Assembly: GCF_022024175.1 (NCBI RefSeq)
Contig: NZ_CP091794.1
Span: 1,302,001-1,366,000 of the forward strand
Direction: 5' to 3'
From: Prevotella communis
GTDB taxonomy: Bacteria; Bacteroidota; Bacteroidia; Bacteroidales; Bacteroidaceae
DNA length: 64,000 bases
Below are positions 1 through 64,000 of this stretch, in pieces (position 1 is the stretch's first letter; each line of letters starts with the position of its first letter). The notes below the pieces were generated by a model. It saw only the letters and a program-made list of their open reading frames with translations. It was not told the DNA's origin and did not search any database. The position numbers and the translations under genes were made by a program.

Positions 1-1006
1 TCATGGTCTGCAGCTCGTCAATACGTTCGTCGGTGATGGGACTGTCGTGTACCTCCACCTTGAAGATGCGGCGGTCCAGCATATCCGTAGCCAGGGTCGA
101 CAGTATCTTGTCATCGGAATGCTTCCATGCTTTCATGGCACTCCAGATGTCGCTGTCGTCCAGTTCCTCGTACATGTGAAGCGCCTCTTCGTGGTCGGCA
201 AACCATTGTGCGTTGACATCGTTTTCGATGAAGTAGGAGAGGGCAGGCGACGCAAATACCTGATGTCCCCGTTTGGCCAGATCCTTTGCCCTGGTCAGCA
301 TGTTGACCAGCACCTTTTCGTAGGCAACAGCCGTCTTGTGGAGATATACCTGCCAGTACATTAACCGCCTGGTAGTCAGATAGTTCTCGAGTGAATAGAT
401 ACCTTTTTGTTCAACCACTAAACGGTCGTCTACCACGTTCAGCATCTTGATGATTCTGGCAGAGCCGATATTGCCCTCCGTGACACCGGTGAAGAACGAA
501 TCACGACGCAGATAGTCCAGTCGGTCCATGTCCAGCTGACTGGATATCAACTGGTGCAGAAAACGTTTCGGATAGTGGTCCTTGAAGATAGAGATGGCCA
601 GGTTCAACTGTCCTCCCAAATCCTTGTTGATCTGCTCCATCATCATCAGCGAGATGTCCTCATGGGAGATGCCCCTGATGAGGGTATTCTCCAGTACGTG
701 CGAGAACGGGCCGTGCCCGATGTCGTGCATCAGGATGGCCGCCTCTACTGCCTCGGCTTCAGAGTCAAAAATAAACTGTCCTTTCTGCTGAAGTGACTGG
801 ATGGCTTCACTCATCAGGTAGAAAGCGCCTAGCGAGTGCTGAAAACGCGTATGGCGGGCACCTGGATAGACCACAGATGCCAGACCCAGTTGATTGATGC
901 GATTGAGTCGTTGAAACAGCGGGTGCTTCACGATGTCATAAAGCAGGCCGCGTGGTATTTTGATAAACCCGAATACCGGGTCGTTGATGATTTTTGCGTC
1001 GTCCAT
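1..1006 (-). CDS. HD-domain phosphohydrolase (partial, C-terminus off the left edge)
   Basis: The reverse strand encodes about 335 residues from an ATG at 1006 and is still open at base 1. The protein starts MDDAKIINDP and carries the HD-superfamily metal-binding signature: RHTRFQHSLG supplies an early His, and ILMHDIGHGPFSH gives the HD pair and a further His. This matches the dGTPase-like phosphohydrolases of the COG1078 type, cytosolic metalloenzymes acting on nucleotides; the true substrate cannot be read from sequence. A near-perfect promoter lies just upstream (1020-1052). In many Bacteroidota such a gene precedes lpxD and other lipid A genes, but that neighbour would lie outside the window. 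The family call is firm; the function is open. Confidence 0.85.
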   Translation of the reverse strand, partial: MDDAKIINDPVFGFIKIPRGLLYDIVKHPLFQRLNRINQLGLASVVYPGARHTRFQHSLGAFYLMSEAIQSLQQKGQFIFDSEAEAVEAAILMHDIGHGPFSHVLENTLIRGISHEDISLMMMEQINKDLGGQLNLAISIFKDHYPKRFLHQLISSQLDMDRLDYLRRDSFFTGVTEGNIGSARIIKMLNVVDDRLVVEQKGIYSLENYLTTRRLMYWQVYLHKTAVAYEKVLVNMLTRAKDLAKRGHQVFASPALSYFIENDVNAQWFADHEEALHMYEELDDSDIWSAMKAWKHSDDKILSTLATDMLDRRIFKVEVHDSPITDERIDELQTM

Positions 1007-1019
1007 AATTCTTCTGACT

Positions 1020-1052
1020 GCAAAGGTACGAAAAAATGGCGTGAAAAGCAAA
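1020..1052 (-). promoter_or_regulatory. Bacteroidota-type promoter for the HD-domain gene
   Basis: On the minus strand TTTG (1049-1052) is followed after 20 bp by TACCTTTGC (1020-1028), a full match to the Bacteroidota -33/-7 pattern TTTG-N20-TAnnTTTGC. It sits 14 bp before the ATG at 1006. Confidence 0.75.
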
Positions 1053-1163
1053 AATTTACTTAAATTAAATTATTAAACGAATGCAAATTTCTTTCGTCAG
1101 CGAGCAAACGGATTTTAAAGGTTTTGCGTGAAATGTTAAAATGCAAGAAAAAATCGAGACAGA

Positions 1164-1197
1164 TTGTCAGTTTCATGATTTTTGCCTATATATTTGC
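1164..1197 (+). promoter_or_regulatory. Probable promoter for degP/htrA
   Basis: TATATTTGC at 1189-1197 matches the -7 consensus. The -33 box is only TTG (1164-1166) at 22 bp, so it is weaker than other promoters here. It lies about 50 bp before the degP ATG. Confidence 0.5.
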
Positions 1198-1245
1198 ATC
1201 AACGCTTTCTAGCAAGAAATAATCATTAACATAATACGAGAAGAT

Positions 1246-2739
1246 ATGAAAAAGATTTTAAATTATGTGGTTCCCTCCTTGAGTTTGGCGGCCATTGTTT
1301 TCTCAGTAGCAGCATTCAATGAAACACAAGCTGCTACCCAAGAACCTGATGTCATGGAAGTATCTACGGCAACAGCCGTACAACCTGTTGACCTGACCTA
1401 TGCAGCAGAAAAAGCACTCCCTTGTGTTGTACATATTAAATACGTGCAGAATTCAAAAATCCAGACTGTAGAAGTGCAGAGCGACCCCTTTGACGATTTC
1501 TTCAGTGATCCGTTTGGAGGTTTTTTTGGACGCGGACAGCGTGGTCAGGGCGGCACACGCAAACAGCAGGTGCAGACGCCTAAGAAGACTGCCACCGGTT
1601 CTGGTGTCATCATCTCTGCAGACGGCTATATCGTCACCAATAACCACGTGGTTGACGGTGCTGACGAACTGACAGTCACGCTGAATGACAACAAGGAATA
1701 CTCTGCCCGTATCATCGGTGCTGACAAAACGACAGATTTGGCACTCATCAAGATTGATGCCAAGAACCTGCCTGCTATCCGTATTGCTAACAGTGACAAT
1801 GTGAAGGTAGGTGAGTGGGTGCTGGCTATTGGTAACCCCCTCGGTCTGACCAATACCGTTACTGCTGGTATCATCTCAGCCAAGGCCCGTACACTGGGTG
1901 CCAATGGCGTGGAGAGCTTCATCCAGACCGACGCTGCCATTAATGCAGGTAACTCAGGTGGTGCCCTTGTCAATACCAATGGCGAACTGGTTGGTATCAA
2001 TGCCATGCTTTATTCCCAGACAGGTTCATATAGCGGCTATGGCTTCGCTATTCCTACGGCGATGATGAACAAGGTGGTGGCCGACCTGAAGCAGTATGGC
2101 ACCGTGCAGCGTGCTATGATTGGTATCAGCGGACGCGACGTGAAGACACAGGTTGACATTGAGAAGGAGGATGGCAAGGATGCTGACTATGGCACTATGG
2201 AGGGTATCTATGTGGCTGAGGTTGTGGAGAATAGCGCTGCTGCCGAGGCTGGCATTGAGAAGGGCGACATCATCACTGAGGTGGATGGCCACAAGGTGAC
2301 GAAGTTTGGCGACCTCTCTGGTTTGATTGCCCAGAAGCGTCCTGGCGATAAGATTAGCTTGACCTACCTGCACAACAAGAAGAAGCAGACGAAGACGGTG
2401 ACGCTGCGCAACGAGCAGGGCAACACCAAGGTGGTGAAGAATGCCGACCTCGACGTGCTGGGAGCCGACTTCCGTGAGGTGACGAAGGCACAGAAGGAGC
2501 AGTTGGAGATTTCTTACGGTTTGGAGGTTATCAAGGTCAATGCCGGCAAGATGAAGGAGGCTGGTGTGCCTAAGGGCTTCATCATCCAGCGCGTCAACGA
2601 CGAGGCGATGAATACTGTTGAGGATCTGCAGGATATTGTCAAGGATGCTTCTACCTCTAAGGAGCCCGTCCTCGTTATCAAGGGTATCTTCCCCACTGGT
2701 AAGCGCGGCTACTTCATCGTACAGCTGCAGAACGATTGA
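1246..2739 (+). CDS. degP: Periplasmic serine protease/chaperone, HtrA (DegP/DegQ, Do family)
   Basis: This 497-residue protein has an N-terminal signal sequence (about 1-30), a Phe/Gly-rich linker (FDDFFSDPFGGFFGRG, about 82-97), a trypsin-like domain and two PDZ domains (about 280-375 and 400-495). The catalytic triad is visible: His134 in TNNHVVDG, Asp164 in TTDLALIKI and Ser237 in NAGNSGGAL. HtrA proteins degrade or hold misfolded envelope proteins in the periplasm. The size is normal for the Do family. It stands alone, with its own promoter, upstream of the primary sigma factor gene. DegP versus DegQ cannot be separated by eye, so the symbol is a family label. Confidence 0.93.
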   Translation: MKKILNYVVPSLSLAAIVFSVAAFNETQAATQEPDVMEVSTATAVQPVDLTYAAEKALPCVVHIKYVQNSKIQTVEVQSDPFDDFFSDPFGGFFGRGQRGQGGTRKQQVQTPKKTATGSGVIISADGYIVTNNHVVDGADELTVTLNDNKEYSARIIGADKTTDLALIKIDAKNLPAIRIANSDNVKVGEWVLAIGNPLGLTNTVTAGIISAKARTLGANGVESFIQTDAAINAGNSGGALVNTNGELVGINAMLYSQTGSYSGYGFAIPTAMMNKVVADLKQYGTVQRAMIGISGRDVKTQVDIEKEDGKDADYGTMEGIYVAEVVENSAAAEAGIEKGDIITEVDGHKVTKFGDLSGLIAQKRPGDKISLTYLHNKKKQTKTVTLRNEQGNTKVVKNADLDVLGADFREVTKAQKEQLEISYGLEVIKVNAGKMKEAGVPKGFIIQRVNDEAMNTVEDLQDIVKDASTSKEPVLVIKGIFPTGKRGYFIVQLQND

Positions 2740-2795
2740 TTTATTTTCATAAAAGGTTGCAGTTTTGAGGATTATCCAAGAATCTGCACTTTTTT

Positions 2796-2828
2796 TTTGG
2801 CCATATCATTTTTTTGGTTTACCTTTGC
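2796..2828 (+). promoter_or_regulatory. Promoter for rpoD
   Basis: TTTG (2796-2799), 20 bp, then TACCTTTGC (2820-2828), an exact Bacteroidota promoter pattern, 25 bp before the rpoD ATG. Confidence 0.75.
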
Positions 2829-2853
2829 ACATTGACTAGAAACTGATAGAGCT

Positions 2854-3714
2854 ATGAGACAATTGAAGATAACTAAATCAATCACTAACCGTGATGGCGA
2901 GTCGCTTGACAAATACCTTCAGGAAATCAGCAAGGAGGAGCTCCTTACTGTGGAGGAAGAAGTAGAACTTGCAGCACGTGTTAAGAAAGGTGACCAGAAA
3001 GCATTGGAAACTCTCACAAGAGCCAATCTTAGATTTGTTGTCAGTGTCGCGAAGCAATATCAGAATCAGGGCCTGTCGTTGCCAGACCTCATCAACGAGG
3101 GCAATCTGGGGCTTATCAAGGCTGCAGAGCGCTTTGACGAGACACGTGGCTTCAAGTTCATCTCCTATGCCGTGTGGTGGATTCGTCAGAGCATCCTCCA
3201 GGCCATAGCCGAGCAGAGTCGTATCGTGCGTCTGCCCCTTAATCAGGTCAGTTCCGTCAATAAGATCAGTCAGGTGCTGAGTCGCTTTGAACAGGAAAAC
3301 GAGCGCCGTCCGTCGGTTGATGAAATCTCTGAGCAGGTGGACCTGCCCCTGGAGAAGATTGACGAGGCCCTGAGCATCAATGGCAAACATGTATCCGTGG
3401 ATGCACCCTTTGCCGATGGCGAGGACAACTCCTTGCTGGATGTGCTGGTCAACGATAACTCGCCTTCTGCCGACAAGCAGCTCGTGCTGGAGTCGCTTCG
3501 TCAGGAGATACAGAAGGCCCTCTCGTGTCTCAATGAGCGTGAGCGCATGATTATCGAGGCCTACTATGGAATAGAGCAGCCTGAGATGACGCTTGAGGAG
3601 ATTGGCACCAGATATGGTCTCACCCGTGAGCGTGTGCGCCAAATCAAGGAGAAGGCTATCCGCCGCCTCCGCAACAACACCCAGAACAAGATGCTGAAAA
3701 GCTATCTGGGTTAA
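2854..3714 (+). CDS. rpoD: Primary RNA polymerase sigma factor (RpoD/SigA, Bacteroidota type)
   Basis: This 286-residue sigma-70 factor begins [18 protein letters not shown] and lacks the long acidic region 1.1, as is normal for the primary sigma of Bacteroidota. Region 1.2 ([18 protein letters not shown]), region 2 (core binding and -10 recognition, containing [19 protein letters not shown] and the WWIRQSI segment), region 3 and region 4 with the helix-turn-helix [20 protein letters not shown] are all present. It directs most transcription, including from the TAnnTTTG promoters seen throughout this window. A small secreted-protein gene follows 34 bp downstream on the same strand. Confidence 0.96.
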
Positions 3715-3748
3715 TTTTAGTAGAGAATATAATAAAACTAGTGATATT

Positions 3749-4201
3749 TTGAAACGAGTCGTAATGATGCTCATTGCTGTGATGGCACTCGGCATGAGCG
3801 TGCAGACAAGTGCCAAGAAGGTGCAGGTGCCCAAGATGTACATCTTTGGTTTTGCAGCTTCGTTTAATGATACTATTGTGCACTTCACCAATGTGCAGGA
3901 GATTGACAGCGCATGGATTGAGAAGAAGAATAATTTCCTGCAGACGCGCGAACTGTATTCCTATCAGTTGCGCGACTTCCTGGCCAATCAGAAGCAGATG
4001 CCCCGTCGCACCTGTGTGGTATATGCCAATAAGAACAAGAAGAAGGTGGAGAAGCAATTCCTGAAGTTCAAGAAACTCTATACCCAGCAGTCCAAGAACC
4101 AGCACCAGCAGTACGACCTGCGCTATCTGGAGGATAAGGAGTTTCATTTCAAGACCATCAATCTTCGTGACTATTTCGACGACGTGAATGCCGAACAGTA
4201 A
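3749..4201 (+). CDS. Small secreted protein of unknown function, first gene of the HprK-like/peptidase/PqqD run
   Basis: The product is 150 residues from a TTG start (3749) or 145 from the in-frame ATG at 3764. Residues 1-22 form a plausible signal peptide ending near TSAKK. The mature part is basic, rich in Lys and Gln, with aromatic stretches (VPKMYIFGFAASFNDTIVHF) and no motif I recognise. Its 3' end overlaps the HprK-like gene by 14 bp, which suggests translational coupling with the next three genes. It could be an envelope partner or a substrate of the neighbouring peptidase; that is inference from position only. I do not recognise the family. Confidence 0.7.
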   Translation: MKRVVMMLIAVMALGMSVQTSAKKVQVPKMYIFGFAASFNDTIVHFTNVQEIDSAWIEKKNNFLQTRELYSYQLRDFLANQKQMPRRTCVVYANKNKKKVEKQFLKFKKLYTQQSKNQHQQYDLRYLEDKEFHFKTINLRDYFDDVNAEQ

Positions 4202-5072
4202 TGTCTTTCTCATTGCAGGGCATCAAGTCTGCATCCGGTTCGCTGACACCACTGTCAACTCAATGACGCTGCTCCCTTCCTTTGGAGCGTTTCAGTGCTG
4301 TCAGGAGTCGGATGATTTTCTTTTCACGCTGACTGTCGATGACACCATCCGTCCTGCGGGCAACAAGAAACTCGTCAGGAAGTTTGATACTGGCAATGGC
4401 GACACCCTGGTCTATCAGTTGCCTGACGGAGGCTATCAGTTTATCATCCGTGATATCCACGATCGCGACTGCTGTCTGTTGATTGCCAATAGCGATTTCT
4501 CCGATTGTCGTTGTGCGCTGAATGGCGACTGGCTGATGCGCTCCTTCGGACTTAATGATGCCCTGATGCTGGCCTATGCCTTTGCTGGGGCCTATCGGCA
4601 CACCATGCTGATTCATGCCTCTACCATCATGCATCATGGCTATGGCTATCCGTTTATTGCCCAGAGTGGTACCGGCAAGAGCACACATTCCTCGCTCTGG
4701 CTGAAACATATCGAGGACTGCCAGCTGATGAACGATGATAATCCTATCGTTCGAATCATGGACGACGGACTGCCCTATATCTTTGGCTCTCCCTGGAGTG
4801 GTAAGACGCCCTGCTATCGTCCTGTGCGTGCCCGCCTGGGTGCTGTCACCCGTATAGAGCGTGCCCCCCAGAACCGTATTGAGCAACTGGGCCCCGTTCA
4901 GGCTTTCGCCTCCGTGCTTCCAGCCTGTAGCAGCATGAAGTGGGACGCGGTAATCTACAACCACCTGTGCGATGCCGTGTCACGTATCATCGAGACCACC
5001 CCTGTCTATACCCTGTATTGTTTACCTGATCAAGAAGCAGCCGTGCTATGCCACAAGACCATCACCAGATAA
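4188..5072 (+). CDS. HPr-kinase/phosphorylase-like P-loop protein
   Basis: This 294-residue protein has a Walker A loop GTGKST at residues 161-166, an upstream His143 in LIHASTI and the acidic pair NDDNP at 182-186, the arrangement of HPr kinase-like proteins. A second basic loop (GSPWSGKTPC) follows. Unlike true HprK it stands next to no PTS genes. HprK-like proteins also occur beside PqqD-like proteins in peptide-modification loci, and a PqqD-like gene lies two genes downstream here. It overlaps both neighbours (14 bp before, 25 bp after). Nucleotide binding is well supported. The phosphorylation target is unknown, and a sugar or peptide kinase role is equally possible. Confidence 0.8.
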   Translation: MPNSNVFLIAGHQVCIRFADTTVNSMTLLPSFGAFQCCQESDDFLFTLTVDDTIRPAGNKKLVRKFDTGNGDTLVYQLPDGGYQFIIRDIHDRDCCLLIANSDFSDCRCALNGDWLMRSFGLNDALMLAYAFAGAYRHTMLIHASTIMHHGYGYPFIAQSGTGKSTHSSLWLKHIEDCQLMNDDNPIVRIMDDGLPYIFGSPWSGKTPCYRPVRARLGAVTRIERAPQNRIEQLGPVQAFASVLPACSSMKWDAVIYNHLCDAVSRIIETTPVYTLYCLPDQEAAVLCHKTITR

Positions 5073-5527
5073 AGACCGTCCAGATGCCCAATGATGTGTT
5101 CCTGCCCTTTGTCATAGAGCAGTTGAACGAAGGGCATACAGCCACTCTTCCCTTGCGTGGACGCAGTATGCGCCCCTTCCTGGAAGACGGGCGCGACAAG
5201 GCCCTGCTGCAGCTTTGCGACCATCCGCAGGTGGGCGATGCCGTGCTGGCCGAGATTTCAAAGGGTCTCTTCGTGCTCCATCGCATCATCCGTATCGAGG
5301 GCAGACAGGTGACCCTTCGTGGCGATGGCAACCTCAGCGACGAACACTGTATGCTGAGTGACATCAGGGCAAAGGCCGTGGGCTTTTATCGGAAGGGCAG
5401 ACAGACGCTCGACCGTACTGACGGACGTAAGTGGCGCCTCTATTCCTGGTGGTGGACGCGCCTCTATCCCCTCCGTCGTTACCTGCTATTTATTATTTAT
5501 CCCCATATACCCCAACGATTCAAATGA
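5048..5527 (+). CDS. S24/S26 signal-peptidase-like protein, ER/SipW (Ser-His-Asp) type
   Basis: This 159-residue protein has Ser40 in LRGRSMRPFL, His78 in VLHRIIR and Asp93 in LRGDGN. These are the three hallmark boxes of the S26B (Sec11/SipW) branch, where His replaces the Lys of ordinary bacterial signal peptidases. The C-terminus (WRLYSWWWTRLYPLRRYLLF onward) is hydrophobic and basic and may anchor it to the membrane. The start overlaps the kinase by 25 bp and the end overlaps the PqqD start by 4 bp (ATGA), so the three are probably translated as a unit. Substrate unknown; the secreted protein upstream is a candidate only by location. Confidence 0.8.
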   Translation: MPQDHHQIKTVQMPNDVFLPFVIEQLNEGHTATLPLRGRSMRPFLEDGRDKALLQLCDHPQVGDAVLAEISKGLFVLHRIIRIEGRQVTLRGDGNLSDEHCMLSDIRAKAVGFYRKGRQTLDRTDGRKWRLYSWWWTRLYPLRRYLLFIIYPHIPQRFK

Positions 5528-5790
5528 AGACAAAGAAAGGTTTTAAATTGCGTACCATCTGCGGTGAGAATATCATCGTGGCAGAAGGTATTGAGAATAT
5601 TGATTTCAGTCGTATCATCAGCATGAACGAGTCGGCTGCCTACCTGTGGCAACACATTCAAGGAGCAGATTTTGACGCTGACACGCTGACGAAACTGCTC
5701 CTTGAGGAATATGATATTGATGAGGCTACTGCCCGTCAGGATGCCACCCAACTCATTGCCAAGTGGCAGGAGGCAGGCATCATAGCCTAA
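5524..5790 (+). CDS. PqqD-like small protein (RiPP recognition-element type)
   Basis: From the ATG at 5524 the product has 88 residues. It shows the PqqD pattern: a beta-rich N-terminal half (LRTICGENIIVAEG), the ISMNESAAYLWQHI segment that usually reads LN-x-ta-x-x-iW in this family, and a C-terminal helix pair with DIDEATARQDATQLIAKW. PqqD domains bind leader peptides for modifying enzymes. No radical SAM, cyclase or obvious precursor is visible nearby, so the partner is unknown. The ATG overlaps the peptidase stop (ATGA). The 3' end overlaps the opposite-strand ispE by 11 bp. Confidence 0.8.
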   Translation: MKTKKGFKLRTICGENIIVAEGIENIDFSRIISMNESAAYLWQHIQGADFDADTLTKLLLEEYDIDEATARQDATQLIAKWQEAGIIA

Positions 5791-6610
5791 GCACCTTGTT
5801 ATACATCGTGCCAAAGTCGGCACTGAGGCAGGGCTCTTCGCGGAAGATGCCAAACAGCGCACTGCCACTACCACTCATAGCGGCATAGACGGCTCCCATC
5901 TGGTAGAGCCGTTCTTTTATTTGTCCTATCTCGGGGTGCAGGGCAAAGACGCTCGTCTCGAAATCATTCACCAGTTCGTCGCGCCATGTCTCAATAGGCT
6001 GACTGACGATGGTACGACAGTTCTTCGCGGGCTTCTGGGGTACAATACGTGAAAACGCCTCTTTCGTAGGCACTGGGATGTCAGGTCTGACGATAGCCAG
6101 GTAGTAGCCCTTCAGGTTCACATCTATCGTCTGCAGACGCTCTCCGATACCCTCGGCATAAGCCGGTTTGTTCAGGATGAATATCGGACAGTCGGCACCC
6201 AGGCGTGCGGCATAGTCAATCAACTGCTGTTCTGTCAGTCCTAAGTGGCACATCTCATTCAGCGCCAGCAACATTGCGGCACAGTCGCTCGACCCGCCTC
6301 CCATGCCGGCCTGCGTGGGAATAGCCTTATAGAGGTGTGCATGTACGCGTGGTATCTGTGGAAAGTCCTGTTTCAGCAGGTTATAGGCCCTCACCACCAG
6401 GTTGCGCTGCTCGTCGCCCTCAATATGGATATTCGTTACCTTCAGGTCACAGTCGAAGGGCGAGGGGAACGCCTCGTTCATCTCTTGCACCTCCAGTGCA
6501 TCCTTCAGTTCTACAGGGAAAAATACGGTCTCCAGATTGTGATAGCCGTCTGGCCGGCGTTCTACGACATTCAGTCCTAAATTAATCTTTGCAATAGGAA
6601 ATACAATCAT
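5780..6610 (-). CDS. ispE: 4-diphosphocytidyl-2-C-methyl-D-erythritol kinase
   Basis: This 276-residue GHMP kinase phosphorylates CDP-methylerythritol in the MEP route to isoprenoid precursors (cytosol). It begins MIVFPIAKINLGLNV, the usual IspE substrate strand with AKINL, followed by RPDGYHNLETVF. The glycine-rich ATP loop is PTQAGMGGGSSDCA (about 120), and the C-terminal motif is MSGSGSALFGIF. Length is normal. It is convergent with the PqqD-like gene, overlapping by 11 bp, and lies 14 bp downstream of nth on the same strand, so the two are probably cotranscribed. Confidence 0.95.
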   Translation of the reverse strand: MIVFPIAKINLGLNVVERRPDGYHNLETVFFPVELKDALEVQEMNEAFPSPFDCDLKVTNIHIEGDEQRNLVVRAYNLLKQDFPQIPRVHAHLYKAIPTQAGMGGGSSDCAAMLLALNEMCHLGLTEQQLIDYAARLGADCPIFILNKPAYAEGIGERLQTIDVNLKGYYLAIVRPDIPVPTKEAFSRIVPQKPAKNCRTIVSQPIETWRDELVNDFETSVFALHPEIGQIKERLYQMGAVYAAMSGSGSALFGIFREEPCLSADFGTMYNKVLRL

Positions 6611-6624
6611 TTTTTCTTTTTATC

Positions 6625-7278
6625 TCAGTGTTCTAATCTTGAATCCTCTAAATACTTTGGACATAATGGCTCCAGCGCGCATTTCTCGCAATGCGGCTTG
6701 CGCGATGTGCATACATAGCGTCCGTGGAGCAGCAGCCAGTGGTGGGCCTGCGCCATCTCCTGCTCAGGAATGTGTTTTCTTAACATCATCTCCACCTTGT
6801 AGGGCGTGTTTTCCTTTTTCGTGACCAGTCCTAACCTGTGGCTCACCCTATACACATGCGTATCTACAGGCATAGCCGACTGCCCAAAGGCTACAGCTTG
6901 CATCACGTTGGCCGTCTTCCGTCCCACGCCAGGCAAATCCAGTAGCGCGTTCATATCCTGAGGCACCTGACCTTGATGCCGCTCCATCAGCAGTCGAGCC
7001 ATCTCCGACAAATGTTTCGCCTTCGCGTTAGGGTAGCTCACGCTACTGATGTAATCCAGTATCTCGTCGGGTTCGGCCTGTGCCATGTGCTGCGCGTCAG
7101 GATAGCGCTGAAACAGTTCGGGCGTCACCTGATTCACGCGTTTGTCCGTGCACTGTGCACTCAGCACCACAGCCACCAGTAGTTGAAACACACTGCCATA
7201 CGTCAGTTCTGTGTCCACCTCGGGCATCTCCTTCCTAAAATAGTCTAATACCAGTTTGTATCTCTCTTCTCTTCTCAT
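6625..7278 (-). CDS. nth: Endonuclease III (DNA glycosylase/AP lyase)
   Basis: This 217-residue base-excision repair enzyme removes oxidised pyrimidines. The helix-hairpin-helix LLDLPGVGRKTANVM carries the catalytic Lys, and MPVDTHVYRVSHRLGL carries the catalytic Asp. Four Cys in CTSRKPHCEKCALEPLC form the C-terminal iron-sulfur cluster site. Its ATG at 7276-7278 shares one base with the stop of the upstream histidine kinase gene, and ispE follows after 14 bp. Confidence 0.96.
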   Translation of the reverse strand: MRREERYKLVLDYFRKEMPEVDTELTYGSVFQLLVAVVLSAQCTDKRVNQVTPELFQRYPDAQHMAQAEPDEILDYISSVSYPNAKAKHLSEMARLLMERHQGQVPQDMNALLDLPGVGRKTANVMQAVAFGQSAMPVDTHVYRVSHRLGLVTKKENTPYKVEMMLRKHIPEQEMAQAHHWLLLHGRYVCTSRKPHCEKCALEPLCPKYLEDSRLEH

Positions 7279-9206
7279 TAATCGTTTTCAATCTGCTTTA
7301 ACGGAATCTCAAGCACAAAGCGGCACCCCTCTTGGTAGCTGTCGTCGAGCCATAGGTCGCCACCCAGGTTGAGCGCGTGGCGCTTAGCCAGCGGCAGTCC
7401 TAATCCCAAACCCTCAGACAGGTCATCTATCTTTGTGAAGAATTTGAACATCAGGTCGCGATAAGGCTCAGAGATACCTTTACCCGTATCCTCTACGATG
7501 AAGCGTATGGCGCTGCCCGTGGGTACGATTCTCAGGACGATATGCTGTCTGTCAGAGTATTTGGCAGAGTTGTACAGCAGCTCACTCAGACAGCGTATCA
7601 GGTAAACCCGGTTGGACTCTACACAGACATCATCGTCGACCTCCGTTTGGAGTTCTATGTGAATATTGGGGTAGTGGCTCTTCAGGTATTCCAGACACTC
7701 GCGAGCCATACTGTTGCATTTCACCATGTCGAACTGCGCCGTTCTCAGTTCCTCAGAGAAGCCCGAGTCGGAACTGTCAAACAGCATGCTGATCAGACGG
7801 TGGAGCAGTTTTGCCTGATGATCCATTGTGCTGACGATGCTCTTCATCTCCTCTTCGGGCAGCGCCTCCTTCTTTCCTGTCGTATCGTGGAGCACCTGCG
7901 AGAATCCCATGACGATATTCAGTGGGGTGCGTATCTGGTGCGACACATTCTGAATGAAGGCCGTTTTCTGCCTGTTGGCCTCCTGAGCCAGTTTCGTGGC
8001 CTCTTCCAATTCCTTGTTGCGCAGTTGCAGCTTGTCTGTGATAAAGCGCACGAGGCCCATGTGGAACTGCAATGCCTGTAGCATGGCGACAAAGCTGTTT
8101 TGCAGTCGTCCTATGTCGTCAATCCGCTTACTGCGCCGTATATACACCTCCAGGTTGCCCTCAGCAATCATACGTGTTTTCGCCAGCAGTTCTCTGATGC
8201 TGCTGAAACTATGCGACACGGCCCTGTAGCACAGCAGCACGATAATCAGCAATCCGACAACCAGCAAGGGTACCAGGATGTTGGTCAGCATGTAGTAATT
8301 CTTCAGGATATCATTGTCAGGACACACGATGGCCAGGCTCCAGTCAGTGCCCGGCACAGGCTTGTAGCACACTAAGTAACCCTTGCCGTCAACATATATC
8401 GGCATGCCTCCCTCCTTGCCGGCCGTCATCTGGTAACCCAGTGCGATGAGGTCCTGCTGCGTGCGAGGGTCGGCATCGTCGAAGATGGTCTTTTTGAACA
8501 GACGCGTAGTGTCGGGATGCACCACGTAGCGTCCGTCGTGGTCGAGCATCATGAAATAGCTGTTGGGGTAGGGGCGCTCCTGATTGATGATCTTTGTGAT
8601 TTTCAGCAGCGACAGGTCTGTAGAGATGATGCCCACCACCTCGTTGTCCTGGTTGTGCAGCGGTCGGCCGTACGATGCCAGCATGCCGTCGATGGTCAGC
8701 GTCAGCGAGTCAGTCTCGTCGAAAAATATCTCCCAGCAGGCAGCATCCTGGTCGTGTGGCAGTTTGTACCATGACTTCTGGAAATATTCATATATATCTT
8801 CCACCACGGTCTTCACGCTGTCGTCCTCTCTCACGGTATAGGCCGAGTAGTAGCGCCCCTTGTCGGGAAACAGGAAAGGTTCGCCGCTCACCGAACAGCC
8901 GTCTATATGCGGGTTCAGTGCCACTAGCTTGTGCGAGATGGTCAGAAACGAGTCGGGGTCCATCTTCTCTTCGAGCATCCAGCTATAGGCCTCTGTGGCT
9001 GTCTTCACGGCTATCATACTCCTGTTCAGTCGCTGCATGCTGGCGTTCAGGGCACTCTTGGTGCGCCCCACGGCCTTGTGCCTGATTACCTGTCGTGCCT
9101 CAAAGAAGAGCACACCTATCGTCGTGATGAAGACGGGCGCTGCCAGCAGCAGTATCACGAAGGCGAGCCTGGTGGAAAGGTGGTGCAGTTTAATCTTCAT
9201 TTTCAT
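7278..9206 (-). CDS. Membrane sensor histidine kinase with double-CACHE domain (no adjacent regulator)
   Basis: This 642-residue kinase has a first membrane helix (about 12-34), a large extracytoplasmic dCACHE-type sensor (about 40-300), a second helix (307-327), HAMP (about 330-385), a coiled-coil linker, a HisKA domain with phospho-acceptor His423 in NVSHQIRTPLN, and an ATPase domain with LSELLYNSAKYS, EDTGKGIS and GLGLGLPLAKRH. CACHE sensors usually bind small metabolites. Its 5' end overlaps by 17 bp the gene for a second CACHE-HAMP protein that lacks kinase activity motifs. No response regulator lies nearby, so the output partner is unknown. Confidence 0.92.
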   Translation of the reverse strand: MKMKIKLHHLSTRLAFVILLLAAPVFITTIGVLFFEARQVIRHKAVGRTKSALNASMQRLNRSMIAVKTATEAYSWMLEEKMDPDSFLTISHKLVALNPHIDGCSVSGEPFLFPDKGRYYSAYTVREDDSVKTVVEDIYEYFQKSWYKLPHDQDAACWEIFFDETDSLTLTIDGMLASYGRPLHNQDNEVVGIISTDLSLLKITKIINQERPYPNSYFMMLDHDGRYVVHPDTTRLFKKTIFDDADPRTQQDLIALGYQMTAGKEGGMPIYVDGKGYLVCYKPVPGTDWSLAIVCPDNDILKNYYMLTNILVPLLVVGLLIIVLLCYRAVSHSFSSIRELLAKTRMIAEGNLEVYIRRSKRIDDIGRLQNSFVAMLQALQFHMGLVRFITDKLQLRNKELEEATKLAQEANRQKTAFIQNVSHQIRTPLNIVMGFSQVLHDTTGKKEALPEEEMKSIVSTMDHQAKLLHRLISMLFDSSDSGFSEELRTAQFDMVKCNSMARECLEYLKSHYPNIHIELQTEVDDDVCVESNRVYLIRCLSELLYNSAKYSDRQHIVLRIVPTGSAIRFIVEDTGKGISEPYRDLMFKFFTKIDDLSEGLGLGLPLAKRHALNLGGDLWLDDSYQEGCRFVLEIPLKQIEND

Positions 9207-10698
9207 AGCTGTCCTCCTTTCTCATTTCCTCTTCCGACATGTTTATCAGGTCGTTGAGCAGTTTGGTGATGGCCTCACCGTTCTTCTGTACATCCTCCGT
9301 CAGGGTGAGAATGCCGTCTGTTGACGTGGTGCCGGCAAACATCGTGCTTACATCCTTGTCTATCTGCGCTGCCGGCGTAATCATCTGGTTGGTCATGTTG
9401 TGCAGGAATGCCGTCTTCATGCGGTCGGCCTTCTTGATATCGTTGTAAGCCTTTTTCAGTTCGTCGGCACGTTTCTGCAGCGTGACTTTCTGCTGTTCCA
9501 TCTCGCCGATGTTCACAGCCAGCGACTGCTGCATTGCCTTGAAGTTGTCCTGCAGATGCCCTATCTCGTTTGTGTGGTGACTGTCGGGTATCTGCTCGTC
9601 AAATTTGCCTTCCGCTATGCGCTGAGCCGACGTGGTGAGCAGTTTCAGCGGTTGCAGCATGTAGCGTATGATGATGTGGCAGAGCACAAACATCAGGAGC
9701 AGACTTACGAGGGCAATGATGAAGATATAGCACACCATGTGGTTGTACTCGCCATAGACATCCTCTTTGGGATAGACGATGCCCACGTGCCAGTTGAGTG
9801 TCTCCATAGAGCGTCCCTTCACGGCCATGCGTGTAAACGGCATGTAGAAGATGATATATTCGGTGCCGTTCATCGTAAACGGATTGTACCCCGTCTCGCC
9901 CCTGAGCATAGCTTCGGCAGCTTCCTTCAAACCCGGCTCAGTCTTGAATTCCTTTTGCGTGAAGATGGTTTGGCGAAACAGTTTGTTGCTGTCGGGATGC
10001 ACAATGTAGGTGCCCTCTTCGTCAAACAGCACGCAATAGGAGTTGCGCGACGTCTTCGACTCCAGCATGATGTCTGACAGCAGTTTGAGCGACACGTCGA
10101 TGCCCATCACGCCAACAGGCTTTTGAGCTTCGTCGCCGGGCCTGATGGGTATGGCAAAGGTGACGATTGGTTCCGTCACGCCCTCCACGTCGGTCATGGG
10201 ATTTATCCAGCACGTCTTGGCTGTCTGCAGGGGCTTTGTGTACCATCCCTGCTGGGTGTAGCGCGAGTTGCCGAACGCGTCTGCCCGCACCACCGTGGAG
10301 TCGTATTTGTTTACCCTGTGATAATAGGCCATAAATTCCTGCCCTTCTTCGTAGAAGCCGGGTTCCAGGGCTATAGCGCATCCAATGATATAGGGATTCG
10401 ACTCTACCAGTTCCTTGCTGAACCTGTACATCTTCTCAGGATCACGCAGGTAGGGCTTCATCATGAAATAGTGATTGCCAGCGGCCTGTTCGGCACTCAG
10501 CAACACGTTGTCTATGCGGGCAATGGTGCCGTCGAGCGTCTGCTTGGTGCTCAGCAGGGTTTCTTCCTTGACGGCTTTTCTGGAAAAATGCAACATGCAA
10601 ATCATGGAGGCCAGGAGCAGAATAGACATGGCCAACACGATCATTAGGCTGATCCTTACGGACAAGGCTTTTTTGATTATTCTAGGTGCATGTAGCAT
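9190..10698 (-). CDS. CACHE-HAMP sensor with degenerate, truncated kinase core
   Basis: The better start is ATG 10698 (502 residues, MLHAPRIIKK); an upstream ATG at 10722 is in frame but lengthens the region before the first membrane helix. Order: membrane helix (about 15-38), dCACHE sensor (45-310), second helix (321-345), HAMP (about 348-400), coiled coil, then a HisKA-like helix reading FLHNMTNQMITP. Asn437 (codon 9388-9390) stands where the partner kinase has its phospho-acceptor His. The protein then ends without an ATPase domain. It overlaps the intact kinase by 17 bp and shares its domain layout, so it probably works as a sensory partner. This role is inferred. Confidence 0.85.
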   Translation of the reverse strand: MLHAPRIIKKALSVRISLMIVLAMSILLLASMICMLHFSRKAVKEETLLSTKQTLDGTIARIDNVLLSAEQAAGNHYFMMKPYLRDPEKMYRFSKELVESNPYIIGCAIALEPGFYEEGQEFMAYYHRVNKYDSTVVRADAFGNSRYTQQGWYTKPLQTAKTCWINPMTDVEGVTEPIVTFAIPIRPGDEAQKPVGVMGIDVSLKLLSDIMLESKTSRNSYCVLFDEEGTYIVHPDSNKLFRQTIFTQKEFKTEPGLKEAAEAMLRGETGYNPFTMNGTEYIIFYMPFTRMAVKGRSMETLNWHVGIVYPKEDVYGEYNHMVCYIFIIALVSLLLMFVLCHIIIRYMLQPLKLLTTSAQRIAEGKFDEQIPDSHHTNEIGHLQDNFKAMQQSLAVNIGEMEQQKVTLQKRADELKKAYNDIKKADRMKTAFLHNMTNQMITPAAQIDKDVSTMFAGTTSTDGILTLTEDVQKNGEAITKLLNDLINMSEEEMRKEDSYENED

Positions 10699-10718
10699 AG
10701 TTAAAGCATATATCGTGA

Positions 10719-10727
10719 GCAAAATTA
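10719..10727 (-). promoter_or_regulatory. Possible -7 element for the sensor pair
   Basis: TAATTTTGC on the minus strand fits TAnnTTTGC, 20 bp before the ATG at 10698. I see no matching TTTG at 19-21 bp spacing, so this is tentative. A 10-bp palindrome CATACGTATG lies just upstream (10748-10757). Confidence 0.35.
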
Positions 10728-10853
10728 AGTATTTGTTATGAAAAAACCATACGTATGATTTAAAAAAATGTTAATTCGTACGCTTTACACTATTCTTTTA
10801 GTAACTTTGACCACAGTCGAAGGTAGGCTGCATCTCGGAAAAACTCAAATAAA

Positions 10854-10886
10854 TTTGGTTTTTCGCTCGATTTGCACTACCTTTGC
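10854..10886 (+). promoter_or_regulatory. Promoter for RNase P RNA
   Basis: TTTG (10854-10857), 20 bp, TACCTTTGC (10878-10886), an exact match placed a few bases before the start of the RNA. Confidence 0.75.
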
Positions 10887-10890
10887 ACAC

Positions 10891-11280
10891 AGAAAGCACT
10901 GCTCCGGCTTGTCGCTGGCCTTTCTGAAAGGAGAGACGAGAGGAAAGTCCGGGCGGCACAGGGCGCTCCACTTCTGAAAGTAGAAGCAGCTGGTGACAGT
11001 TGGTCAGGGGAGAAGAGAATGACCGCCTCGCTTGCGAGGTAAGGGTGAGAAGGTGGTGTAAGAGACCACCAGGCAGCGGGCGATCGCTGTGCTGTTCCCA
11101 CTGGAGGCCGCAAGTTCATGTATACCATCGCCATGTAAGGGTTGCCCGCCCGAGTTCCCTTTGCGGATGCGATGGAGGGTAGAACGCTAGAGACGCATGG
11201 TGACGTGCGTAGTAGATAAATGACAGGCACCGGCAGCAATGCTGGCACAGAACCCGGCTTATAGGGGCAATGCTTTCTTT
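10891..11280 (+). ncRNA. rnpB: RNase P RNA (bacterial type A)
   Basis: The catalytic RNA of ribonuclease P, which matures tRNA 5' ends. The universal signature GAGGAAAGTCCGGGC is present near 10935-10950, GAGGTAAGGGTGAGAAGG near 11036, and the 3' conserved segment AGAACCCGGCTTAT at about 11249-11262. The 5' end AGAAAGCA pairs with TGCTTTCT at the 3' end to close helix P1, and a T-run follows as terminator. Ends are set by the P1 pairing and may be off by a few bases. The order and content match the E. coli RNA. Confidence 0.95.
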
Positions 11281-11369
11281 TTTTTAGTGAAAAGTGAATA
11301 GTGAAAAGTGAAAAATTTCTTGCCGTGCAAGCGACCAAAGGTCGAGCGGCTTCCGCTTTATAGAGGCTT
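11281..11369 (+). other. Spacer with simple AGTGAAAA repeats between rnpB and the YihY gene
   Basis: A T-run directly after rnpB is followed by a run of AGTGAAAAGTGAA units (about 11286-11315). No promoter matching the Bacteroidota pattern is visible before the YihY-family ATG. Confidence 0.5.
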
Positions 11370-12695
11370 ATGGGACTAAAAAAACTGATACGATTCTTGC
11401 AGGTGGATATCTGGCGTATTCCTGATGAGGAACTGTCGCCTGTGCGCCGTGTGTGCTACGAGATTATCAAGGTGGCCTCACTGGCTATCCGTTTCTTTAC
11501 CACCAAGCGTGTGGTCAATCAGGCCTCGGCGCTTACCTATTCCACGCTGCTGGCTATCGTGCCCATCCTGGCTGTGGTCTTTGCCATAGCGCGCGGCTTC
11601 GGCTATAATAAGTATATAGAGGTATGGTTCCTCGACTCGTTTTCGTCGCAGCCTCAGGTGGCCGAGGTCATCGTTGGCTTCGTCAACAGTTATCTGGTGC
11701 ATACCAAGAGTGGCATCTTCCTGGGTGTGGGTCTTATCTTTATGCTCTACACGGTGATGATGCTGGTCAACAATATCGAGCTGACTTTCAATGAGATATG
11801 GCAGGTGAAGAAGAAACGTAGCATCTTCCGTACCATCACGGACTATCTGTCTATGTTCTTTCTTTTCCCCATCCTCATCGTGGTGTCGTCGGGTCTCAGC
11901 CTGTTTCTGGCCACGATGGCCAACTCCATGGACGATTTCCTGCTGTTGGGCTCTACGCTGAAGTTTTTTATTGATGCCACGCCATATTTCCTGATGTGTC
12001 TGCTCTTCATCGCCCTCTACGTCTTGATGCCCAATACGCATGTCAAGGTGAAGAACGCCATTGTGCCAGGCATCCTCTCGGGTATCGCCATGCAGATGGT
12101 GCAGTTTGTGTATATCCATTCTCAGATGTGGGTCACTGGCTATAACGCCATCTACGGTTCTTTTGCTGCCCTGCCTCTGTTTATGCTCTGGGTGCAGATA
12201 TCGTGGACTATCTGCCTGTTTGGTGCCGAACTGACCTATACGTCGCAGAACCTGGATTTCTACGACTACGACGCGCATACCGATGATATCTCGCATCGCT
12301 ACCAGCTGATGATTTCCGCTCTGCTCATGTCGCGCATCTGTCGTCGTTTTGCTGATGGCAAGGCTGCTCCCTCGGCCGATGATCTGCGTAAGGAGACGGG
12401 CATCCCCATCCGTATTGTCAACGACCTGCTGTTTAAGTTGGCCGAGGCTAAAATGGTCATCGAGGTATCGTCTGATGAGAAGGGTGCTACCTCTGTCTTT
12501 GTGCCTGCCGAGAGTCTTGATAATCTCAGTGTGGGTGTGATGATTGATCGTCTGGAGGCGCAGGGCAGTTGGAAGCTCGACCTTCCGCTGAGCAACCTGA
12601 TGAATGCGGAGTGGGGGCGTGCTGTGGTGATGCGCATGGGCTACCTCAAGCAGGCAAAGGATGTGAAGCTGGAGGACTTGGTGGAAAGGAGTTAG
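11370..12695 (+). CDS. YihY/BrkB family inner-membrane protein
   Basis: This 441-residue protein has a hydrophobic core with about six membrane helices between residues 50 and 290. The segment RVVNQASALTYSTLLAIVP is typical of the YihY (formerly ribonuclease BN) family. A C-terminal cytoplasmic tail (about 310-441) resembles a winged-helix fold with DLRKETGIPIRIVNDLLFKL, an extension commonly seen in Bacteroidota members. The family has been tied to envelope integrity and transport; the old RNase BN label is not supported. It follows rnpB and ends at a bidirectional terminator facing the tRNA unit. Confidence 0.9.
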   Translation: MGLKKLIRFLQVDIWRIPDEELSPVRRVCYEIIKVASLAIRFFTTKRVVNQASALTYSTLLAIVPILAVVFAIARGFGYNKYIEVWFLDSFSSQPQVAEVIVGFVNSYLVHTKSGIFLGVGLIFMLYTVMMLVNNIELTFNEIWQVKKKRSIFRTITDYLSMFFLFPILIVVSSGLSLFLATMANSMDDFLLLGSTLKFFIDATPYFLMCLLFIALYVLMPNTHVKVKNAIVPGILSGIAMQMVQFVYIHSQMWVTGYNAIYGSFAALPLFMLWVQISWTICLFGAELTYTSQNLDFYDYDAHTDDISHRYQLMISALLMSRICRRFADGKAAPSADDLRKETGIPIRIVNDLLFKLAEAKMVIEVSSDEKGATSVFVPAESLDNLSVGVMIDRLEAQGSWKLDLPLSNLMNAEWGRAVVMRMGYLKQAKDVKLEDLVERS

Positions 12696-12748
12696 GATTT
12701 AAGTAAGAAGTGCCGCCTAAGGCGAGTGGGAATTAAGAATTGAAAAAC

Positions 12749-12780
12749 AAAAAAGCTTCTCAAAATGAGAAGCCTTTTTT
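12749..12780. terminator. Bidirectional terminator between the YihY gene and the tRNA unit
   Basis: GCTTCTCA / TGAGAAGC stem (12755-12761 with 12667-like partner arm at 12767-12773), flanked by A-run on the left and T-run on the right, so it can act on both strands. Confidence 0.7.
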
Positions 12781-12781
12781 G

Positions 12782-12853
12782 TAGTCGATAGGGGAATCGA
12801 ACCCCTATGCCAAGATTGAGAATCTTGTATCCTAACCATTAGATGAATCGACC
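12782..12853 (-). tRNA. tRNA-Glu (anticodon CTC), copy 2 of the unit
   Basis: This 72-nt cloverleaf on the minus strand has acceptor GGTCGAT/ATCGACT (G1-U72 wobble), D arm ATCT/AGGAT, anticodon stem CAAGA/TCTTG around loop TTCTCAA giving CTC, and T arm AGGGG TTCGATT CCCCT. CCA is not encoded. It is identical to the copy at 12894-12965. Confidence 0.92.
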
Positions 12854-12893
12854 ATTCATTTATAAATCTTTTTACCTTGAAAGAACCCTTTCG

Positions 12894-12965
12894 TAGTCGA
12901 TAGGGGAATCGAACCCCTATGCCAAGATTGAGAATCTTGTATCCTAACCATTAGATGAATCGACC
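12894..12965 (-). tRNA. tRNA-Glu (anticodon CTC), copy 1 of the unit
   Basis: Same 72-nt sequence as the copy at 12782-12853, with loop TTCTCAA. The spacer between the two copies is 40 bp. Both lie behind the promoter at 13128-13160 and tRNA-Ser. Confidence 0.92.
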
Positions 12966-12992
12966 ATTGGTTCTTCAGTAAGTTTATAAGCG

Positions 12993-13079
12993 CGGAAGCT
13001 GGGGGATTCGAACCCCCGGTACGGGAACCCGTACGGCAGTTTAGCAAACTGCTGGTTTCAGCCACTCACCCAAACTTCC
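12993..13079 (-). tRNA. tRNA-Ser (anticodon GCT)
   Basis: An 87-nt class II tRNA on the minus strand: acceptor GGAAGTT/AGCTTCC, anticodon stem GCAGT/ACTGC around TTGCTAA (GCT), a long variable arm with GTACGGG/CCCGTAC, and T arm GGGGG TTCGAAT CCCCC. CCA is not encoded. Confidence 0.93.
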
Positions 13080-13127
13080 TCGGTTCCCTTAAAGGTGTCC
13101 GAAAAGCATTCTCGCTCAAATGCGGGT

Positions 13128-13160
13128 GCAAAGGTACGAAATATTTCTGACTCTCACAAA
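13128..13160 (-). promoter_or_regulatory. Promoter for the tRNA-Ser/Glu/Glu unit
   Basis: On the minus strand TTTG (13157-13160), 20 bp, TACCTTTGC (13128-13136), about 50 bp before the tRNA-Ser 5' end at 13079. Confidence 0.75.
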
Positions 13161-13219
13161 TTTTTTTTCAATAATTTTCGATTTTCTTTAAATTATGGCC
13201 GAATATGGCTCTTTTTTCT

Positions 13220-13228
13220 TATATTTGC
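13220..13228 (+). promoter_or_regulatory. Possible -7 element for the LUD-domain gene
   Basis: TATATTTGC fits the -7 consensus 46 bp before the ATG at 13275. No clear TTTG is found at the usual distance, so support is partial. Confidence 0.4.
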
Positions 13229-13274
13229 AGGCAAAATATATATACTATAGAAGAGAATAAACTAGTTTTTTGCT

Positions 13275-13910
13275 ATGACACCACTGGAACAAAGAAATGA
13301 GCAGTTGGCTCAGACCGTTATCAAGAACCTGAAGCGCCGGCATATGGAGGGCTTCTATTGTGCGACGGCAGAAGAGGCCGTGAAGAAAGTTTCTGAACTC
13401 ATTGAGGACGGAAGCAGTGTGACGTGGGGCGGTACAATGACTGTCCGCGACATGGGTATCCCCCAGTATCTTAAAGACCGTGGTACACTCGAGGTGCTCG
13501 ACCGTGACCTCGCTGCAACGCCAGAGGAAGCACAAGCGATATATCTCAGGGCGTTCTCTTCAGACGTCTATCTGTCCAGCGCCAATGCTATCTCTGAGGA
13601 TGGCGTCATTGTGAACATTGATGGCAACGGAAACCGGGTGGCTGCCATCACCTGGGGACCGAAGAAGGTGATCTTTATCGTCGGTATAAATAAGGTGGCT
13701 CAAAGTGTGGAGGCTGCTCTGGCTAGGGCGCGCAGCACGGCGGCGCCTACCAACGCGGCGCGCTTCGATGTCAAGACGCCTTGCAAGACCGACGGTGTGT
13801 GTCATAACTGCAACTCGTCGCAGTCTATCTGTAACTATGTCCATTTCCTCAGGAACTCCCCTCAGGGCCGACATGTCGTTGTGTTGGTAGGTGAAAACCT
13901 AGGATACTGA
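13275..13910 (+). CDS. LUD-domain protein (LutC/YkgG-like)
   Basis: This 211-residue protein has the LUD (DUF162) pattern: an N-terminal helix region, SSVTWGGTMTVRDMGIPQYL, a strand pair YLSSANAISEDGVIVNIDGNG with the typical DG-x-hhN-hDG turn, and VIFIVGINKVAQSVEAALARAR. A Cys-rich stretch near the C-terminus (CKTDGVCHNCNSSQSIC) could bind metal. LutC-type proteins take part in lactate oxidation with LutA and LutB, but neither is adjacent here and stand-alone LUD proteins in Bacteroidota have no assigned role. The family is firm, the function unknown. Confidence 0.85.
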   Translation: MTPLEQRNEQLAQTVIKNLKRRHMEGFYCATAEEAVKKVSELIEDGSSVTWGGTMTVRDMGIPQYLKDRGTLEVLDRDLAATPEEAQAIYLRAFSSDVYLSSANAISEDGVIVNIDGNGNRVAAITWGPKKVIFIVGINKVAQSVEAALARARSTAAPTNAARFDVKTPCKTDGVCHNCNSSQSICNYVHFLRNSPQGRHVVVLVGENLGY

Positions 13911-14091
13911 TGGTCTGGTTAATGAGTTCAAAGAATGGCATAATCTAAATGTGTTTTAAATGGTATTGTTAATTATTTTTATTGGTGTCAATTTCGGGCT
14001 TCTATAGTGTCTTCGTGCTTCCAATTTTCCTCGTGCACTAGGAAAATTATTCTCGCTAGTTAGGGCGCAATATTTATCCCTTATTGACGAT

Positions 14092-14124
14092 GCAAAGGTA
14101 CTCATAAAAAATGATATCTACAAT
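14092..14124 (-). promoter_or_regulatory. Orphan promoter pointing into a gene-free stretch
   Basis: On the minus strand ATTG (14121-14124), 20 bp, TACCTTTGC (14092-14100). Transcription would start near 14085 and run leftward, antisense to the 3' end of the LUD gene, with no matching ORF. Confidence 0.5.
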
Positions 14125-14155
14125 TATTATTTGTCAAGAAATATGAAAACATGAA

Positions 14156-14318
14156 TATCTTACAATCTTACAATCTTACATTCTTACATTTCATATGTTT
14201 TTTTTTGAGGTTGGAGTTAAGTAATATAATAATATTATAATATTATTATATTACTTATACTTCTCTCCGCATTTTTTTTATACCAAATGTAAGATTGTAA
14301 GAATGTAAGATTGTAAGG
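14156..14318. repeat. Nested inverted repeat: 40-bp perfect AT palindrome inside longer outer arms
   Basis: The inner element is a perfect 40-bp palindrome of A, T and two G/C pairs at 14218-14257. Outer arms are built from CTTACAAT/CTTACATT units at about 14158-14191 and their reverse complement at about 14285-14318. Both levels share one centre near 14238. The spacers between levels are not complementary. See findings. Confidence 0.85.
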
Positions 14319-14350
14319 TTTGGTTAATCCGAAATAGGTATGAGAAATAA

Positions 14351-14390
14351 AAAAAAGAGGATGGGGCACATGGCTCATCCTCTTTTTTTT
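14351..14390. terminator. Terminator downstream of the esterase gene (bidirectional shape)
   Basis: AGAGGATG / CATCCTCT stem flanked by an A-run and a T-run (14351-14390), 19 bp beyond the esterase stop on the minus strand. Confidence 0.75.
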
Positions 14391-14408
14391 GCTCTGTAGA
14401 AGCGTGTT

Positions 14409-15296
<888 letters not shown>

Positions 15297-15399
15297 TTAA
15301 TGATTGATTAAATTTACTACGTAATTAGACGGGGGCACTATCCTGAGGTTTAAACAAGACGTACTTTTTCTTTGAAAAGATTTTTTTCTGCGAAAAATA

Positions 15400-15432
15400 T
15401 TTGGCAGTCTTGAAAAAAATCAGTACCTTTGC
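15400..15432 (+). promoter_or_regulatory. Promoter for tRNA-Tyr
   Basis: TTTG (15400-15403), 20 bp, TACCTTTGC (15424-15432), 17 bp before the tRNA 5' end. Confidence 0.75.
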
Positions 15433-15449
15433 ACTCGCTTTTGAAAAAC

Positions 15450-15532
15450 GGGTGTTTTCCAGAGTGGCCAAATGGGGCAGACTGTAAATCTGCTGTCTTT
15501 CGACTTCGGTGGTTCGAATCCATCAGCACCCA
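15450..15532 (+). tRNA. tRNA-Tyr (anticodon GTA)
   Basis: An 83-nt class II tRNA: acceptor GGGTGTT/AGCACCC, anticodon stem GCAGA/TCTGC around CTGTAAA (GTA), a variable arm, and T arm GGTGG TTCGAAT CCATC. CCA is not encoded. It is a single gene with its own promoter and terminator. Confidence 0.95.
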
Positions 15533-15564
15533 CTTCACTAAAAGCTTTTTGAAAACAAAAAAGT

Positions 15565-15596
15565 GATGCGCCTCTTTTGAGACGCATCTTTTTTTC
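15565..15596. terminator. Terminator between tRNA-Tyr and the EF-G2 gene
   Basis: GATGCGCCTC / GAGACGCATC stem (15565-15588, one mismatch) with a TTTT loop and a T-run to 15595 on the plus strand. The A-run on the left side allows use for the opposite-strand gene too. Confidence 0.7.
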
Positions 15597-15616
15597 GTTT
15601 ATCGATAGGCGAGGGG

Positions 15617-17776
15617 TTAGTCCTCGTCCTTGAGTTCGGCCTCGTGCTCCTTGATAAGGGTCTGCTGGATATCGTTTGGCACCAGTTCGTAAGAGGCAAA
15701 CTTGGTGGTGAACGATGCACGACCGCCAGTGATAGAGCTCAGTGCGATAGAATAGTTGGAGAGCTCCTTCAAAGGAATCTTGGCAGAGAGCTTCTGATAG
15801 CCAGCCTCAGAGTCCATACCCATGATGATGGCACGGCGTCCCTGCAGGTCGCTCATCACGTCGCCCATATAGTCGGCAGGTACATAGACCTCGAGGTCGT
15901 AGATAGGCTCCAGCACCTTAGGTCCAGCCTCGCGGAAGGCAGCGCTGAATGCATTACGTGCAGCCAGCATGAATGAGAGCTCGTTTGAGTCAACGGGGTG
16001 CATCTTACCGTCGTAGACGATAACGCGCACGTCGCGAGCGTAAGAACCTGTCAGAGGACCCTGTTCCATGCGTTCCATGATACCCTTGAGGATAGCGGGC
16101 ATGAAGCGCATATCGATGGCACCACCCACCACGGAGTTGATGAAGACGAGTTTGCCGCCCCATTCCAGGTCGATCTCTTCCTTGCCCTTGATGTTCATCT
16201 TGAACTCCTGACCGTTGATCTTGAATGATGTAGGATCGGGCATACCGTCAGCATAGGGCTCTACAATCAGGTGGACCTCACCAAACTGACCAGCACCGCC
16301 TGACTGCTTCTTGTGACGATAGTCGGCACGCGCCATCTTCGTGATGGTCTCACGATAAGGAATCTTGGGCTCGATATACTCAATCTTGATCTTCTCGTTG
16401 TTCTCCATACGCCATTTCAGGGTGCGCAGGTGGAACTCTCCCTGACCATGAACGATGATCTGGCGAAGCTCTTTAGACTGCTCTACAACCCATGTGGGGT
16501 CTTCCTGACGCATCTTGGTCAGGGCCACCATCATCTTCTCGGTCTCGGCCTCGTTGACGGCCTTGATGGCGCGAGAATACTTAGAATTAGGATACTTGAT
16601 GAAGTCGTAGCGCCACTCGCAGTCCTTGCCGTTGAGGGCATTGCCGGTCTTCACGTCCTTCAGTTTCACGGTACAGCCGATGTCGCCGGCCTTCAGTTCG
16701 TCAACTGGGATGCGGTTGGCTCCTGCACATGCATAGATGGTGCCGATGCGCTCCTTAGAACCACGGTCGGAGTTGGTCAGGTCGTCGCCACTCTTCACAG
16801 CGCCACTCATCACCTTGAAATACTGCACCTCGCCGATGTGGGGCTCTACGCCCGTCTTGAAGAAATAGAGCGATGTGGGGCCTGCGGCATCGGGGGTGAC
16901 CTCCTCGCCACGGGTGTTGCGCACCTTGGGCATCTCGCTCACAAAGGGCACCACATTGCCCAGGAACTCCATCAGACGGCGCACACCCATATCCTTGCCT
17001 GCGCAGACGCAGAACACGGGGAAGATAGAACGGGTTACCAGACCCTTGCGGATACCTTCGCGCATCTCGTCCTCAGTGAGGCTCTCGCTCTCGAAGAATT
17101 TCTCCATCAGTGTATCATCGTTGGCTGCAGCAGCCTCTACGAGGGTAGCGTGCAACTCCTTTGCTTTCTCCATCTGGTCGGCAGGAATCTCCTCAATGAT
17201 AGGAGCACCGCCTTCGGGCTTCCATGAGTATTTCTTCATCAGAAGCACGTCGATCACGGCGTTGAAATCAGGACCTGTGGCAATAGGATACTGCACGGGT
17301 ACGCACTTCTCACCGTAGATCTCCTTCATATTAGTAAGGATAGTGTCAAAGTCGCAGTGCTCCTTATCCAACTGGTTTACCAGGAAGATGACGGGCTTCT
17401 GCAGCTTTTCTGTGTAGCGGAAGGCATTCTGGGTGCCTACCTCTGGGCCATACTGGCCATTCAGCAGAATAACAGCCTGGTCGGTGACGTTGAGGGCGGT
17501 GATGGCACCACCTACGAAGTCGTCTGAACCTGGACAGTCAATGATATTGAGTTTTTTGTTATTCCACTCCACATGAAAAACAGTAGAGAACACCGAGTAG
17601 CCATATTCCTGTTCAACGGGGAAATAATCGCTCATGGTGTTCTTACCTTCTACGGTGCCGCGACGCTTGATGATGCCGGCCTCGTAAACCATTGCTTCGG
17701 CAAGAGTAGTCTTGCCGCTACCCGCACTGCCAAGCAATGCAATGTTCTTAATCTCGTTTGTCTGATAAACTTTCAT
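15617..17776 (-). CDS. Elongation factor G paralog (EF-G2 type), catalytic His replaced
   Basis: This 719-residue translation GTPase has domains I-V. The P-loop GSAGSGKTT (16-24), NQLDKEHCD (G4, 134-142) and the C-terminal domains are intact. Switch II reads CPGSDDF where ordinary EF-G has TPGHVDF, so Ser84 (codon 17525-17527) replaces the catalytic His. The switch I region is also unlike EF-G1. This fits the divergent EF-G2 paralog of Bacteroides, reported to lack GTP hydrolysis and to support growth in the gut and under carbon limitation. The canonical fusA is expected elsewhere. It follows the ilv genes at an 89-bp gap and ends at a terminator. Confidence 0.9.
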   Translation of the reverse strand: MKVYQTNEIKNIALLGSAGSGKTTLAEAMVYEAGIIKRRGTVEGKNTMSDYFPVEQEYGYSVFSTVFHVEWNNKKLNIIDCPGSDDFVGGAITALNVTDQAVILLNGQYGPEVGTQNAFRYTEKLQKPVIFLVNQLDKEHCDFDTILTNMKEIYGEKCVPVQYPIATGPDFNAVIDVLLMKKYSWKPEGGAPIIEEIPADQMEKAKELHATLVEAAAANDDTLMEKFFESESLTEDEMREGIRKGLVTRSIFPVFCVCAGKDMGVRRLMEFLGNVVPFVSEMPKVRNTRGEEVTPDAAGPTSLYFFKTGVEPHIGEVQYFKVMSGAVKSGDDLTNSDRGSKERIGTIYACAGANRIPVDELKAGDIGCTVKLKDVKTGNALNGKDCEWRYDFIKYPNSKYSRAIKAVNEAETEKMMVALTKMRQEDPTWVVEQSKELRQIIVHGQGEFHLRTLKWRMENNEKIKIEYIEPKIPYRETITKMARADYRHKKQSGGAGQFGEVHLIVEPYADGMPDPTSFKINGQEFKMNIKGKEEIDLEWGGKLVFINSVVGGAIDMRFMPAILKGIMERMEQGPLTGSYARDVRVIVYDGKMHPVDSNELSFMLAARNAFSAAFREAGPKVLEPIYDLEVYVPADYMGDVMSDLQGRRAIIMGMDSEAGYQKLSAKIPLKELSNYSIALSSITGGRASFTTKFASYELVPNDIQQTLIKEHEAELKDED

Positions 17777-17865
17777 ACTTTATAGTCTTTAGGTTATAGG
17801 TATAATAAATTGTGGGTTCGAAATTAGGCATTTTCATTGAAAACGCCAAAGGTTTATCAGAAAAA

Positions 17866-18624
17866 TTAAGATATTTTTGTAAATGTCACTTTGCTGCGAC
17901 AGCATTCGGTGCCATCCGTGCGAACAATGCGGACGCAGTACTCGTCGTCGGCCGTATGTTCCTGATAGAAAGAGAGTTTGTCGCCAGCGTGAGCCTCGGC
18001 CACATAGGCTATTTCGAAGCGCTTGATGGCATGTGTGCGATACCAGTCGAGGTCCCAGAGGTCGAGCACGTGCTCAATGTATTTCACGGAGTTGATATGC
18101 CCGTTGATATCTACATCATTGTAAAAAGTGTCGATGGTGCGGATGAGTTCGGCGCCGTCGCTCATCTTCACGCGTCCGCCCTTGTCGATAGGACAGTCCT
18201 TATCGCTGACAATCCAGTCGTTGATGGCGCCGTTGTCTATCGAGAAGATATCCGTTGGCTGGCGCGTCTCGGTGTCGATCATGGCCCAGATAGAGCGTCC
18301 GTAGCCATAGACCTTGCCATCAACACCTGTGACGGCGAAGTTACGGCTGGTAAAATAGCGCATGGCACTCTCTACCCATGTCTCCACATTGAACTTGGTG
18401 TATTGCTGGGGCATCTCCTCCATCTCGATAGCCAGGCGCGAGAGCACCCACGAGCGGTTGATGGTCATGAGGTATTTCATACCAAAGCCACGGGCTGATG
18501 AATGGAAGTCGGCTGCATTGAGCATGTGATTGCCTAGATGACCCATAAACAGACGGCCGGAGAAGTCGCAGTGGAACGGCTCGGCCAAGAATTCGTATTT
18601 TCCTATTTTATCCATGTTTTTCAT
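17866..18624 (-). CDS. Acyl-ACP thioesterase (FatA-like)
   Basis: This 252-residue protein has two hotdog domains. The second shows the plant-type FatA catalytic segment DVDINGHINSVKYIEHVLD with the Asn-x-His pattern, and the first contains FVETW-like FNVETWVESAMRYF. Enzymes of this family release fatty acids from acyl carrier protein. It lies 24 bp after ilvN in the same direction, an arrangement common in Bacteroidota, where it may link branched-chain precursors to branched fatty acids; that link is inference. The start is ATG 18624, or the in-frame ATG 9 bp later. Confidence 0.88.
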   Translation of the reverse strand: MKNMDKIGKYEFLAEPFHCDFSGRLFMGHLGNHMLNAADFHSSARGFGMKYLMTINRSWVLSRLAIEMEEMPQQYTKFNVETWVESAMRYFTSRNFAVTGVDGKVYGYGRSIWAMIDTETRQPTDIFSIDNGAINDWIVSDKDCPIDKGGRVKMSDGAELIRTIDTFYNDVDINGHINSVKYIEHVLDLWDLDWYRTHAIKRFEIAYVAEAHAGDKLSFYQEHTADDEYCVRIVRTDGTECCRSKVTFTKIS

Positions 18625-18648
18625 ATTTTTATTTCATATTGATAAGAT

Positions 18649-19197
18649 TCACGCTTCCCTTGTCTCCTCGCGTTCTTCGAGGAAGGCGCTGACCTGCTCC
18701 TGCATGCCGCGCGTCACGGCAATACGACCTGAGCGGGTGTACTGCAGCACGCACTCGTAGGCGTCGAGCGCGCGGAAGAGTTCGATGATATCGTCGGTCT
18801 TGCCGCTCTTCATCACAATGGTATAGGTGGGGTTCACCTCCGTGATGGTGGCGTCATAGCGACGCACGGTGCGCGAAATCTCAGGGTTGGCCAGCACCTT
18901 CTCCGTAGACAGTTTATAGAGGCCAGCCTCGCGGATAAAGAGTTGGTCGTCAGTGAAATAGTTGGCTTTCACCACGTCGATTTTCTTCTCAATCTGACGG
19001 GTGATGATTTTAATCTGGTCTTCATCGCTCCAGGCGGTGATGGTGTATTTGTGTACGCCAGGGATGCTGGAGGCCGATACGTTCAGACTCTCGATATTAA
19101 CCTGACGACGGGTGAACACGGCGGTGATCTGGTTCAGGATACCTGCCACGTTCTCAGAATAGACGAGCAGGGTGTATAATTTTTTCTTGTCTTCCAT
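18649..19197 (-). CDS. ilvN: Acetolactate synthase small (regulatory) subunit
   Basis: This 182-residue protein has an N-terminal ACT domain beginning YTLLVYSENVAGILNQITAV and a second ACT-like half. It binds valine and controls the large subunit encoded 3 bp upstream. The length is near that of IlvH/IlvN proteins; the C-terminal tail is short and charged. It is part of the ilvD-ilvB-ilvN-thioesterase run. Confidence 0.93.
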   Translation of the reverse strand: MEDKKKLYTLLVYSENVAGILNQITAVFTRRQVNIESLNVSASSIPGVHKYTITAWSDEDQIKIITRQIEKKIDVVKANYFTDDQLFIREAGLYKLSTEKVLANPEISRTVRRYDATITEVNPTYTIVMKSGKTDDIIELFRALDAYECVLQYTRSGRIAVTRGMQEQVSAFLEEREETREA

Positions 19198-19200
19198 ATT

Positions 19201-20910
19201 TTAAATCTCCAATTTCATCTTATCAACATCCATACCTGGAGGCGTCATAGGCAGCACGTCATCGTCTTCCTTGATAGCACACTCCAGGATAAATGGACCA
19301 TCGGTGGCAAACATCTTCTCGATGGCTGACGCCAGGTCCTTACGGTCTGTCACGGCCTGATAGGGGATGCCGTAGCCCTGAGCGATGAGCTCGTAGCAGG
19401 GATTCATCATCTTGGTGAACGACTTGCGGCGCATCCAGAACATGTCCTGCCACTGGCGTACGTTGCCCAGGTAGTGGTTGTTCATGAGAATCATCTTCAC
19501 TGGCGCCTTCTGTTCCATGATGGTGCCCAGTTCCTCGATACACATCTGGAAACCACCATCGCCCATGAAGCAGCATACCTGACGATCAGGGGCACCGAAG
19601 GTGGCACCGATGGCTGCAGGCATACCATAACCCATGGTGCCAAGACCACCACTGGTGCAGATGCTGCGCTTATTGTGATACTTGAAGTAACGGGTTGCAA
19701 ATAACTGGTTTTGACCAACATCCGTTACGAGTATGGCGTCTTCTTTTGCCTGCTCGGCAACAGCATTGACCACCTCGCCCATGAGCAGTGGACCCTCCTT
19801 GGGATGGATGGCCGGCTCGATGACTTTGGTACGCTCTTTCTTGTCGAGCTCATGGAAAGAGTCGCGCCACTCCTGATGACTGTTCTTGTTGACCAGCACC
19901 GTGAGGGCAGGGAGCGACTCCTTACAGTCGGCCACCACAGCCACATGGGCCTTCACGTTCTTGTCAATCTCAGAACGGTCAATATCCAGATGAATCACCT
20001 TGGCCTGTTTGGCGTAGGTCTTCAGGTTTCCTGTCACACGATCGCTGAAGCGCATGCCGATAGCGATGAGTACGTCGCACTGTTGTTCCTTCAGGTTCAC
20101 GGCATAATTGCCATGCATACCCAGCATACCTACGTTGAGCGGATGATTAGAGGGCAGGGCAGAGAGTCCCAGCATGGTGCGTCCGGCAGGGATGTCGGCC
20201 TTCTCGAGGAATGCCTTCAGTTCCTCCTGCGCGTTACCCAGTTCTACGCCCTGACCCACGAGTGCCAAAGGACGCTTCGCGTTGTTGATGAGTTCGGCAG
20301 CCTGGCGAACAGCCTCGTTGTCGAGCTTAGGATAGGGCACGTAAGAACGGATAAAGTCGCATTTCTTGGGCTCCCAGTCAATCTCCTCAGTCTGTGCGTT
20401 CTTGGTGAAGTCGAGCACCACAGGACCAGGACGTCCTGTGCGCGCGATATAGAAGGCACGGCTCACAGCCCATGCCACATCGGATGCATGACGTATCTGA
20501 TAGCTCCACTTGGAGATAGGCTGTGCCACGCCTACGAGGTCGACCTCCTGGAAGAAATCAGTACCCAGCGCACCTGTAGGCACCTGACCGGCAATGACTA
20601 CGATAGGCGTAGAGTCCATCATGGCATCAGCGATACCTGTCAGCGTGTTGGTCACACCAGGACCACTGGTCACCAGTACCACACCAACCTCGCCACTGAC
20701 GCGGGCATAGCCCTCTGCTGCGTGGGTGGCTCCCTGTTCGTGGCGCACCAGGATATGGTCGAAACATTTTTTCTCGCCTCGTGTATAGTCGTAGAGCGCG
20801 TCGTAGGTGGGCATGATACTGCCACCAGGATAGCCGAAGATGGTCTTCACGCCCTCGGCCTGTAGTGCGCGCATCAGCGCTTTTGCGCCTGTAATTCTAT
20901 CTTTCAACAT
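19201..20910 (-). CDS. ilvB: Acetolactate synthase large (catalytic) subunit
   Basis: This 569-residue thiamine-diphosphate enzyme makes 2-acetolactate or 2-aceto-2-hydroxybutyrate. The N-terminal catalytic Glu lies in VRHEQGATHAAEGYAR, and the ThDP-binding motif is GDGGFQMCIEEL...NN near residue 440-470. The middle FAD-binding domain is present. The length is normal. It starts 57 bp after ilvD; that gap holds a GC-rich hairpin. ilvN begins 3 bp after its stop. Confidence 0.96.
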   Translation of the reverse strand: MLKDRITGAKALMRALQAEGVKTIFGYPGGSIMPTYDALYDYTRGEKKCFDHILVRHEQGATHAAEGYARVSGEVGVVLVTSGPGVTNTLTGIADAMMDSTPIVVIAGQVPTGALGTDFFQEVDLVGVAQPISKWSYQIRHASDVAWAVSRAFYIARTGRPGPVVLDFTKNAQTEEIDWEPKKCDFIRSYVPYPKLDNEAVRQAAELINNAKRPLALVGQGVELGNAQEELKAFLEKADIPAGRTMLGLSALPSNHPLNVGMLGMHGNYAVNLKEQQCDVLIAIGMRFSDRVTGNLKTYAKQAKVIHLDIDRSEIDKNVKAHVAVVADCKESLPALTVLVNKNSHQEWRDSFHELDKKERTKVIEPAIHPKEGPLLMGEVVNAVAEQAKEDAILVTDVGQNQLFATRYFKYHNKRSICTSGGLGTMGYGMPAAIGATFGAPDRQVCCFMGDGGFQMCIEELGTIMEQKAPVKMILMNNHYLGNVRQWQDMFWMRRKSFTKMMNPCYELIAQGYGIPYQAVTDRKDLASAIEKMFATDGPFILECAIKEDDDVLPMTPPGMDVDKMKLEI

Positions 20911-20934
20911 TTCTCTGATAAATATGTAATTTCT

Positions 20935-20954
20935 CCCCTCCCTCCAGGGAGGGG
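20935..20954. repeat. GC-rich hairpin in the ilvD-ilvB gap
   Basis: CCCCTCCC / GGGAGGGG with a TCCA loop (20935-20954), followed by further G-runs to 20961 on the plus strand. It lies directly after the ilvD stop on the minus strand, without a T-run, so it is more likely an attenuating or RNA-stabilising element than a terminator. Confidence 0.6.
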
Positions 20955-20967
20955 GCGGGGGAGAGTC

Positions 20968-22761
20968 TTAATCAATGATTCTAACGCCGCCCTTGTCTGC
21001 TGACGATACGCTCTGTGCATAGGCACGCAGCGCCTTGCTGACCACGCGATTGCGCTTCAGGGGCTGCTGAGGACGGGCTGCAAGTTCCTCGTCTGAGAGT
21101 CTTACGTTGATAGAACGGCTGGGGATGTCAATCTCGATGATGTCGCCATCCTTAATCTTGCCGATGTTGCCGCCAGAGGCTGCCTCGGGTGAGATATGGC
21201 CGATAGAGAGGCCGCTGGTGCCACCAGAGAAGCGTCCGTCGGTAATCAGGGCACACTCCTTACCCATATGCATAGACTTGATGTATGAGGTGGGGTAGAG
21301 CATCTCCTGCATGCCAGGACCACCCTTGGGACCTTCGTGGGTGATGACGACGCAGTCGCCTTTCTTCACCTTACCGCCAAGGATGCCCTCGCAGGCATCT
21401 TCCTGAGAGTCGAAGACCACGGCAGGACCTTCGAAATGCCACAGACTCTCGTCAACACCGGCTGTTTTTACCACACAACCGTCCTGTGCGATATTTCCGA
21501 AAAGCACAGCCAGTCCGCCATCCTTGGTGTAGGCATGTGCGATATCACGGATACAGCCATTGGCACGGTCTGTGTCGAGTGATGGATATACCTCGCTCTG
21601 TGAGCCCATCTTGGTAGAGAATCGGTTGCCTGGGGCAGAGAAGTAGATGCTAGTCTTACTAGTCTCACTAGTAATATCATAAGCCTTCATGGCCTCGCCC
21701 AGCGTCATGCCATCCACGCGAGGCGCATTGGTGCGGATAAGTCCGCCCTTGTTGAGCTCGTTCATGATGCCCAGGATGCCACCGGCACGGTTGCACTCCT
21801 GAACAGAGTATTTCTGCGTGTTGGGAGCCAGTTTGCAGAGGCAGGGCGTCTTACGACTCAGTTCATCGATATCCTTGATGGTGAAGTCGGCACCAGCCTC
21901 CTGAGCCACAGCCAGCAGATGGAGCACCGTATTGGTAGAGCCACCCATGGCGATGTCGAGGGTCATGGCATTGAGGAAAGCATCGCGCGTAGCGATATTG
22001 CGAGGCAGTACGCTCTCGTCGCCATCCTCATAGTAAGCCAGGGCATTCTTTACCACCTGACGGGCAGCAGCCTTGAAGAGTTCGATACGATTGGCGTGGG
22101 TAGCCAGGATAGTACCATTGCCTGGCAGAGAGAGGCCGATAGCCTCTGTGAGTGAGTTCATGCTGTTGGCAGTAAACATACCTGAGCATGAGCCGCATCC
22201 AGGACAGGCACAGCCTTCAATCTGAGCCATCTCCTCGTCGGATACAGAGGGGTCGGCACCCTTGATCATCGCTGTGATCAGGTCGGCATTTTCGCCACGC
22301 CATTTGCCTGCCTCCATAGGTCCGCCAGAACAGAACACGGTGGGGATGTTCAGGCGCATAGAGGCCATCAGCATGCCTGGTGTCACCTTGTCGCAGTTGG
22401 AGATGCAAATCATGGCATCTGCCTTATGGGCGTTGACCATATACTCCACAGAGTCGGCAATGATATCGCGTGAGGGCAGTGAATAGAGCATGCCATCATG
22501 TCCCATGGCGATACCATCATCAATGGCTATTGTATTGAATTCTGCTGCATAGCATCCCATGGCCTCGATTTCCTGTTTGACAATCTGACCAATCTCGTGC
22601 AGATGGGTATGACCAGGGACGAACTGGGTGAAGGAGTTGACAATGGCAATGATAGGTTTGCCGAATTGCTCACGTTTCATACCTGTTGCCACCCAAAGGG
22701 CGCGCGCTCCTGCCATACGTCTGCCTTCTGTGCAGATGCTACTTCTCAGTTGATGTTTCAT
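20968..22761 (-). CDS. ilvD: Dihydroxy-acid dehydratase
   Basis: This 597-residue iron-sulfur dehydratase converts dihydroxy acids to 2-keto acids in valine, leucine and isoleucine synthesis. Cluster-binding Cys are visible in [12 protein letters not shown] and [18 protein letters not shown], and the C-terminal [11 protein letters not shown] and [11 protein letters not shown] motifs are intact. It is the first gene of the ilv run. A promoter with GTTG/TATTTTTGC boxes and a 12-bp inverted repeat lies upstream. Confidence 0.97.
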
Positions 22762-22789
22762 AATCGTATCTTGATTTTCTTAAAGAACT

Positions 22790-22848
22790 GCAAAAATAAA
22801 GCATTTTCCGCAAATCACCAACACTTTCGTTAGTAAATTTGCGGAAAA
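22790..22848 (-). promoter_or_regulatory. ilvD promoter with candidate operator (12-bp inverted repeat)
   Basis: On the minus strand GTTG (22819-22822), 20 bp, TATTTTTGC (22790-22798) forms the promoter. The arms TTTTCCGCAAAT (22804-22815) and ATTTGCGGAAAA (22837-22848) are perfect reverse complements, and the -33 box lies between them. This is the layout expected of a repressor or activator site; the regulator is unknown. Confidence 0.55.
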
Positions 22849-22875
22849 CTACCAAATTATAATTAAAATCAAAGA

Positions 22876-25221
22876 TTATTCGAAAATCTGTTCAATGATT
22901 TCGTCAGCTTCACCAGGTGCGCCGTCAACGATGCGCATATCGTCCTCAGTGCTACACGGGTCAAATCCAGGGGGTAGGTCGAACTGGTCATCCTGTGAAT
23001 AGGGCAGGGTGGAGTCGGCATAGATACTTTTCATGTAGAGACCGAAGATAGGCAGCGCCATGGAGGCACCCTGACCATAGGTCATGGAGTCGAAGTGGAT
23101 ATCGCGGTCATCACCTCCTACCCAGCAGGCAGAGACAAGTCTTGGGGCTACGCCCATAAACCATCCGTCGCTGTTGTTGGTGGTCGTACCTGTCTTACCG
23201 CCCAGCGGTGCCGTGATGTTATAGCGGAAGCGCAGGCGTCCGGCTGTACCGCCATCAACAACGGCACGAAGCATGTACAACATCTTGTCGGCTGCATCGC
23301 CACTGATAACCTCGTTTATGCGTGGCTTGAACTCGGCCAGCGTGTTGCCTTCGTTGTCCACAATCTTGGTGACATACAATGGTGCCGAACGGATACCGTG
23401 GTTGATGAAGGCGGTGTAGGCACTGGCCATCTCGGCAACGGAAATCTCGCAGGGACCAAGGCACAGTGATGGTGCCGGGTGAATCTCAGGATTGCGGATG
23501 CCGTAGTTGTGGAGCAGGGTTACAAAACCTTCCGGTGTCAGACGGTGCATCATCAAATAAGCTGATATCCAGTTGTTTGACTGCTGAAGACCCCATTTCA
23601 GGCTTACCATCTCACCATAGCGTGCACGACTGCCGTTACGTGGGGTCCATGGCTTGCCGTTGACCATATAGGTCTCCTGCACATTGGGCACCTCGTCGCA
23701 GGGCGTCATACCGTTCTCCATAGCCAGTGAATAGAGGAAGGGCTTGATGGTAGAACCTACCTGACGGCGTCCCTGTGTAGCCATGTCGTAGGCGAAATGA
23801 CGGAAATTGAGTCCACCCACATAGGCCTTCACGGCACCTGTCTGGGGCTCCATGCTGAAGAAGCCTGTACGCAGGAACGACTTGTAATAGCGGATAGAGT
23901 CCATCGGTGTCATCGTGGTGTCCACCTCGCCATGGTAGGTGAAGATGGTCATGGGCACGGGCGTTGCGAAGGCACGCCTGATTTCCTCGTCACTACTGCC
24001 ACTGTTCTTCATCACGCGATAGCGCTCAGACTGACGGACGTTGCGCTGCAGGATTCTCTGTATCTCGGCCTGCGTCAGATTACGAGAATAGGGCGCGTTG
24101 GGCTTGTTGCGCATGGCCTTGTTGAACTCTGGCTGCAGGTACTTCACAATATGGTCGTAGCAAGCCTGTTCGGCATACTGCTGCATGCGTGAGTCGATGG
24201 TGGTATACACCTTCAGACCATCTGTGTAGATGTTGTAGTGCTCGCCATTGCGATTCACGTTCTTGTTGCACCAGCCATACAGCGGATCCTGTTCCCAATA
24301 GAGGGAGTCCATGTAGTACTTCACGTAGTAACCGTCTGGATAGTCGGACCTTACGGGTTTCTTTGCCATCATGTAATGGGCCAGGAAATCGCGGAAATAG
24401 GTGGCTTCTCCGTCATTATGGTCAGCAACATGGAAGTTCAGGTTCAAAGGCACCTGGCAGCAACTGTCATACTCTTCCTGTGTGAGATAGTCGGCTTTCA
24501 GCATCTGGCCTAAGACGACGTTACGGCGCTCCAGTGAACGCTCGGGGTATCGCACAGGATTGAAATACGAGGGGTTCTTACAGAGGCCTACCAGTGTGGC
24601 ACTCTCAGTAATCGTCAGTTCTGATGGCTCTTTTGAAAAATAGGTGTTGGCTGCAGTCTTGATACCCACCGCATTATGGAGGAAGTCGAAGTAGTTGAGA
24701 TACATGGTGATAATCTCGTCCTTCGTGTAGTTTTTCTCCAGCTTCACGGCGATAACCCACTCAATGGGCTTCTGCAGGGCACGCTCCATCGTAGAATGGG
24801 CTGTCTCTGAGAAGAGCTGTTTGGCCAACTGCTGTGTAATGGTAGAACCACCACCGGCTGCTTTCTGACCCATGACGCCACGTTTGATGATGGCACGCCC
24901 CAGGGCGTAGAAGTCGATGCCGGAATGCTCATAGAAACGGGCGTCCTCAGTGGCCACAAGGGCTTGGATGAGCGACGGCGCTATCTCTGAGTAGTTTACC
25001 ATGACACGGTTTTCACGGCTAATGCTCCATGTACCAAGCAGTTTTCCATCTGAGGAATATACCTGTGTGGCATAACGGTTGATGGGGTTCTGCAGGTCCT
25101 CGATAGGAGGCATGTAGCCTATCTTTCCTTCGGATATAGCCCAGAAACACACTGCTGCGCCGATGACAACAACGGCGAGCAGTGTCCATAGGAATCCGAT
25201 AAACCATTTTCTCATATGCAA
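22876..25221 (-). CDS. Bifunctional penicillin-binding protein 1A (class A PBP)
   Basis: This 781-residue peptidoglycan synthase has one N-terminal membrane helix (about 5-28), a GT51 transglycosylase domain with catalytic Glu92 in ATEDARFYEHSG and GGGSTITQQLAKQL, and a transpeptidase domain with Ser490-x-x-Lys493 (GSTIKPF), SNN at 548-550 and KTG at 676-678. The acidic C-terminal tail is a common low-complexity feature. It starts 9 bp after rprY, so PBP1A expression is probably tied to that two-component system. Confidence 0.95.
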   Translation of the reverse strand: MHMRKWFIGFLWTLLAVVVIGAAVCFWAISEGKIGYMPPIEDLQNPINRYATQVYSSDGKLLGTWSISRENRVMVNYSEIAPSLIQALVATEDARFYEHSGIDFYALGRAIIKRGVMGQKAAGGGSTITQQLAKQLFSETAHSTMERALQKPIEWVIAVKLEKNYTKDEIITMYLNYFDFLHNAVGIKTAANTYFSKEPSELTITESATLVGLCKNPSYFNPVRYPERSLERRNVVLGQMLKADYLTQEEYDSCCQVPLNLNFHVADHNDGEATYFRDFLAHYMMAKKPVRSDYPDGYYVKYYMDSLYWEQDPLYGWCNKNVNRNGEHYNIYTDGLKVYTTIDSRMQQYAEQACYDHIVKYLQPEFNKAMRNKPNAPYSRNLTQAEIQRILQRNVRQSERYRVMKNSGSSDEEIRRAFATPVPMTIFTYHGEVDTTMTPMDSIRYYKSFLRTGFFSMEPQTGAVKAYVGGLNFRHFAYDMATQGRRQVGSTIKPFLYSLAMENGMTPCDEVPNVQETYMVNGKPWTPRNGSRARYGEMVSLKWGLQQSNNWISAYLMMHRLTPEGFVTLLHNYGIRNPEIHPAPSLCLGPCEISVAEMASAYTAFINHGIRSAPLYVTKIVDNEGNTLAEFKPRINEVISGDAADKMLYMLRAVVDGGTAGRLRFRYNITAPLGGKTGTTTNNSDGWFMGVAPRLVSACWVGGDDRDIHFDSMTYGQGASMALPIFGLYMKSIYADSTLPYSQDDQFDLPPGFDPCSTEDDMRIVDGAPGEADEIIEQIFE

Positions 25222-25230
25222 TGGTGCTGT

Positions 25231-25929
25231 TTATTCCTCTTCTGGTGTGATGAGTTTATAACCTTTACCGTGGATATTGATGATTTCAATCTGTGGGTCA
25301 TCTTTCAGATGCTTGCGCAACTTGGTGATATACACATCCATAGAACGGGCATTGAAGTAGTTGTCGTCAATCCAGATGGTCTTCAGGGCGAAGTCGCGCT
25401 GCAGGATCTCGTTGGCGTGTGAGCAGAGCAGAGCCAGGAGCTCATTCTCCTTGGTGGTCAACTTGGTCTGCTGGTCGCCGATGGTGAGCAACTGCTTCTG
25501 GGTGTCGAACACGAAGTTGCCGATGCGGTAAATGGTAGACTCCTTGTTCTTCTTACCACGAACGCGGCGCAGGATGGCCTCAATACGGAATACGAGCTCC
25601 TCCATAGAGAAGGGCTTGGTGATATAGTCGTCGGCACCCAGTTTGAAACCTTCCAGGATATCTTCCTTCAGGGTCTTGGCGGTGAGGAAGATGATGGGGA
25701 TTTCGGCGTTGGCGGTGCGGATCTCCTGAGCCAGTGTGAAACCGTCTTTCTTGGGCATCATCACGTCGAGCACACAGATATCGAACTTGGTCTTTGTGAA
25801 AGCCTTGAAACCGGCTTCTCCATCAGGGCAGAGCTCGGCCTCATAGCCTTTGGCTGCCAGATATTCACGCAACAACATGCCGAGGTTCTCGTCGTCCTCG
25901 CAAAGCAAGATTTTTAGTCTGTCTTCCAT
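25231..25929 (-). CDS. rprY: OmpR-family response regulator RprY
   Basis: This 232-residue regulator has a receiver domain with the acidic pocket EDDE (11-14), phospho-acceptor Asp55 in CVLDVMMPK and Lys in ITKPFSMEEL, followed by a winged-helix DNA-binding domain with LTTKENELLALL. Its sequence matches my recollection of Bacteroides RprY very closely. RprX/RprY respond to envelope and oxidative stress in Bacteroides. It is 36 bp downstream of rprX and 9 bp upstream of the PBP1A gene. Confidence 0.92.
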   Translation of the reverse strand: MEDRLKILLCEDDENLGMLLREYLAAKGYEAELCPDGEAGFKAFTKTKFDICVLDVMMPKKDGFTLAQEIRTANAEIPIIFLTAKTLKEDILEGFKLGADDYITKPFSMEELVFRIEAILRRVRGKKNKESTIYRIGNFVFDTQKQLLTIGDQQTKLTTKENELLALLCSHANEILQRDFALKTIWIDDNYFNARSMDVYITKLRKHLKDDPQIEIINIHGKGYKLITPEEE

Positions 25930-25965
25930 AATTCTAAATGTTTAAATGATTAATATTCTAATTGT

Positions 25966-27522
25966 TTAATTCTCTTGCAAAATAGGGAGCTTGACAGTGA
26001 ACTTGGTGCCTTTGCCCAACTCACTCTCGCACTTGATCTCTCCGTCGTGCAGGTTGATAATCTCCTTCACGTAGGCTAGACCTAGTCCAAAGCCTTTCAC
26101 ATCGTGTACATTACCTGTATGGACGCGGTAGAATTTGTCGAAGACTTTCTTTACGTTCTCTTTCTTGATGCCTTGGCCGTCGTCGCTGATGGAGAAGCAG
26201 AGGTGATCGCCCTCGTTCCATGTGCGGATATGGATATTGACGGGCTGGTCTGCCTTACGATATTTCACGGCATTGTCCAACAGGTTGGTGATGGCATTCT
26301 GGAAGTGCACCTCGTCCACGAAGATGGCAGAGTCAACGGCTTCTATCTCGGTGTTGATCTTGCCGCCTGTATGTTCTACGCGGAGATTAAAGGTTGCAGC
26401 AGTCTGCTCCAGGAGTTCGTTGAGGTCGAGCTCTTTCTTCTTGAAGGAGGTCGACTTTCTGTCGAACATGGACATCTGCAGCACTTTTTCTACGAGGAAA
26501 CGCAGACGGCGCGACTCGTCGCCAATCACGGTGCTGAGGTGCTTCATCATTGTAGGACTCTTCGTAACTGACTCATCACCAAGCATCTGAGCGGCCAGTG
26601 AGATACTGCTGATAGGGGTCTTCAACTCATGGGTCATGTTGTTGATGAAGTCGTTCTTGATCTCTGTGTAACGCTTCTGACGGAAGATGACCACGATGGT
26701 GAAGATGAATGTGAGCAGCAGGACGATGGTGAAAATCACGGCAGGAATCATGAACCGTACACTGGAATAGATGTATGAGTCCATGTCTGGGAAGTGAATC
26801 CTGACAACGCCTCGCTTGTTGATGGCATCGTTGTGGAACAGGGTTTGTGAATAGCTCCACTGTTCACCTTTCTCGTTATATTCGGGACAACGGTAAATCT
26901 CACGTCCGTCGGCAGTAGATACTGTCAGGTGGTAGGGGATGTCGATACCGTTGTTCTGCAGTTCGTTGCGGATATCCTGGTCCAGGAGCTTGAAATTGAT
27001 GCGCTCCTTCAGGGGCTTCTCACTGGCTGTATACAATATATTATATACGACCTCGTCGAGCAGGGCTTTCTGATAGACATAGCGATTGCGCACAATCTCC
27101 TGAAGCGATTTCGTAGCTTCCGACAACTGGTCCTTGTCTGTACGCATCATCATGGCCTTGGGCACATTGGCTGGCTTGGTGGCGAAGGTCTTCAGCTCAA
27201 ACTCTGAATAGAAGGTGCCGTCCTCTGCTGATACGGAGAACTGATGGGCGTGCTGGATGCTGCCATCAAGTCCGTTGACAATGACGGAATCCTGTGAATA
27301 GGCTCTGCGCTCAACGTCGTTGACGTCTTTCTCAAGGTAGCGCAGCGTCTCGTTAAGCTCCAGATTCCTGGAGGCTTGATAAAGACTTCTGTTGACGCTC
27401 TCATCAAATTGTTCTTTCTTCATCTTGGCAATCTCTTCGATGTAAGAGATCTGCATGTAGAGTAATCCCAGGAAGGAAAGACCCATGATGATTGCTATGA
27501 CCCATATCGTTGATTTCTTCAT
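25966..27522 (-). CDS. rprX: Sensor histidine kinase RprX
   Basis: This 518-residue kinase has two membrane helices (about 6-24 and 258-280) around an extracytoplasmic sensor region of about 230 residues. His298 lies in NNMTHELKTPISS, followed by an ATPase domain with NLLDNAVKY, SDDGQGI and GFGLGLAYVKEI. There is no clear HAMP between the second helix and HisKA. Its pairing with RprY is supported by the adjacent gene. A -7-like TATCTTTGC lies upstream (27548-27556) but without a properly spaced -33 box. Confidence 0.9.
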   Translation of the reverse strand: MKKSTIWVIAIIMGLSFLGLLYMQISYIEEIAKMKKEQFDESVNRSLYQASRNLELNETLRYLEKDVNDVERRAYSQDSVIVNGLDGSIQHAHQFSVSAEDGTFYSEFELKTFATKPANVPKAMMMRTDKDQLSEATKSLQEIVRNRYVYQKALLDEVVYNILYTASEKPLKERINFKLLDQDIRNELQNNGIDIPYHLTVSTADGREIYRCPEYNEKGEQWSYSQTLFHNDAINKRGVVRIHFPDMDSYIYSSVRFMIPAVIFTIVLLLTFIFTIVVIFRQKRYTEIKNDFINNMTHELKTPISSISLAAQMLGDESVTKSPTMMKHLSTVIGDESRRLRFLVEKVLQMSMFDRKSTSFKKKELDLNELLEQTAATFNLRVEHTGGKINTEIEAVDSAIFVDEVHFQNAITNLLDNAVKYRKADQPVNIHIRTWNEGDHLCFSISDDGQGIKKENVKKVFDKFYRVHTGNVHDVKGFGLGLAYVKEIINLHDGEIKCESELGKGTKFTVKLPILQEN

Positions 27523-27671
27523 CTTCTTATTTTCTTGATTCGATGTCGCAAAGATAGGAAGTTTTTAAATACAACGGTATTTTTGGTTAATTGATTTTGT
27601 TAATATTTTGAGTATTTAACAATAAATTATTTGTGTAATTAAAAATATTGAATTATAAAGTGTCGTTTTGC

Positions 27672-28889
27672 TCAGCGTATGCAATGCTCGCTAACGAATT
27701 CTTCCCACTGTCCCTGATAGCCGTTGAATACGTTCAGGTCCACATGTCCCTGGATGCCTTTCACATAGCCGTCGGCGCTGAGTTGCCACAATGACAGATG
27801 GATGTCGGGTTTGTACTCGCCATAGCGCGCAATCCAGAAATGATAGTCTTTCTTCAGGTCTGGGGCATAGTCCAGCCAAGTGTTGACAAAGCGCTGGTTG
27901 ATATACAGCAGTGGACGGACGCCCAGTCGTCTCTCTACAACCTTCAGGAAGGTACGGATATTCTTGAATAGTATCTCAGGACCGCCCATCTGCTTGATCA
28001 TGGCATCACTGGGTTCTATGTCGAGCATTGGGGGCAGGTCGCCACGCTTAAAACTGGTATGTCTCAGGAAATGATTGGCCTGAGCTGTGGGATCCTGGCG
28101 GGTGGAGAAGAAATGATAGGCTCCAACGGGAATCTTGTTGAGATGACAACTCCTATAGTCGTTCGCGTAATAGCGATTCAGGATTGAGATGCCTTCCGTT
28201 GATTTGATATAGACAAACGAAACGGGATAGTCCACCTCGCCATTGACGCGATTGGTGCTGATACGGCGTCCCAGTCCCTTGATGCGTAGCTGCTTCCAGT
28301 TGATATTGAAGCGCTTACGCCCTTGTTCATGCTGGTAGCGCGAGATGTCGATACCATAGATGCGCTCTGTGGTATATACCATTCTTTCGCCCATATAGCG
28401 GTCTTTCTTCCAGATGCCGGCTTTCAGGAAATCGGGTGATACGCAGAAACCGAAGCCATGACGTCTGTCCATCTCCCAGTGACCTTCGTAGTATTGATAG
28501 TCGGCCGACTGGTAGGAACCGTGTCCACTGGCCATCATGTGTCTGTCGAACTGGCCTGCATAGGTGCCGTGGGCGTCAATGCGGATGCCGTACATCAGTG
28601 TGTCGGCATGAAACTGACCTATGATAATGCGACCATACATATCTTTTGTCAGGCATTTCCCTTCGCGGGGATAGTCTTTCAGATGCAGGAAACTGGTCAT
28701 CGTCAGTTTGCCTTTTGGCATATAGGCAGCTAAGGTGGAGTCACCCTTTTCAGCATAACGGGCAACCATATCAAAACCTTCGTCCTGGACGGAGTGGCGT
28801 TGTAGGTAATAAGTGAGCTCGTTTTGTATCTGTTGGTGTTTTGTACTAAACGAACTGATAGCTAATATGATGGATAATAAGTAGTGCAT
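27672..28889 (-). CDS. MORN-repeat and GH25 lysozyme-like fusion protein
   Basis: This 405-residue protein has a signal-like start (about 1-17), then MORN-type repeats between about 75 and 160 (YYEGHWEMDRRHGFGF is the clearest), and a GH25 muramidase domain (about 175-400). GH25 hallmarks are YGIDISRYQ, FVYIKSTEG, YHFFSTRQD, the acidic pair in MLDIEPSD and WLDYAPDL near the end. GH25 enzymes cut the glycan strands of peptidoglycan. MORN repeats usually bind membranes or proteins. The combination is uncommon in textbook terms, though I cannot check its frequency. It follows a small membrane-protein gene by 2 bp. Confidence 0.85.
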   Translation of the reverse strand: MHYLLSIILAISSFSTKHQQIQNELTYYLQRHSVQDEGFDMVARYAEKGDSTLAAYMPKGKLTMTSFLHLKDYPREGKCLTKDMYGRIIIGQFHADTLMYGIRIDAHGTYAGQFDRHMMASGHGSYQSADYQYYEGHWEMDRRHGFGFCVSPDFLKAGIWKKDRYMGERMVYTTERIYGIDISRYQHEQGRKRFNINWKQLRIKGLGRRISTNRVNGEVDYPVSFVYIKSTEGISILNRYYANDYRSCHLNKIPVGAYHFFSTRQDPTAQANHFLRHTSFKRGDLPPMLDIEPSDAMIKQMGGPEILFKNIRTFLKVVERRLGVRPLLYINQRFVNTWLDYAPDLKKDYHFWIARYGEYKPDIHLSLWQLSADGYVKGIQGHVDLNVFNGYQGQWEEFVSEHCIR

Positions 28890-28891
28890 AA

Positions 28892-29323
28892 TCAGGCGCG
28901 TTGATTCGCCTCCCAGGATAATAATGCTTTAATAAATGTTTCGTATGGGTTGTTGCGGAATTTCTTGGCTTTTGTCGCTTCTATTAATGTGTAGATTAAA
29001 TAGATGAGCGTGCAGAGCAGGAAACCTGACGAATAGGCGTAGAGTGCTGTGTTTGAACCTCTTACTAAAAGACTGAACAATGCCACAGGGATGATAAATG
29101 CCAATCCCAGGATGATGTAGCGACGGGTACGCCAGGAGTCCTTGAAGTCCTCGAATTTCTGTTTCTTCTCCAGATAATCCTCGAAGGCTTTCTCCGTGAT
29201 GTGGTAGTTTTCTATTCTGGGCAGGGTGGGGTCGTCCTTGTGGTCTGTACGGATATCCCAGATGTGTCCCTGGATAGATTCTAAGGATATGTGGTCTATA
29301 TATGAACGGTCTATCTGAAACAT
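28892..29323 (-). CDS. Small membrane protein of unknown function, upstream partner of the GH25 gene
   Basis: This 143-residue protein has a soluble, charged N-terminal half (1-66) and two membrane helices (about 69-87 and 93-112), then a short basic tail. I recognise no family motif. It is 2 bp upstream of the MORN-GH25 gene on the same strand, so the two are probably cotranscribed, and it could anchor or assist that enzyme. That role is inferred from position. Confidence 0.75.
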   Translation of the reverse strand: MFQIDRSYIDHISLESIQGHIWDIRTDHKDDPTLPRIENYHITEKAFEDYLEKKQKFEDFKDSWRTRRYIILGLAFIIPVALFSLLVRGSNTALYAYSSGFLLCTLIYLIYTLIEATKAKKFRNNPYETFIKALLSWEANQRA

Positions 29324-29338
29324 AATATTAAAATTTAA

Positions 29339-29360
29339 GCCCCCTGATGGCTCAGGGGGC
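29339..29360 (-). terminator. Terminator-like hairpin after galK
   Basis: A perfect 9-bp stem GCCCCCTGA / TCAGGGGGC with a 4-nt loop, 10 bp beyond the galK stop. The T-tract is better on the plus strand (CTTTTATT) than on the minus strand (CTTAAATTT), so its efficiency for galK is uncertain. Confidence 0.6.
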
Positions 29361-29369
29361 TTTTATTGT

Positions 29370-30533
29370 TTAGCAAAGTCTGCGAGAGCCATCGCCAATG
29401 ACTACGTCATAAACCTTGGGCTCATGGCCATACTTGGTGTTGAACTTCTGTTTGGCAGTCTCGACGAACTGCTTATACAGGTCATTGCGTACCAGGTTGA
29501 TGGTGCAGCCACCGAAGCCGCCGCCCATGATACGGGAACCGGTAACGCCGCATTCCTTGGCGATATCGTTCAGGAAGTCGAGTTCCTCACAAGAAACCTC
29601 GTAGTCTTTTGACAGACCTTCATGTGTCTTGTACATCAACTCGCCCACCTTCTCGTAGTCGCCTTCGTTCAGGGCATCGCAGACTGCCAGTACGCGGTCC
29701 TTCTCGCCAAGCACGAACTTAGCGCGCTTGTAGTCCTCTTCACCAACCTCGGCCTTCACCTCTTCGAGCTGCTCCCATGTGCAGTCGCGCAGGGTCTCAA
29801 ACTTGCCCTCGGGGTGCTTAGCCTGGATGTGCTTCACCACGTTCTCGCATGAGTTGCGACGATCGTTGTAGGGTGAGCCAGCCAACTGGTGCTTCACTAC
29901 AGAGTCGAGCAATACCAGACGATAGCCATCGGGCTTGAATGGGAAATACTCGAACTCACGACTGCGACAGTCAAGGCGCATCAGACAGCCTGCCTTGCCG
30001 AATACAGAGGCAAACTGGTCCATGATACCGCAGTTCACGCCGCAGTAGTTGTGCTCTGTTGCCTGACCAGCCAGCACCATGTCCCATTGAGAGACCTTGT
30101 TGTCGCCGAAGATGTCGTTGAGGCCACAGGCAAAGCAGCTTTCCATGGCAGCACTTGAAGACATACCGGCACCGAGGGGTACATCACCAGCAAAGGCAAT
30201 GTTGAAACCCTTCACGGGAACACCCAACTTCTTCATTTCCAATGCGATGCCGTAGATGTAGCGGGCCCAGGAAGCCTTGGGACCTGCAGGGTCGCTCAAC
30301 TTGAAGTCCACACGGTCCTTCAGGTCGATAGCATAGGCCATCACGGTGTCTTCTGTGTCGTTGGCGCGCATTTCAGCGATTACTCCTTTGTCTACCGCGC
30401 CAGGGAAGACAAATCCGCCGTTATAGTCAGTATGTTCACCAATCAGGTTGATACGGCCAGGAGATGCATAGACATTTCCTGTCTTTCCGTCAAAGTGCTT
30501 GATGAAGCGACTTCTTACAAATTCAATATCCAT
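29370..30533 (-). CDS. galK: Galactokinase
   Basis: This 387-residue GHMP kinase phosphorylates galactose at C1 (Leloir pathway, cytosol). The galactokinase signature GRINLIGEHTDYNGGFVFP is near residue 27, the ATP loop VPLGAGMSSSAAMES near 132, and the C-terminal motif MGGGFGGCTINLV is intact. The length is normal. It lies 20 bp downstream of galM and ends at a hairpin. Confidence 0.96.
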   Translation of the reverse strand: MDIEFVRSRFIKHFDGKTGNVYASPGRINLIGEHTDYNGGFVFPGAVDKGVIAEMRANDTEDTVMAYAIDLKDRVDFKLSDPAGPKASWARYIYGIALEMKKLGVPVKGFNIAFAGDVPLGAGMSSSAAMESCFACGLNDIFGDNKVSQWDMVLAGQATEHNYCGVNCGIMDQFASVFGKAGCLMRLDCRSREFEYFPFKPDGYRLVLLDSVVKHQLAGSPYNDRRNSCENVVKHIQAKHPEGKFETLRDCTWEQLEEVKAEVGEEDYKRAKFVLGEKDRVLAVCDALNEGDYEKVGELMYKTHEGLSKDYEVSCEELDFLNDIAKECGVTGSRIMGGGFGGCTINLVRNDLYKQFVETAKQKFNTKYGHEPKVYDVVIGDGSRRLC

Positions 30534-30553
30534 AGATGTATTTTAGTTCTGTT

Positions 30554-31645
30554 TTATTTGACAACGCCAAACTTGTAAATTGTCTTCTGCTTGTAACGCT
30601 CACCTGGATTCAGGATAACGCTGGGGAAGTAGGGACGGTTGGGAGAGTCGGGGAAGTGCTGTGCCTCCAGACATACTGCTGAACGGCGGGGGAAGGTCGC
30701 ACCGTTAGCTCCCTTGTAACCATTCAGGTAGTTACCTGTGTAGAGCTGCATACCAGGCTCTGTGGTGTAGCACTCCAGCGTACGTCCGCTCTTGGGTTCT
30801 ATCAGACGTACGGCGAAACTCAACTCACCCTCTTCCTGCTTGTTCAGTACGTAGTTGTGGTCATAGCCCTTACCAAACTTAATTTGCTCATTGTCTGCAT
30901 CAATCTCCTTGCCGATAGCCTTGGGCTGACGGAAATCGAATGGTGTGCCTTCTACCTTCAGGATCTCACCTGTAGGAATGGCTGTTGCGTCGGTGGGCAG
31001 ATAGAAGTCTGCGTTAATCTCGCAAACCAGATCGTCTACTGTAGGAGTAGGATCGGCTGTACCTGCCAATGAGAAGAAAGCGTGGTGTGTCAGGTTGACA
31101 ACGGTCTTCTTGTTGGTGGTAGCCAGATACTCCAATACGAGTTCATTGTTATCTGTGAAGGTGAATTCTACTGTGACGTCGAGCTCGCCTGTGTAGCCCT
31201 CTTCACCGTATGAAGAAACACGGTGCAAAGCCAGTGAACGTGGACCCATCTGACGGGCATCCCATACCTTTGCGTTGAATCCCTTCAGACCGCCGTGCAG
31301 GTGGTTAGGACCATCGTTGAGTGCTACCTGATACTCTTTGCCGTTCAGGATGAACGTACCTTTGCAGATACGGTTACCCCAACGACCAATCAGTGTTGAA
31401 AGGTATGGTTCGTTTCCACTCATAAGCTGCTGGATATTGGCGTGTCCCTGAATGACGTTGCCAACGTTGCCGTCTTTGTCGGGAACCATGATGGCACAGA
31501 TAGCACCGCCATAGTTTGAGATAGCTACTTCGTAACCCTTGCGGTTGCGTAAAATGTAAAGGTCGGTTTTCTTACCATTAATTGTGGTCTGGAAGTCTTC
31601 GCGCTTCAGACCACACAGATTCGCATTTTCTGTTGTGTTCGCCAT
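30554..31645 (-). CDS. galM: Aldose 1-epimerase (galactose mutarotase)
   Basis: This 363-residue protein interconverts alpha and beta galactose. Motifs include LIGRWGNRICKG, GPNHLHGGLKGF (His for catalysis), VNLTHHAFFSLAG (second His region) and the C-terminal LEAQHFPDSPN (catalytic Glu region). No signal peptide is seen, so it acts in the cytosol beside galK, 20 bp downstream. Its promoter overlaps the terminator of folC. Confidence 0.95.
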   Translation of the reverse strand: MANTTENANLCGLKREDFQTTINGKKTDLYILRNRKGYEVAISNYGGAICAIMVPDKDGNVGNVIQGHANIQQLMSGNEPYLSTLIGRWGNRICKGTFILNGKEYQVALNDGPNHLHGGLKGFNAKVWDARQMGPRSLALHRVSSYGEEGYTGELDVTVEFTFTDNNELVLEYLATTNKKTVVNLTHHAFFSLAGTADPTPTVDDLVCEINADFYLPTDATAIPTGEILKVEGTPFDFRQPKAIGKEIDADNEQIKFGKGYDHNYVLNKQEEGELSFAVRLIEPKSGRTLECYTTEPGMQLYTGNYLNGYKGANGATFPRRSAVCLEAQHFPDSPNRPYFPSVILNPGERYKQKTIYKFGVVK

Positions 31646-31682
31646 AATGTTTGTTTTTAGTTACGAATTAATTATTCCTTTT

Positions 31683-31715
31683 GCAAAGTAACAAAAAAAT
31701 ACCGACTTGTGCAAA
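31683..31715 (-). promoter_or_regulatory. Probable galM-galK promoter
   Basis: On the minus strand TTTG (31712-31715), 20 bp, TTACTTTGC (31683-31691). The -7 box departs from TAnnTTTGC at one base. The -33 box is inside the folC terminator hairpin. Confidence 0.5.
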
Positions 31716-31724
31716 CAAATCGGT
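31693..31724 (-). terminator. Rho-independent terminator of the grpE-dnaJ-folC run
   Basis: On the minus strand ACCGATTTGT / ACAAGTCGGT (10 bp with one G-U, loop TTGC) is followed by ATTTTTTT. It lies 22 bp beyond the folC stop. Confidence 0.75.
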
Positions 31725-31746
31725 AAAAATTTGGTGTTAAAAACAA

Positions 31747-33066
31747 CTAAATGCGCGATTTCATAAAGTCTGATACCACATACGTACTGCCGCCTACAAA
31801 GATAAAGTCCTCATTGGTAGCACCTTGCATGGCTGCCTGGTATGCTTCCTCTACTGTGGGGTAACATTCGCCTTTCAGACCGAATTGGTCGCCGAATATC
31901 TTCAGAGAGGTCTCAGGGAAAGCACGCTTCGTACTTCCTTTAGTATAATAATAGGTGGCGTTTTTGGGGAGCAGTGACATCACGGTATAGATGTCCTTGT
32001 CCTCCACCAGTCCGAAAACGATGCGCAGTTCGCGGCATTTCGTGTTCTCAAGTTGCTTGCCCAGGTATTCCCAAGCGCCGGGATTATGACCTGTGTCACA
32101 TACCACGGTGGGATTCTGTCGGATAATCTGCCAGCGTGCCATCAGTCCCGTGATGTTTGTCACATTCTTGAAGGCATTTTCTATCTCAGAGATGGTATTC
32201 TCGTTGTGCCCGCTTTCCGGGTAGGCCGACATGTATCCCAGTTTCTCCAACTGATGCATGGTTTCCAGAACCGTTTTCATGTTCTTTGGCTGGAACGATC
32301 CTGACAGTTCGCAAAGGAAGTCGCCGTAGTGCTTTGTATGATATTTGATGCCTGAACCGTTGGGCTCTTCTTCCCACGAGATTACTTCATCCTGTTCTTC
32401 AGCGTAGGTAATCGGTGAGTGGGCCTCTGCTGCCAGTGTGTCGAACACGGCTTTTGTCTCAGCTGTCGACTCGCCTATGACCACGGGAATGCCGCGTTTG
32501 ATGATACCGCCTTTCTCTATCGCAATCTGTTCCAGACTGTTACCGAGTAATTGGGTGTGGTCCAGTGAGATGTTGGTGATTACGGATAGGATAGGGGTGA
32601 TGATGTTCGTGCAGTCCAAGCGTCCGCCCAGGCCTACCTCTACAACGGCGATATCTACGTCCATCTCCTTGAAATACTTGAAAGCCATTGCTGTGGCTAT
32701 CTCAAAGAAGGTGGGGTTGAATGATTCGAAGAATGATTTCTCTGTTTCCACAAACTTCGTGACATAGTCCTCGCTGATAGGTGTACCGTTCACGCGGATA
32801 CGCTCCTTGAAGTCAATGATGTGGGGCGAAGTGTAGAGTCCTACTTTGTAGCCGCATGTCTGCAACTGGGCAGCCAACATGTTTGACACGGAGCCCTTGC
32901 CGTTTGTTCCTGCAATATGGATACTACGGAAGTGCTCGTGCGGATGACCGAAGTGCTCGTTCAGTTTCAGGGTGTTTTCCAGCCCCTCTTTGTAGCCGCC
33001 AACACCTTGATGTTCAAAATTCGATGTCTTGCAGAACAAATATTCTGTTGCTTCTTGGTAGGTCAT
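31747..33066 (-). CDS. folC: Folylpolyglutamate synthase / dihydrofolate synthase
   Basis: This 439-residue Mur-ligase-type enzyme adds glutamates to folates. The ATP loop is IAGTNGKGSVSNML (about 51-64), followed by GLYTSPHIIDFKERIRVNG, VEVGLGGRLDCTN, and the linker-helix motif SLDHTQLLGNSLEQIA. The C-terminal domain carries VCDTGHNPGAW. It starts 12 bp after dnaJ; thyA and folA of the same folate pathway lie at 39-41 kb on the other strand. Confidence 0.95.
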   Translation of the reverse strand: MTYQEATEYLFCKTSNFEHQGVGGYKEGLENTLKLNEHFGHPHEHFRSIHIAGTNGKGSVSNMLAAQLQTCGYKVGLYTSPHIIDFKERIRVNGTPISEDYVTKFVETEKSFFESFNPTFFEIATAMAFKYFKEMDVDIAVVEVGLGGRLDCTNIITPILSVITNISLDHTQLLGNSLEQIAIEKGGIIKRGIPVVIGESTAETKAVFDTLAAEAHSPITYAEEQDEVISWEEEPNGSGIKYHTKHYGDFLCELSGSFQPKNMKTVLETMHQLEKLGYMSAYPESGHNENTISEIENAFKNVTNITGLMARWQIIRQNPTVVCDTGHNPGAWEYLGKQLENTKCRELRIVFGLVEDKDIYTVMSLLPKNATYYYTKGSTKRAFPETSLKIFGDQFGLKGECYPTVEEAYQAAMQGATNEDFIFVGGSTYVVSDFMKSRI

Positions 33067-33078
33067 GAGAGTTGAAAT

Positions 33079-34239
33079 TTAATTGAAGTAGTTCTTGAAA
33101 CGTTGGAAGATGCTCTCTTTCGTTTGGTTGTCGCCTTTGAAGTTGTCACTGCCAACAAAGCTCTCGATGGCTTTCTTCTCTTCGCGCGAGAGTGTCTTTG
33201 GTACGTACACACTGATATTGACCACCAAGTCGCCGCGTCCGCTTCCGTATCCCTGAACAGCAGGCAGTCCCTTGCTTCTCAGGCGCATGGTCTTACCAGG
33301 CTGTGTGCCGTTCTCAATTTTAATCTTCAGATTATTGCCCTCGATGGTGGGGATATCTACCTCACCTCCAAGTGCTGCTGTTGGGAAGTCGAGCAAGAGG
33401 TTGTATATCAAATCGTTACCGTCTCTGACAAAAAGCTTGTGGTCTTCCTCTTCAATATATACCTGGATGTCACCGGCAACGCCTCCGCGATGGCCGGCAT
33501 TACCCTTTCCTGGTACGTTGACTACCATGCCTTCGGCTACACCAGCGGGGATATTGATTTCTACTACTTCCTCACCCTTGGTCACACCAGTGCCACTACA
33601 ATGCGGACACTTGTTCTTGATAATCTGCCCCTCACCCTGACAGGTAGGACATACACCTTGTGTCTGCATCATACCAAAGATGCTCTGTGTGGTGTGGGTG
33701 ATAACGCCTGAACCATGACAGGTAGGACAGGTCTCTCTGCCACTACCGTCGGCAGCACCTGTGCCGTGACAGTGTGAGCAGGTGGTATCTTTTCTAACCT
33801 TGAATTTCTTGGTAACACCCTGATTGATCTCTTCCAGCGTGAGGCGTACCTTTAGTCGCAGGTCGCTGCCTCTGTGCTGCTGAGGGCGTCCACCGCGTCC
33901 GCCGAAGCCTCCGAATCCGTGTCCGCCAAAGATATCACCAAACATAGAGAAGATGTCGTCCATATTCATAGACGCACCGCCGAAGCCTCCAAAGCCTCCT
34001 GATCCGCCACCCATAGGTCCGTTGAAACCAAACTGGTCGTACTGCTGACGCTTCTGTGGGTCGTGCAGGATGTTGTAGGCTTCTGCGGCCTCCTTGAACT
34101 TCTCCTCTGCCTGTTTGTCGCCAGGGTTACGGTCGGGGTGATACTTGATGGCAATTTTTCTGTATGCCTTCTTAATCTCTTCTTCCGAGGCCGTCTTCTC
34201 TACACCAAGTACCTCGTAGTAGTCTCTTTTTTGTGCCAT
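33079..34239 (-). CDS. dnaJ: Chaperone DnaJ
   Basis: This 386-residue co-chaperone has an N-terminal J domain with the HPD motif in [12 protein letters not shown], a Gly/Phe-rich region (about 75-130), four zinc-binding CxxCxGxG repeats ([32 protein letters not shown]) and the C-terminal substrate-binding domain. It stimulates DnaK in protein folding. It is 13 bp downstream of grpE; dnaK is not in this window. Confidence 0.97.
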
Positions 34240-34252
34240 TAATTGTCAGATC

Positions 34253-34831
34253 TTATTGTCCTACGGCTACTTTAGCGTAGCGAATCACTTTGTCGTTCAG
34301 TTTATAGCCAGGAGCCATGCAGTCGATGACTTTTCCTTTCTTGTCGTCGCCCATGCCAGGAACCAGGGCTACTGCCTCGTGCAGGCTGGTGTCGAAGTCG
34401 GCATCCTCTGTTTCAATCTTGCTCACGCCCTGAGCCTCCAGCGCCTTCATCAACTTCTGGTAAATCAGTTGCATACCTTCACGCAGAACCTGTGGGTCGT
34501 CTGTCTTCTCGCCATTGGCAATGGCGCGCTCCATATCGTCGATAACGGGGAGTAGGGCTGTGATGGTCTTCTCTCCACCATTCAGAATCAGTTCTGAACG
34601 CTCTTTCAGCGTACGCTTGCGATAGTTGTCAAATTCTGCCATCTGACGGAGTAATTTGTCCTTCAGGTCGGCAATCTGAGCTTCTGCAGCTTTCAGAGGA
34701 TCTGTCTCTTCCTCAGCTTCCTCAACTTTTGCGTCAGTCTGTTCTTCTGTCACTTCGTCAGTAGGGGTTTCTACTGCCATATCGTCAGTATTTACCTCCT
34801 GCTCTTCTTTCTTTATATCTTTTTCTTCCAT
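34253..34831 (-). CDS. grpE: Nucleotide exchange factor GrpE
   Basis: From the ATG at 34831 the product is 192 residues (MEEKDIKKEE). It has a long acidic N-terminal tail rich in Glu and Asp (1-55), the helix LKDKLLRQMAEFDNYRKRT typical of GrpE, and the C-terminal beta domain with LHEAVALVPG and GYKLNDKVIRYAKVAVG. It releases ADP from DnaK. An open frame continues 33 codons upstream, but that part overlaps the end of the GH28-GH43 gene in another frame. Only 4 bp separate the two genes and no promoter is visible before grpE. Confidence 0.95.
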   Translation of the reverse strand: MEEKDIKKEEQEVNTDDMAVETPTDEVTEEQTDAKVEEAEEETDPLKAAEAQIADLKDKLLRQMAEFDNYRKRTLKERSELILNGGEKTITALLPVIDDMERAIANGEKTDDPQVLREGMQLIYQKLMKALEAQGVSKIETEDADFDTSLHEAVALVPGMGDDKKGKVIDCMAPGYKLNDKVIRYAKVAVGQ

Positions 34832-34835
34832 AATT

Positions 34836-37727
34836 CTAATGTTTTTCTTTATCCATGCAAAAAGCATGCCAAGCAAAACTGGTGTTCTGCTGGGCAAAAC
34901 TGTCGAAGGCTGCTTTTCCACTGTTTCCATAGCAGAAGAGGCCTACGCGGATGCCTTTCCAATAGCCGGCACGCATGGGGAATGCGTCGCCCGCTTGGAT
35001 GAAACGGGTGCCATCGGTGCTGTAGGAGAACTGGTGACGATTAGCCTGACAGTCGTTGTTAATGCGCACCCAGAGCTTCTGGAACTTACCCTTCTGAATG
35101 ACTTCACGCTTGCCTTGAGACTCAATGAAAATGCCGTCTTTACAGAGGCCGATGCCATGAAATGTCTTGCCACTGCAGAAGAGACCGGCATAGCAGTTGC
35201 CCGACGCGGTGAATAGGGTGGTGCTCTCGCTCTGATATCCAATGACCTTCTGCGTGAGCATATTCCTACAGAGTTTCAGACTATCAGCGGGCTGGGCTTT
35301 TAGCGTAAGCCAGCCTTTTTTCTCCTTCAAGCTCCAGTGGGTGTCAACGGGATTGTGGTTCCACTGCCATTGCAGACCTAGTGTGGATGATGAAAATTCA
35401 TCGTCTGTTTGTGGGAGAAATTGCAAGGATGAAGTTATCGGCTTCTGCCATTCAGAAACGGGTTCACCAATACCATTGCCATCATAATCGACTCCCATGA
35501 GGGGCCAATCGTCCTGCCAGCGAACGGGTTGCAGGTGAACCACGCGCCCTAAGACGGGCGTTTCCTGGAAATGGTAAAACCACCAGGTGTCATCGGGGGT
35601 ATCGACCAAGGCACCCTGATGAGGGCCGTTGATGGAGGTAGAACCCTGTTCGAGCACGATTTTTCGCTCGTAGGGTCCATAGATATTCTTGGCTCTCAGT
35701 ACTGTCTGCCAACCAGTTCCTACACCGCCCTCGGGGATGATGAGGTAGTAATAGCCATTACGCTTCATGAACTTAGTGCCTTCGGCGATAGGACCTTCAT
35801 AGACGGTGGTACCCTCGTCGAGCAGTTGTTTGCCATCGGCCGACATCCGATGTACGATGATAGGACCTGCACCATGTTTGCTGCGACCTAAATAGGCTTG
35901 TCCGTCCTCATCCCAGAATGGGCAGGGATCTTCCCATTTGACCACGCGTCTGACCAGGTGAAGGGGTGCCCAAGGGCCGTGCGGGTCTTTTGCGGTAGTC
36001 ATATAAAGTCCCTCTTCTGGGGTACAGAAATAGACGTAGAAGAGACCATCGTGATAGCGGATGGCAGGTGCCCACGAACCACCGGCGTAATGCTTGTTCT
36101 CGTCCCATCCAGGCTCGTTGAAGCGACTGTATATCTGACTGGTATACTGCCAATTAATCATATCGTCTGATTCCAATACCTGCATGCCGAGGAAATGAAA
36201 ATCGGATGCTACCATATAGTATTTCTTGCCAACACGAATGACGTCAGGATCGGAGAAGTCGGCATTGAGCACGGGATTCTTGTAGGTGCCGTTACCTTGG
36301 TCGCCCCAGCCCTCTGTATCGCTGCGCACAAAGTCGGGACGTACATCGGGGGCATCAGTCCTAATGTCGATGTTATTGAAATGTACATTACGGGTGTGTC
36401 GCAGATAAAAACCCTTAGCAGGCAGGTTGCCCCACATAGTGGCCTCGGGGTAGGCTTTTTCCTTTTCGTTAGCTATGGAGTCGTTGATGGCCTTGAGGTC
36501 GATTTCGTTCACGCCTCCCTGATGTTGGATGGTGATATTCGATAGCCATATGTTGCGCACTGGATAGCCTGGCAGACCTGTGATAGAACAGCCCACAGGA
36601 CCAGCATTCCGAATATGGAAGTTTTCCAAACGGATACCGTCAATACGACCTACGTGGTTTATGGGAATCAGTTCGGTGATGGTGTCATCATTGCCCGTGC
36701 CACTGAGCGCTTTCCCTGCTTCTTTCAATTTATAACCTCGTCCGCGATTGCCTAAACGGATAAAGATGGGCGACTCGGTGCCTTCAACAGTGAAGTCTGA
36801 TGCGCTGACATTCTCGAGCATTCCACCATCCACAATCTCCAATGAGAGGGCCGACGTTCCAATTTTAGAAGGAGCACCAAAGAACTGACTTGACTGGTCG
36901 CTGCTGGGTTTAACCACGATACCTGAAATATTGATATTGCGGAAGCCTCCATTGGTCTCTGTTCCCAGTTTTACGGCGTTGCAATGGCTGGATATCACGC
37001 AGTCACAGATTCGGATATTTTCGCAGAGACGAGGTGAAGTGCTCTTCAGTGTGATACCATCGTCGTCGCTATCGGCTATAATGTCTCTGACAATGACTTC
37101 ATGACAGCCATCGATATCAAGCGCGTCATTGTTGTAGTTGTTGCGATTGAACACCTTGATGCCTTCTATTCTTACGCGGTCGCAGGCCAGATAGTGTTGC
37201 ATCCAGCAACCGGAGTTCTTAAGGGTGATGTCCTTGATGGTGATATCCTGACTTTGGATGAAACGGATGAGGTGGGGACGAGTGATGCCCTCGTCGTTCC
37301 AGGTGAGTTTCTTGAAGGCGCGACCTTGTCCGTCGATGGTGCCAAAGCCATCAATCACTACGTTTTTCACGTTGTCGGCATAAATCAACTGGATGGTTGA
37401 GGTCTGCGTGCGCAATGATACGTAATCAGACTTCATAGGCAGATACTCCTTCAGGTCCGTGCTACCAAAGAGCGTAGCCCCTTGTTCCAGATAGAGGTTT
37501 ACACCTGATTTCAGTACGATAGAGCCAATTTTATATTGGCCGGTGGGTACTACCACTCTGCCGCCTCCCGCCTTCGCACAGTCGTCAATTGCCTGCTGCA
37601 CGGCTTTTGTACTGAGCATTGTGGTATCCGTTTTTGCGCCATATGCCACAATATTATAATCACGTGCCTCTGCCTTTCCTGCCCATAGTGACAGGATGAG
37701 CGTAGTCATCAAAATAGTTTTCCTCAT
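34836..37727 (-). CDS. GH28-GH43 two-domain pectin-degrading enzyme
   Basis: From ATG 37727 the product is 963 residues with a signal peptide (about 1-21, MRKTILMTTLILSLWAGKAE). The N-terminal half (22-470) is a GH28-like beta-helix: DYNIVAYGAKTD, then NNDALDIDG, DSDDDGITLKS and SHCNAVKLGTET. From about 500 a GH43 propeller follows with FSDPDVIRVGKKYYMV, GSWAPAIRYHDG and PIAEGTKFMKRNGYYYL, then a C-terminal beta-sandwich (about 780-963). Such a fusion suggests joint cleavage of a pectic backbone and arabinose or xylose side chains, outside the cytoplasm. It sits 4 bp upstream of grpE, an odd place for a polysaccharide enzyme. Confidence 0.9.
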   Translation of the reverse strand: MRKTILMTTLILSLWAGKAEARDYNIVAYGAKTDTTMLSTKAVQQAIDDCAKAGGGRVVVPTGQYKIGSIVLKSGVNLYLEQGATLFGSTDLKEYLPMKSDYVSLRTQTSTIQLIYADNVKNVVIDGFGTIDGQGRAFKKLTWNDEGITRPHLIRFIQSQDITIKDITLKNSGCWMQHYLACDRVRIEGIKVFNRNNYNNDALDIDGCHEVIVRDIIADSDDDGITLKSTSPRLCENIRICDCVISSHCNAVKLGTETNGGFRNINISGIVVKPSSDQSSQFFGAPSKIGTSALSLEIVDGGMLENVSASDFTVEGTESPIFIRLGNRGRGYKLKEAGKALSGTGNDDTITELIPINHVGRIDGIRLENFHIRNAGPVGCSITGLPGYPVRNIWLSNITIQHQGGVNEIDLKAINDSIANEKEKAYPEATMWGNLPAKGFYLRHTRNVHFNNIDIRTDAPDVRPDFVRSDTEGWGDQGNGTYKNPVLNADFSDPDVIRVGKKYYMVASDFHFLGMQVLESDDMINWQYTSQIYSRFNEPGWDENKHYAGGSWAPAIRYHDGLFYVYFCTPEEGLYMTTAKDPHGPWAPLHLVRRVVKWEDPCPFWDEDGQAYLGRSKHGAGPIIVHRMSADGKQLLDEGTTVYEGPIAEGTKFMKRNGYYYLIIPEGGVGTGWQTVLRAKNIYGPYERKIVLEQGSTSINGPHQGALVDTPDDTWWFYHFQETPVLGRVVHLQPVRWQDDWPLMGVDYDGNGIGEPVSEWQKPITSSLQFLPQTDDEFSSSTLGLQWQWNHNPVDTHWSLKEKKGWLTLKAQPADSLKLCRNMLTQKVIGYQSESTTLFTASGNCYAGLFCSGKTFHGIGLCKDGIFIESQGKREVIQKGKFQKLWVRINNDCQANRHQFSYSTDGTRFIQAGDAFPMRAGYWKGIRVGLFCYGNSGKAAFDSFAQQNTSFAWHAFCMDKEKH

Positions 37728-37746
37728 TATTATTTTGTTTATGTGT

Positions 37747-37755
37747 GCAAAGGTA
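37747..37755 (-). promoter_or_regulatory. -7 element for the GH28-GH43 gene
   Basis: TACCTTTGC on the minus strand, 20 bp before the ATG at 37727. A matching -33 box is not evident. Confidence 0.45.
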
Positions 37756-37775
37756 ATATTTTTTATTTTGTTTCC

Positions 37776-37807
37776 TTTGCCTAATAATGATATTTTTTTA
37801 CCTTTGC
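37776..37807 (+). promoter_or_regulatory. Promoter for the lipoprotein gene
   Basis: TTTG (37776-37779), 19 bp, TACCTTTGC (37799-37807), 27 bp before the ATG at 37835. It is divergent to the GH28-GH43 -7 element. Confidence 0.7.
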
Positions 37808-37834
37808 ATACAGATTTAAACTTTAACTTAAAAC

Positions 37835-38542
37835 ATGAAGGAATTTTTTGTAATCTTAGCAACCTTTGCCTTTGTGGCTTGTGGCGGAAGTAAAACACAG
37901 AAAGATAACGTTTCTGTGCAAGATGTAGATAGTATTCGGACATCATTAGTTGACTCTGCAGATAGTACAGAGAACAATACCTTCCACGTACAAGAAGATA
38001 CATTAAAACAATTAAATGCTTTCGCCTCATTCACAGAAACACAGCCGGAATCAGTCAAAGAACTTATTGCAGGTTTCAGGTTTGGAAGAAGTGTGAAACA
38101 AAATGTTGACCATGCCTATCATTTGCCAAGACTAGAGTGTGACCAGTTCCGACTGGACTTGGATAGCATTTCTTACTGTGCAACTACAGGTAAGAGCCTG
38201 TTTTATGAAGATAAGTTGTATGCATTTAACGTCTACATAACATGGCGTTATCATGGTTTGGAGGATTTGGCAGACCTGACTAAAGCGGATTTTGATTCGC
38301 TTGCAACTTATTTCAAGAGCGTATATGGTTCAGATTCAAATAAATATATGTATACGGAGGCGGATACAGCTGATATATTATCTTTTTCTACTCATCATTG
38401 GAGAAAGAAAAATCTATACTTCCGTCTCTATTGGATTCCTGAAAACATAGAAGGAGCAAATGTAATAGGTATGGAATTTATCAATGGCCCTGTTTATCGT
38501 AAGGCATTGATAGAGCAGGAGAAAAGATTGAGCCCACGTTAA
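37835..38542 (+). CDS. Lipoprotein of unknown function
   Basis: This 235-residue protein starts MKEFFVILATFAFVACGGSK, a lipoprotein signal with Cys16 as the lipidation site. A Ser/Thr/Asp-rich linker (about 20-65) leads to a domain of about 165 residues with no motif I know. The region is AT-richer than its neighbours. It has its own promoter, and its last codons form one arm of a terminator hairpin. Confidence 0.8.
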   Translation: MKEFFVILATFAFVACGGSKTQKDNVSVQDVDSIRTSLVDSADSTENNTFHVQEDTLKQLNAFASFTETQPESVKELIAGFRFGRSVKQNVDHAYHLPRLECDQFRLDLDSISYCATTGKSLFYEDKLYAFNVYITWRYHGLEDLADLTKADFDSLATYFKSVYGSDSNKYMYTEADTADILSFSTHHWRKKNLYFRLYWIPENIEGANVIGMEFINGPVYRKALIEQEKRLSPR

Positions 38543-38555
38543 GAGGTGGGCTCAA
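38528..38555. terminator. Terminator shared by the lipoprotein and SDR genes
   Basis: A perfect 10-bp stem TTGAGCCCAC (38528-38537) / GTGGGCTCAA (38546-38555). The lipoprotein stop TAA (38540-38542) lies in the loop. On the minus strand the hairpin is followed by TCTTTTTCT, serving the SDR gene. Confidence 0.7.
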
Positions 38556-38562
38556 TAAGATT

Positions 38563-39273
38563 TTACTCTTCTACGATAGGATAGAGTTCGATGAACTCAC
38601 CCTGATGATTTTGTCCGTCATTAATCAGTTCGGCTGTTTTCTGACCTACAGTCTCGATATCGTGGAAACCAGGCAGAGACATGTTGCCATTCAGGTCGGT
38701 GGTAGTGGGACCTGGGTGTACTGAGAAAATCTCTACGGGCGTATTGCTCTGTTGGAATTCTATTGCCATCACGCCCATCATGGCATTCAGGGCGGCCTTG
38801 CTGGCAACATAAGCCAAAGGATGCCAGTAGGGACTGATTTCTGAAGGCACGGTGATATTCACAATGCGACCATTATTGTTCGCTAATACTGGGAGCAAGG
38901 CTTTTGTTAGCGCCCATGTGCCGATGAAGTTCACATCCAGTGTTTCGCGGATATCGTTCAATTCCGTGTGAGCGCTATCTACACTCATGTCGCCAGGAAT
39001 GCCAGCATTGTTGACAAGGAGTGAAAGGTTGGGGTAATTCTCGCTGATTTCTTTTGTAGCCTGATTGATACCATTCAGGTCCTTCAGTTCGATATTCACA
39101 TAGCCCAGTACGTTGACGCCAGCAGCTTTCAGTTCGCAGATGGCTTTCTCAGCACGCTGCTCGTCGCGTGCACTGATTATCACGTTCCATCCGCTTAGGC
39201 CCAGATGCTTTGCAATGCCAAAGCCGATGCCTTTGTTGGCACCTGTCACCAAAACAATCTTTTCGTTTGCCAT
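38563..39273 (-). CDS. Short-chain dehydrogenase/reductase
   Basis: This 236-residue oxidoreductase has the NAD(P) motif VTGANKGIGFGIAKHL (about 8-23), the NNAG motif (LLVNNAGIPG near 88) and the YxxxK active site in YVASKAAL (about 156). It resembles carbonyl-reductase-like SDRs; the Arg after ISARDE favours NADPH. Substrate unknown. It is a single gene ending at the shared terminator. Confidence 0.9.
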   Translation of the reverse strand: MANEKIVLVTGANKGIGFGIAKHLGLSGWNVIISARDEQRAEKAICELKAAGVNVLGYVNIELKDLNGINQATKEISENYPNLSLLVNNAGIPGDMSVDSAHTELNDIRETLDVNFIGTWALTKALLPVLANNNGRIVNITVPSEISPYWHPLAYVASKAALNAMMGVMAIEFQQSNTPVEIFSVHPGPTTTDLNGNMSLPGFHDIETVGQKTAELINDGQNHQGEFIELYPIVEE

Positions 39274-39399
39274 TTTTTTTCTGTTTTAATAAAGTTTTTG
39301 CAAAGGAACTCATTTATCTCTGTACCACCAAACATTGTTCCTATCATGCAAAAAAGAACTACAATTTGGGTAAGTAAAATGAAATAAATGCTTTTTTGT

Positions 39400-39430
39400 T
39401 TTGCGTTTCAATTGGTTTGCACTACCTTTG
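39400..39430 (+). promoter_or_regulatory. Promoter for thyA-folA
   Basis: TTTG (39400-39403), 19 bp, TACCTTTG (39423-39430), 24 bp before the thyA ATG. Confidence 0.7.
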
Positions 39431-39454
39431 TGCCATAAAAACATCAAAACTTAA

Positions 39455-40249
39455 ATGAAACAATACCTTGACATACTGGATCGCATCCTAAAAGAGGGGA
39501 CGCAGAAAGGTGACCGTACGGGTACGGGCACACTGAGCATCTTTGGTACGCAGAGTCGTTATGACCTAAGTAAGGGATTTCCTCTTCTCACTACAAAGAA
39601 GTTGCACCTCAAGTCGATTATCTACGAATTGCTGTGGTTTCTTAATGGCGACACAAATGTGAAATACTTGCAGGATAACGGTGTAAGGATATGGAATGAA
39701 TGGGCTGATGAGAACGGCGAACTTGGACCCGTCTATGGGCACCAATGGCGCTCTTGGCCAGACTACGACGGAGGTACGATAGACCAAATAAAGTATGTGG
39801 TGGATCAGATTAAGAATAATCCTAATTCGCGACGTATGATTGTATCGGCGTGGAACGTGGCTGAGGTGAACAAGATGGCGTTGCCTCCTTGTCACACGAT
39901 TTTCCAGTTCTACGTGGCCGACGGCAAGTTGTCATTGCAGCTATATCAGCGTAGTGCAGATACCTTCCTGGGTGTACCGTTTAACATCGCATCGTATGCC
40001 CTGTTGTGTATGATGATGGCACAGGTGTGTGGACTGAAACCTGGTGAGTTCATTCATACTACAGGCGATACTCATCTGTATCTGAACCATTTGGAACAGG
40101 CCCGCTTGCAGCTCACGCGTGAGCCTCGACCTCTGCCCACAATGAAGATTAATCCCGACGTGAAGAGTATTTTCGACTTCAAGTATGAGGACTTCCAATT
40201 AGAGAATTATGATCCCTGGCCACATATTAAAGCAGAGGTAAGCGTATGA
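39455..40249 (+). CDS. thyA: Thymidylate synthase
   Basis: This 264-residue enzyme makes dTMP from dUMP and methylene-tetrahydrofolate. It shows [13 protein letters not shown], the [14 protein letters not shown] helix, the catalytic Cys in [12 protein letters not shown], and the nucleotide-binding [15 protein letters not shown]. The length is identical to that of E. coli ThyA. Its stop overlaps the folA start by 4 bp (ATGA), so folate recycling is translationally coupled. Confidence 0.98.
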
Positions 40250-40728
40250 TATCAATGATTGCCGCCGTAGCGAAGAATCGCGCTATTGGCTTTGAGAATA
40301 AACTGATTTACTGGTTGCCCAATGACCTAAAGCGTTTTAAGGCTTTGACAACGGGACACACCATTGTGATGGGACGTAAGACGTTTGAGAGTCTGCCAAA
40401 AGGGGCTCTTCCTAATCGCAGGAACTGCGTGCTGACAAAGAGTTCTAAAGAACTTCCAGGTTGTGACTGCTTTGATAGTTGGGACGACTTTTTCAAGAGT
40501 TGCAAGCCTGATGAGGATATCTATATCATTGGGGGCGCCAGCCTTTATACAAACCTGTTGGACAAGGCCGACCGTCTCTGTCTGACGGAGATTGACGATA
40601 CACCTGCGCAAGCCGATACGTTTTTCCCTGAATATGAGGAAGACTGGCAAGAAAAATGGCGCGAAGATCACCCCGCGGATGATCGTCACGCCTATCCTTA
40701 TGCGTTTGTTGACTATGTAAGACGTTAA
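40246..40728 (+). CDS. folA: Dihydrofolate reductase
   Basis: This 160-residue enzyme regenerates tetrahydrofolate. It shows [17 protein letters not shown], the WxxPxDL-like segment [11 protein letters not shown] with the acidic residue, [13 protein letters not shown], and the cofactor loop [13 protein letters not shown]. It overlaps thyA by 4 bp and ends convergent with the Lrp-type gene. Confidence 0.97.
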
Positions 40729-40755
40729 GACTATCTCACATCAGCCCATCTTACA

Positions 40756-41235
40756 TTAGTCATCAAGGTCTACCATGTCCATTACGGGCAACTGTCTCTC
40801 GAAGGCTGAGTGAAATGAAATCAGCGTCTGCGAACTGCTAAGTCCTAAAGGCTGCAGTTTGTCATGGATGATGGTGAGCAGATGGTGATTGTTCTGAGCA
40901 TAAATCTTAATAAACATATCGAAATTTCCCGTGGTGTAATGGCATTCCGTTACCTCGGGAATTTTCTTTAGTTCCTCTAATACTTGGTCAAAATCCTCAG
41001 GATTTTTCAGGTTCAAACCAATGAAGGCACAGGTCTCATAACCCACCTTCTCAGGGTCGATAAGGAACTGTGAGCCTTTCAGGATACCGATATTGGTCAA
41101 TTTCTGGATGCGCTGGTGAATGGCTGCTCCACTCACGTCACATACACGTGCTACTTCTAGAAAAGGAATACGTGCGTCGGCGGCGACAAGCTTCAGAATC
41201 TGCTTGTCCAGTCTGTCAAGTTTTTCTTTTGCCAT
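40756..41235 (-). CDS. Lrp/AsnC family transcriptional regulator
   Basis: This 159-residue protein has an N-terminal winged helix-turn-helix (LDRLDKQILKLVAADARIPF, then VARVCDVSGAAIHQRIQKL) and a C-terminal RAM/ligand-binding domain (CAFIGLNL, VTECHYTTGNFDMFIKI). Such regulators sense amino acids as octamers. It is the last gene of the exbB-exbD-exbD run, 17 bp after the second exbD, an unusual grouping. Its targets are unknown; the ilv genes are candidates only in general terms. Confidence 0.92.
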   Translation of the reverse strand: MAKEKLDRLDKQILKLVAADARIPFLEVARVCDVSGAAIHQRIQKLTNIGILKGSQFLIDPEKVGYETCAFIGLNLKNPEDFDQVLEELKKIPEVTECHYTTGNFDMFIKIYAQNNHHLLTIIHDKLQPLGLSSSQTLISFHSAFERQLPVMDMVDLDD

Positions 41236-41252
41236 ATTCTTAATTTTAAATC

Positions 41253-41717
41253 TTAATTCTTGTTTGTTTTCTCTACTGCTGAATAATTGATTTTTAGTGC
41301 AAACGATTGTTGCAAGGCTTCTTTAATTTGAGCTATCATGCCGAATGGTACGTCGCGGTCGGCCTTGATGGAGACTGTCATTCTGGGTTGGTCTTCTGAA
41401 TTCATCTGGGCTTTCTCGGTTTCCACGAAGGCTTTGATGTCCGACATGGTGGCCAGTTTGTTGTTTAGTTGGATATAGAAACTATCGGCCGGTTGACCTG
41501 GTACACGACCTACGTAGATGGTGCTGACTGATGACTTGTGAGTCAGCTTTCGTACTTCTGTTCCCTTGGGCACATCGTAACGCACCTGTAAGTCGACATC
41601 CCTCATGTGGGTGACAATCATGAAGAAGAAGAGCACGGTGAATATCAGGTCGGGTAGGGCTGCTGTATTCAGACCTGGCATCTCATGTTTCTTTCTGCGA
41701 AAAACTCCACGTTTCAT
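41253..41717 (-). CDS. ExbD-like biopolymer transport protein (second copy)
   Basis: This 154-residue protein has one membrane helix (about 20-40) with the conserved Asp in LPDLIFTVLFFFMIVTHM, which carries protons in ExbD/TolR. The periplasmic domain follows. It starts at 41717, overlapping the first exbD by 4 bp. With ExbB it should energise TonB-dependent outer-membrane transport; no tonB is present in this run. Confidence 0.9.
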   Translation of the reverse strand: MKRGVFRRKKHEMPGLNTAALPDLIFTVLFFFMIVTHMRDVDLQVRYDVPKGTEVRKLTHKSSVSTIYVGRVPGQPADSFYIQLNNKLATMSDIKAFVETEKAQMNSEDQPRMTVSIKADRDVPFGMIAQIKEALQQSFALKINYSAVEKTNKN

Positions 41718-42307
41718 GATGACTCACCTCCTTTCTCTTCAAGAGCCTGCTCGCTGATGCGCTGGGGATAGACCAGGGCAATGGCATCTCGCTGCTCTGC
41801 ATTACACTGAGCGTAGGGGTGCTGGAATTGTTTGAGGGCCAATTCGTTGCGTAGGTGGTTGTAGCCTGCTACCACAGCATTCTGCATCTGGAAATAGGAG
41901 TCGTAGGTAGCCTTTGGGCTGACCTCAACGATAATCACATGACGATCGCTGACCTTACAGCGTCCCAAAAGGTGCACTTCGCGTACACTCAGTTCGGGCA
42001 GGGTGGGGTCATCGGCAGTATTAGCTACGAAATCTTCTACACGCTTAGACAAATCATCGATTGCCATAGGCTCATCGTTGCAGGTGAGCTGATTGTTGGC
42101 GTTGAGTTTGAGGCAGAGGGCATTACGTTGTTTAACTACCAGTTCCTCTTCTTTCGTCAGATCATCTGGCGGAGGCAGTTGGCGAGGCAGTCCCCAGTCA
42201 GTGTCCATGGATGAGGTCACGAGGAAGAAGATCAACAGCATGAATGATATATCCGCTGTCGATGTGGTGTTCAAACCTGGCATCTCCTTTTTTTTCCTCG
42301 TAAACAT
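41714..42307 (-). CDS. ExbD-like biopolymer transport protein (first copy)
   Basis: This 197-residue ExbD homologue starts MFTRKKKEMPGLNTTSTADI and has its membrane helix at about 21-38 (ADISFMLLIFFLVTSSM) with the conserved Asp. The longer periplasmic part (40-197) binds peptidoglycan or partners in this family. It sits 12 bp after a 33-residue micro-protein gene and overlaps the second exbD by 4 bp. Confidence 0.9.
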   Translation of the reverse strand: MFTRKKKEMPGLNTTSTADISFMLLIFFLVTSSMDTDWGLPRQLPPPDDLTKEEELVVKQRNALCLKLNANNQLTCNDEPMAIDDLSKRVEDFVANTADDPTLPELSVREVHLLGRCKVSDRHVIIVEVSPKATYDSYFQMQNAVVAGYNHLRNELALKQFQHPYAQCNAEQRDAIALVYPQRISEQALEEKGGESS

Positions 42308-42319
42308 GAATCTAAACTA

Positions 42320-42421
42320 TTAGTCGTTGTGGGTGGTATATTGATGAACAATAGACCATATAACAAGACCTGCTAGGAGGCCCATCAAAATATAAATCGT
42401 ATAGAGTAGAACGTCAACCAT
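42320..42421 (-). CDS. 33-residue membrane micro-protein in the exb operon
   Basis: ATG at 42421 to TAA at 42320 encodes 33 residues beginning MVDVLLYTIYIL and ending HQYTTHND. Residues 4-26 form one membrane helix (LLYTIYILMGLLAGLVIWSI). It is set between exbB (29 bp gap) and exbD (12 bp gap) in the same direction. The reading frame, helix and tight spacing support a real gene, although it is too short for composition tests. Single-helix micro-proteins often regulate membrane complexes, so a role in the Exb motor is plausible but unproven. Confidence 0.65.
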   Translation of the reverse strand: MVDVLLYTIYILMGLLAGLVIWSIVHQYTTHND

Positions 42422-42450
42422 TTTTTTTTCTTAATGCGCTAGCAAATTAT

Positions 42451-43281
42451 TCACTTTTCACTCTTCGCTTTTACTTTTGCAAAGATATCCATCAGGTTGA
42501 TGGCTCCCTCTTCCATCTGAGTAGTCAGACGGTCAATGCGAGAGTTGACAAAGTTGTAGAACACCTGCAGAATAAGTGCCACGATGATACCAAAGATAGT
42601 GGTAATCAGGGCTACTTTCATACCTTCTGCCACGATGGTAGGACTAATGTCGCCCTCGGCCTGAATCTGGTCAAAAGCCATCACCATACCAATCACTGTA
42701 CCTAGGAATCCCAGTGAGGGAGCAATAGCAATACAGAGCTTGATCCATGAACAACCACGCTCCAGACGTGAGGTGAGCACTGTGCCATAACTGATGATGC
42801 TACGCTCGATGTCCTCAGCAGATTCGTTGATATGCATTAGTCCCTGATAGCAGACGCTGGCCACTGGACCACGGGTGTTGCGACAGATGGTCTTAGCACC
42901 TTCCACATCGCCGCTCTCTACTTTCTTCTCGATATCAGAGAGCAACTTCTTGGTGTTTACCTCGGAACGTGTCAGATAGATGATTCGCTCAATGCAAAGA
43001 GCCAAACCGATAATCAGGACAATAGCAACAAGCGACATATAACGTGGATCACCCTCAATGAATTTATTCTTCAATTCCTGATGCATCCCAATGTCTTCTG
43101 CTGCCATCTCGGCCAGTTCTGCCATATCCTCGTTGCCAATCATCTCTTCTATGGACATGTCGGCATCACTACTGTCAACCACAACGGCCTCTGTCGTCTG
43201 TTTGGTTGAATCCTGTGCATAAACAGTTTGCCCCATGAGCAGCAATCCGGCTGCAAAAAGGGCAATTGTAAGTTTTTTCAT
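42451..43281 (-). CDS. exbB: ExbB/TolQ/MotA-type proton channel protein
   Basis: This 276-residue protein has a signal-like first segment (about 1-22), an acidic periplasmic stretch (35-75), and three membrane helices (about 80-100, 185-207 and 222-245). The hallmark APSLGFLGTVIGMVMAFDQI lies in the second helix, with Thr and Gly positions of the family. It pairs with the two ExbD proteins downstream. A -7 TACCTTTGC lies upstream (43304-43312). Confidence 0.92.
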   Translation of the reverse strand: MKKLTIALFAAGLLLMGQTVYAQDSTKQTTEAVVVDSSDADMSIEEMIGNEDMAELAEMAAEDIGMHQELKNKFIEGDPRYMSLVAIVLIIGLALCIERIIYLTRSEVNTKKLLSDIEKKVESGDVEGAKTICRNTRGPVASVCYQGLMHINESAEDIERSIISYGTVLTSRLERGCSWIKLCIAIAPSLGFLGTVIGMVMAFDQIQAEGDISPTIVAEGMKVALITTIFGIIVALILQVFYNFVNSRIDRLTTQMEEGAINLMDIFAKVKAKSEK

Positions 43282-43303
43282 TCTTTCTTGTTACAATTTG
43301 GCC

Positions 43304-43312
43304 GCAAAGGTA
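43304..43312 (-). promoter_or_regulatory. -7 element for the exb operon
   Basis: TACCTTTGC on the minus strand, 22 bp before the exbB ATG at 43281. A properly spaced TTTG is not evident. Confidence 0.5.
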
Positions 43313-43343
43313 CTAAAAAAAGGTAAAAACTAAAAGTGAATGG

Positions 43344-43400
43344 GAAAAAAAATGCTACTGCCTAATATTTTTTAAATATGTATTCATATTAGACGGTAGC
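43344..43400 (-). terminator. Terminator of the GH3-GH115 operon
   Basis: On the minus strand a 15-bp stem with G-U or mismatch at two places (GCTACCGTCTAATAT pairing with ATATTAGGCAGTAGC) is followed by ATTTTTTTT at 43344-43352. It starts 25 bp beyond the GH115 stop. Confidence 0.75.
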
Positions 43401-43425
43401 AAATTATTCTTTTTTTACGTTTCTG

Positions 43426-45906
43426 CTATTCTTTCTTGTAGTCTGACTCTGTCATGAACAGATAGGATGGACGATAACCTCCGAAGTCGACAACAATTTT
43501 TTCAAAGACGATGCCAGGATGCTTGGGCTGTAGTTTCAGCTCATGAACATCGCTATCACCCACAGGCAGTTCTATCACTTTCTCCACAACACGGCGGGCA
43601 ATGGTGGGATAGAACTCGGAATACATATAGGGCTGGCGATCTACAAGGGTCTTGTTGAAATTGATGGTCTCTGGCTTTGTGTTGTCTATGCTGATAGTGC
43701 ACTCATGACCACCGATGTTGAGGAAATCGAGGGTTGACTTTACTATAACGCGTACCTTTACTGTCTTCGGTGCATCCTTGGGTAAGGTGAAACGATAGGT
43801 CAGCGAGGCGTCACCTACGGGGCTTGTATAGGGTGTTAAAGCTACGGCACTACGTGTGCGACCGTAATAGGGATAGACGCTCCACTGAGTATCGCCATCG
43901 GCTTTGCTGGCAAAAAAGTGCTCGGCCTCCATAGATATATAGCCATTGCTAGGAGTGAAGACATAGCCACCCAGTCCCTTGTCTTCAACCTTCTTGGTAG
44001 TGGGCAACATGTCACGACGGAAATTGTCGTTCCAGAAGCGATAACCAATATGTTTCTGGGTCATCATACCATCCCATTTACCTTGACTCATCTCCTTATT
44101 ATAATAGGCACAGAGCAATGAGTCGCGCTTGAAGCAGTCGGCAACATGCTTCGCCCATTTGTTGGCATCTGGACTATTACGTTCTGCCAGGTATAGGTTC
44201 ATGGCTTGAGCATAGTACATGTCATAGAGGTTGGCCATTGCTTGAACGGGGAAGAGTATCAACTGGCGATAGGCATCATGCTTCTCCTGTGGTATTTCTG
44301 CAAAGAGGCGGAGGGCACGTGTCTCCAGACGCAGATACTCGTCGGCCACCTTTTTCCATTCGCCAGTCTCCACATTATAGGTACGAGCATCCAACATCTC
44401 GGGGGTGACGCGTGCCATATACTGACAGTTCTGGTTGTAGATATCTGCAGCTTCCTTGGCAACCTCGCATCCGAGTGTTCTACGGAAGAACTTTGTTGTA
44501 TGGTCGGTCACGTTTTGTAAGTTGTACTCTTTGGGATTCCAAGCCATATCCATAAACAACTGGATGGGATATTCCATAGGCTTTAAGTCGCCCACATTCA
44601 GAATCCACATACGTTGTATACCGTGGTCGTAGGCCAGTGAGAGTTGTTCAAACATCTGTTGGGTCTGGGTCACGTTAATCCATTTCGAATTACGAGGTGC
44701 TCCTACATAGTCTACGTGGTAGTAGATACCCCATCCGCCTTTGCGGCTGCGCTCTTTGTCGTTTACTGGTACACGACGGATATCGCCCCAGTTGTCATCA
44801 CTGATGAGAATCATAACGTCATCGGGTACGCGCAGCCCTGCATCATAATAGTCTTGCACCTCTTTATATAATGCCCATACTTGTGTGGTCTTCTCTGCAG
44901 GTTTACCTGTCACATCCTTGATAATCTGACGCTGGTTATTGATGATACGCTCCATCAGTTTTGTATCTGCCTTGTCGCTCATGGCTTCATCACCGTCGCC
45001 ACGCATACCGATGGTCACGATATCCTCAGTACCTTTCATGCGCTCAATACCCTCACGGAAGAACTGATCAAGTTTCTCTTGATTGGTCTGATAGTTCCAT
45101 GCTCCCCATTTTCCACGATTACGTGCATATTCCTGATGGTTGCGTGCCATAGGCTCATGGTGAGAGGTGCCCATCATCACACCCATACGGTCGGCCAGTT
45201 TGCCATTCTCAGGATCGTCGGCATAGAATGCCCATCCCCACATAGCAGGCCACATCATGTTGCCCTTCAGGCGCAGGATGAGTTCAAAGACCTTCTCGTA
45301 GAAATGGTGGTCGCCATAGTCTGTGCCGAAGGTGTTTTTCACCCATGAGGTCAGACAGGGAGCCTCGTCATTGAGGAAGATGCCTCGAAACTCTACTGCA
45401 GGTTCACCATCGGTATACGTACCTTTTATTATATAGGCCTCGTCACGTTTGGTGATGGGTACATCTGCCCAATAGTACCAAGGTGATACACCTAACTGCT
45501 GGCTCAACTCATAGATACCATAGATGGTACCGCGACGATCACTACCGGCAATGACCAGTTGGTTGCCCACGGTGGTGATAATATATTTTTCGCGTTTGCC
45601 TTTCAGATTGGCAAGTTTCAACTTGTCGATATCCTTGTTCTTTCCAAGTGTACCAATCAGAATGTTGCCCTTTCCTGCCCCCTCTAAAAGGTTGGGAGTC
45701 TTACCCAGCACCTTTTCGATATCTATCTTCAGGTTGTTGATGGCAATCTTTACGCCTTCGTATTCGTCAGCGCTATAGCTGATAGAGGCGTTACTGAGAG
45801 GTAGGGCACCCTCTACGGGGGTGAACTTCACGAATCGCTCAGTGGCCTGTGTTACCGTAAAAGTGGCCATTGCCACGCACAGTACTAATAATTTCTTAAT
45901 CATCAT
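43426..45906 (-). CDS. Secreted alpha-glucuronidase, family GH115
   Basis: This 826-residue protein has a signal peptide (about 1-21), an N-terminal GH20-like small domain, the catalytic barrel and a C-terminal beta-sandwich domain. GH115-type sequences are visible around FRGIFLNDEAPCLTSW, NMMWPAMWGWAFY, MGTSHHEPMARNHQEY and GDGDEAMSD. GH115 enzymes remove glucuronic or 4-O-methyl-glucuronic acid side chains from xylan. Size is right for the family. It lies 8 bp after the GH3 gene, forming a xylan-degrading operon with divergent GH43 genes. Confidence 0.93.
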   Translation of the reverse strand: MMIKKLLVLCVAMATFTVTQATERFVKFTPVEGALPLSNASISYSADEYEGVKIAINNLKIDIEKVLGKTPNLLEGAGKGNILIGTLGKNKDIDKLKLANLKGKREKYIITTVGNQLVIAGSDRRGTIYGIYELSQQLGVSPWYYWADVPITKRDEAYIIKGTYTDGEPAVEFRGIFLNDEAPCLTSWVKNTFGTDYGDHHFYEKVFELILRLKGNMMWPAMWGWAFYADDPENGKLADRMGVMMGTSHHEPMARNHQEYARNRGKWGAWNYQTNQEKLDQFFREGIERMKGTEDIVTIGMRGDGDEAMSDKADTKLMERIINNQRQIIKDVTGKPAEKTTQVWALYKEVQDYYDAGLRVPDDVMILISDDNWGDIRRVPVNDKERSRKGGWGIYYHVDYVGAPRNSKWINVTQTQQMFEQLSLAYDHGIQRMWILNVGDLKPMEYPIQLFMDMAWNPKEYNLQNVTDHTTKFFRRTLGCEVAKEAADIYNQNCQYMARVTPEMLDARTYNVETGEWKKVADEYLRLETRALRLFAEIPQEKHDAYRQLILFPVQAMANLYDMYYAQAMNLYLAERNSPDANKWAKHVADCFKRDSLLCAYYNKEMSQGKWDGMMTQKHIGYRFWNDNFRRDMLPTTKKVEDKGLGGYVFTPSNGYISMEAEHFFASKADGDTQWSVYPYYGRTRSAVALTPYTSPVGDASLTYRFTLPKDAPKTVKVRVIVKSTLDFLNIGGHECTISIDNTKPETINFNKTLVDRQPYMYSEFYPTIARRVVEKVIELPVGDSDVHELKLQPKHPGIVFEKIVVDFGGYRPSYLFMTESDYKKE

Positions 45907-45914
45907 CTCCTTTG

Positions 45915-48503
45915 TTATTGTATTGTTATCATTAATTCTCTCGCGTTCTTCTCATCAGAACTGGTGCCAACAAGAATCTCGTACTTACCAGGTTTTACAC
46001 GCATGGTGTTTGACTCTGCATCCCAGAACTCAAACGACTGTTTGTTGAGTTGGATTGTAGCAGTAGCAGTTCCTCCCGCCTTCACATTGATACGCTCAAA
46101 GCCACGGAGTGTTTTCAATGGTCCATCGGCATCCTGTAGATTGCGGATATAAACCTGTACGACCTCAGCACCGTCGCGTTTGCCGGTATTGGCTACTTCT
46201 GCAGTTAATGTCCAGTCTGTTGGGTTCGTACCATTCTTCTCAACTCCAGCCTTTGTAATTTCAAAGTTTGTGTAGCTCAGTCCATAACCGAAGGGGAAGA
46301 GGGCGTCTGTGAAGTAGCGATAAGTGCGTCCTTTCATCGAGTAGTCCTCGTAGTCGGGCAATTGGTTGCTATTCTTATAAAAGGTGACGGGCAGTTTTCC
46401 ACTTGGGTTATAGTCGCCAAAAAGAACATCAGCCACAGCCGTACCACCTTCCTGGCCTGGATACCATGCCTGTACGATCGCGTCGCAGGTCTTTATCTCG
46501 GGTTCCAAGGCAATACATGAGCCAGAGCAGTTGACAAAGATAATGGTCTTGCCTGCATCCTTCAGTGCCTTCAGGAAATCGCGCTGTACCTTTGGTAACT
46601 CAATATGGGTACGGTCGCCTCCCTTGAATCCATCAATATCCACAGGCATCTCTTCGCCTTCCAAAGCTGGTGAGATACCTCCCACGAAGATAACTTTATT
46701 AATTCCCTTCAGTTGATTGATGATGGTTTGATAGTCAATGGGATATTCCTTAGCGATATTAATGGCTAGGTTGGCGTTGTAAGTAGGAACGTGTGAGAAA
46801 CGTACCTCGATATTGTAACTCTTACCTTTCTCGGCATTAATAACAATATGATTGGGCGTGGTGCGCCAGATACGATGGTGGAACTGGCGTTCGCCGTTGA
46901 GATAGAGCTCAAATTGACCACATCCATCCACGTTTACCACATATTCGCCAGCTTCATTAGGGGTGAAGACCGTCTCGTACTTCGCGGAGAAATCCTCGAG
47001 TTGTACACCTGGGGCGAAGTTGTGCATACCAAAGGTGGTTACAGCCAAGGGCTGGGTGTAGTATTGCGTGGTAACTGGTTTTCCTTCCATCTTACGATTG
47101 TTCCAGAATGTTCCCTTTATACCTTTCTTTCCCTCGAAAGAACACTGTGATCCCAACAGACTCTCTAATACTTTGTCGTAGGTCAGGTCGCAACCAGGTG
47201 CATAGAACAGTTTCTTTTGTTTTGCCTTGATGCCATCCAGAATCGTAATAGTGTGGTTGGGCTGGCCATTATAGTTGCCCCACATCATTGGCGTGTTGTC
47301 GGCATTGGGACCAATAACTGCAATCTTCTCAGAATTCTTTTTCAAGGGCAGGACGGAATCGCTATTTTTTAGCAATACAATGCTTTGTCTTGCCATATCC
47401 AGTGATAAATTAGCAGATTCCTTAGTAGACATGGCAGAATAGGGAATCTTTGACCACTCTACCAGTGAAGGATCGTCCATTTCGCCTAAGTCGAAACGTC
47501 CCTCTAGCAGACGAATAACGTGCTTGTCAACCTCGGCCTCTGTCATGAACCCACGTTTCACAGCCTCGGGGATACTTCTGTAAGCGTAGCCGTAGCCACA
47601 CTCTACATCGGTACCGGCGATTGTGGCCTTTGCGGAAGCATGTGTGGCATCGCTTGATGACTTATGTGACTCGTAGAAATCGCTAACAGCTCCACAGTCG
47701 CTCACTACCAGATACTCAAAACCCCATTCGTCGCGAAGAATCTGTTGCAGCAGGCGCTGGCTTCCACAACAGGGGTCATCATCTAAACGCTGATAAGCAC
47801 ACATCACCTCACGGACTTTAGCATCCTGTACCAATGTCTTGAAAGCAGGCATGTAGGTCTCCCACATATCGCGTGGTGATACATCTGTCAGATTGGCTGT
47901 GTGACGGGTATATTCCGGACCACTATGTACGGCATAATGCTTTGCGCAAGCCCAGAGCTTACGATATTTGGCATCCTCAGGTCCTTGTAGGCCCTTAACC
48001 ACCTGTACACCCATGACTGATGTCAGGTAAGGATCTTCACCATAGGTTTCCTGTCCGCGTCCCCAACGTGGGTCACGGAAGATGTTGACATTGGGTGTCC
48101 AGACAGAGAGACTATGGAATTTCTCGTCCTCGCCTTTCAGGTCGTGCATACGATGGTTGTACTGTGCACGGAACTCGGTACTGGCTGCATCAAATACTTT
48201 ATACACCAGGCCTGGGTTCCAGGATGCAGCCATAGCGATTGGTTCTGGGAATACTGTTACGTTGCCCATGTTTGCAGCACCATGCAAGGCTTCACTCCAC
48301 CAGAAAAACTTCTTAATACCCAATCGGGGAATTGCGGGACTTTCGTCTAGCATCAGTTTTGCCTTCTCTTCAAGTGTCAGTCGTGAACAGAGATCCTTGG
48401 CTCGTTCCTTGGCGCTGAGGGACGGATTTTGATATGGTAGCACCTGAGCCTGCATACCTAGGCTGACTGTGAGCAGCGTCACAATGAGAGTCTTTCGTTT
48501 CAT
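45915..48503 (-). CDS. Secreted beta-xylosidase/beta-glucosidase, family GH3
   Basis: This 862-residue protein has a signal peptide (about 1-19), a GH3 N-terminal barrel with the nucleophile Asp in YLVVSDCGAVSDF, a PA14-like insertion (about 440-575, PGVQLEDFSAKYETVFTPNE onward), the GH3 C-terminal domain and a fibronectin III-like domain. The sequence TRHTANLTDVSPRDMWETY resembles xylan 1,4-beta-xylosidases. It heads the GH3-GH115 operon. Between xylosidase and glucosidase, the context of GH115 and GH43 favours xylosidase. Confidence 0.93.
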   Translation of the reverse strand: MKRKTLIVTLLTVSLGMQAQVLPYQNPSLSAKERAKDLCSRLTLEEKAKLMLDESPAIPRLGIKKFFWWSEALHGAANMGNVTVFPEPIAMAASWNPGLVYKVFDAASTEFRAQYNHRMHDLKGEDEKFHSLSVWTPNVNIFRDPRWGRGQETYGEDPYLTSVMGVQVVKGLQGPEDAKYRKLWACAKHYAVHSGPEYTRHTANLTDVSPRDMWETYMPAFKTLVQDAKVREVMCAYQRLDDDPCCGSQRLLQQILRDEWGFEYLVVSDCGAVSDFYESHKSSSDATHASAKATIAGTDVECGYGYAYRSIPEAVKRGFMTEAEVDKHVIRLLEGRFDLGEMDDPSLVEWSKIPYSAMSTKESANLSLDMARQSIVLLKNSDSVLPLKKNSEKIAVIGPNADNTPMMWGNYNGQPNHTITILDGIKAKQKKLFYAPGCDLTYDKVLESLLGSQCSFEGKKGIKGTFWNNRKMEGKPVTTQYYTQPLAVTTFGMHNFAPGVQLEDFSAKYETVFTPNEAGEYVVNVDGCGQFELYLNGERQFHHRIWRTTPNHIVINAEKGKSYNIEVRFSHVPTYNANLAINIAKEYPIDYQTIINQLKGINKVIFVGGISPALEGEEMPVDIDGFKGGDRTHIELPKVQRDFLKALKDAGKTIIFVNCSGSCIALEPEIKTCDAIVQAWYPGQEGGTAVADVLFGDYNPSGKLPVTFYKNSNQLPDYEDYSMKGRTYRYFTDALFPFGYGLSYTNFEITKAGVEKNGTNPTDWTLTAEVANTGKRDGAEVVQVYIRNLQDADGPLKTLRGFERINVKAGGTATATIQLNKQSFEFWDAESNTMRVKPGKYEILVGTSSDEKNARELMITIQ

Positions 48504-48622
48504 CTTTTTCTTATAGTTTTAGAAATTTGCTACAAAATTACTATACAATCCCGATTTTTCCTTATGTTTTTGTTGCATAGACTTTTTAGTATGTTACAAT
48601 TGAGAAATCTCTGTATACGCGC

Positions 48623-48655
48623 GTTGGACATATTATTTTTTTTTGTTACATTTGC
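48623..48655 (+). promoter_or_regulatory. Promoter for the GH43 pair
   Basis: GTTG (48623-48626), 20 bp, TACATTTGC (48647-48655), about 38 bp before the ATG at 48693. The rest of the 190-bp divergent region holds a minus-strand -7-like TAATTTTG (48533-48540) for the GH3 gene. Confidence 0.6.
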
Positions 48656-48692
48656 ATTCGATATTATAAACATCTACCTTTAATTAAACAAT

Positions 48693-50801
48693 ATGAAGAA
48701 AACCTTAACTATTTTGACGCTAGCTGTGCCATTAATTACAGCAGCTCAAAATCCCGTGATCCGTGACCAGTTTACGGCTGACCCAACTGCGCGAGTTTTT
48801 AACGGTAAAGTTTATCTCTATCCGTCTCACGACATTCTGCCACCAGCGGGACAACGTCAGGATTGGTTCTGTATGGAGGACTATCACGTTTTCTCGTCAG
48901 AGAATCTGACTGACTGGACCGACCACGGTGTGATTGTGACTCAGAATAAGGTTCCCTGGGTAAGAAAAGACTCTTATTCTATGTGGGCTCCTGATTGCGT
49001 AGAGAAAAACGGAAAGTATTATTTTTATTTCCCATCTGCTCCTGCTGCCGGACGTGGCGGATTTGCTGTTGGTGTAGCTGTTGCCGATAGTCCAGAGGGT
49101 CCGTTTATTCCTGAACCAGAGCCCATCAAGGGTATCAATGGCATTGACCCGTGTGTGCTTCAGGCTTCAGACGGTAATGCATATATCTTCTGGGGTAATG
49201 GGCGTTGTGCCAAACTGAAGCCCAATATGAAAGAACTGGCTGACGATAATCCCAAGGAGACAGTGAAGTGGGGTAACCGTGAGATGGAAATGATTGGTGT
49301 TAGTTGCTTGAAAGATCTGCCTAATCGGCAGGCTGAGGGACCCTTCGCCTTTGAGTATAATGGCAATTATTATCTGACCTATCCTTATGTAAGAGAGAAT
49401 ACCGAGGTTCTAGGCTATGCCATGAGTAAGAATCCCATGGGACCTTACGAGTATAAGGGACTGATTATGGCAGAGCATGCCAATGGTTGTTGGACTAACC
49501 ATCATAGTATCGTGAACTACAAAGGGCAGTGGTATCTGTTCTATCATCATAATTTCTTCTCGCCCAGCGATGATAAGCGTCGCTCAGTACAGATTGAGAA
49601 ACTGTATTTCAATGCTGATGGTACCATACAGGAAGTGAAACCTACAATGCGAGGTGTTGGTATTAATAAGGCTACAGAGAAGATTGAGATTGATCGTTAC
49701 AGTAACGCTTCTCAGGGCGTGACCACTGCTCATGTGGATACAACAATTGCTTTCAGTGGTGATTATGCAACTATTCCTTCTAAGGGTTGGATGAGATATG
49801 CTGATGTGGACTTCGATTGTCTGACAGACGGTTATCTTCAGATTAGTGTGAAAGCAAGTGATGATACTGAGTTCTGTATCCGTGAAAAGAGTGCTACAGG
49901 TAAGGTCATCGCTCGCATCAAGTTGGCCGTTCGCCCACCAGAACCTACTCCTGGAGCTGCTGCCAATCCAATGATGGCTCGTTTCCGTCGTGATCAGAGA
50001 AATCAGTGGCTCACTCAGACTACAACGTTGGAGTACACACCAAAGGGAGTTACCGACCTCGTAATCACTAATGAGGGTGGGGGCGAACTCTCTGTTGACT
50101 GGATTTTGTTCAAGAACCGTCCGAAGTATTTCTCACCTGCTACTGCAACGCCTGCTAAGCCTGATAGCGAGGGATTCATACGTCGATGGACACTCTTAGA
50201 GCCTATTGATAAGCCGAATAGTGGTAACACTGTATTTACTGATACCTATCTGCGTGAGCATTTCAATCGTGAGTATTTTAAGGGGCAGCAGACGATCCTG
50301 CCTAAGGATGGTCAGAAGGTGAAGGCTGTGTTCCAGCAGGAACAGGCTCCTGCAGGATTCGGTCGTGGTGCACAGCAGATGCCGGAGGGACCGAAAGTGA
50401 AGACCGTGAAGCAGACGCTGACTTGGCATGCGCTTGATAGCGAGAACTTCAATGTGAAATTGTTCCGCTTCGCAGAGAAATGGGGCGAGAAGGTCTATGG
50501 TGTGCTTTTCTGGGGTGTGACTATTATCGACTGTCCTGAGGATATTGAGAATGTACGCTTGGCTGTTGGTTCTAACTCTGCTTCAATGTGGTGGCTCAAT
50601 GGTGACGAGGTGCTTCTGCTCTCTGGCGACCGTCGTATGGTGAAGGACGATGCCGTGTCTCACCGCTTGACCTTAAAGAAAGGACGCAACGTCCTGCGTG
50701 GTGCCATTATTAATGGCCCTGGTATGAGCGACTTCTGCGTGCGCTTCATTAACGAGAAAGGTACCCCTGTAACAAACTATTCAATCATTAATAGCAAATA
50801 A
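48693..50801 (+). CDS. Secreted GH43 enzyme with CBM6-like and extra C-terminal domain
   Basis: This 702-residue protein has a signal peptide (about 1-18), a GH43 five-blade propeller (20-320) with RDQFTADPTARVFNGKVY, YSMWAPDCVEKNGKYYFY and the catalytic Glu in RQAEGPFAFEYNG, and a CBM6-like sandwich (330-490) ending DWILFKNRPKYF. A C-terminal region (490-702) has the look of a beta-sandwich and I do not recognise it. Two low-complexity inserts occur: RPPEPTPGAAANPMMARFRR and APAGFGRGAQQMPEG. Likely alpha-arabinofuranosidase or xylosidase activity on arabinoxylan. The next GH43 starts 2 bp later. Confidence 0.92.
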   Translation: MKKTLTILTLAVPLITAAQNPVIRDQFTADPTARVFNGKVYLYPSHDILPPAGQRQDWFCMEDYHVFSSENLTDWTDHGVIVTQNKVPWVRKDSYSMWAPDCVEKNGKYYFYFPSAPAAGRGGFAVGVAVADSPEGPFIPEPEPIKGINGIDPCVLQASDGNAYIFWGNGRCAKLKPNMKELADDNPKETVKWGNREMEMIGVSCLKDLPNRQAEGPFAFEYNGNYYLTYPYVRENTEVLGYAMSKNPMGPYEYKGLIMAEHANGCWTNHHSIVNYKGQWYLFYHHNFFSPSDDKRRSVQIEKLYFNADGTIQEVKPTMRGVGINKATEKIEIDRYSNASQGVTTAHVDTTIAFSGDYATIPSKGWMRYADVDFDCLTDGYLQISVKASDDTEFCIREKSATGKVIARIKLAVRPPEPTPGAAANPMMARFRRDQRNQWLTQTTTLEYTPKGVTDLVITNEGGGELSVDWILFKNRPKYFSPATATPAKPDSEGFIRRWTLLEPIDKPNSGNTVFTDTYLREHFNREYFKGQQTILPKDGQKVKAVFQQEQAPAGFGRGAQQMPEGPKVKTVKQTLTWHALDSENFNVKLFRFAEKWGEKVYGVLFWGVTIIDCPEDIENVRLAVGSNSASMWWLNGDEVLLLSGDRRMVKDDAVSHRLTLKKGRNVLRGAIINGPGMSDFCVRFINEKGTPVTNYSIINSK

Positions 50802-50803
50802 TT

Positions 50804-52261
50804 ATGCAACGTTTACATACAATCCTGGCTGCACTGGCTATTGCATCAGCAGCCAATGCTCAAATTGGACAACCATATATTCACGACCCTTCAACACTTG
50901 CAGAGTGTGATGGAAAATACTATACCTTTGGTACAGGTGGTGGCGGTATCATCTCTGATGATGGTTGGTCTTGGCACAGTGGTGCTGACCGTCCTGGTGG
51001 CGGTGCTGCTCCCGATATGATAAAGATAGGTGATCGCTACCTGTGTATCTATGGTGCTACAGGTGGTGGACTTGGCGGTGGACATAGTGGTCGTATCCTC
51101 ACGATGTGGAATAAGACGCTTGACCCTAAGTCACCAGATTTCAAGTGGAGTACCGCTGTGGAGGTTTGTGCTTCCGACGGAATGGAAGATCAGGATGCTA
51201 TCGACCCAGGCGTATTGCTTGATCCTACGACTGGTCGTCTGTGGGTAAGCTATGGTACTTATTTCGGAACTATCCGTCTTATCGAACTTGATCCTAAGAC
51301 GGGCTTCCGCATGAAGGGTAACAAGGAAAAAGATATTGCTATCGACTGTGAGGCTACCGATCTTATCTATCGTAATGGCTGGTACTATTTGTTGGGTACA
51401 CACGGTACTTGCTGTGATGGTGTGAACTCTACCTATAATATAGTGGTGGGACGCTCACGTAGTGTGGAAGGTCCTTACCTTGATAATGTAGGTCGCGACA
51501 TGTATCATGGTGGTGGTAAGATGGTGGTCGCTGCCGGTGATCGTAAGACAGGTGCCGGACACTTCGGACGTACCATCATTGACGAGGGTATCGAGGTGAC
51601 ATCATTCCACTGGGAGGCCGACTTTGATCAAGGTGGTAGTAGTGTGCTGGCTATCCGTCCTTTGTTGTGGAAGAACGATTGGCCCTATGCTGGTGACCAT
51701 TTCAAGGGAGGCACCTTCGAGATTGAGTCAGAGCGTCGTGGCTATTCTTTGGAACTTGCTGTTGACTTCGTTCGCATGAACGTTGCACGTCGTGGCGGAT
51801 TCGGTCGCCCACAGGCTGACGCAGCTCCTCCAAAGCCTATTGAGAACCAGACTCTGGATCAGGTAAAGGGAACTTGGCCCGAGGGCGATATCGCCGTACG
51901 TTGCGGTGACTATATGTTCCGTCCTCATCAGCTTTGGACGATAACTCCAGTTAACGAGGCTGGTGGCTATCTGAGTAATTCTTATTTCAAGATTACTATT
52001 TCAGGTACAGACCGTGCACTCTGTGCTACAGCTAATAAAGAAGTAAGCACCGTGCCAACCTTTACAGGTGCTGATGAGCAGCTCTGGCGTATCGAACAGG
52101 CTGTTGATGGTACTTTCCGTATTATGCCTAAGCGTATTCCTGGTGAGACTGACGTGAACAAGAAACTCTGCCTTTATAGCATCGCGGACTCAACACCTAC
52201 ATTGGCCGAGTGGGACTTCAACTCAGATAACTCGAAATGGAATCTGAAAGAACTGAGATAA
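50804..52261 (+). CDS. Secreted GH43 enzyme with ricin-type beta-trefoil
   Basis: This 485-residue protein has a signal peptide (about 1-19) and a GH43 domain (20-320) with IHDPSTLAECDGKYYTFGTG, GGAAPDMIKIGDRYL and the catalytic Glu in AIDCEATDLIYRNGWYYL. After an insert RRGGFGRPQADAAPPKPIE, a region of about 130 residues with LWTITPVNE, EQLWRIEQAVDGTFRIMPK and SKWNLKELR resembles a ricin-type lectin half. Arabinanase or arabinofuranosidase activity is likely; the exact linkage is unknown. It is the second gene of the GH43 pair and ends at a strong terminator. Confidence 0.9.
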   Translation: MQRLHTILAALAIASAANAQIGQPYIHDPSTLAECDGKYYTFGTGGGGIISDDGWSWHSGADRPGGGAAPDMIKIGDRYLCIYGATGGGLGGGHSGRILTMWNKTLDPKSPDFKWSTAVEVCASDGMEDQDAIDPGVLLDPTTGRLWVSYGTYFGTIRLIELDPKTGFRMKGNKEKDIAIDCEATDLIYRNGWYYLLGTHGTCCDGVNSTYNIVVGRSRSVEGPYLDNVGRDMYHGGGKMVVAAGDRKTGAGHFGRTIIDEGIEVTSFHWEADFDQGGSSVLAIRPLLWKNDWPYAGDHFKGGTFEIESERRGYSLELAVDFVRMNVARRGGFGRPQADAAPPKPIENQTLDQVKGTWPEGDIAVRCGDYMFRPHQLWTITPVNEAGGYLSNSYFKITISGTDRALCATANKEVSTVPTFTGADEQLWRIEQAVDGTFRIMPKRIPGETDVNKKLCLYSIADSTPTLAEWDFNSDNSKWNLKELR

Positions 52262-52279
52262 TCAGAACGACATAAAATG

Positions 52280-52320
52280 AAAAAGGTCATTTCTCAATAG
52301 GGAAATGACCTTTTTCTTTT
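52280..52320. terminator. Bidirectional terminator between the GH43 pair and mrp
   Basis: A 14-bp perfect stem AAAAAGGTCATTTC (52280-52293) / GAAATGACCTTTTT (52302-52315) with A- and T-runs on either side. It serves both convergent operons. Confidence 0.8.
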
Positions 52321-53415
52321 TTATACTTTTACAATCTTTGTCTTGGGCAAGTCTTTGTTTCGACGGTTCACTACCGTGACAACAGCCTGAGCTAAATTGA
52401 GGAAAGCCTGACCTGTTATGGTGTCTACCTTTGTGGCAGCAGGAGCTCCCTCGTCACCACTCTCACAGATGCTTTGCACGAGTGGTATCTGTGCCAATAG
52501 GGGTACATCCATCTCTTGTGCCAGTTGCTTACAACCTTCCTTGCCGAAGATATAGTATTTGTTCTCTGGCAGTTCGGCTGGTGTAAACCAAGCCATATTC
52601 TCAATGAGACCCAGAATGGGCACGTTGACTTTCTCGTTACGATACATATCAATACCTTTGCGTGCGTCAGCCAATGCAACCTGCTGTGGCGTAGAGACGA
52701 TGACGGCACCTGTGATACTGAGTGTCTGTAGCAACGTCAGATGAATATCGCTAGTGCCTGGAGGTGTATCCAGGATAAAGTAGTCCAGTTCGCCCCAGTC
52801 GGCATCTGCAATGAGTTGTTTCAGTGCGCTTGTAGCCATACCACCGCGCCAAAGCGTTGCCGTGTCGGGATTTACAAAAAATCCGATACTAAGCAGCTTG
52901 ACACCATATTGCTCGATAGGTTCGATGAGGTCACGACCGTCTTTGTTGACAGCGTATGGACGTGCATCTTCTACATGAAACATCTTTGGCATAGATGGGC
53001 CGAAGATATCAGTATCCAGCAATCCTACCTTATAGCCCAGACGAGCCAAAGCTATTGCAAGATTGGCAGATACAGTGCTTTTGCCTACACCACCCTTACC
53101 ACTGCTGACGGCAATGATATTCTTAACTTGAGGGAGTAGTTTTTCCACTTCAGGACGAGGTTTCGACTTGAATTCTGTTTTGATAGTTACCTCTACATCC
53201 TGACCACAATGGTATTTGATGGCGGCTTCTGCTGCTTTTACGGTGGATTTTAGGAATGGGTCTGTATCACGTGGGAATACAAGGATGACCTTTACTGCCT
53301 GGCCGTTGATAGATGGGGTGTCGGCCACCATCTCACTTTCTACTAAGTTCTTTTTTGTGCCCGCATACGTCACCGTAGCAAGGGCATCCATAATCAGTTT
53401 GGGATATAAAGTCAT
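52321..53415 (-). CDS. mrp: Mrp/NBP35-type P-loop ATPase (iron-sulfur carrier family)
   Basis: This 364-residue protein has an N-terminal MIP18/DUF59 domain (1-90) and a ParA/MinD-type ATPase with the deviant Walker A IIAVSSGKGGVGKSTVSANL (about 100-120), LLDTDIFGPSMPKM and LDTPPGTSDIHLTL. The usual Cys pair (CPxC) after the ENMxxF segment is absent: the region reads ENMAWFTPAELPENKYYIFG. It therefore may not carry a cluster at the standard site. It is the last gene of trmB-LRR-mrp. Confidence 0.9.
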   Translation of the reverse strand: MTLYPKLIMDALATVTYAGTKKNLVESEMVADTPSINGQAVKVILVFPRDTDPFLKSTVKAAEAAIKYHCGQDVEVTIKTEFKSKPRPEVEKLLPQVKNIIAVSSGKGGVGKSTVSANLAIALARLGYKVGLLDTDIFGPSMPKMFHVEDARPYAVNKDGRDLIEPIEQYGVKLLSIGFFVNPDTATLWRGGMATSALKQLIADADWGELDYFILDTPPGTSDIHLTLLQTLSITGAVIVSTPQQVALADARKGIDMYRNEKVNVPILGLIENMAWFTPAELPENKYYIFGKEGCKQLAQEMDVPLLAQIPLVQSICESGDEGAPAATKVDTITGQAFLNLAQAVVTVVNRRNKDLPKTKIVKV

Positions 53416-53430
53416 TATTTTGTTTACTGT

Positions 53431-55173
53431 TTACTGTTCAACGATTTTTGCCATCTTTTTCCATGTTTTATCCTCTGCATAATTCCTTTTTGCCCCTCTG
53501 GGTACAGAGACGATACAGGTAGCCGTTACAACATTTTTGAATGAACTGCTACTGATGGAAGGAGGTATGGGTGAACTGAATGCAATCTCGCGTAATGAGG
53601 CGCATTTTGCAAAAGCATTACCGCCAATTTTCTTTAATGCTGCAGGGAATTCTATACGTGCCAATCCGCTACACTCGCGGAAGGCCGCGCTACCTATCTC
53701 TGTGCAAGCGGCAGGGATAATCATTGTAGTTAGTGAAGAACACTTCTCAAAAGCATTGTCTCCGACCTCTGAACAGGATATAGGCAGGTCGATAGCATAG
53801 AGCGAACTGCACTGCTCGAAGGCATTGTCACCTACGCCTTTGATAGAGACTGGGAGCAGTATTACACGTAATGAGTGGCAGTTGCGGAATACTCTGTCAT
53901 CCAATTTATCTACAAAGCCCTCAATATTGACGCTGTCAAGTGAGATACAATTCTCAAAGACACCGCGTCCCATTTTTTTTGTGAGTTTGGGAAGATAGAT
54001 GTTCTTCAGACTGGAGCATTGGTTGAAAGCTTCATCGTCAATCCTTGCCAAAGAAGCAGGTAACTTGATGATTTCTATAGATTTGCAATCAGCAAAAGCT
54101 CGCTTGCCAATGGTTCGGATACCATCTGGGAGAGTCACGGATGACAGACTGGTACAGCCGGAGAATGATTCCGCGCTGATGGTAGGCAGGTTGCCGTCTA
54201 TGCTAATTTCTTTTAGATTAAGACAGTTCTGAAAAGCGCCTGGTCCCATACGTTTAAGATTGTCAACTTTGAAATTCTCAAGACTGCTGCAGCCCTTGAA
54301 TGCCTCACTGCTGATGGCTGTAACCACGTTGAGTTGAATTTCGCGCAAGCTTTGGCAATCTTCGAATGCGTTGACATTAATTTCTGTGAGCACCTCTGGG
54401 AGTTCAGCAGTCTCCATGGCTGTACAACCTTTGAAAGCTTCACTTCCTATATAGGTTACAGATTGTGGCAGCGTGATACTTTTCAGATGTTCGCAACCTG
54501 AGAACAGGTTATTGTTGACACGTTTTATCTGTCCTTCTATATTGACAGTCTCCAGTGACTTACAATTATTAAAGGCAAATGCGTCGATATTCGTTACAAG
54601 TTCAGGTATATCTACGCAGGTGAGTGAGGCACAACCATCGAATGCGTGTCCTTGAAGAGACTCCAAACTCGCTGGAATCGTGATATCAGTCAAGTTCTGA
54701 CAACCACTGAAAGCATACTCTCCGATTAATTTTAGCGTTTCTGGCAACTCTACGACTTTCAGATTGATACATCCACTGAAACAGCTTCGGCCTATCTCTG
54801 TCAACGAGGCAGGCAGGACAACACGCTCCAGATCTTTGCAGTTCAAAAACATTGCCGCGGGGAGTGCTCCTGCGCGCATACGGATAGCACCTTTAGACTC
54901 AGGGATACTGGCCTCTGAGAGGTCGAGCGCCAAGAGATGATGATTACTAGCACGCTTTGGTTTTACACCTCGTCCGGCAATAGTCTGCAATAGCCTGAGG
55001 TCACTGGTATTTAGTGGACCGCAAACCTTCAGTTCTGACATAGAAAAACGAATATCGTCCGTCAGTTTACCTGCCAGTTGTCCTACGGAATCAACTTTTA
55101 CGGTAAGCTGTTGTGCTGCGCAATATGACAATTGGCAGGTCACCAATAGTATGCTTAACAGAAATCGTTTCAT
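53431..55173 (-). CDS. BspA-like leucine-rich-repeat surface protein
   Basis: From ATG 55173 the product is 580 residues with a signal peptide (MKRFLLSILLVTCQLS, cut near CAAQQ). Residues about 130-540 contain roughly 18 Treponema-type LRR units of 23 residues, each like IGEYAFSGCQNLTDITIPAS. The C-terminus (VSVPRGAKRNYAEDKTWKKM) is the usual closing unit of BspA proteins. Such proteins bind host or bacterial surfaces. An earlier in-frame ATG (55239) overlaps trmB and lacks a signal. It lies between trmB and mrp with gaps of 10 and 15 bp. Confidence 0.9.
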   Translation of the reverse strand: MKRFLLSILLVTCQLSYCAAQQLTVKVDSVGQLAGKLTDDIRFSMSELKVCGPLNTSDLRLLQTIAGRGVKPKRASNHHLLALDLSEASIPESKGAIRMRAGALPAAMFLNCKDLERVVLPASLTEIGRSCFSGCINLKVVELPETLKLIGEYAFSGCQNLTDITIPASLESLQGHAFDGCASLTCVDIPELVTNIDAFAFNNCKSLETVNIEGQIKRVNNNLFSGCEHLKSITLPQSVTYIGSEAFKGCTAMETAELPEVLTEINVNAFEDCQSLREIQLNVVTAISSEAFKGCSSLENFKVDNLKRMGPGAFQNCLNLKEISIDGNLPTISAESFSGCTSLSSVTLPDGIRTIGKRAFADCKSIEIIKLPASLARIDDEAFNQCSSLKNIYLPKLTKKMGRGVFENCISLDSVNIEGFVDKLDDRVFRNCHSLRVILLPVSIKGVGDNAFEQCSSLYAIDLPISCSEVGDNAFEKCSSLTTMIIPAACTEIGSAAFRECSGLARIEFPAALKKIGGNAFAKCASLREIAFSSPIPPSISSSSFKNVVTATCIVSVPRGAKRNYAEDKTWKKMAKIVEQ

Positions 55174-55183
55174 GTGATACTTT

Positions 55184-55948
55184 TTATTTTGCCGTTTCCA
55201 ATGAACTGCGTTTCGAACGGTGATAACTACGATAGTCATCCAATTCTATCTCTACATTTGGCTCTTCTAGGGCGCCTTCATGCGGAAGATGGAATTTCAG
55301 ATATTTGATGTTCAGTCCGCGTGCTAACCACATGGACTCATAATAGGTCTGGATAGAGGCAGCTTCAGCAAAAGCCTGATTCTCTTGCTTGTAGAGATCG
55401 TCAGTCCTTAAATCAACTGGCAGATGATTATGGTCCACCATATAGTTGGTGTAGGTAGCCAGGAAATTGGAGTCTGTCTTAAGATGAATGATTCCGTTGT
55501 CTGTGAGGAAACGACGGTAACGCTCCATGAAGTATGTGCTGCTCAGACGTTTACGTGGGTTCTTCATCTGCGGGTCGCTGAAAGTGAGCCAAATCTCCTG
55601 CACCTCATCTGGAGCAAAGAAACGGTCGATAATCTCAATGTTAGTGCGTAGAAATGCCACGTTTTTCAGGCCTTCTTGAGTAGCCTGTGTCGCACCTGTC
55701 CACATGCGTGCTCCTTTGATGTCAACGCCAATGAAGTTTATTTGCGGATAGCGCTTTGCCAATCCTACGGTGTATTCTCCCTTTCCGCATCCCAGTTCGA
55801 GTACGATAGGGTTGTTGTTCTTAAAATATTGCTCGCGCCAGTGTCCGCGCATGGCAAACGGTACATCGCTCACTACCGAATAAGGGTATTGAAAGACGTT
55901 CTCGTATGTTTCCATGTCGGCAAACTTAGCCAATTTTCCTTTACTCAT
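55184..55948 (-). CDS. trmB: tRNA (guanine-N7-)-methyltransferase
   Basis: From ATG 55948 ([12 protein letters not shown]) the product is 254 residues; a TTG six codons earlier overlaps the promoter and is rejected. The SAM-binding motif [34 protein letters not shown] and the substrate motif [17 protein letters not shown] identify TrmB, which makes m7G46 in tRNA. It heads the trmB-LRR-mrp run. A -7 TAACTTTGC is at 55963-55971. Confidence 0.94.
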
Positions 55949-55962
55949 ATGTTTATTTTTGC

Positions 55963-55971
55963 GCAAAGTTA
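55963..55971 (-). promoter_or_regulatory. -7 element for trmB
   Basis: TAACTTTGC on the minus strand, 14 bp before the ATG at 55948. No clear -33 box at the normal spacing. Confidence 0.45.
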
Positions 55972-56056
55972 CCTATTTTCTACTAATTATGACCTCGTTT
56001 TTTGATTTTTTTATTAAAATAATTTGTTGATATGCTATATATTGCTGTTTTTTTAC

Positions 56057-56064
56057 TATATTTG
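56057..56064 (+). promoter_or_regulatory. -7 element for the rubredoxin gene
   Basis: TATATTTG, 47 bp before the rubredoxin ATG. TTG boxes upstream (56023-56029) are spaced too far for a standard fit. Confidence 0.4.
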
Positions 56065-56111
56065 TAGCCGAGATAAAGTAAATTAGATGTCTAACTAAAA
56101 ACAAAACAACT

Positions 56112-56273
56112 ATGAAAAAGTATGTGTGTAATGTGTGCGGTTACGTGTATGACCCAGCTGTAGGTGATCCTGATAGCGGAATTCCCGCTGGTACTGCATT
56201 TGAAGATCTTCCTGATGATTGGGCTTGTCCTGTTTGCGGTGTAAGTAAAGAAGACTTTAGTCCAGAGGAATAA
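56112..56273 (+). CDS. Rubredoxin
   Basis: This 53-residue protein starts [19 protein letters not shown] and carries the two CxxCG loops of rubredoxin: Cys6 and Cys9, then Cys39 and Cys42 in [13 protein letters not shown]. It binds a single iron and carries electrons in the cytosol, usually to superoxide reductase, rubrerythrin or oxygen reductases in anaerobes. The stop is directly followed (0 bp) by the ATG of a D-2-hydroxyacid dehydrogenase, so the two are cotranscribed. Confidence 0.95.
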
Positions 56274-57236
56274 ATGGCAATGAAGATAGTCATTTTAGAT
56301 GGTTACTCGGCCCAGCCAGGAGATTTATCTTGGCTGGGTCTTGAGAATTTAGGCACATTGATGGTCTATGACCGTACTGCGCCTGAACAGACTGTAGAGC
56401 GGGCTAAAGACGCAGAGATAGTGCTTACTAATAAAGTTGTTATCAGTAAGGAGGTGATAGCCCAGTTACCGCTTTTGAAATATGTCGGAGTATTGGCTAC
56501 AGGTTATAATGTGGTAGATATTGAAGCGGCCCGTGAACGTGGCATCGTGGTGACGAATGTACCCGCTTATAGTACGGAGAGCGTTGCCCAGATGGTATTT
56601 GCTCATTTGCTTACTGTGATGAATCGCACAGAACATTATGCTCTTCAGAATCGTCATGGTCGCTGGAGTGCTAATCCTGATTTCTGTTATTGGGATACGG
56701 AGTTGACAGAGTTGGCTGGTAAGACCTTTGGTATTGTGGGACTGGGTAATATTGGCCGTCGTGTAGCTCAGATTGCTATTGCCTTTGGAATGAAGGTACA
56801 GGCGCTGACGAGTAAGTCGGAAACAGAGCTGCCTGATGGTGTCTCGAAAGTAGATCTCGATACGTTGTTGGCTACTTCTGATGTATTGTCCTTACACTGC
56901 CCTCTGACTGACAGTACTCGTCATCTCGTAAATAAAGAGACACTTAGCAAAATGAAACCTTCTGCTGTTATTATCAACACCGGTCGTGGACCGTTGGTTG
57001 ATGATGGGGCTGTGGCTAATGCTCTTGAAAGTGGACGTCTTTATGCTTTTTGCGCTGATGTGCTTACGAATGAACCGCCGAGTATGTCAAATCCACTTTT
57101 GATGCAGCCAAATGCGTATATCACCCCTCATATAGCATGGGCAACGAAAGAGGCGCGGATACGTTTGATACAGGTAGCTACTGATAATGTGCGTTGTTTC
57201 TTGAATGGCAACCCTCAGAATGTTGTGTCATCATAA
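56274..57236 (+). CDS. D-2-hydroxyacid dehydrogenase (SerA/HprA-like)
   Basis: This 320-residue NAD-dependent enzyme has the nucleotide-binding loop GIVGLGNIGRRVAQIAIAFG (about 150-170), NxGRGP segment INTGRGPLVDDGAVANAL with the catalytic Arg region nearby, the acidic residue in VLTNEPPS and the catalytic His in ITPHIAWAT. It resembles glycerate/hydroxypyruvate reductases and D-lactate-type dehydrogenases. The substrate cannot be fixed. It begins directly at the rubredoxin stop and ends at a strong terminator. Confidence 0.92.
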   Translation: MAMKIVILDGYSAQPGDLSWLGLENLGTLMVYDRTAPEQTVERAKDAEIVLTNKVVISKEVIAQLPLLKYVGVLATGYNVVDIEAARERGIVVTNVPAYSTESVAQMVFAHLLTVMNRTEHYALQNRHGRWSANPDFCYWDTELTELAGKTFGIVGLGNIGRRVAQIAIAFGMKVQALTSKSETELPDGVSKVDLDTLLATSDVLSLHCPLTDSTRHLVNKETLSKMKPSAVIINTGRGPLVDDGAVANALESGRLYAFCADVLTNEPPSMSNPLLMQPNAYITPHIAWATKEARIRLIQVATDNVRCFLNGNPQNVVSS

Positions 57237-57259
57237 TAATGTGGATAATTGTGAATCGA

Positions 57260-57300
57260 GAAAGGCCGTATTGCTCGAAGCAATACGGCCTTTCTCTTAT
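57260..57300 (+). terminator. Terminator of the rubredoxin-dehydrogenase operon
   Basis: A perfect 15-bp stem GAAAGGCCGTATTGC (57260-57274) / GCAATACGGCCTTTC (57280-57294) with a 5-nt loop, followed by TCTTAT. A near copy of the right arm, GCAATACGGCATTTCT, follows at 57301-57316. Confidence 0.75.
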
Positions 57301-57413
57301 AGCAATACGGCATTTCTATTCTAATGTGTTGAAATGGCGTAGGGAATGTTTGGAAGTTTTTCTTTATTTGTCTTTGGCATTTTGTATCGCAAGATTGTAT
57401 TAGTCGGTATGCC

Positions 57414-57459
57414 ATAAAAAATACCTGGCAGTATGAATAAACAGTGACTGCCGGGTATT
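57414..57459 (-). terminator. Terminator of the TM2-protein gene
   Basis: On the minus strand AATACCCGGCAGT / ACTGCCAGGTATT (13 bp, one G-U/A-C position) is followed by TTTTTTAT. It lies about 58 bp beyond the stop at 57518. Confidence 0.65.
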
Positions 57460-57517
57460 GATTATATATTATTATCGTTTTTGGAGAAGTAATTGTCGTC
57501 TAATAAGTATGCATATG

Positions 57518-57898
57518 CTATTGAGCCATCATTTCTAATGATTCTGTAACAACTCTGGTGTTTCTCTTTTTTGTTGCACCCATAATAAGGAACAGGTCTA
57601 CAATCCACCATACCCAACTTAGTATTCCACATGTTATAACTGCGGTAATGATGAAATATAAAAATTTGCATATTCCTAACACGATGTTGCCAATGAAGAA
57701 GCGGTCAATTCCTAAAGCACCAATAAATAGAGAAATAAGAAAGACAGTAAATGGATCTTTTACCTTATTGAATATTACATTAGCCATCGTTGGGTCAATA
57801 TTGTCATGAGATAGTTTTTCGGCAGCGTAAATGATACCATCTCCTGTTAATTTTGAGTTGTACTTTGAAATTAACTCATCAATTTTTTCTTTTTCCAT
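57518..57898 (-). CDS. TM2-domain membrane protein (second)
   Basis: This 126-residue protein has a soluble N-terminal part (1-48) and a TM2 domain: helix 1 FTVFLISLFIGALGIDRFFIG with the G-x-DRF turn, then helix 2 ICKFLYFIITAVITCGILSW and VWWIVDLFLIMGA. The GIDRFFIGN loop is the family hallmark. The biochemical role of bacterial TM2 proteins is not known. It has its own perfect promoter, 129 bp behind the first TM2 gene, and closes the CD225/DUF2752/TM2 cluster. Confidence 0.87.
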   Translation of the reverse strand: MEKEKIDELISKYNSKLTGDGIIYAAEKLSHDNIDPTMANVIFNKVKDPFTVFLISLFIGALGIDRFFIGNIVLGICKFLYFIITAVITCGILSWVWWIVDLFLIMGATKKRNTRVVTESLEMMAQ

Positions 57899-57937
57899 AA
57901 TTTTAAGTTGTTAGTTATACGAATAGTTTATTACTTT

Positions 57938-57970
57938 GCAAAGATAAGTTTTTTTTTTATTTCTTCCAAA
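57938..57970 (-). promoter_or_regulatory. Promoter for the second TM2-protein gene
   Basis: On the minus strand TTTG (57967-57970), 20 bp, TATCTTTGC (57938-57946), 40 bp before the ATG at 57898. Confidence 0.75.
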
Positions 57971-58027
57971 TTTTTGAATAAAAAAATAGTGTTTGTCAAT
58001 AAGGTGAATCTTTTTTGCATTATAAAA

Positions 58028-58363
58028 TCACATAAAAGAGTTGAGGATTTTTTTTGCGTTTATTTTTTTAGTCCTGTCCTTAACTGTAAACCAGTCAGTA
58101 ACTCCCCATATTAAGCAACCTCCGCAAGTGCAGAATTTGAGAATTGCTAAACCGATATCTCCGAGATAAAGTCTATCCCATCCAAAGGATATTGATATAA
58201 TTGATAAGAGAAATGCTGTCGTTGGACTTTTTAAATTGGAAAACGCAGATTCTCCAGCACCTTCGTCAACGTTTGCTAGGCGTTCGCGAATTTTATCAAA
58301 AGAATCAGTTGCTATTTTTTCTTTATTTGCGGTTAATATTTTTTCAATTTGTTCTTGTGTCAT
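58028..58363 (-). CDS. TM2-domain membrane protein (first)
   Basis: This 111-residue protein has a helical N-terminal region (1-45) and a TM2 domain with TTAFLLSIISISFGWDRLYLGD, LAILKFCTCGGCLIWGVTDWF. The FGWDRLYLG turn is a variant of the family's DRFYLG. It resembles the TM2 protein encoded 129 bp downstream in layout but the two differ in most residues. It is 35 bp after the DUF2752 gene. Confidence 0.87.
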   Translation of the reverse strand: MTQEQIEKILTANKEKIATDSFDKIRERLANVDEGAGESAFSNLKSPTTAFLLSIISISFGWDRLYLGDIGLAILKFCTCGGCLIWGVTDWFTVKDRTKKINAKKILNSFM

Positions 58364-58398
58364 AATCTAATGTTTTAGGAGTTAATAATAATTGTGTT

Positions 58399-58788
58399 CT
58401 AAATATGTAGAATGTTTCTGACTATCATCCAGCAGGGAGCGAGGATTGCTAATGTATAAATTACGAATTTGCTTTCGATAACTTTTCGGATCTTTTTTTG
58501 CATATTTCCTCTTAAAACCAGTCTTTCTAGATAGAAAAGTGCTAAATATGGAATTAGTATTATAAGCATGTAGTTGTAACTGAATGCTTCCAAGAATCTA
58601 CCATGCATAAATGCGTGAAGAAATCTTTGCATGCCACATCCCGCGCAGTTCCAGCCTGTAAATCTATGGATAATGCATTTTGGAGCAAATGATGTTTCAA
58701 CTGGGTTGAAAAAATATAGCATTGCAAGCACAACTACTGTTGCGCTTGCAATGGCATATGCAATTATTTTTTTCTTTTTTGCATTCAT
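58399..58788 (-). CDS. DUF2752 membrane protein
   Basis: This 129-residue protein has three membrane helices (about 9-28, 70-90, 107-125). Between the first two lies the DUF2752 signature: PKCIIHRFTGWNCAGCGMQRFLHAFMHGRFLEAFSYN in positions about 35-71, with Cys38, Cys49 and Cys52 (CAGC) and the family's G-C-GxxR pattern. Function unknown; the Cys cluster could bind metal or be redox-active. It directly abuts the CD225 gene before it (0 bp). Confidence 0.87.
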   Translation of the reverse strand: MNAKKKKIIAYAIASATVVVLAMLYFFNPVETSFAPKCIIHRFTGWNCAGCGMQRFLHAFMHGRFLEAFSYNYMLIILIPYLALFYLERLVLRGNMQKKIRKVIESKFVIYTLAILAPCWMIVRNILHI

Positions 58789-59112
58789 TTATGAGAGCAT
58801 GGCAAGTCCATATAATGAATAGTAAATCAAGGTCACAATAATACCTATGGCTAATAATATTGAACTGACAATGTTTAGGGTCTTGATTGTATTGGAAGTC
58901 TCTTGTGCGGGAATAATGCCTAATTCTCCCATAGTAAGACTTCTGTTTAAATCACTAGCTTTTGAAAGTGCAATAATAGACAGAAATAAACTGATAATAC
59001 TTGTGCACGTACAACAGCAAAAAATGATTGAGAATACAAGATTAATAATAGACCAAACCTTATAATCATCAGGTCGTATAATATTTTTTGTTCCTTGATG
59101 CTCGTATTCCAT
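58789..59112 (-). CDS. CD225/dispanin-family membrane protein (second)
   Basis: From ATG 59112 the product is 107 residues (MEYEHQGTKNIIRPDDYKVW). It has the CD225 arrangement: a short cytosolic N-terminus, DYKVWSIINLVFSIIFCCCTC with membrane-proximal Cys residues, SIIALSKASDLNRS, and a second helix (about 78-100). It is a clear paralog of the protein encoded 49 bp upstream. An open frame extends 24 codons further up but overlaps that gene. Dispanins act at membranes; bacterial roles are unknown. Confidence 0.87.
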   Translation of the reverse strand: MEYEHQGTKNIIRPDDYKVWSIINLVFSIIFCCCTCTSIISLFLSIIALSKASDLNRSLTMGELGIIPAQETSNTIKTLNIVSSILLAIGIIVTLIYYSLYGLAMLS

Positions 59113-59161
59113 AAATAATGAACTTATTATGATAATGTATGTGCTATTTTCGCTAATAGCC

Positions 59162-59497
59162 TTAATGCTGCATGGCCTCGGCAATGCCTGCTATGCCCCA
59201 AATAAGCATATAAACAATGTCTATGGCGAAGTTTACTGCCAAAAGGATAGAACTGATGATGTTGAGGGTCTTAGCTGTCTTTGAGGCATCCTGTGCTAAT
59301 ATGGCAGATGATTCACCCATCATATTATATTTGTTGACATCATTTGATTTCATGAGGGCGATAATTGACAGCACGAGGCTGGCAATAGACAAGCATTGAC
59401 AGCAAAAGAGGATAGATATCACCAAGTTTACTATAGACCAAACCTTGTAGTCTTTTGGCTGTGGTACAAACGTATTTTCTTGATTATTGTATTCCAT
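59162..59497 (-). CDS. CD225/dispanin-family membrane protein (first)
   Basis: This 111-residue protein starts MEYNNQENTFVPQPKDYKVW and shows DYKVWSIVNLVISILFCCQC, SIIALMKSNDVNKY and a second hydrophobic helix (about 80-104). This is the two-helix CD225 fold of interferon-induced transmembrane proteins, a family known also in bacteria. It begins 20 bp after the ilvE stop and opens a run of five small membrane-protein genes. Confidence 0.87.
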   Translation of the reverse strand: MEYNNQENTFVPQPKDYKVWSIVNLVISILFCCQCLSIASLVLSIIALMKSNDVNKYNMMGESSAILAQDASKTAKTLNIISSILLAVNFAIDIVYMLIWGIAGIAEAMQH

Positions 59498-59517
59498 AAA
59501 TTCTATTTTAATGGTTA

Positions 59518-60534
59518 TTACTCAATGACTACATTCGTCCAACCGTGCTTGTCTTCGATCTCGCCATACTGGATGCCACGCAGAGTGTCATACAGCTTCT
59601 TGGAGATTGGACCAGGCTGATCGCCGAATGAATAGCGCTTGCCCGAGTCAAGGTCATCTATATATGAAATAGGTGAGATAACAGCTGCTGTTCCGCATGC
59701 ACCAGCCTCCTCGAAAGTTTCCAGTTCCTCTTCAGGAATCTGGCGACGCTCAACCTTCAGGCCTAAGTCTTCAGCCACCTGCATCAGTGAACGGTTGGTG
59801 ATAGAGGGTAGGATAGAGGTTGACTTTGGTGTCACGTATGTGTTATTCTTAATACCAAAGAAGTTGGCAGCGCCGCACTCGTCGATGTATTTCTTTTCCT
59901 TGGCATCCAGATAGAACTCGCAAGCATAACCCTTCTCATGAGCCAGATTGTTGGCAAAGAGACTGGCTGCATAGTTTCCACCTACCTTATATTTACCAGT
60001 ACCCAAAGGAGCACTGCGGTCATAATCACGAACGATGACGTATGGATTGCTTGAGAAACCACCCTTGAAGTATGGGCCTACGGGTGTTACGAAAATCAGG
60101 AAGCAATACTCCTTGGCGGGATGTACGCCTACCTGTGCGCTAGTACCAATCAGCAGAGGACGGATATACAGTGTCGCACCACTCTCATAGGTGGGAATCC
60201 ACTCCTGATTCAGACGAACTACTTTGTTAACCATCTCGGTGAACAGTTCTGTGGGAACCTCGGGCATCATGATACCACGACAGGTTGACTGCAGGCGCTC
60301 AGCGTTGTCCTTTACGCGGAATGTGCGTACCTTACCATCTTTACAGCGGTATGCCTTCAAACCTTCGAAAGCCTCCTGTCCGTAGTGCAGACAGGTTGCT
60401 GCCATATGCAGCTTCAGATACTCGTCAGAACATACTTCAATTTCTCCCCACTTGCCGTCGCGATAATAGCAACGGACATTGTAATCGGTCGGCCTGTAGC
60501 CGAAGGAAAGGTTTTTCCAGTCTAGGTCTTTCAT
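59518..60534 (-). CDS. ilvE: Branched-chain amino acid aminotransferase
   Basis: This 338-residue PLP enzyme (fold type IV) transfers amino groups to the keto acids of valine, leucine and isoleucine. It shows YGQEAFEGLKAYR, the Lys in the segment VGGNYAASLFANNLAHEKGY region, and YIDECGAANFFGIKNN, the class-IV signature. It is 40 kb away from ilvDBN. It has its own promoter and is followed after 20 bp by the CD225 genes. Confidence 0.95.
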   Translation of the reverse strand: MKDLDWKNLSFGYRPTDYNVRCYYRDGKWGEIEVCSDEYLKLHMAATCLHYGQEAFEGLKAYRCKDGKVRTFRVKDNAERLQSTCRGIMMPEVPTELFTEMVNKVVRLNQEWIPTYESGATLYIRPLLIGTSAQVGVHPAKEYCFLIFVTPVGPYFKGGFSSNPYVIVRDYDRSAPLGTGKYKVGGNYAASLFANNLAHEKGYACEFYLDAKEKKYIDECGAANFFGIKNNTYVTPKSTSILPSITNRSLMQVAEDLGLKVERRQIPEEELETFEEAGACGTAAVISPISYIDDLDSGKRYSFGDQPGPISKKLYDTLRGIQYGEIEDKHGWTNVVIE

Positions 60535-60562
60535 TTTCTCCTATTTAGTTTATGATTTTAGT

Positions 60563-60595
60563 GCAAAGATAGGCATATTTCTTATAACATGCAAG
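60563..60595 (-). promoter_or_regulatory. Promoter for ilvE and possibly the CD225/DUF2752/TM2 run
   Basis: On the minus strand CTTG (60592-60595), 20 bp, TATCTTTGC (60563-60571), 28 bp before the ilvE ATG. Confidence 0.65.
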
Positions 60596-60600
60596 TTTTT

Positions 60601-60780
60601 CTATCTTTTTTCTAAAATTTTCTTGATTTCTGAATCTGTTTTGTATAATTTCTCTTTACATTGTGTAATGAGTTGTTGTGCCAACGTCAGTTTATCGGCC
60701 AGTTGGTCGATGCTATAGCTGCCGGCTTCCATCTGTCGGACGATATCCTCCAGTTGTTTCAGTGCTTCTTCGTAGGTCAT
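60601..60780 (-). CDS. xseB: Exodeoxyribonuclease VII small subunit
   Basis: ATG 60780 to TAG 60601 encodes 59 residues starting MTYEEALKQLEDIVRQMEAG and including SIDQLADKLTLAQQLITQC, the two-helix pattern of XseB. It is the regulatory or binding partner of XseA. Its start overlaps the xseA stop by 4 bp. The stop falls 9 bp before the ilvE -33 box. Confidence 0.92.
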   Translation of the reverse strand: MTYEEALKQLEDIVRQMEAGSYSIDQLADKLTLAQQLITQCKEKLYKTDSEIKKILEKR

Positions 60781-61946
60781 TTTACTATAGATATGATTGT
60801 GCCTTGTTCCAGGCGGGTTTCTAATTCTGTTCCAGGTTTCACTTCTGCGGCATTCCGTAGTAGATGCCCGTTGTGTAGGGTGATGCTGTAGCCGCGTTTC
60901 AACAGTAGGGCTGGGTCAAGTGCTTTTGCTCTCTGCTCCAGCATTTCCAACTTATGTTGCTCGCGCTCTAAAAGGTGGAAAATGAGTGGTGAGAGATAAG
61001 AGGACAGTTTGTCGATACGTGCTTCTTCGCGTGTCTTTAACAGTGAGAAGAATGTGTTGATACGCTCACCACAAGTGTCAATGCGCAGAGCGGTGCTGTC
61101 TAGATGAGAAATGAGCAGTTGCGCAGCTGCAGTAGGTGTCTTCACTCGCGTGTTGCTCACCATATCAAGGATGGATTCATCGCGGTCGTGTCCAATGCCT
61201 GTGATGATGGGTAGGGGGTATTGGGCTACGTTTTCTGCTAATTGCAGGGCATCGAAGCCCGACAGGTCTGCTGTAGCACCACCTCCTCGTATAATCACGA
61301 CGCAATCAAAGGCAGATGCCTGTTGGTTCGCGCATGAATTGTAAATGGCATTGAGTGCCTGGATAATGCTCTCTTCTACCTGTTCACCTTGCATGATAGC
61401 GGGAAAGAGCTGGGTATGGAAATCATAAGGCGAGTCGGCCAGTTGGTTGACAAAGTCACCATAGCCAGCAGCAGACTGACTGGAGATGACAGCGATATTG
61501 AGGCAAAAAAGCGGTAGTGTCAGATCTTTCTGCAGGTCAAAGATGCCCTCTTCTTTGAGTTGACGGATGATTTCCTGTCTGCGTCGTGCCATATCGCCCA
61601 ATGTGAAGGTGGGGTCGATATCGGTGATAATCCAAGAAAAACCGTATGCTTCATGAAACTGGGGATAAACTTGTAGCCTCACTTTCAGTCCGGCATGAAG
61701 TGGCTGACCTGTGGTTCGTTCGAAATAAGGACCTATCATACCCCATGTGCTTTGCCAGCATTTGGCTGAGGCTCGCGCTATGGGCGTGTTGCTATGTTCT
61801 TCTTTCTGAATGAGTTCCATAAAACAATGGCCTCTGTTCTCTCTGCATTCAGATAGTTCTGCTTCGACCCAGTATTCTTGGTTCATGGTGTGCTCAATGG
61901 ACTGGCGCACCATGCTGTTGAGCTCTAAGAGTGAATAAGCGTCCAT
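60777..61946 (-). CDS. xseA: Exodeoxyribonuclease VII large subunit
   Basis: This 389-residue nuclease has an N-terminal OB fold (MDAYSLLELNSMVRQSIEHT, VEAELSECRENRGHCFMEL) and the catalytic domain with IAVISSQSAAGYGDFVNQL, CVVIIRGGGATADLSGFD and ITGIGHDRDESILDMV. It is shorter than E. coli XseA (about 456), mainly through a reduced coiled-coil region at about 300-350. The enzyme degrades single-stranded DNA with XseB. It starts 14 bp after the subtilisin gene. Confidence 0.95.
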   Translation of the reverse strand: MDAYSLLELNSMVRQSIEHTMNQEYWVEAELSECRENRGHCFMELIQKEEHSNTPIARASAKCWQSTWGMIGPYFERTTGQPLHAGLKVRLQVYPQFHEAYGFSWIITDIDPTFTLGDMARRRQEIIRQLKEEGIFDLQKDLTLPLFCLNIAVISSQSAAGYGDFVNQLADSPYDFHTQLFPAIMQGEQVEESIIQALNAIYNSCANQQASAFDCVVIIRGGGATADLSGFDALQLAENVAQYPLPIITGIGHDRDESILDMVSNTRVKTPTAAAQLLISHLDSTALRIDTCGERINTFFSLLKTREEARIDKLSSYLSPLIFHLLEREQHKLEMLEQRAKALDPALLLKRGYSITLHNGHLLRNAAEVKPGTELETRLEQGTIISIVK

Positions 61947-61960
61947 GATATATCGTGGAA

Positions 61961-63361
61961 TTAATGGGTTCGGTTGTTGTTATAAGCCTGACGGAAATTA
62001 GGAATACCATAGCCCAGAATGTTGGTTGGCTCATGATATTGATTGGCACTGCGTCGTACAATCTCCATGATTTCTGATGCGGTTTTCTCTGGTAGTGCTT
62101 GCCATAAACATGCCACCAATCCGCAGATCAGCGGAGTCGAAAACGATGTTCCCATGTCGTGTACCAATGTGCCTCTTCCTGATAGTAATACGGTGGGGGC
62201 GCCTTGTGCTACTACATCGGGCTTGATACGTCCGTCTTGAGACGGGCCAATGCTTGAGAATGCAGCCAAAAGGCGGTTCCTGTCAATAGCTCCAACAGTC
62301 AGGATGTTGTGAGCATCTGCAGGTACACTGATCTTCTTCCACTGTCCCATACCAGAGTTGCCAGCGGAATTGCAGAGAATCATGCCTTTCTGAGCCAACA
62401 GGGAGGCGGAGCGTGAGATGAATGCCGTTTGTCCGTCTAAATCCTGAAGACGATAATTGCCTTGCCCGTTCTCAAAGGCATAGTAGCCCAAGGATGAATT
62501 GATGATATCGGCTCCTAATGAGTCTGCCATTTCTACAGCCATCGTCCAATAGTCCTCTTCTACAGGCTGTTCGGTGAGTGGGTCCTCACACCGCAATAGC
62601 CAGTAGGAGGCTTCTGGTGCTGTGCCAATAGTGACCTCTGGCGCATAGGCTGCCATTGCGGAAAGAACCTTTGTTCCGTGGTCAATACTCTCAAATGCGC
62701 CATATTTTTTGTCTTCTCGTGGCTTAATGAAATCGTGCGTGCCAAGGATATTGGTTCTTTTAAAGGCAGGGATGCGTTTATAGTTCTGAAAACCACCGTC
62801 TAGTACGGCAATGGTAATGCCTTTACCTCTGTATCCCATCTCATGCAGAAAGATACCTTCCAACGTTTCAATTTGCTGACGGGCCATGCCGTATGGGTCG
62901 TTTTTCACGGAGTCCCAGCGATTGAAGTCCTCGTGCACATTCCAACGGATGTCTCCTGGGTGTTCGATTGAGTCGGGTGAGACAAATACGCATGTGCTCT
63001 TCCTGACGATAGACAGTGTGTCGAGGCTAGCCAACAACAGTGAGTCGGAAGAACTTGCGAGTATTGTGTTCTGCCATCTGCTAGTACCAATAATGTGAAT
63101 TCCTTTTCTGTGGAATTGCCTGATATACTGTTTGCATACGGGCAGGTCAGTGGAATCAACGCTCAGGCCTTGGCGTTGACGTCTCTCCAGACTTTTCTGG
63201 GACAGGAATTGTAAGGGTTGGTCCAACGTAAATTCCGTTGACGCTTTGTCAATGAGCGCATAGCGGTAGATGAAGGTCTTTTTTCCTGGATATTTTATTT
63301 TTGCTGCAAACATCGTAAAGCTCCATAGGAGTACGATTAGAAAGCATGTCGTTTGTTTCAT
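61961..63361 (-). CDS. Secreted subtilisin-like serine protease (S8)
   Basis: This 466-residue protein has a signal peptide (about 1-19), a propeptide-like region (20-165) and the S8 catalytic domain. The triad is Asp188 in IAVLDGGF, His228 in IDHGTKVLS and Ser406 in GTSFSTPL, with the oxyanion Asn335 in SAGNSG. It is likely exported to the periplasm or outside. No type 9 secretion tail is evident. It is cotranscribed with xseA-xseB, with no functional link apparent. Confidence 0.92.
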   Translation of the reverse strand: MKQTTCFLIVLLWSFTMFAAKIKYPGKKTFIYRYALIDKASTEFTLDQPLQFLSQKSLERRQRQGLSVDSTDLPVCKQYIRQFHRKGIHIIGTSRWQNTILASSSDSLLLASLDTLSIVRKSTCVFVSPDSIEHPGDIRWNVHEDFNRWDSVKNDPYGMARQQIETLEGIFLHEMGYRGKGITIAVLDGGFQNYKRIPAFKRTNILGTHDFIKPREDKKYGAFESIDHGTKVLSAMAAYAPEVTIGTAPEASYWLLRCEDPLTEQPVEEDYWTMAVEMADSLGADIINSSLGYYAFENGQGNYRLQDLDGQTAFISRSASLLAQKGMILCNSAGNSGMGQWKKISVPADAHNILTVGAIDRNRLLAAFSSIGPSQDGRIKPDVVAQGAPTVLLSGRGTLVHDMGTSFSTPLICGLVACLWQALPEKTASEIMEIVRRSANQYHEPTNILGYGIPNFRQAYNNNRTH

Positions 63362-63381
63362 GATGTGTCATCTTATCGGTT

Positions 63382-63414
63382 GCAAACTTACATAAAATTT
63401 TTGAAACAGCCAAA
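63382..63414 (-). promoter_or_regulatory. Promoter for the S8 protease-xseA-xseB operon
   Basis: On the minus strand TTTG (63411-63414), 20 bp, TAAGTTTGC (63382-63390), 21 bp before the ATG at 63361. Confidence 0.75.
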
Positions 63415-63428
63415 TCTTTGTTGTAAGT

Positions 63429-63461
63429 TTTGGTTGTGTCAGAAAAAAACATTACCTTTGC
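63429..63461 (+). promoter_or_regulatory. Promoter for the MATE exporter gene
   Basis: TTTG (63429-63432), 20 bp, TACCTTTGC (63453-63461), 10 bp before the ATG. It is divergent to the protease promoter, with -33 boxes 14 bp apart. Confidence 0.75.
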
Positions 63462-63471
63462 AACTTGAATT

Positions 63472-64000
63472 ATGGATAATAAACAGAAAGCATTAGAACT
63501 AGGTCAGAAGCCTGTTGGGCAATTGTTGTGGCAGTATGCCTTGCCTGCAATGGTGGCAATGGTGGCCAGTTCGCTGTATAATATCATCGACCGTTCGGTT
63601 ATCGGACAAGTGGTAGGCCCTGAGGCTATCGCTGGTCTGGGTATCACTTTCCCCTTTATGAACCTGAGTGCTGCTTTTGGCGCAGCCGTAGGTGTGGGCG
63701 CATCAACGTGTATCAGTGTGAAATTAGGACAGCGTGATTATGCTACAGCTCAGCATCTGCTTGGTAATACGGTAACGCTGAATACCATTGTGGGCTTCCT
63801 GTTCATGGCAGTCAGCCTGATATTCCTTGATCCGATTCTTCGTTTCTTTGGTGCGTCTGATGTTACATTGCCTTATGCCCGTGAGTTCATGCAGGTCATC
63901 CTCTTGGGAAATATGGTGACCCACATGTATTTTGGTATGAATGCCGTGTTGCGTGCAGCGGGAAAACCGCGCCATGCCATGTATGCAACGTTGTTCACCG
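63472..64000 (+). CDS. MATE family multidrug exporter (partial, C-terminus off the right edge)
   Basis: The first 176 residues run from MDNKQKALELGQKPVGQLLW to the window end without a stop. They show the MATE N-lobe pattern: QYALPAMVAMVASSLYNIID at the first helix, GPEAIAGLGITFPFMNL, and GVGASTCISVKLGQRDYA with the conserved loop. Four or five helices are included. MATE proteins export drugs or organic cations by H+ or Na+ exchange. The rest of the gene lies outside. Confidence 0.92.
   Translation, partial: MDNKQKALELGQKPVGQLLWQYALPAMVAMVASSLYNIIDRSVIGQVVGPEAIAGLGITFPFMNLSAAFGAAVGVGASTCISVKLGQRDYATAQHLLGNTVTLNTIVGFLFMAVSLIFLDPILRFFGASDVTLPYAREFMQVILLGNMVTHMYFGMNAVLRAAGKPRHAMYATLFT

Follow-up and report, generated by a model that had tools for sequence, protein, structure and literature searches.

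The protein families that meet at the locus described here are known ones. The dispanins, or CD225 proteins (PF04505; IFITM, PRRT1), have been proposed as the ancestors of the animal IFITM proteins, which act against virus fusion in animals. The TM2 family (PF05154) includes the animal TM2D1-3 and Almondex proteins, and the link with Notch signalling belongs to these animal members. DUF2752 was named neither as such nor as PF10825 in the open-access literature searched (subscription papers being outside the search), "TM2 domain" and CD225 appeared together in the same literature only in a study on birds, and no open-access report of dispanins in phage defence was found. The system formed by these families can provisionally be considered as apparently undescribed in the searchable open literature.

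The window, i.e. the whole stretch of 64,000 nucleotides of Prevotella communis DNA that was analysed, carries five consecutive minus-strand genes for membrane proteins behind ilvE. The order CD225, CD225, DUF2752, TM2, TM2 and the gaps reported in a preliminary description of the sequence were recovered by the ORFs and by Pfam. The gaps are 20 bp between ilvE and CD225-a, 49 bp between the two CD225 genes, 0 bp between CD225-b and DUF2752, 35 bp between DUF2752 and TM2-a and 129 bp between the two TM2 genes. The genes are the following:

59518..60534, minus strand: ilvE (class IV aminotransferase), the anchor gene; Pfam Aminotran_4, 112 bits
59162..59497, minus strand: CD225-a, the putative resident dispanin, 111 aa; Pfam CD225, 40.1 bits
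58789..59112, minus strand: CD225-b, the second dispanin, 107 aa, which opens the putatively replaced block; Pfam CD225, 29.1 bits
58399..58788, minus strand: DUF2752, a three-helix membrane protein and the predicted hub, 129 aa; Pfam DUF2752, 67 bits
58028..58363, minus strand: TM2-a, 111 aa; Pfam TM2, 49.0 bits
57518..57898, minus strand: TM2-b, 126 aa; Pfam TM2, 28.3 bits, marginal over the cut-off of 27.9

The five proteins all exceeded the Pfam gathering cut-offs (27.1 bits for CD225, 27 for DUF2752 and 27.9 for TM2). Like the described dispanins, CD225-a and CD225-b have a two-helix layout and a double cysteine (C32 C33 in both) within the first hydrophobic helix; this pair is 95-97% conserved among 62 CD225 relatives neighbouring DUF2752 and was already noted in bacterial dispanins (PMC3282796). 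The profile of these CD225 neighbours matched PRRT1 in the PDB with an E value of 5e-15. The window proteins differ from IFITM and PRRT1 in that they are bacterial and stand in an operon with DUF2752. They are also clearly similar to the CCC motif membrane proteins of NCBIfam NF040945, which likewise adjoin DUF2752, and should be regarded as relatives and not as members of that family since their scores (34.7 and 21.8 bits) lie below its cut-off of 65. TM2-a and TM2-b possess the DR-aromatic/L-xxG turn of the TM2 family between their helices, here of the form DR-x-x-x-G (WDRLYLG in TM2-a, IDRFFIG in TM2-b), and are distinguished from the animal members by their bacterial N-terminal region and their DUF2752 partner. 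The DUF2752 protein matched PF10825 over the full profile (positions 1-49 of 49) and contains the CxxCGxxR motif. The idea that CD225 and TM2 could be distant homologues was unsupported, the profile comparison of the two families giving no match. Of TM2 and Pfam-CD225 genes the genome (3.55 Mb, single contig) has no more than two each, and these four are all located within this 2 kb.

The neighbourhood of the three families was surveyed in 148 Bacteroidota genomes, a neighbour being defined as a gene within 1.5 kb. DUF2752 was present in 82 of these genomes, TM2 in 86 and Pfam-CD225 in 3. A TM2 gene was found beside 57/93 DUF2752 genes, always on the same strand, for which the chance probability is ~1e-144 by a simple binomial; a CD225 or CCC relative was found beside 18/93, again always on the same strand. 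By the family models 19/93 had neither partner, several of these adjoining DUF4234, DUF4870 or a weak CD225. Reciprocally, DUF2752 adjoined 58/103 TM2 genes, 16/18 NCBIfam CCC_membrane (CD225-like) matches above the cut-off, 4/4 Pfam-CD225 matches and 21/25 genome-wide matches of a purpose-built CD225 profile. As this profile was made from the 62 DUF2752-neighbour CD225s and is hence biased towards DUF2752 adjacency, the Pfam and NCBIfam counts take precedence. The labels of the local scan agreed with Pfam in 50/62 rows for CD225 and in 51/51 rows for TM2. DUF2752 is a genomic hub: its neighbour, on the same strand, is a small protein with two helices that belongs to either CD225 or TM2, families unrelated to each other, and in the window it adjoins both. 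Among the 93 DUF2752 genes, the window is the only case in which both TM2 and CD225/CCC were recognized by the Pfam and NCBIfam models.

Within the genus, 15 of the 16 sampled DUF2752 loci had a partner: CD225-DUF2752-TM2 in this order at 9 loci, CD225 only at 2, TM2 only at 4 and neither at 1. All three families at one locus were seen in this genus alone, one partner type per DUF2752 being usual outside it. A second sample consisted of 31 genomes of mixed phyla, taken from chance matches to a DNA pattern, and 15 of them encoded DUF2752. CD225 was located directly 5' of it in Rhodococcus, in Actinomadura and, behind a zinc ribbon, in Christensenella, and TM2 adjoined it in Streptomyces, Mycobacterium and Myxococcales. 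CD225-DUF2752 or TM2-DUF2752 pairs being confirmed by Pfam in Actinomycetota, Bacillota and Myxococcota, both links cross phyla. It is therefore almost certain that the three families are genomically linked. The preliminary description had placed them in one system, had proposed gene-order comparison as the check and had named co-occurrence confined to one lineage as the sign against it. Across Bacteroidota both adjacencies are far above chance and the pairwise links extend to other phyla, whereas the three-family form was seen in the genus alone, which partly agrees with that sign. A DUF2752 partner beside most of the examined Bacteroidota CD225 genes, and in other phyla too, provides a first concrete handle on bacterial dispanins.

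In an alignment of 75 DUF2752 sequences, C38, C48, C51 and G52 are invariant and R55 is 93% conserved, defining the motif C-x9-C-P-x-C-G-x-x-R; the CxGC motif pointed out earlier is present as C48-A-G-C51. The AlphaFold2 model of the window protein (mean pLDDT 94.4) is built of three long helices, the first two of them separated by short ones, and the CxxC lies at the N-terminus of helix 49-61. This model found no PDB fold with an E value below 1 and no match among viral models; the model of CD225-a was weak (pLDDT 69). The distribution of positive charges (positive-inside rule, the sole basis for the topology) predicts that the cysteine loop is periplasmic. A CxxC at a helix N-terminus is shared with the thiol-disulfide oxidoreductases; as DUF2752 differs from them by the absence of a known oxidoreductase fold, it is not filed as an oxidoreductase and is only proposed to work alike. 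Through its three invariant cysteines and its confident model, which resembles no solved structure, DUF2752 makes its pair with CD225 experimentally approachable.

The reading which we favour, at a probability of roughly 0.45, is that the cluster specifies an accessory inner-membrane complex around DUF2752 with a predicted periplasmic thiol site. CD225 and TM2 would be accessory subunits of one DUF2752 membrane complex, and the GYF_2 or zinc-ribbon domains carried by some of their relatives ahead of CD225 or TM2 would likely serve as cytosolic adaptors. The working site would be the C-x9-C-P-x-C-G-x-x-R motif facing the periplasm, its CxxC opening a helix as in thiol oxidoreductases, and the complex might maintain envelope proteins, or control their quality, in a thiol-dependent manner. 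That the DUF2752, CD225 and TM2 proteins form one membrane complex is probable, and the best-supported statement is that the genes make up a single accessory membrane system centred on DUF2752. The thiol-dependent upkeep role, suggested by the invariant cysteines, the CxxC at a helix start and the DUF4870-containing sister operon described below, is put forward tentatively. Cassette genes separated by just 0-5 bp, as in an operon, were found. Furthermore, the CD225 tree and the DUF2752 tree divide alike into two clades with strong support, and in the relative with two pairs (L215) each CD225 adjoins the DUF2752 of its own clade. Such clade-matched pairs are consistent with the pattern expected of interacting partners, which linkage alone can also yield. 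Against the favoured reading speak the 19/93 DUF2752 genes with neither partner, the three-family form seen in one genus alone and the patchy distribution given below.

A sister operon, TM2-DUF2752-DUF4870, was identified in L020, L024, L029, L045 and L101. In the one fully read case (L101:1670-3629) it is followed by an M48 peptidase (Pfam 110.6 bits), and an apparent M48 peptidase lies behind DUF4870 in L015, which has this operon type as well. This arrangement would fit thiol upkeep of the envelope, without being a proof of it. DUF4870 and the protein-import family Tic20 (Tic20/HOTT) are related, and relatives of DUF4870 act in protein targeting (PMC11628618). The same five operons and the M48 genes are thus also compatible with protein targeting proper, in which DUF2752 and its partners would hold or move membrane proteins without thiol chemistry, DUF4870 and M48 being alternative partners. 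We consider this unlikely, as the window cluster is devoid of DUF4870 and M48, the M48-bearing operon is a minority form, the L101 DUF4870 remains below the Pfam cut-off (20.5 vs 25) and the invariant cysteines of DUF2752 would be left without explanation. Two other arrangements were observed. A DUF4234-like three-helix gene, a further alternative partner, overlaps the DUF2752 start in L009, L017 and L032, and L095:316-2863 contains four successive CD225 genes, several with a GYF_2-like N-terminal region, then one DUF2752 and an ECF-sigma-like gene.

The fate of the junction between ilvE and trmB was followed in 73 loci of the genus, picked by ilvE-region similarity so that the counts are not population frequencies; the ilvE portion of the query had a DNA match in 189 of 200 genus genomes. 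The junction was empty at 28 loci and occupied by the CD225-DUF2752 cassette at 9, by DUF975-like genes at 16, by DUF805-like genes at 3 and by other genes at 16, and the last locus was a contig end (one example of each junction gene family was checked with Pfam). At this junction the block is a cassette that some genomes possess and others lack. Its commonest form (4 loci) is ilvE-CD225-DUF2752-TM2-TM2 with a single CD225; two CD225-DUF2752 pairs in tandem occur in L215 and two CD225 genes in L274. At species level the distribution is patchy (96/199 family genomes), indicating that the cassette is dispensable. The spot itself (L214-L281 in the relatives, 55966-59518 in the window) is a small-cargo site, and its DUF975-like, DUF805-like and CD225-DUF2752 cargoes are all small multi-pass membrane proteins. 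Beside trmB, the window carries at 53431-55239 a gene for a BspA-like leucine-rich-repeat protein which is 83% identical in the nearest relative.

The search for promoters by pattern matching highlighted two sites:

60564..60594, minus strand: Bacteroidota-type ilvE promoter, TTG-N20-TATCTTTG
57939..57970, minus strand: exact -33/-7 promoter before TM2-b, TTTG-N20-TATCTTTG

A site similar to the first one precedes ilvE in six relatives, as judged by pattern match. Exact TTTG-N20-TATCTTTG sites number 10 in the 64 kb, both strands included, against ~0.6 expected under a first-order Markov model. The 20 bp gap, the promoter ahead of ilvE, the lack of any terminator-like site between ilvE and the cluster and an ilvE-trmB gap of just a few bp in some genomes devoid of the cassette are consistent with the ilvE promoter probably serving the cassette too. 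The suggestion that the cluster may borrow this promoter agrees with these data, the co-transcription being predicted from sequence. The perfect promoter previously attributed to TM2-b was found again as an exact match at 57970-57939. A conserved promoter proper to TM2-b was rejected, only L215 having one there among the relatives.

The window was then compared with its nearest relative, G482, and a single segment interrupted the collinearity:

57,250-59,162, no strand: replaced or hypervariable segment, from CD225-b to just past TM2-b, the sole break in collinearity with G482

With the exception of these ~1.9 kb, window positions 44100-64000 (19.9 kb) are collinear with G482 at 88% DNA identity. 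At the stop codon of CD225-a the sliding DNA identity, ~82% before it, gives way to sequence that can no longer be aligned, and GC3 falls from 48% in CD225-a, a value like that of ilvE, to 29% in CD225-b. With 32.5% GC against a median of 48.5%, a stretch of 1.5 kb in the segment is the poorest in GC of the whole window. Protein identity to G482 amounts to 99.7% for ilvE, 97.2% for trmB, 89% for CD225-a, 61% for DUF2752, 50% for TM2-a and 45% for TM2-b. G482 has a single CD225, 87% identical in DNA to CD225-a, and is without the second copy. We infer from these data that the distal CD225-DUF2752-TM2 divergence reflects replacement by recombination, CD225-a being resident and the rest having been swapped for a version with its own CD225; the comparison is that of one genome pair, in which either lineage may have changed. 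Faster evolution of the cassette genes also appears to contribute to the divergence, the TM2 branches of the tree being long. The duplicated pairs reported earlier have to be read differently from each other. CD225-a and CD225-b are 53% identical and straddle the putative recombination break; as both identity and GC3 break at the CD225-a stop, they would be a resident gene and part of a replaced block rather than paired partners. TM2-a and TM2-b (32% identical) are indeed paralogous, and belong to separate clades which are also kept side by side at other loci, so that this pair appears to consist of two old clades retained together. A recent tandem duplication of TM2 was ruled out by the tree and by the 32% identity.

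The sharp divergence of the cassette between otherwise collinear genomes constitutes a natural experiment on selection for it, and could reflect an arms race. The cluster would then be an envelope immunity cassette which, IFITM-like, renders the inner membrane resistant to the entry of phage DNA or to toxins by which neighbours attack membranes. The presence or absence of the cassette at one chromosomal spot (9/73 loci), the sharp bounds of the 1.9 kb divergence inside 20 kb at 88% identity, the stacked CD225-DUF2752 pairs of L215 and the kinship of the CD225 family with IFITM are in favour of this possibility, as is the restriction of influenza in human cells by mycobacterial IFITMs (PMC4488726). 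We nevertheless judge it quite improbable. None of the roles proposed in the preliminary description (membrane stress, lipid handling or phage entry) found support in particular. PADLOC models matched the five proteins in 0 families at E values up to 1, no mobile or defence genes were seen adjoining the cluster, and the broad distribution as a two-gene pair resembles that of housekeeping genes. Moreover, at another site (L084/L089/L094) the cassette is only moderately more divergent than its flanks, suggesting that it is this site or lineage, and not the system, that is hypervariable.

The five genes could also be without any joint function, weakly constrained small membrane genes having gathered behind ilvE where they use its promoter. 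The DUF975-like (16) or DUF805-like (3) genes at the same junction elsewhere, the low GC and the long TM2 branches would agree with this. There is little likelihood in it, given an adjacency far above chance, always same-strand, cross-phylum and at many unrelated sites, the invariance of the DUF2752 cysteines and the clade matching of the CD225-DUF2752 pairs. Finally, it seems highly improbable that bacterial dispanins are obligate DUF2752 partners in a recombining envelope-immunity cassette and that IFITM owes its antiviral role to descent from such a bacterial complex for membrane defence.

The genome encodes a second DUF2752 copy, which a more sensitive CD225 profile revealed to adjoin a weak CD225-like gene (L102:1378-4662; G000:C1:1102977-1106261). 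At this locus the CD225-like gene (78 aa) lies upstream of DUF2752, a gene farther up encodes a protein of 395 aa which starts in a TIR-like manner and includes a formylglycine-enzyme-like stretch, and a 465 aa six-helix protein is encoded downstream; it is possibly a signalling or defence locus.
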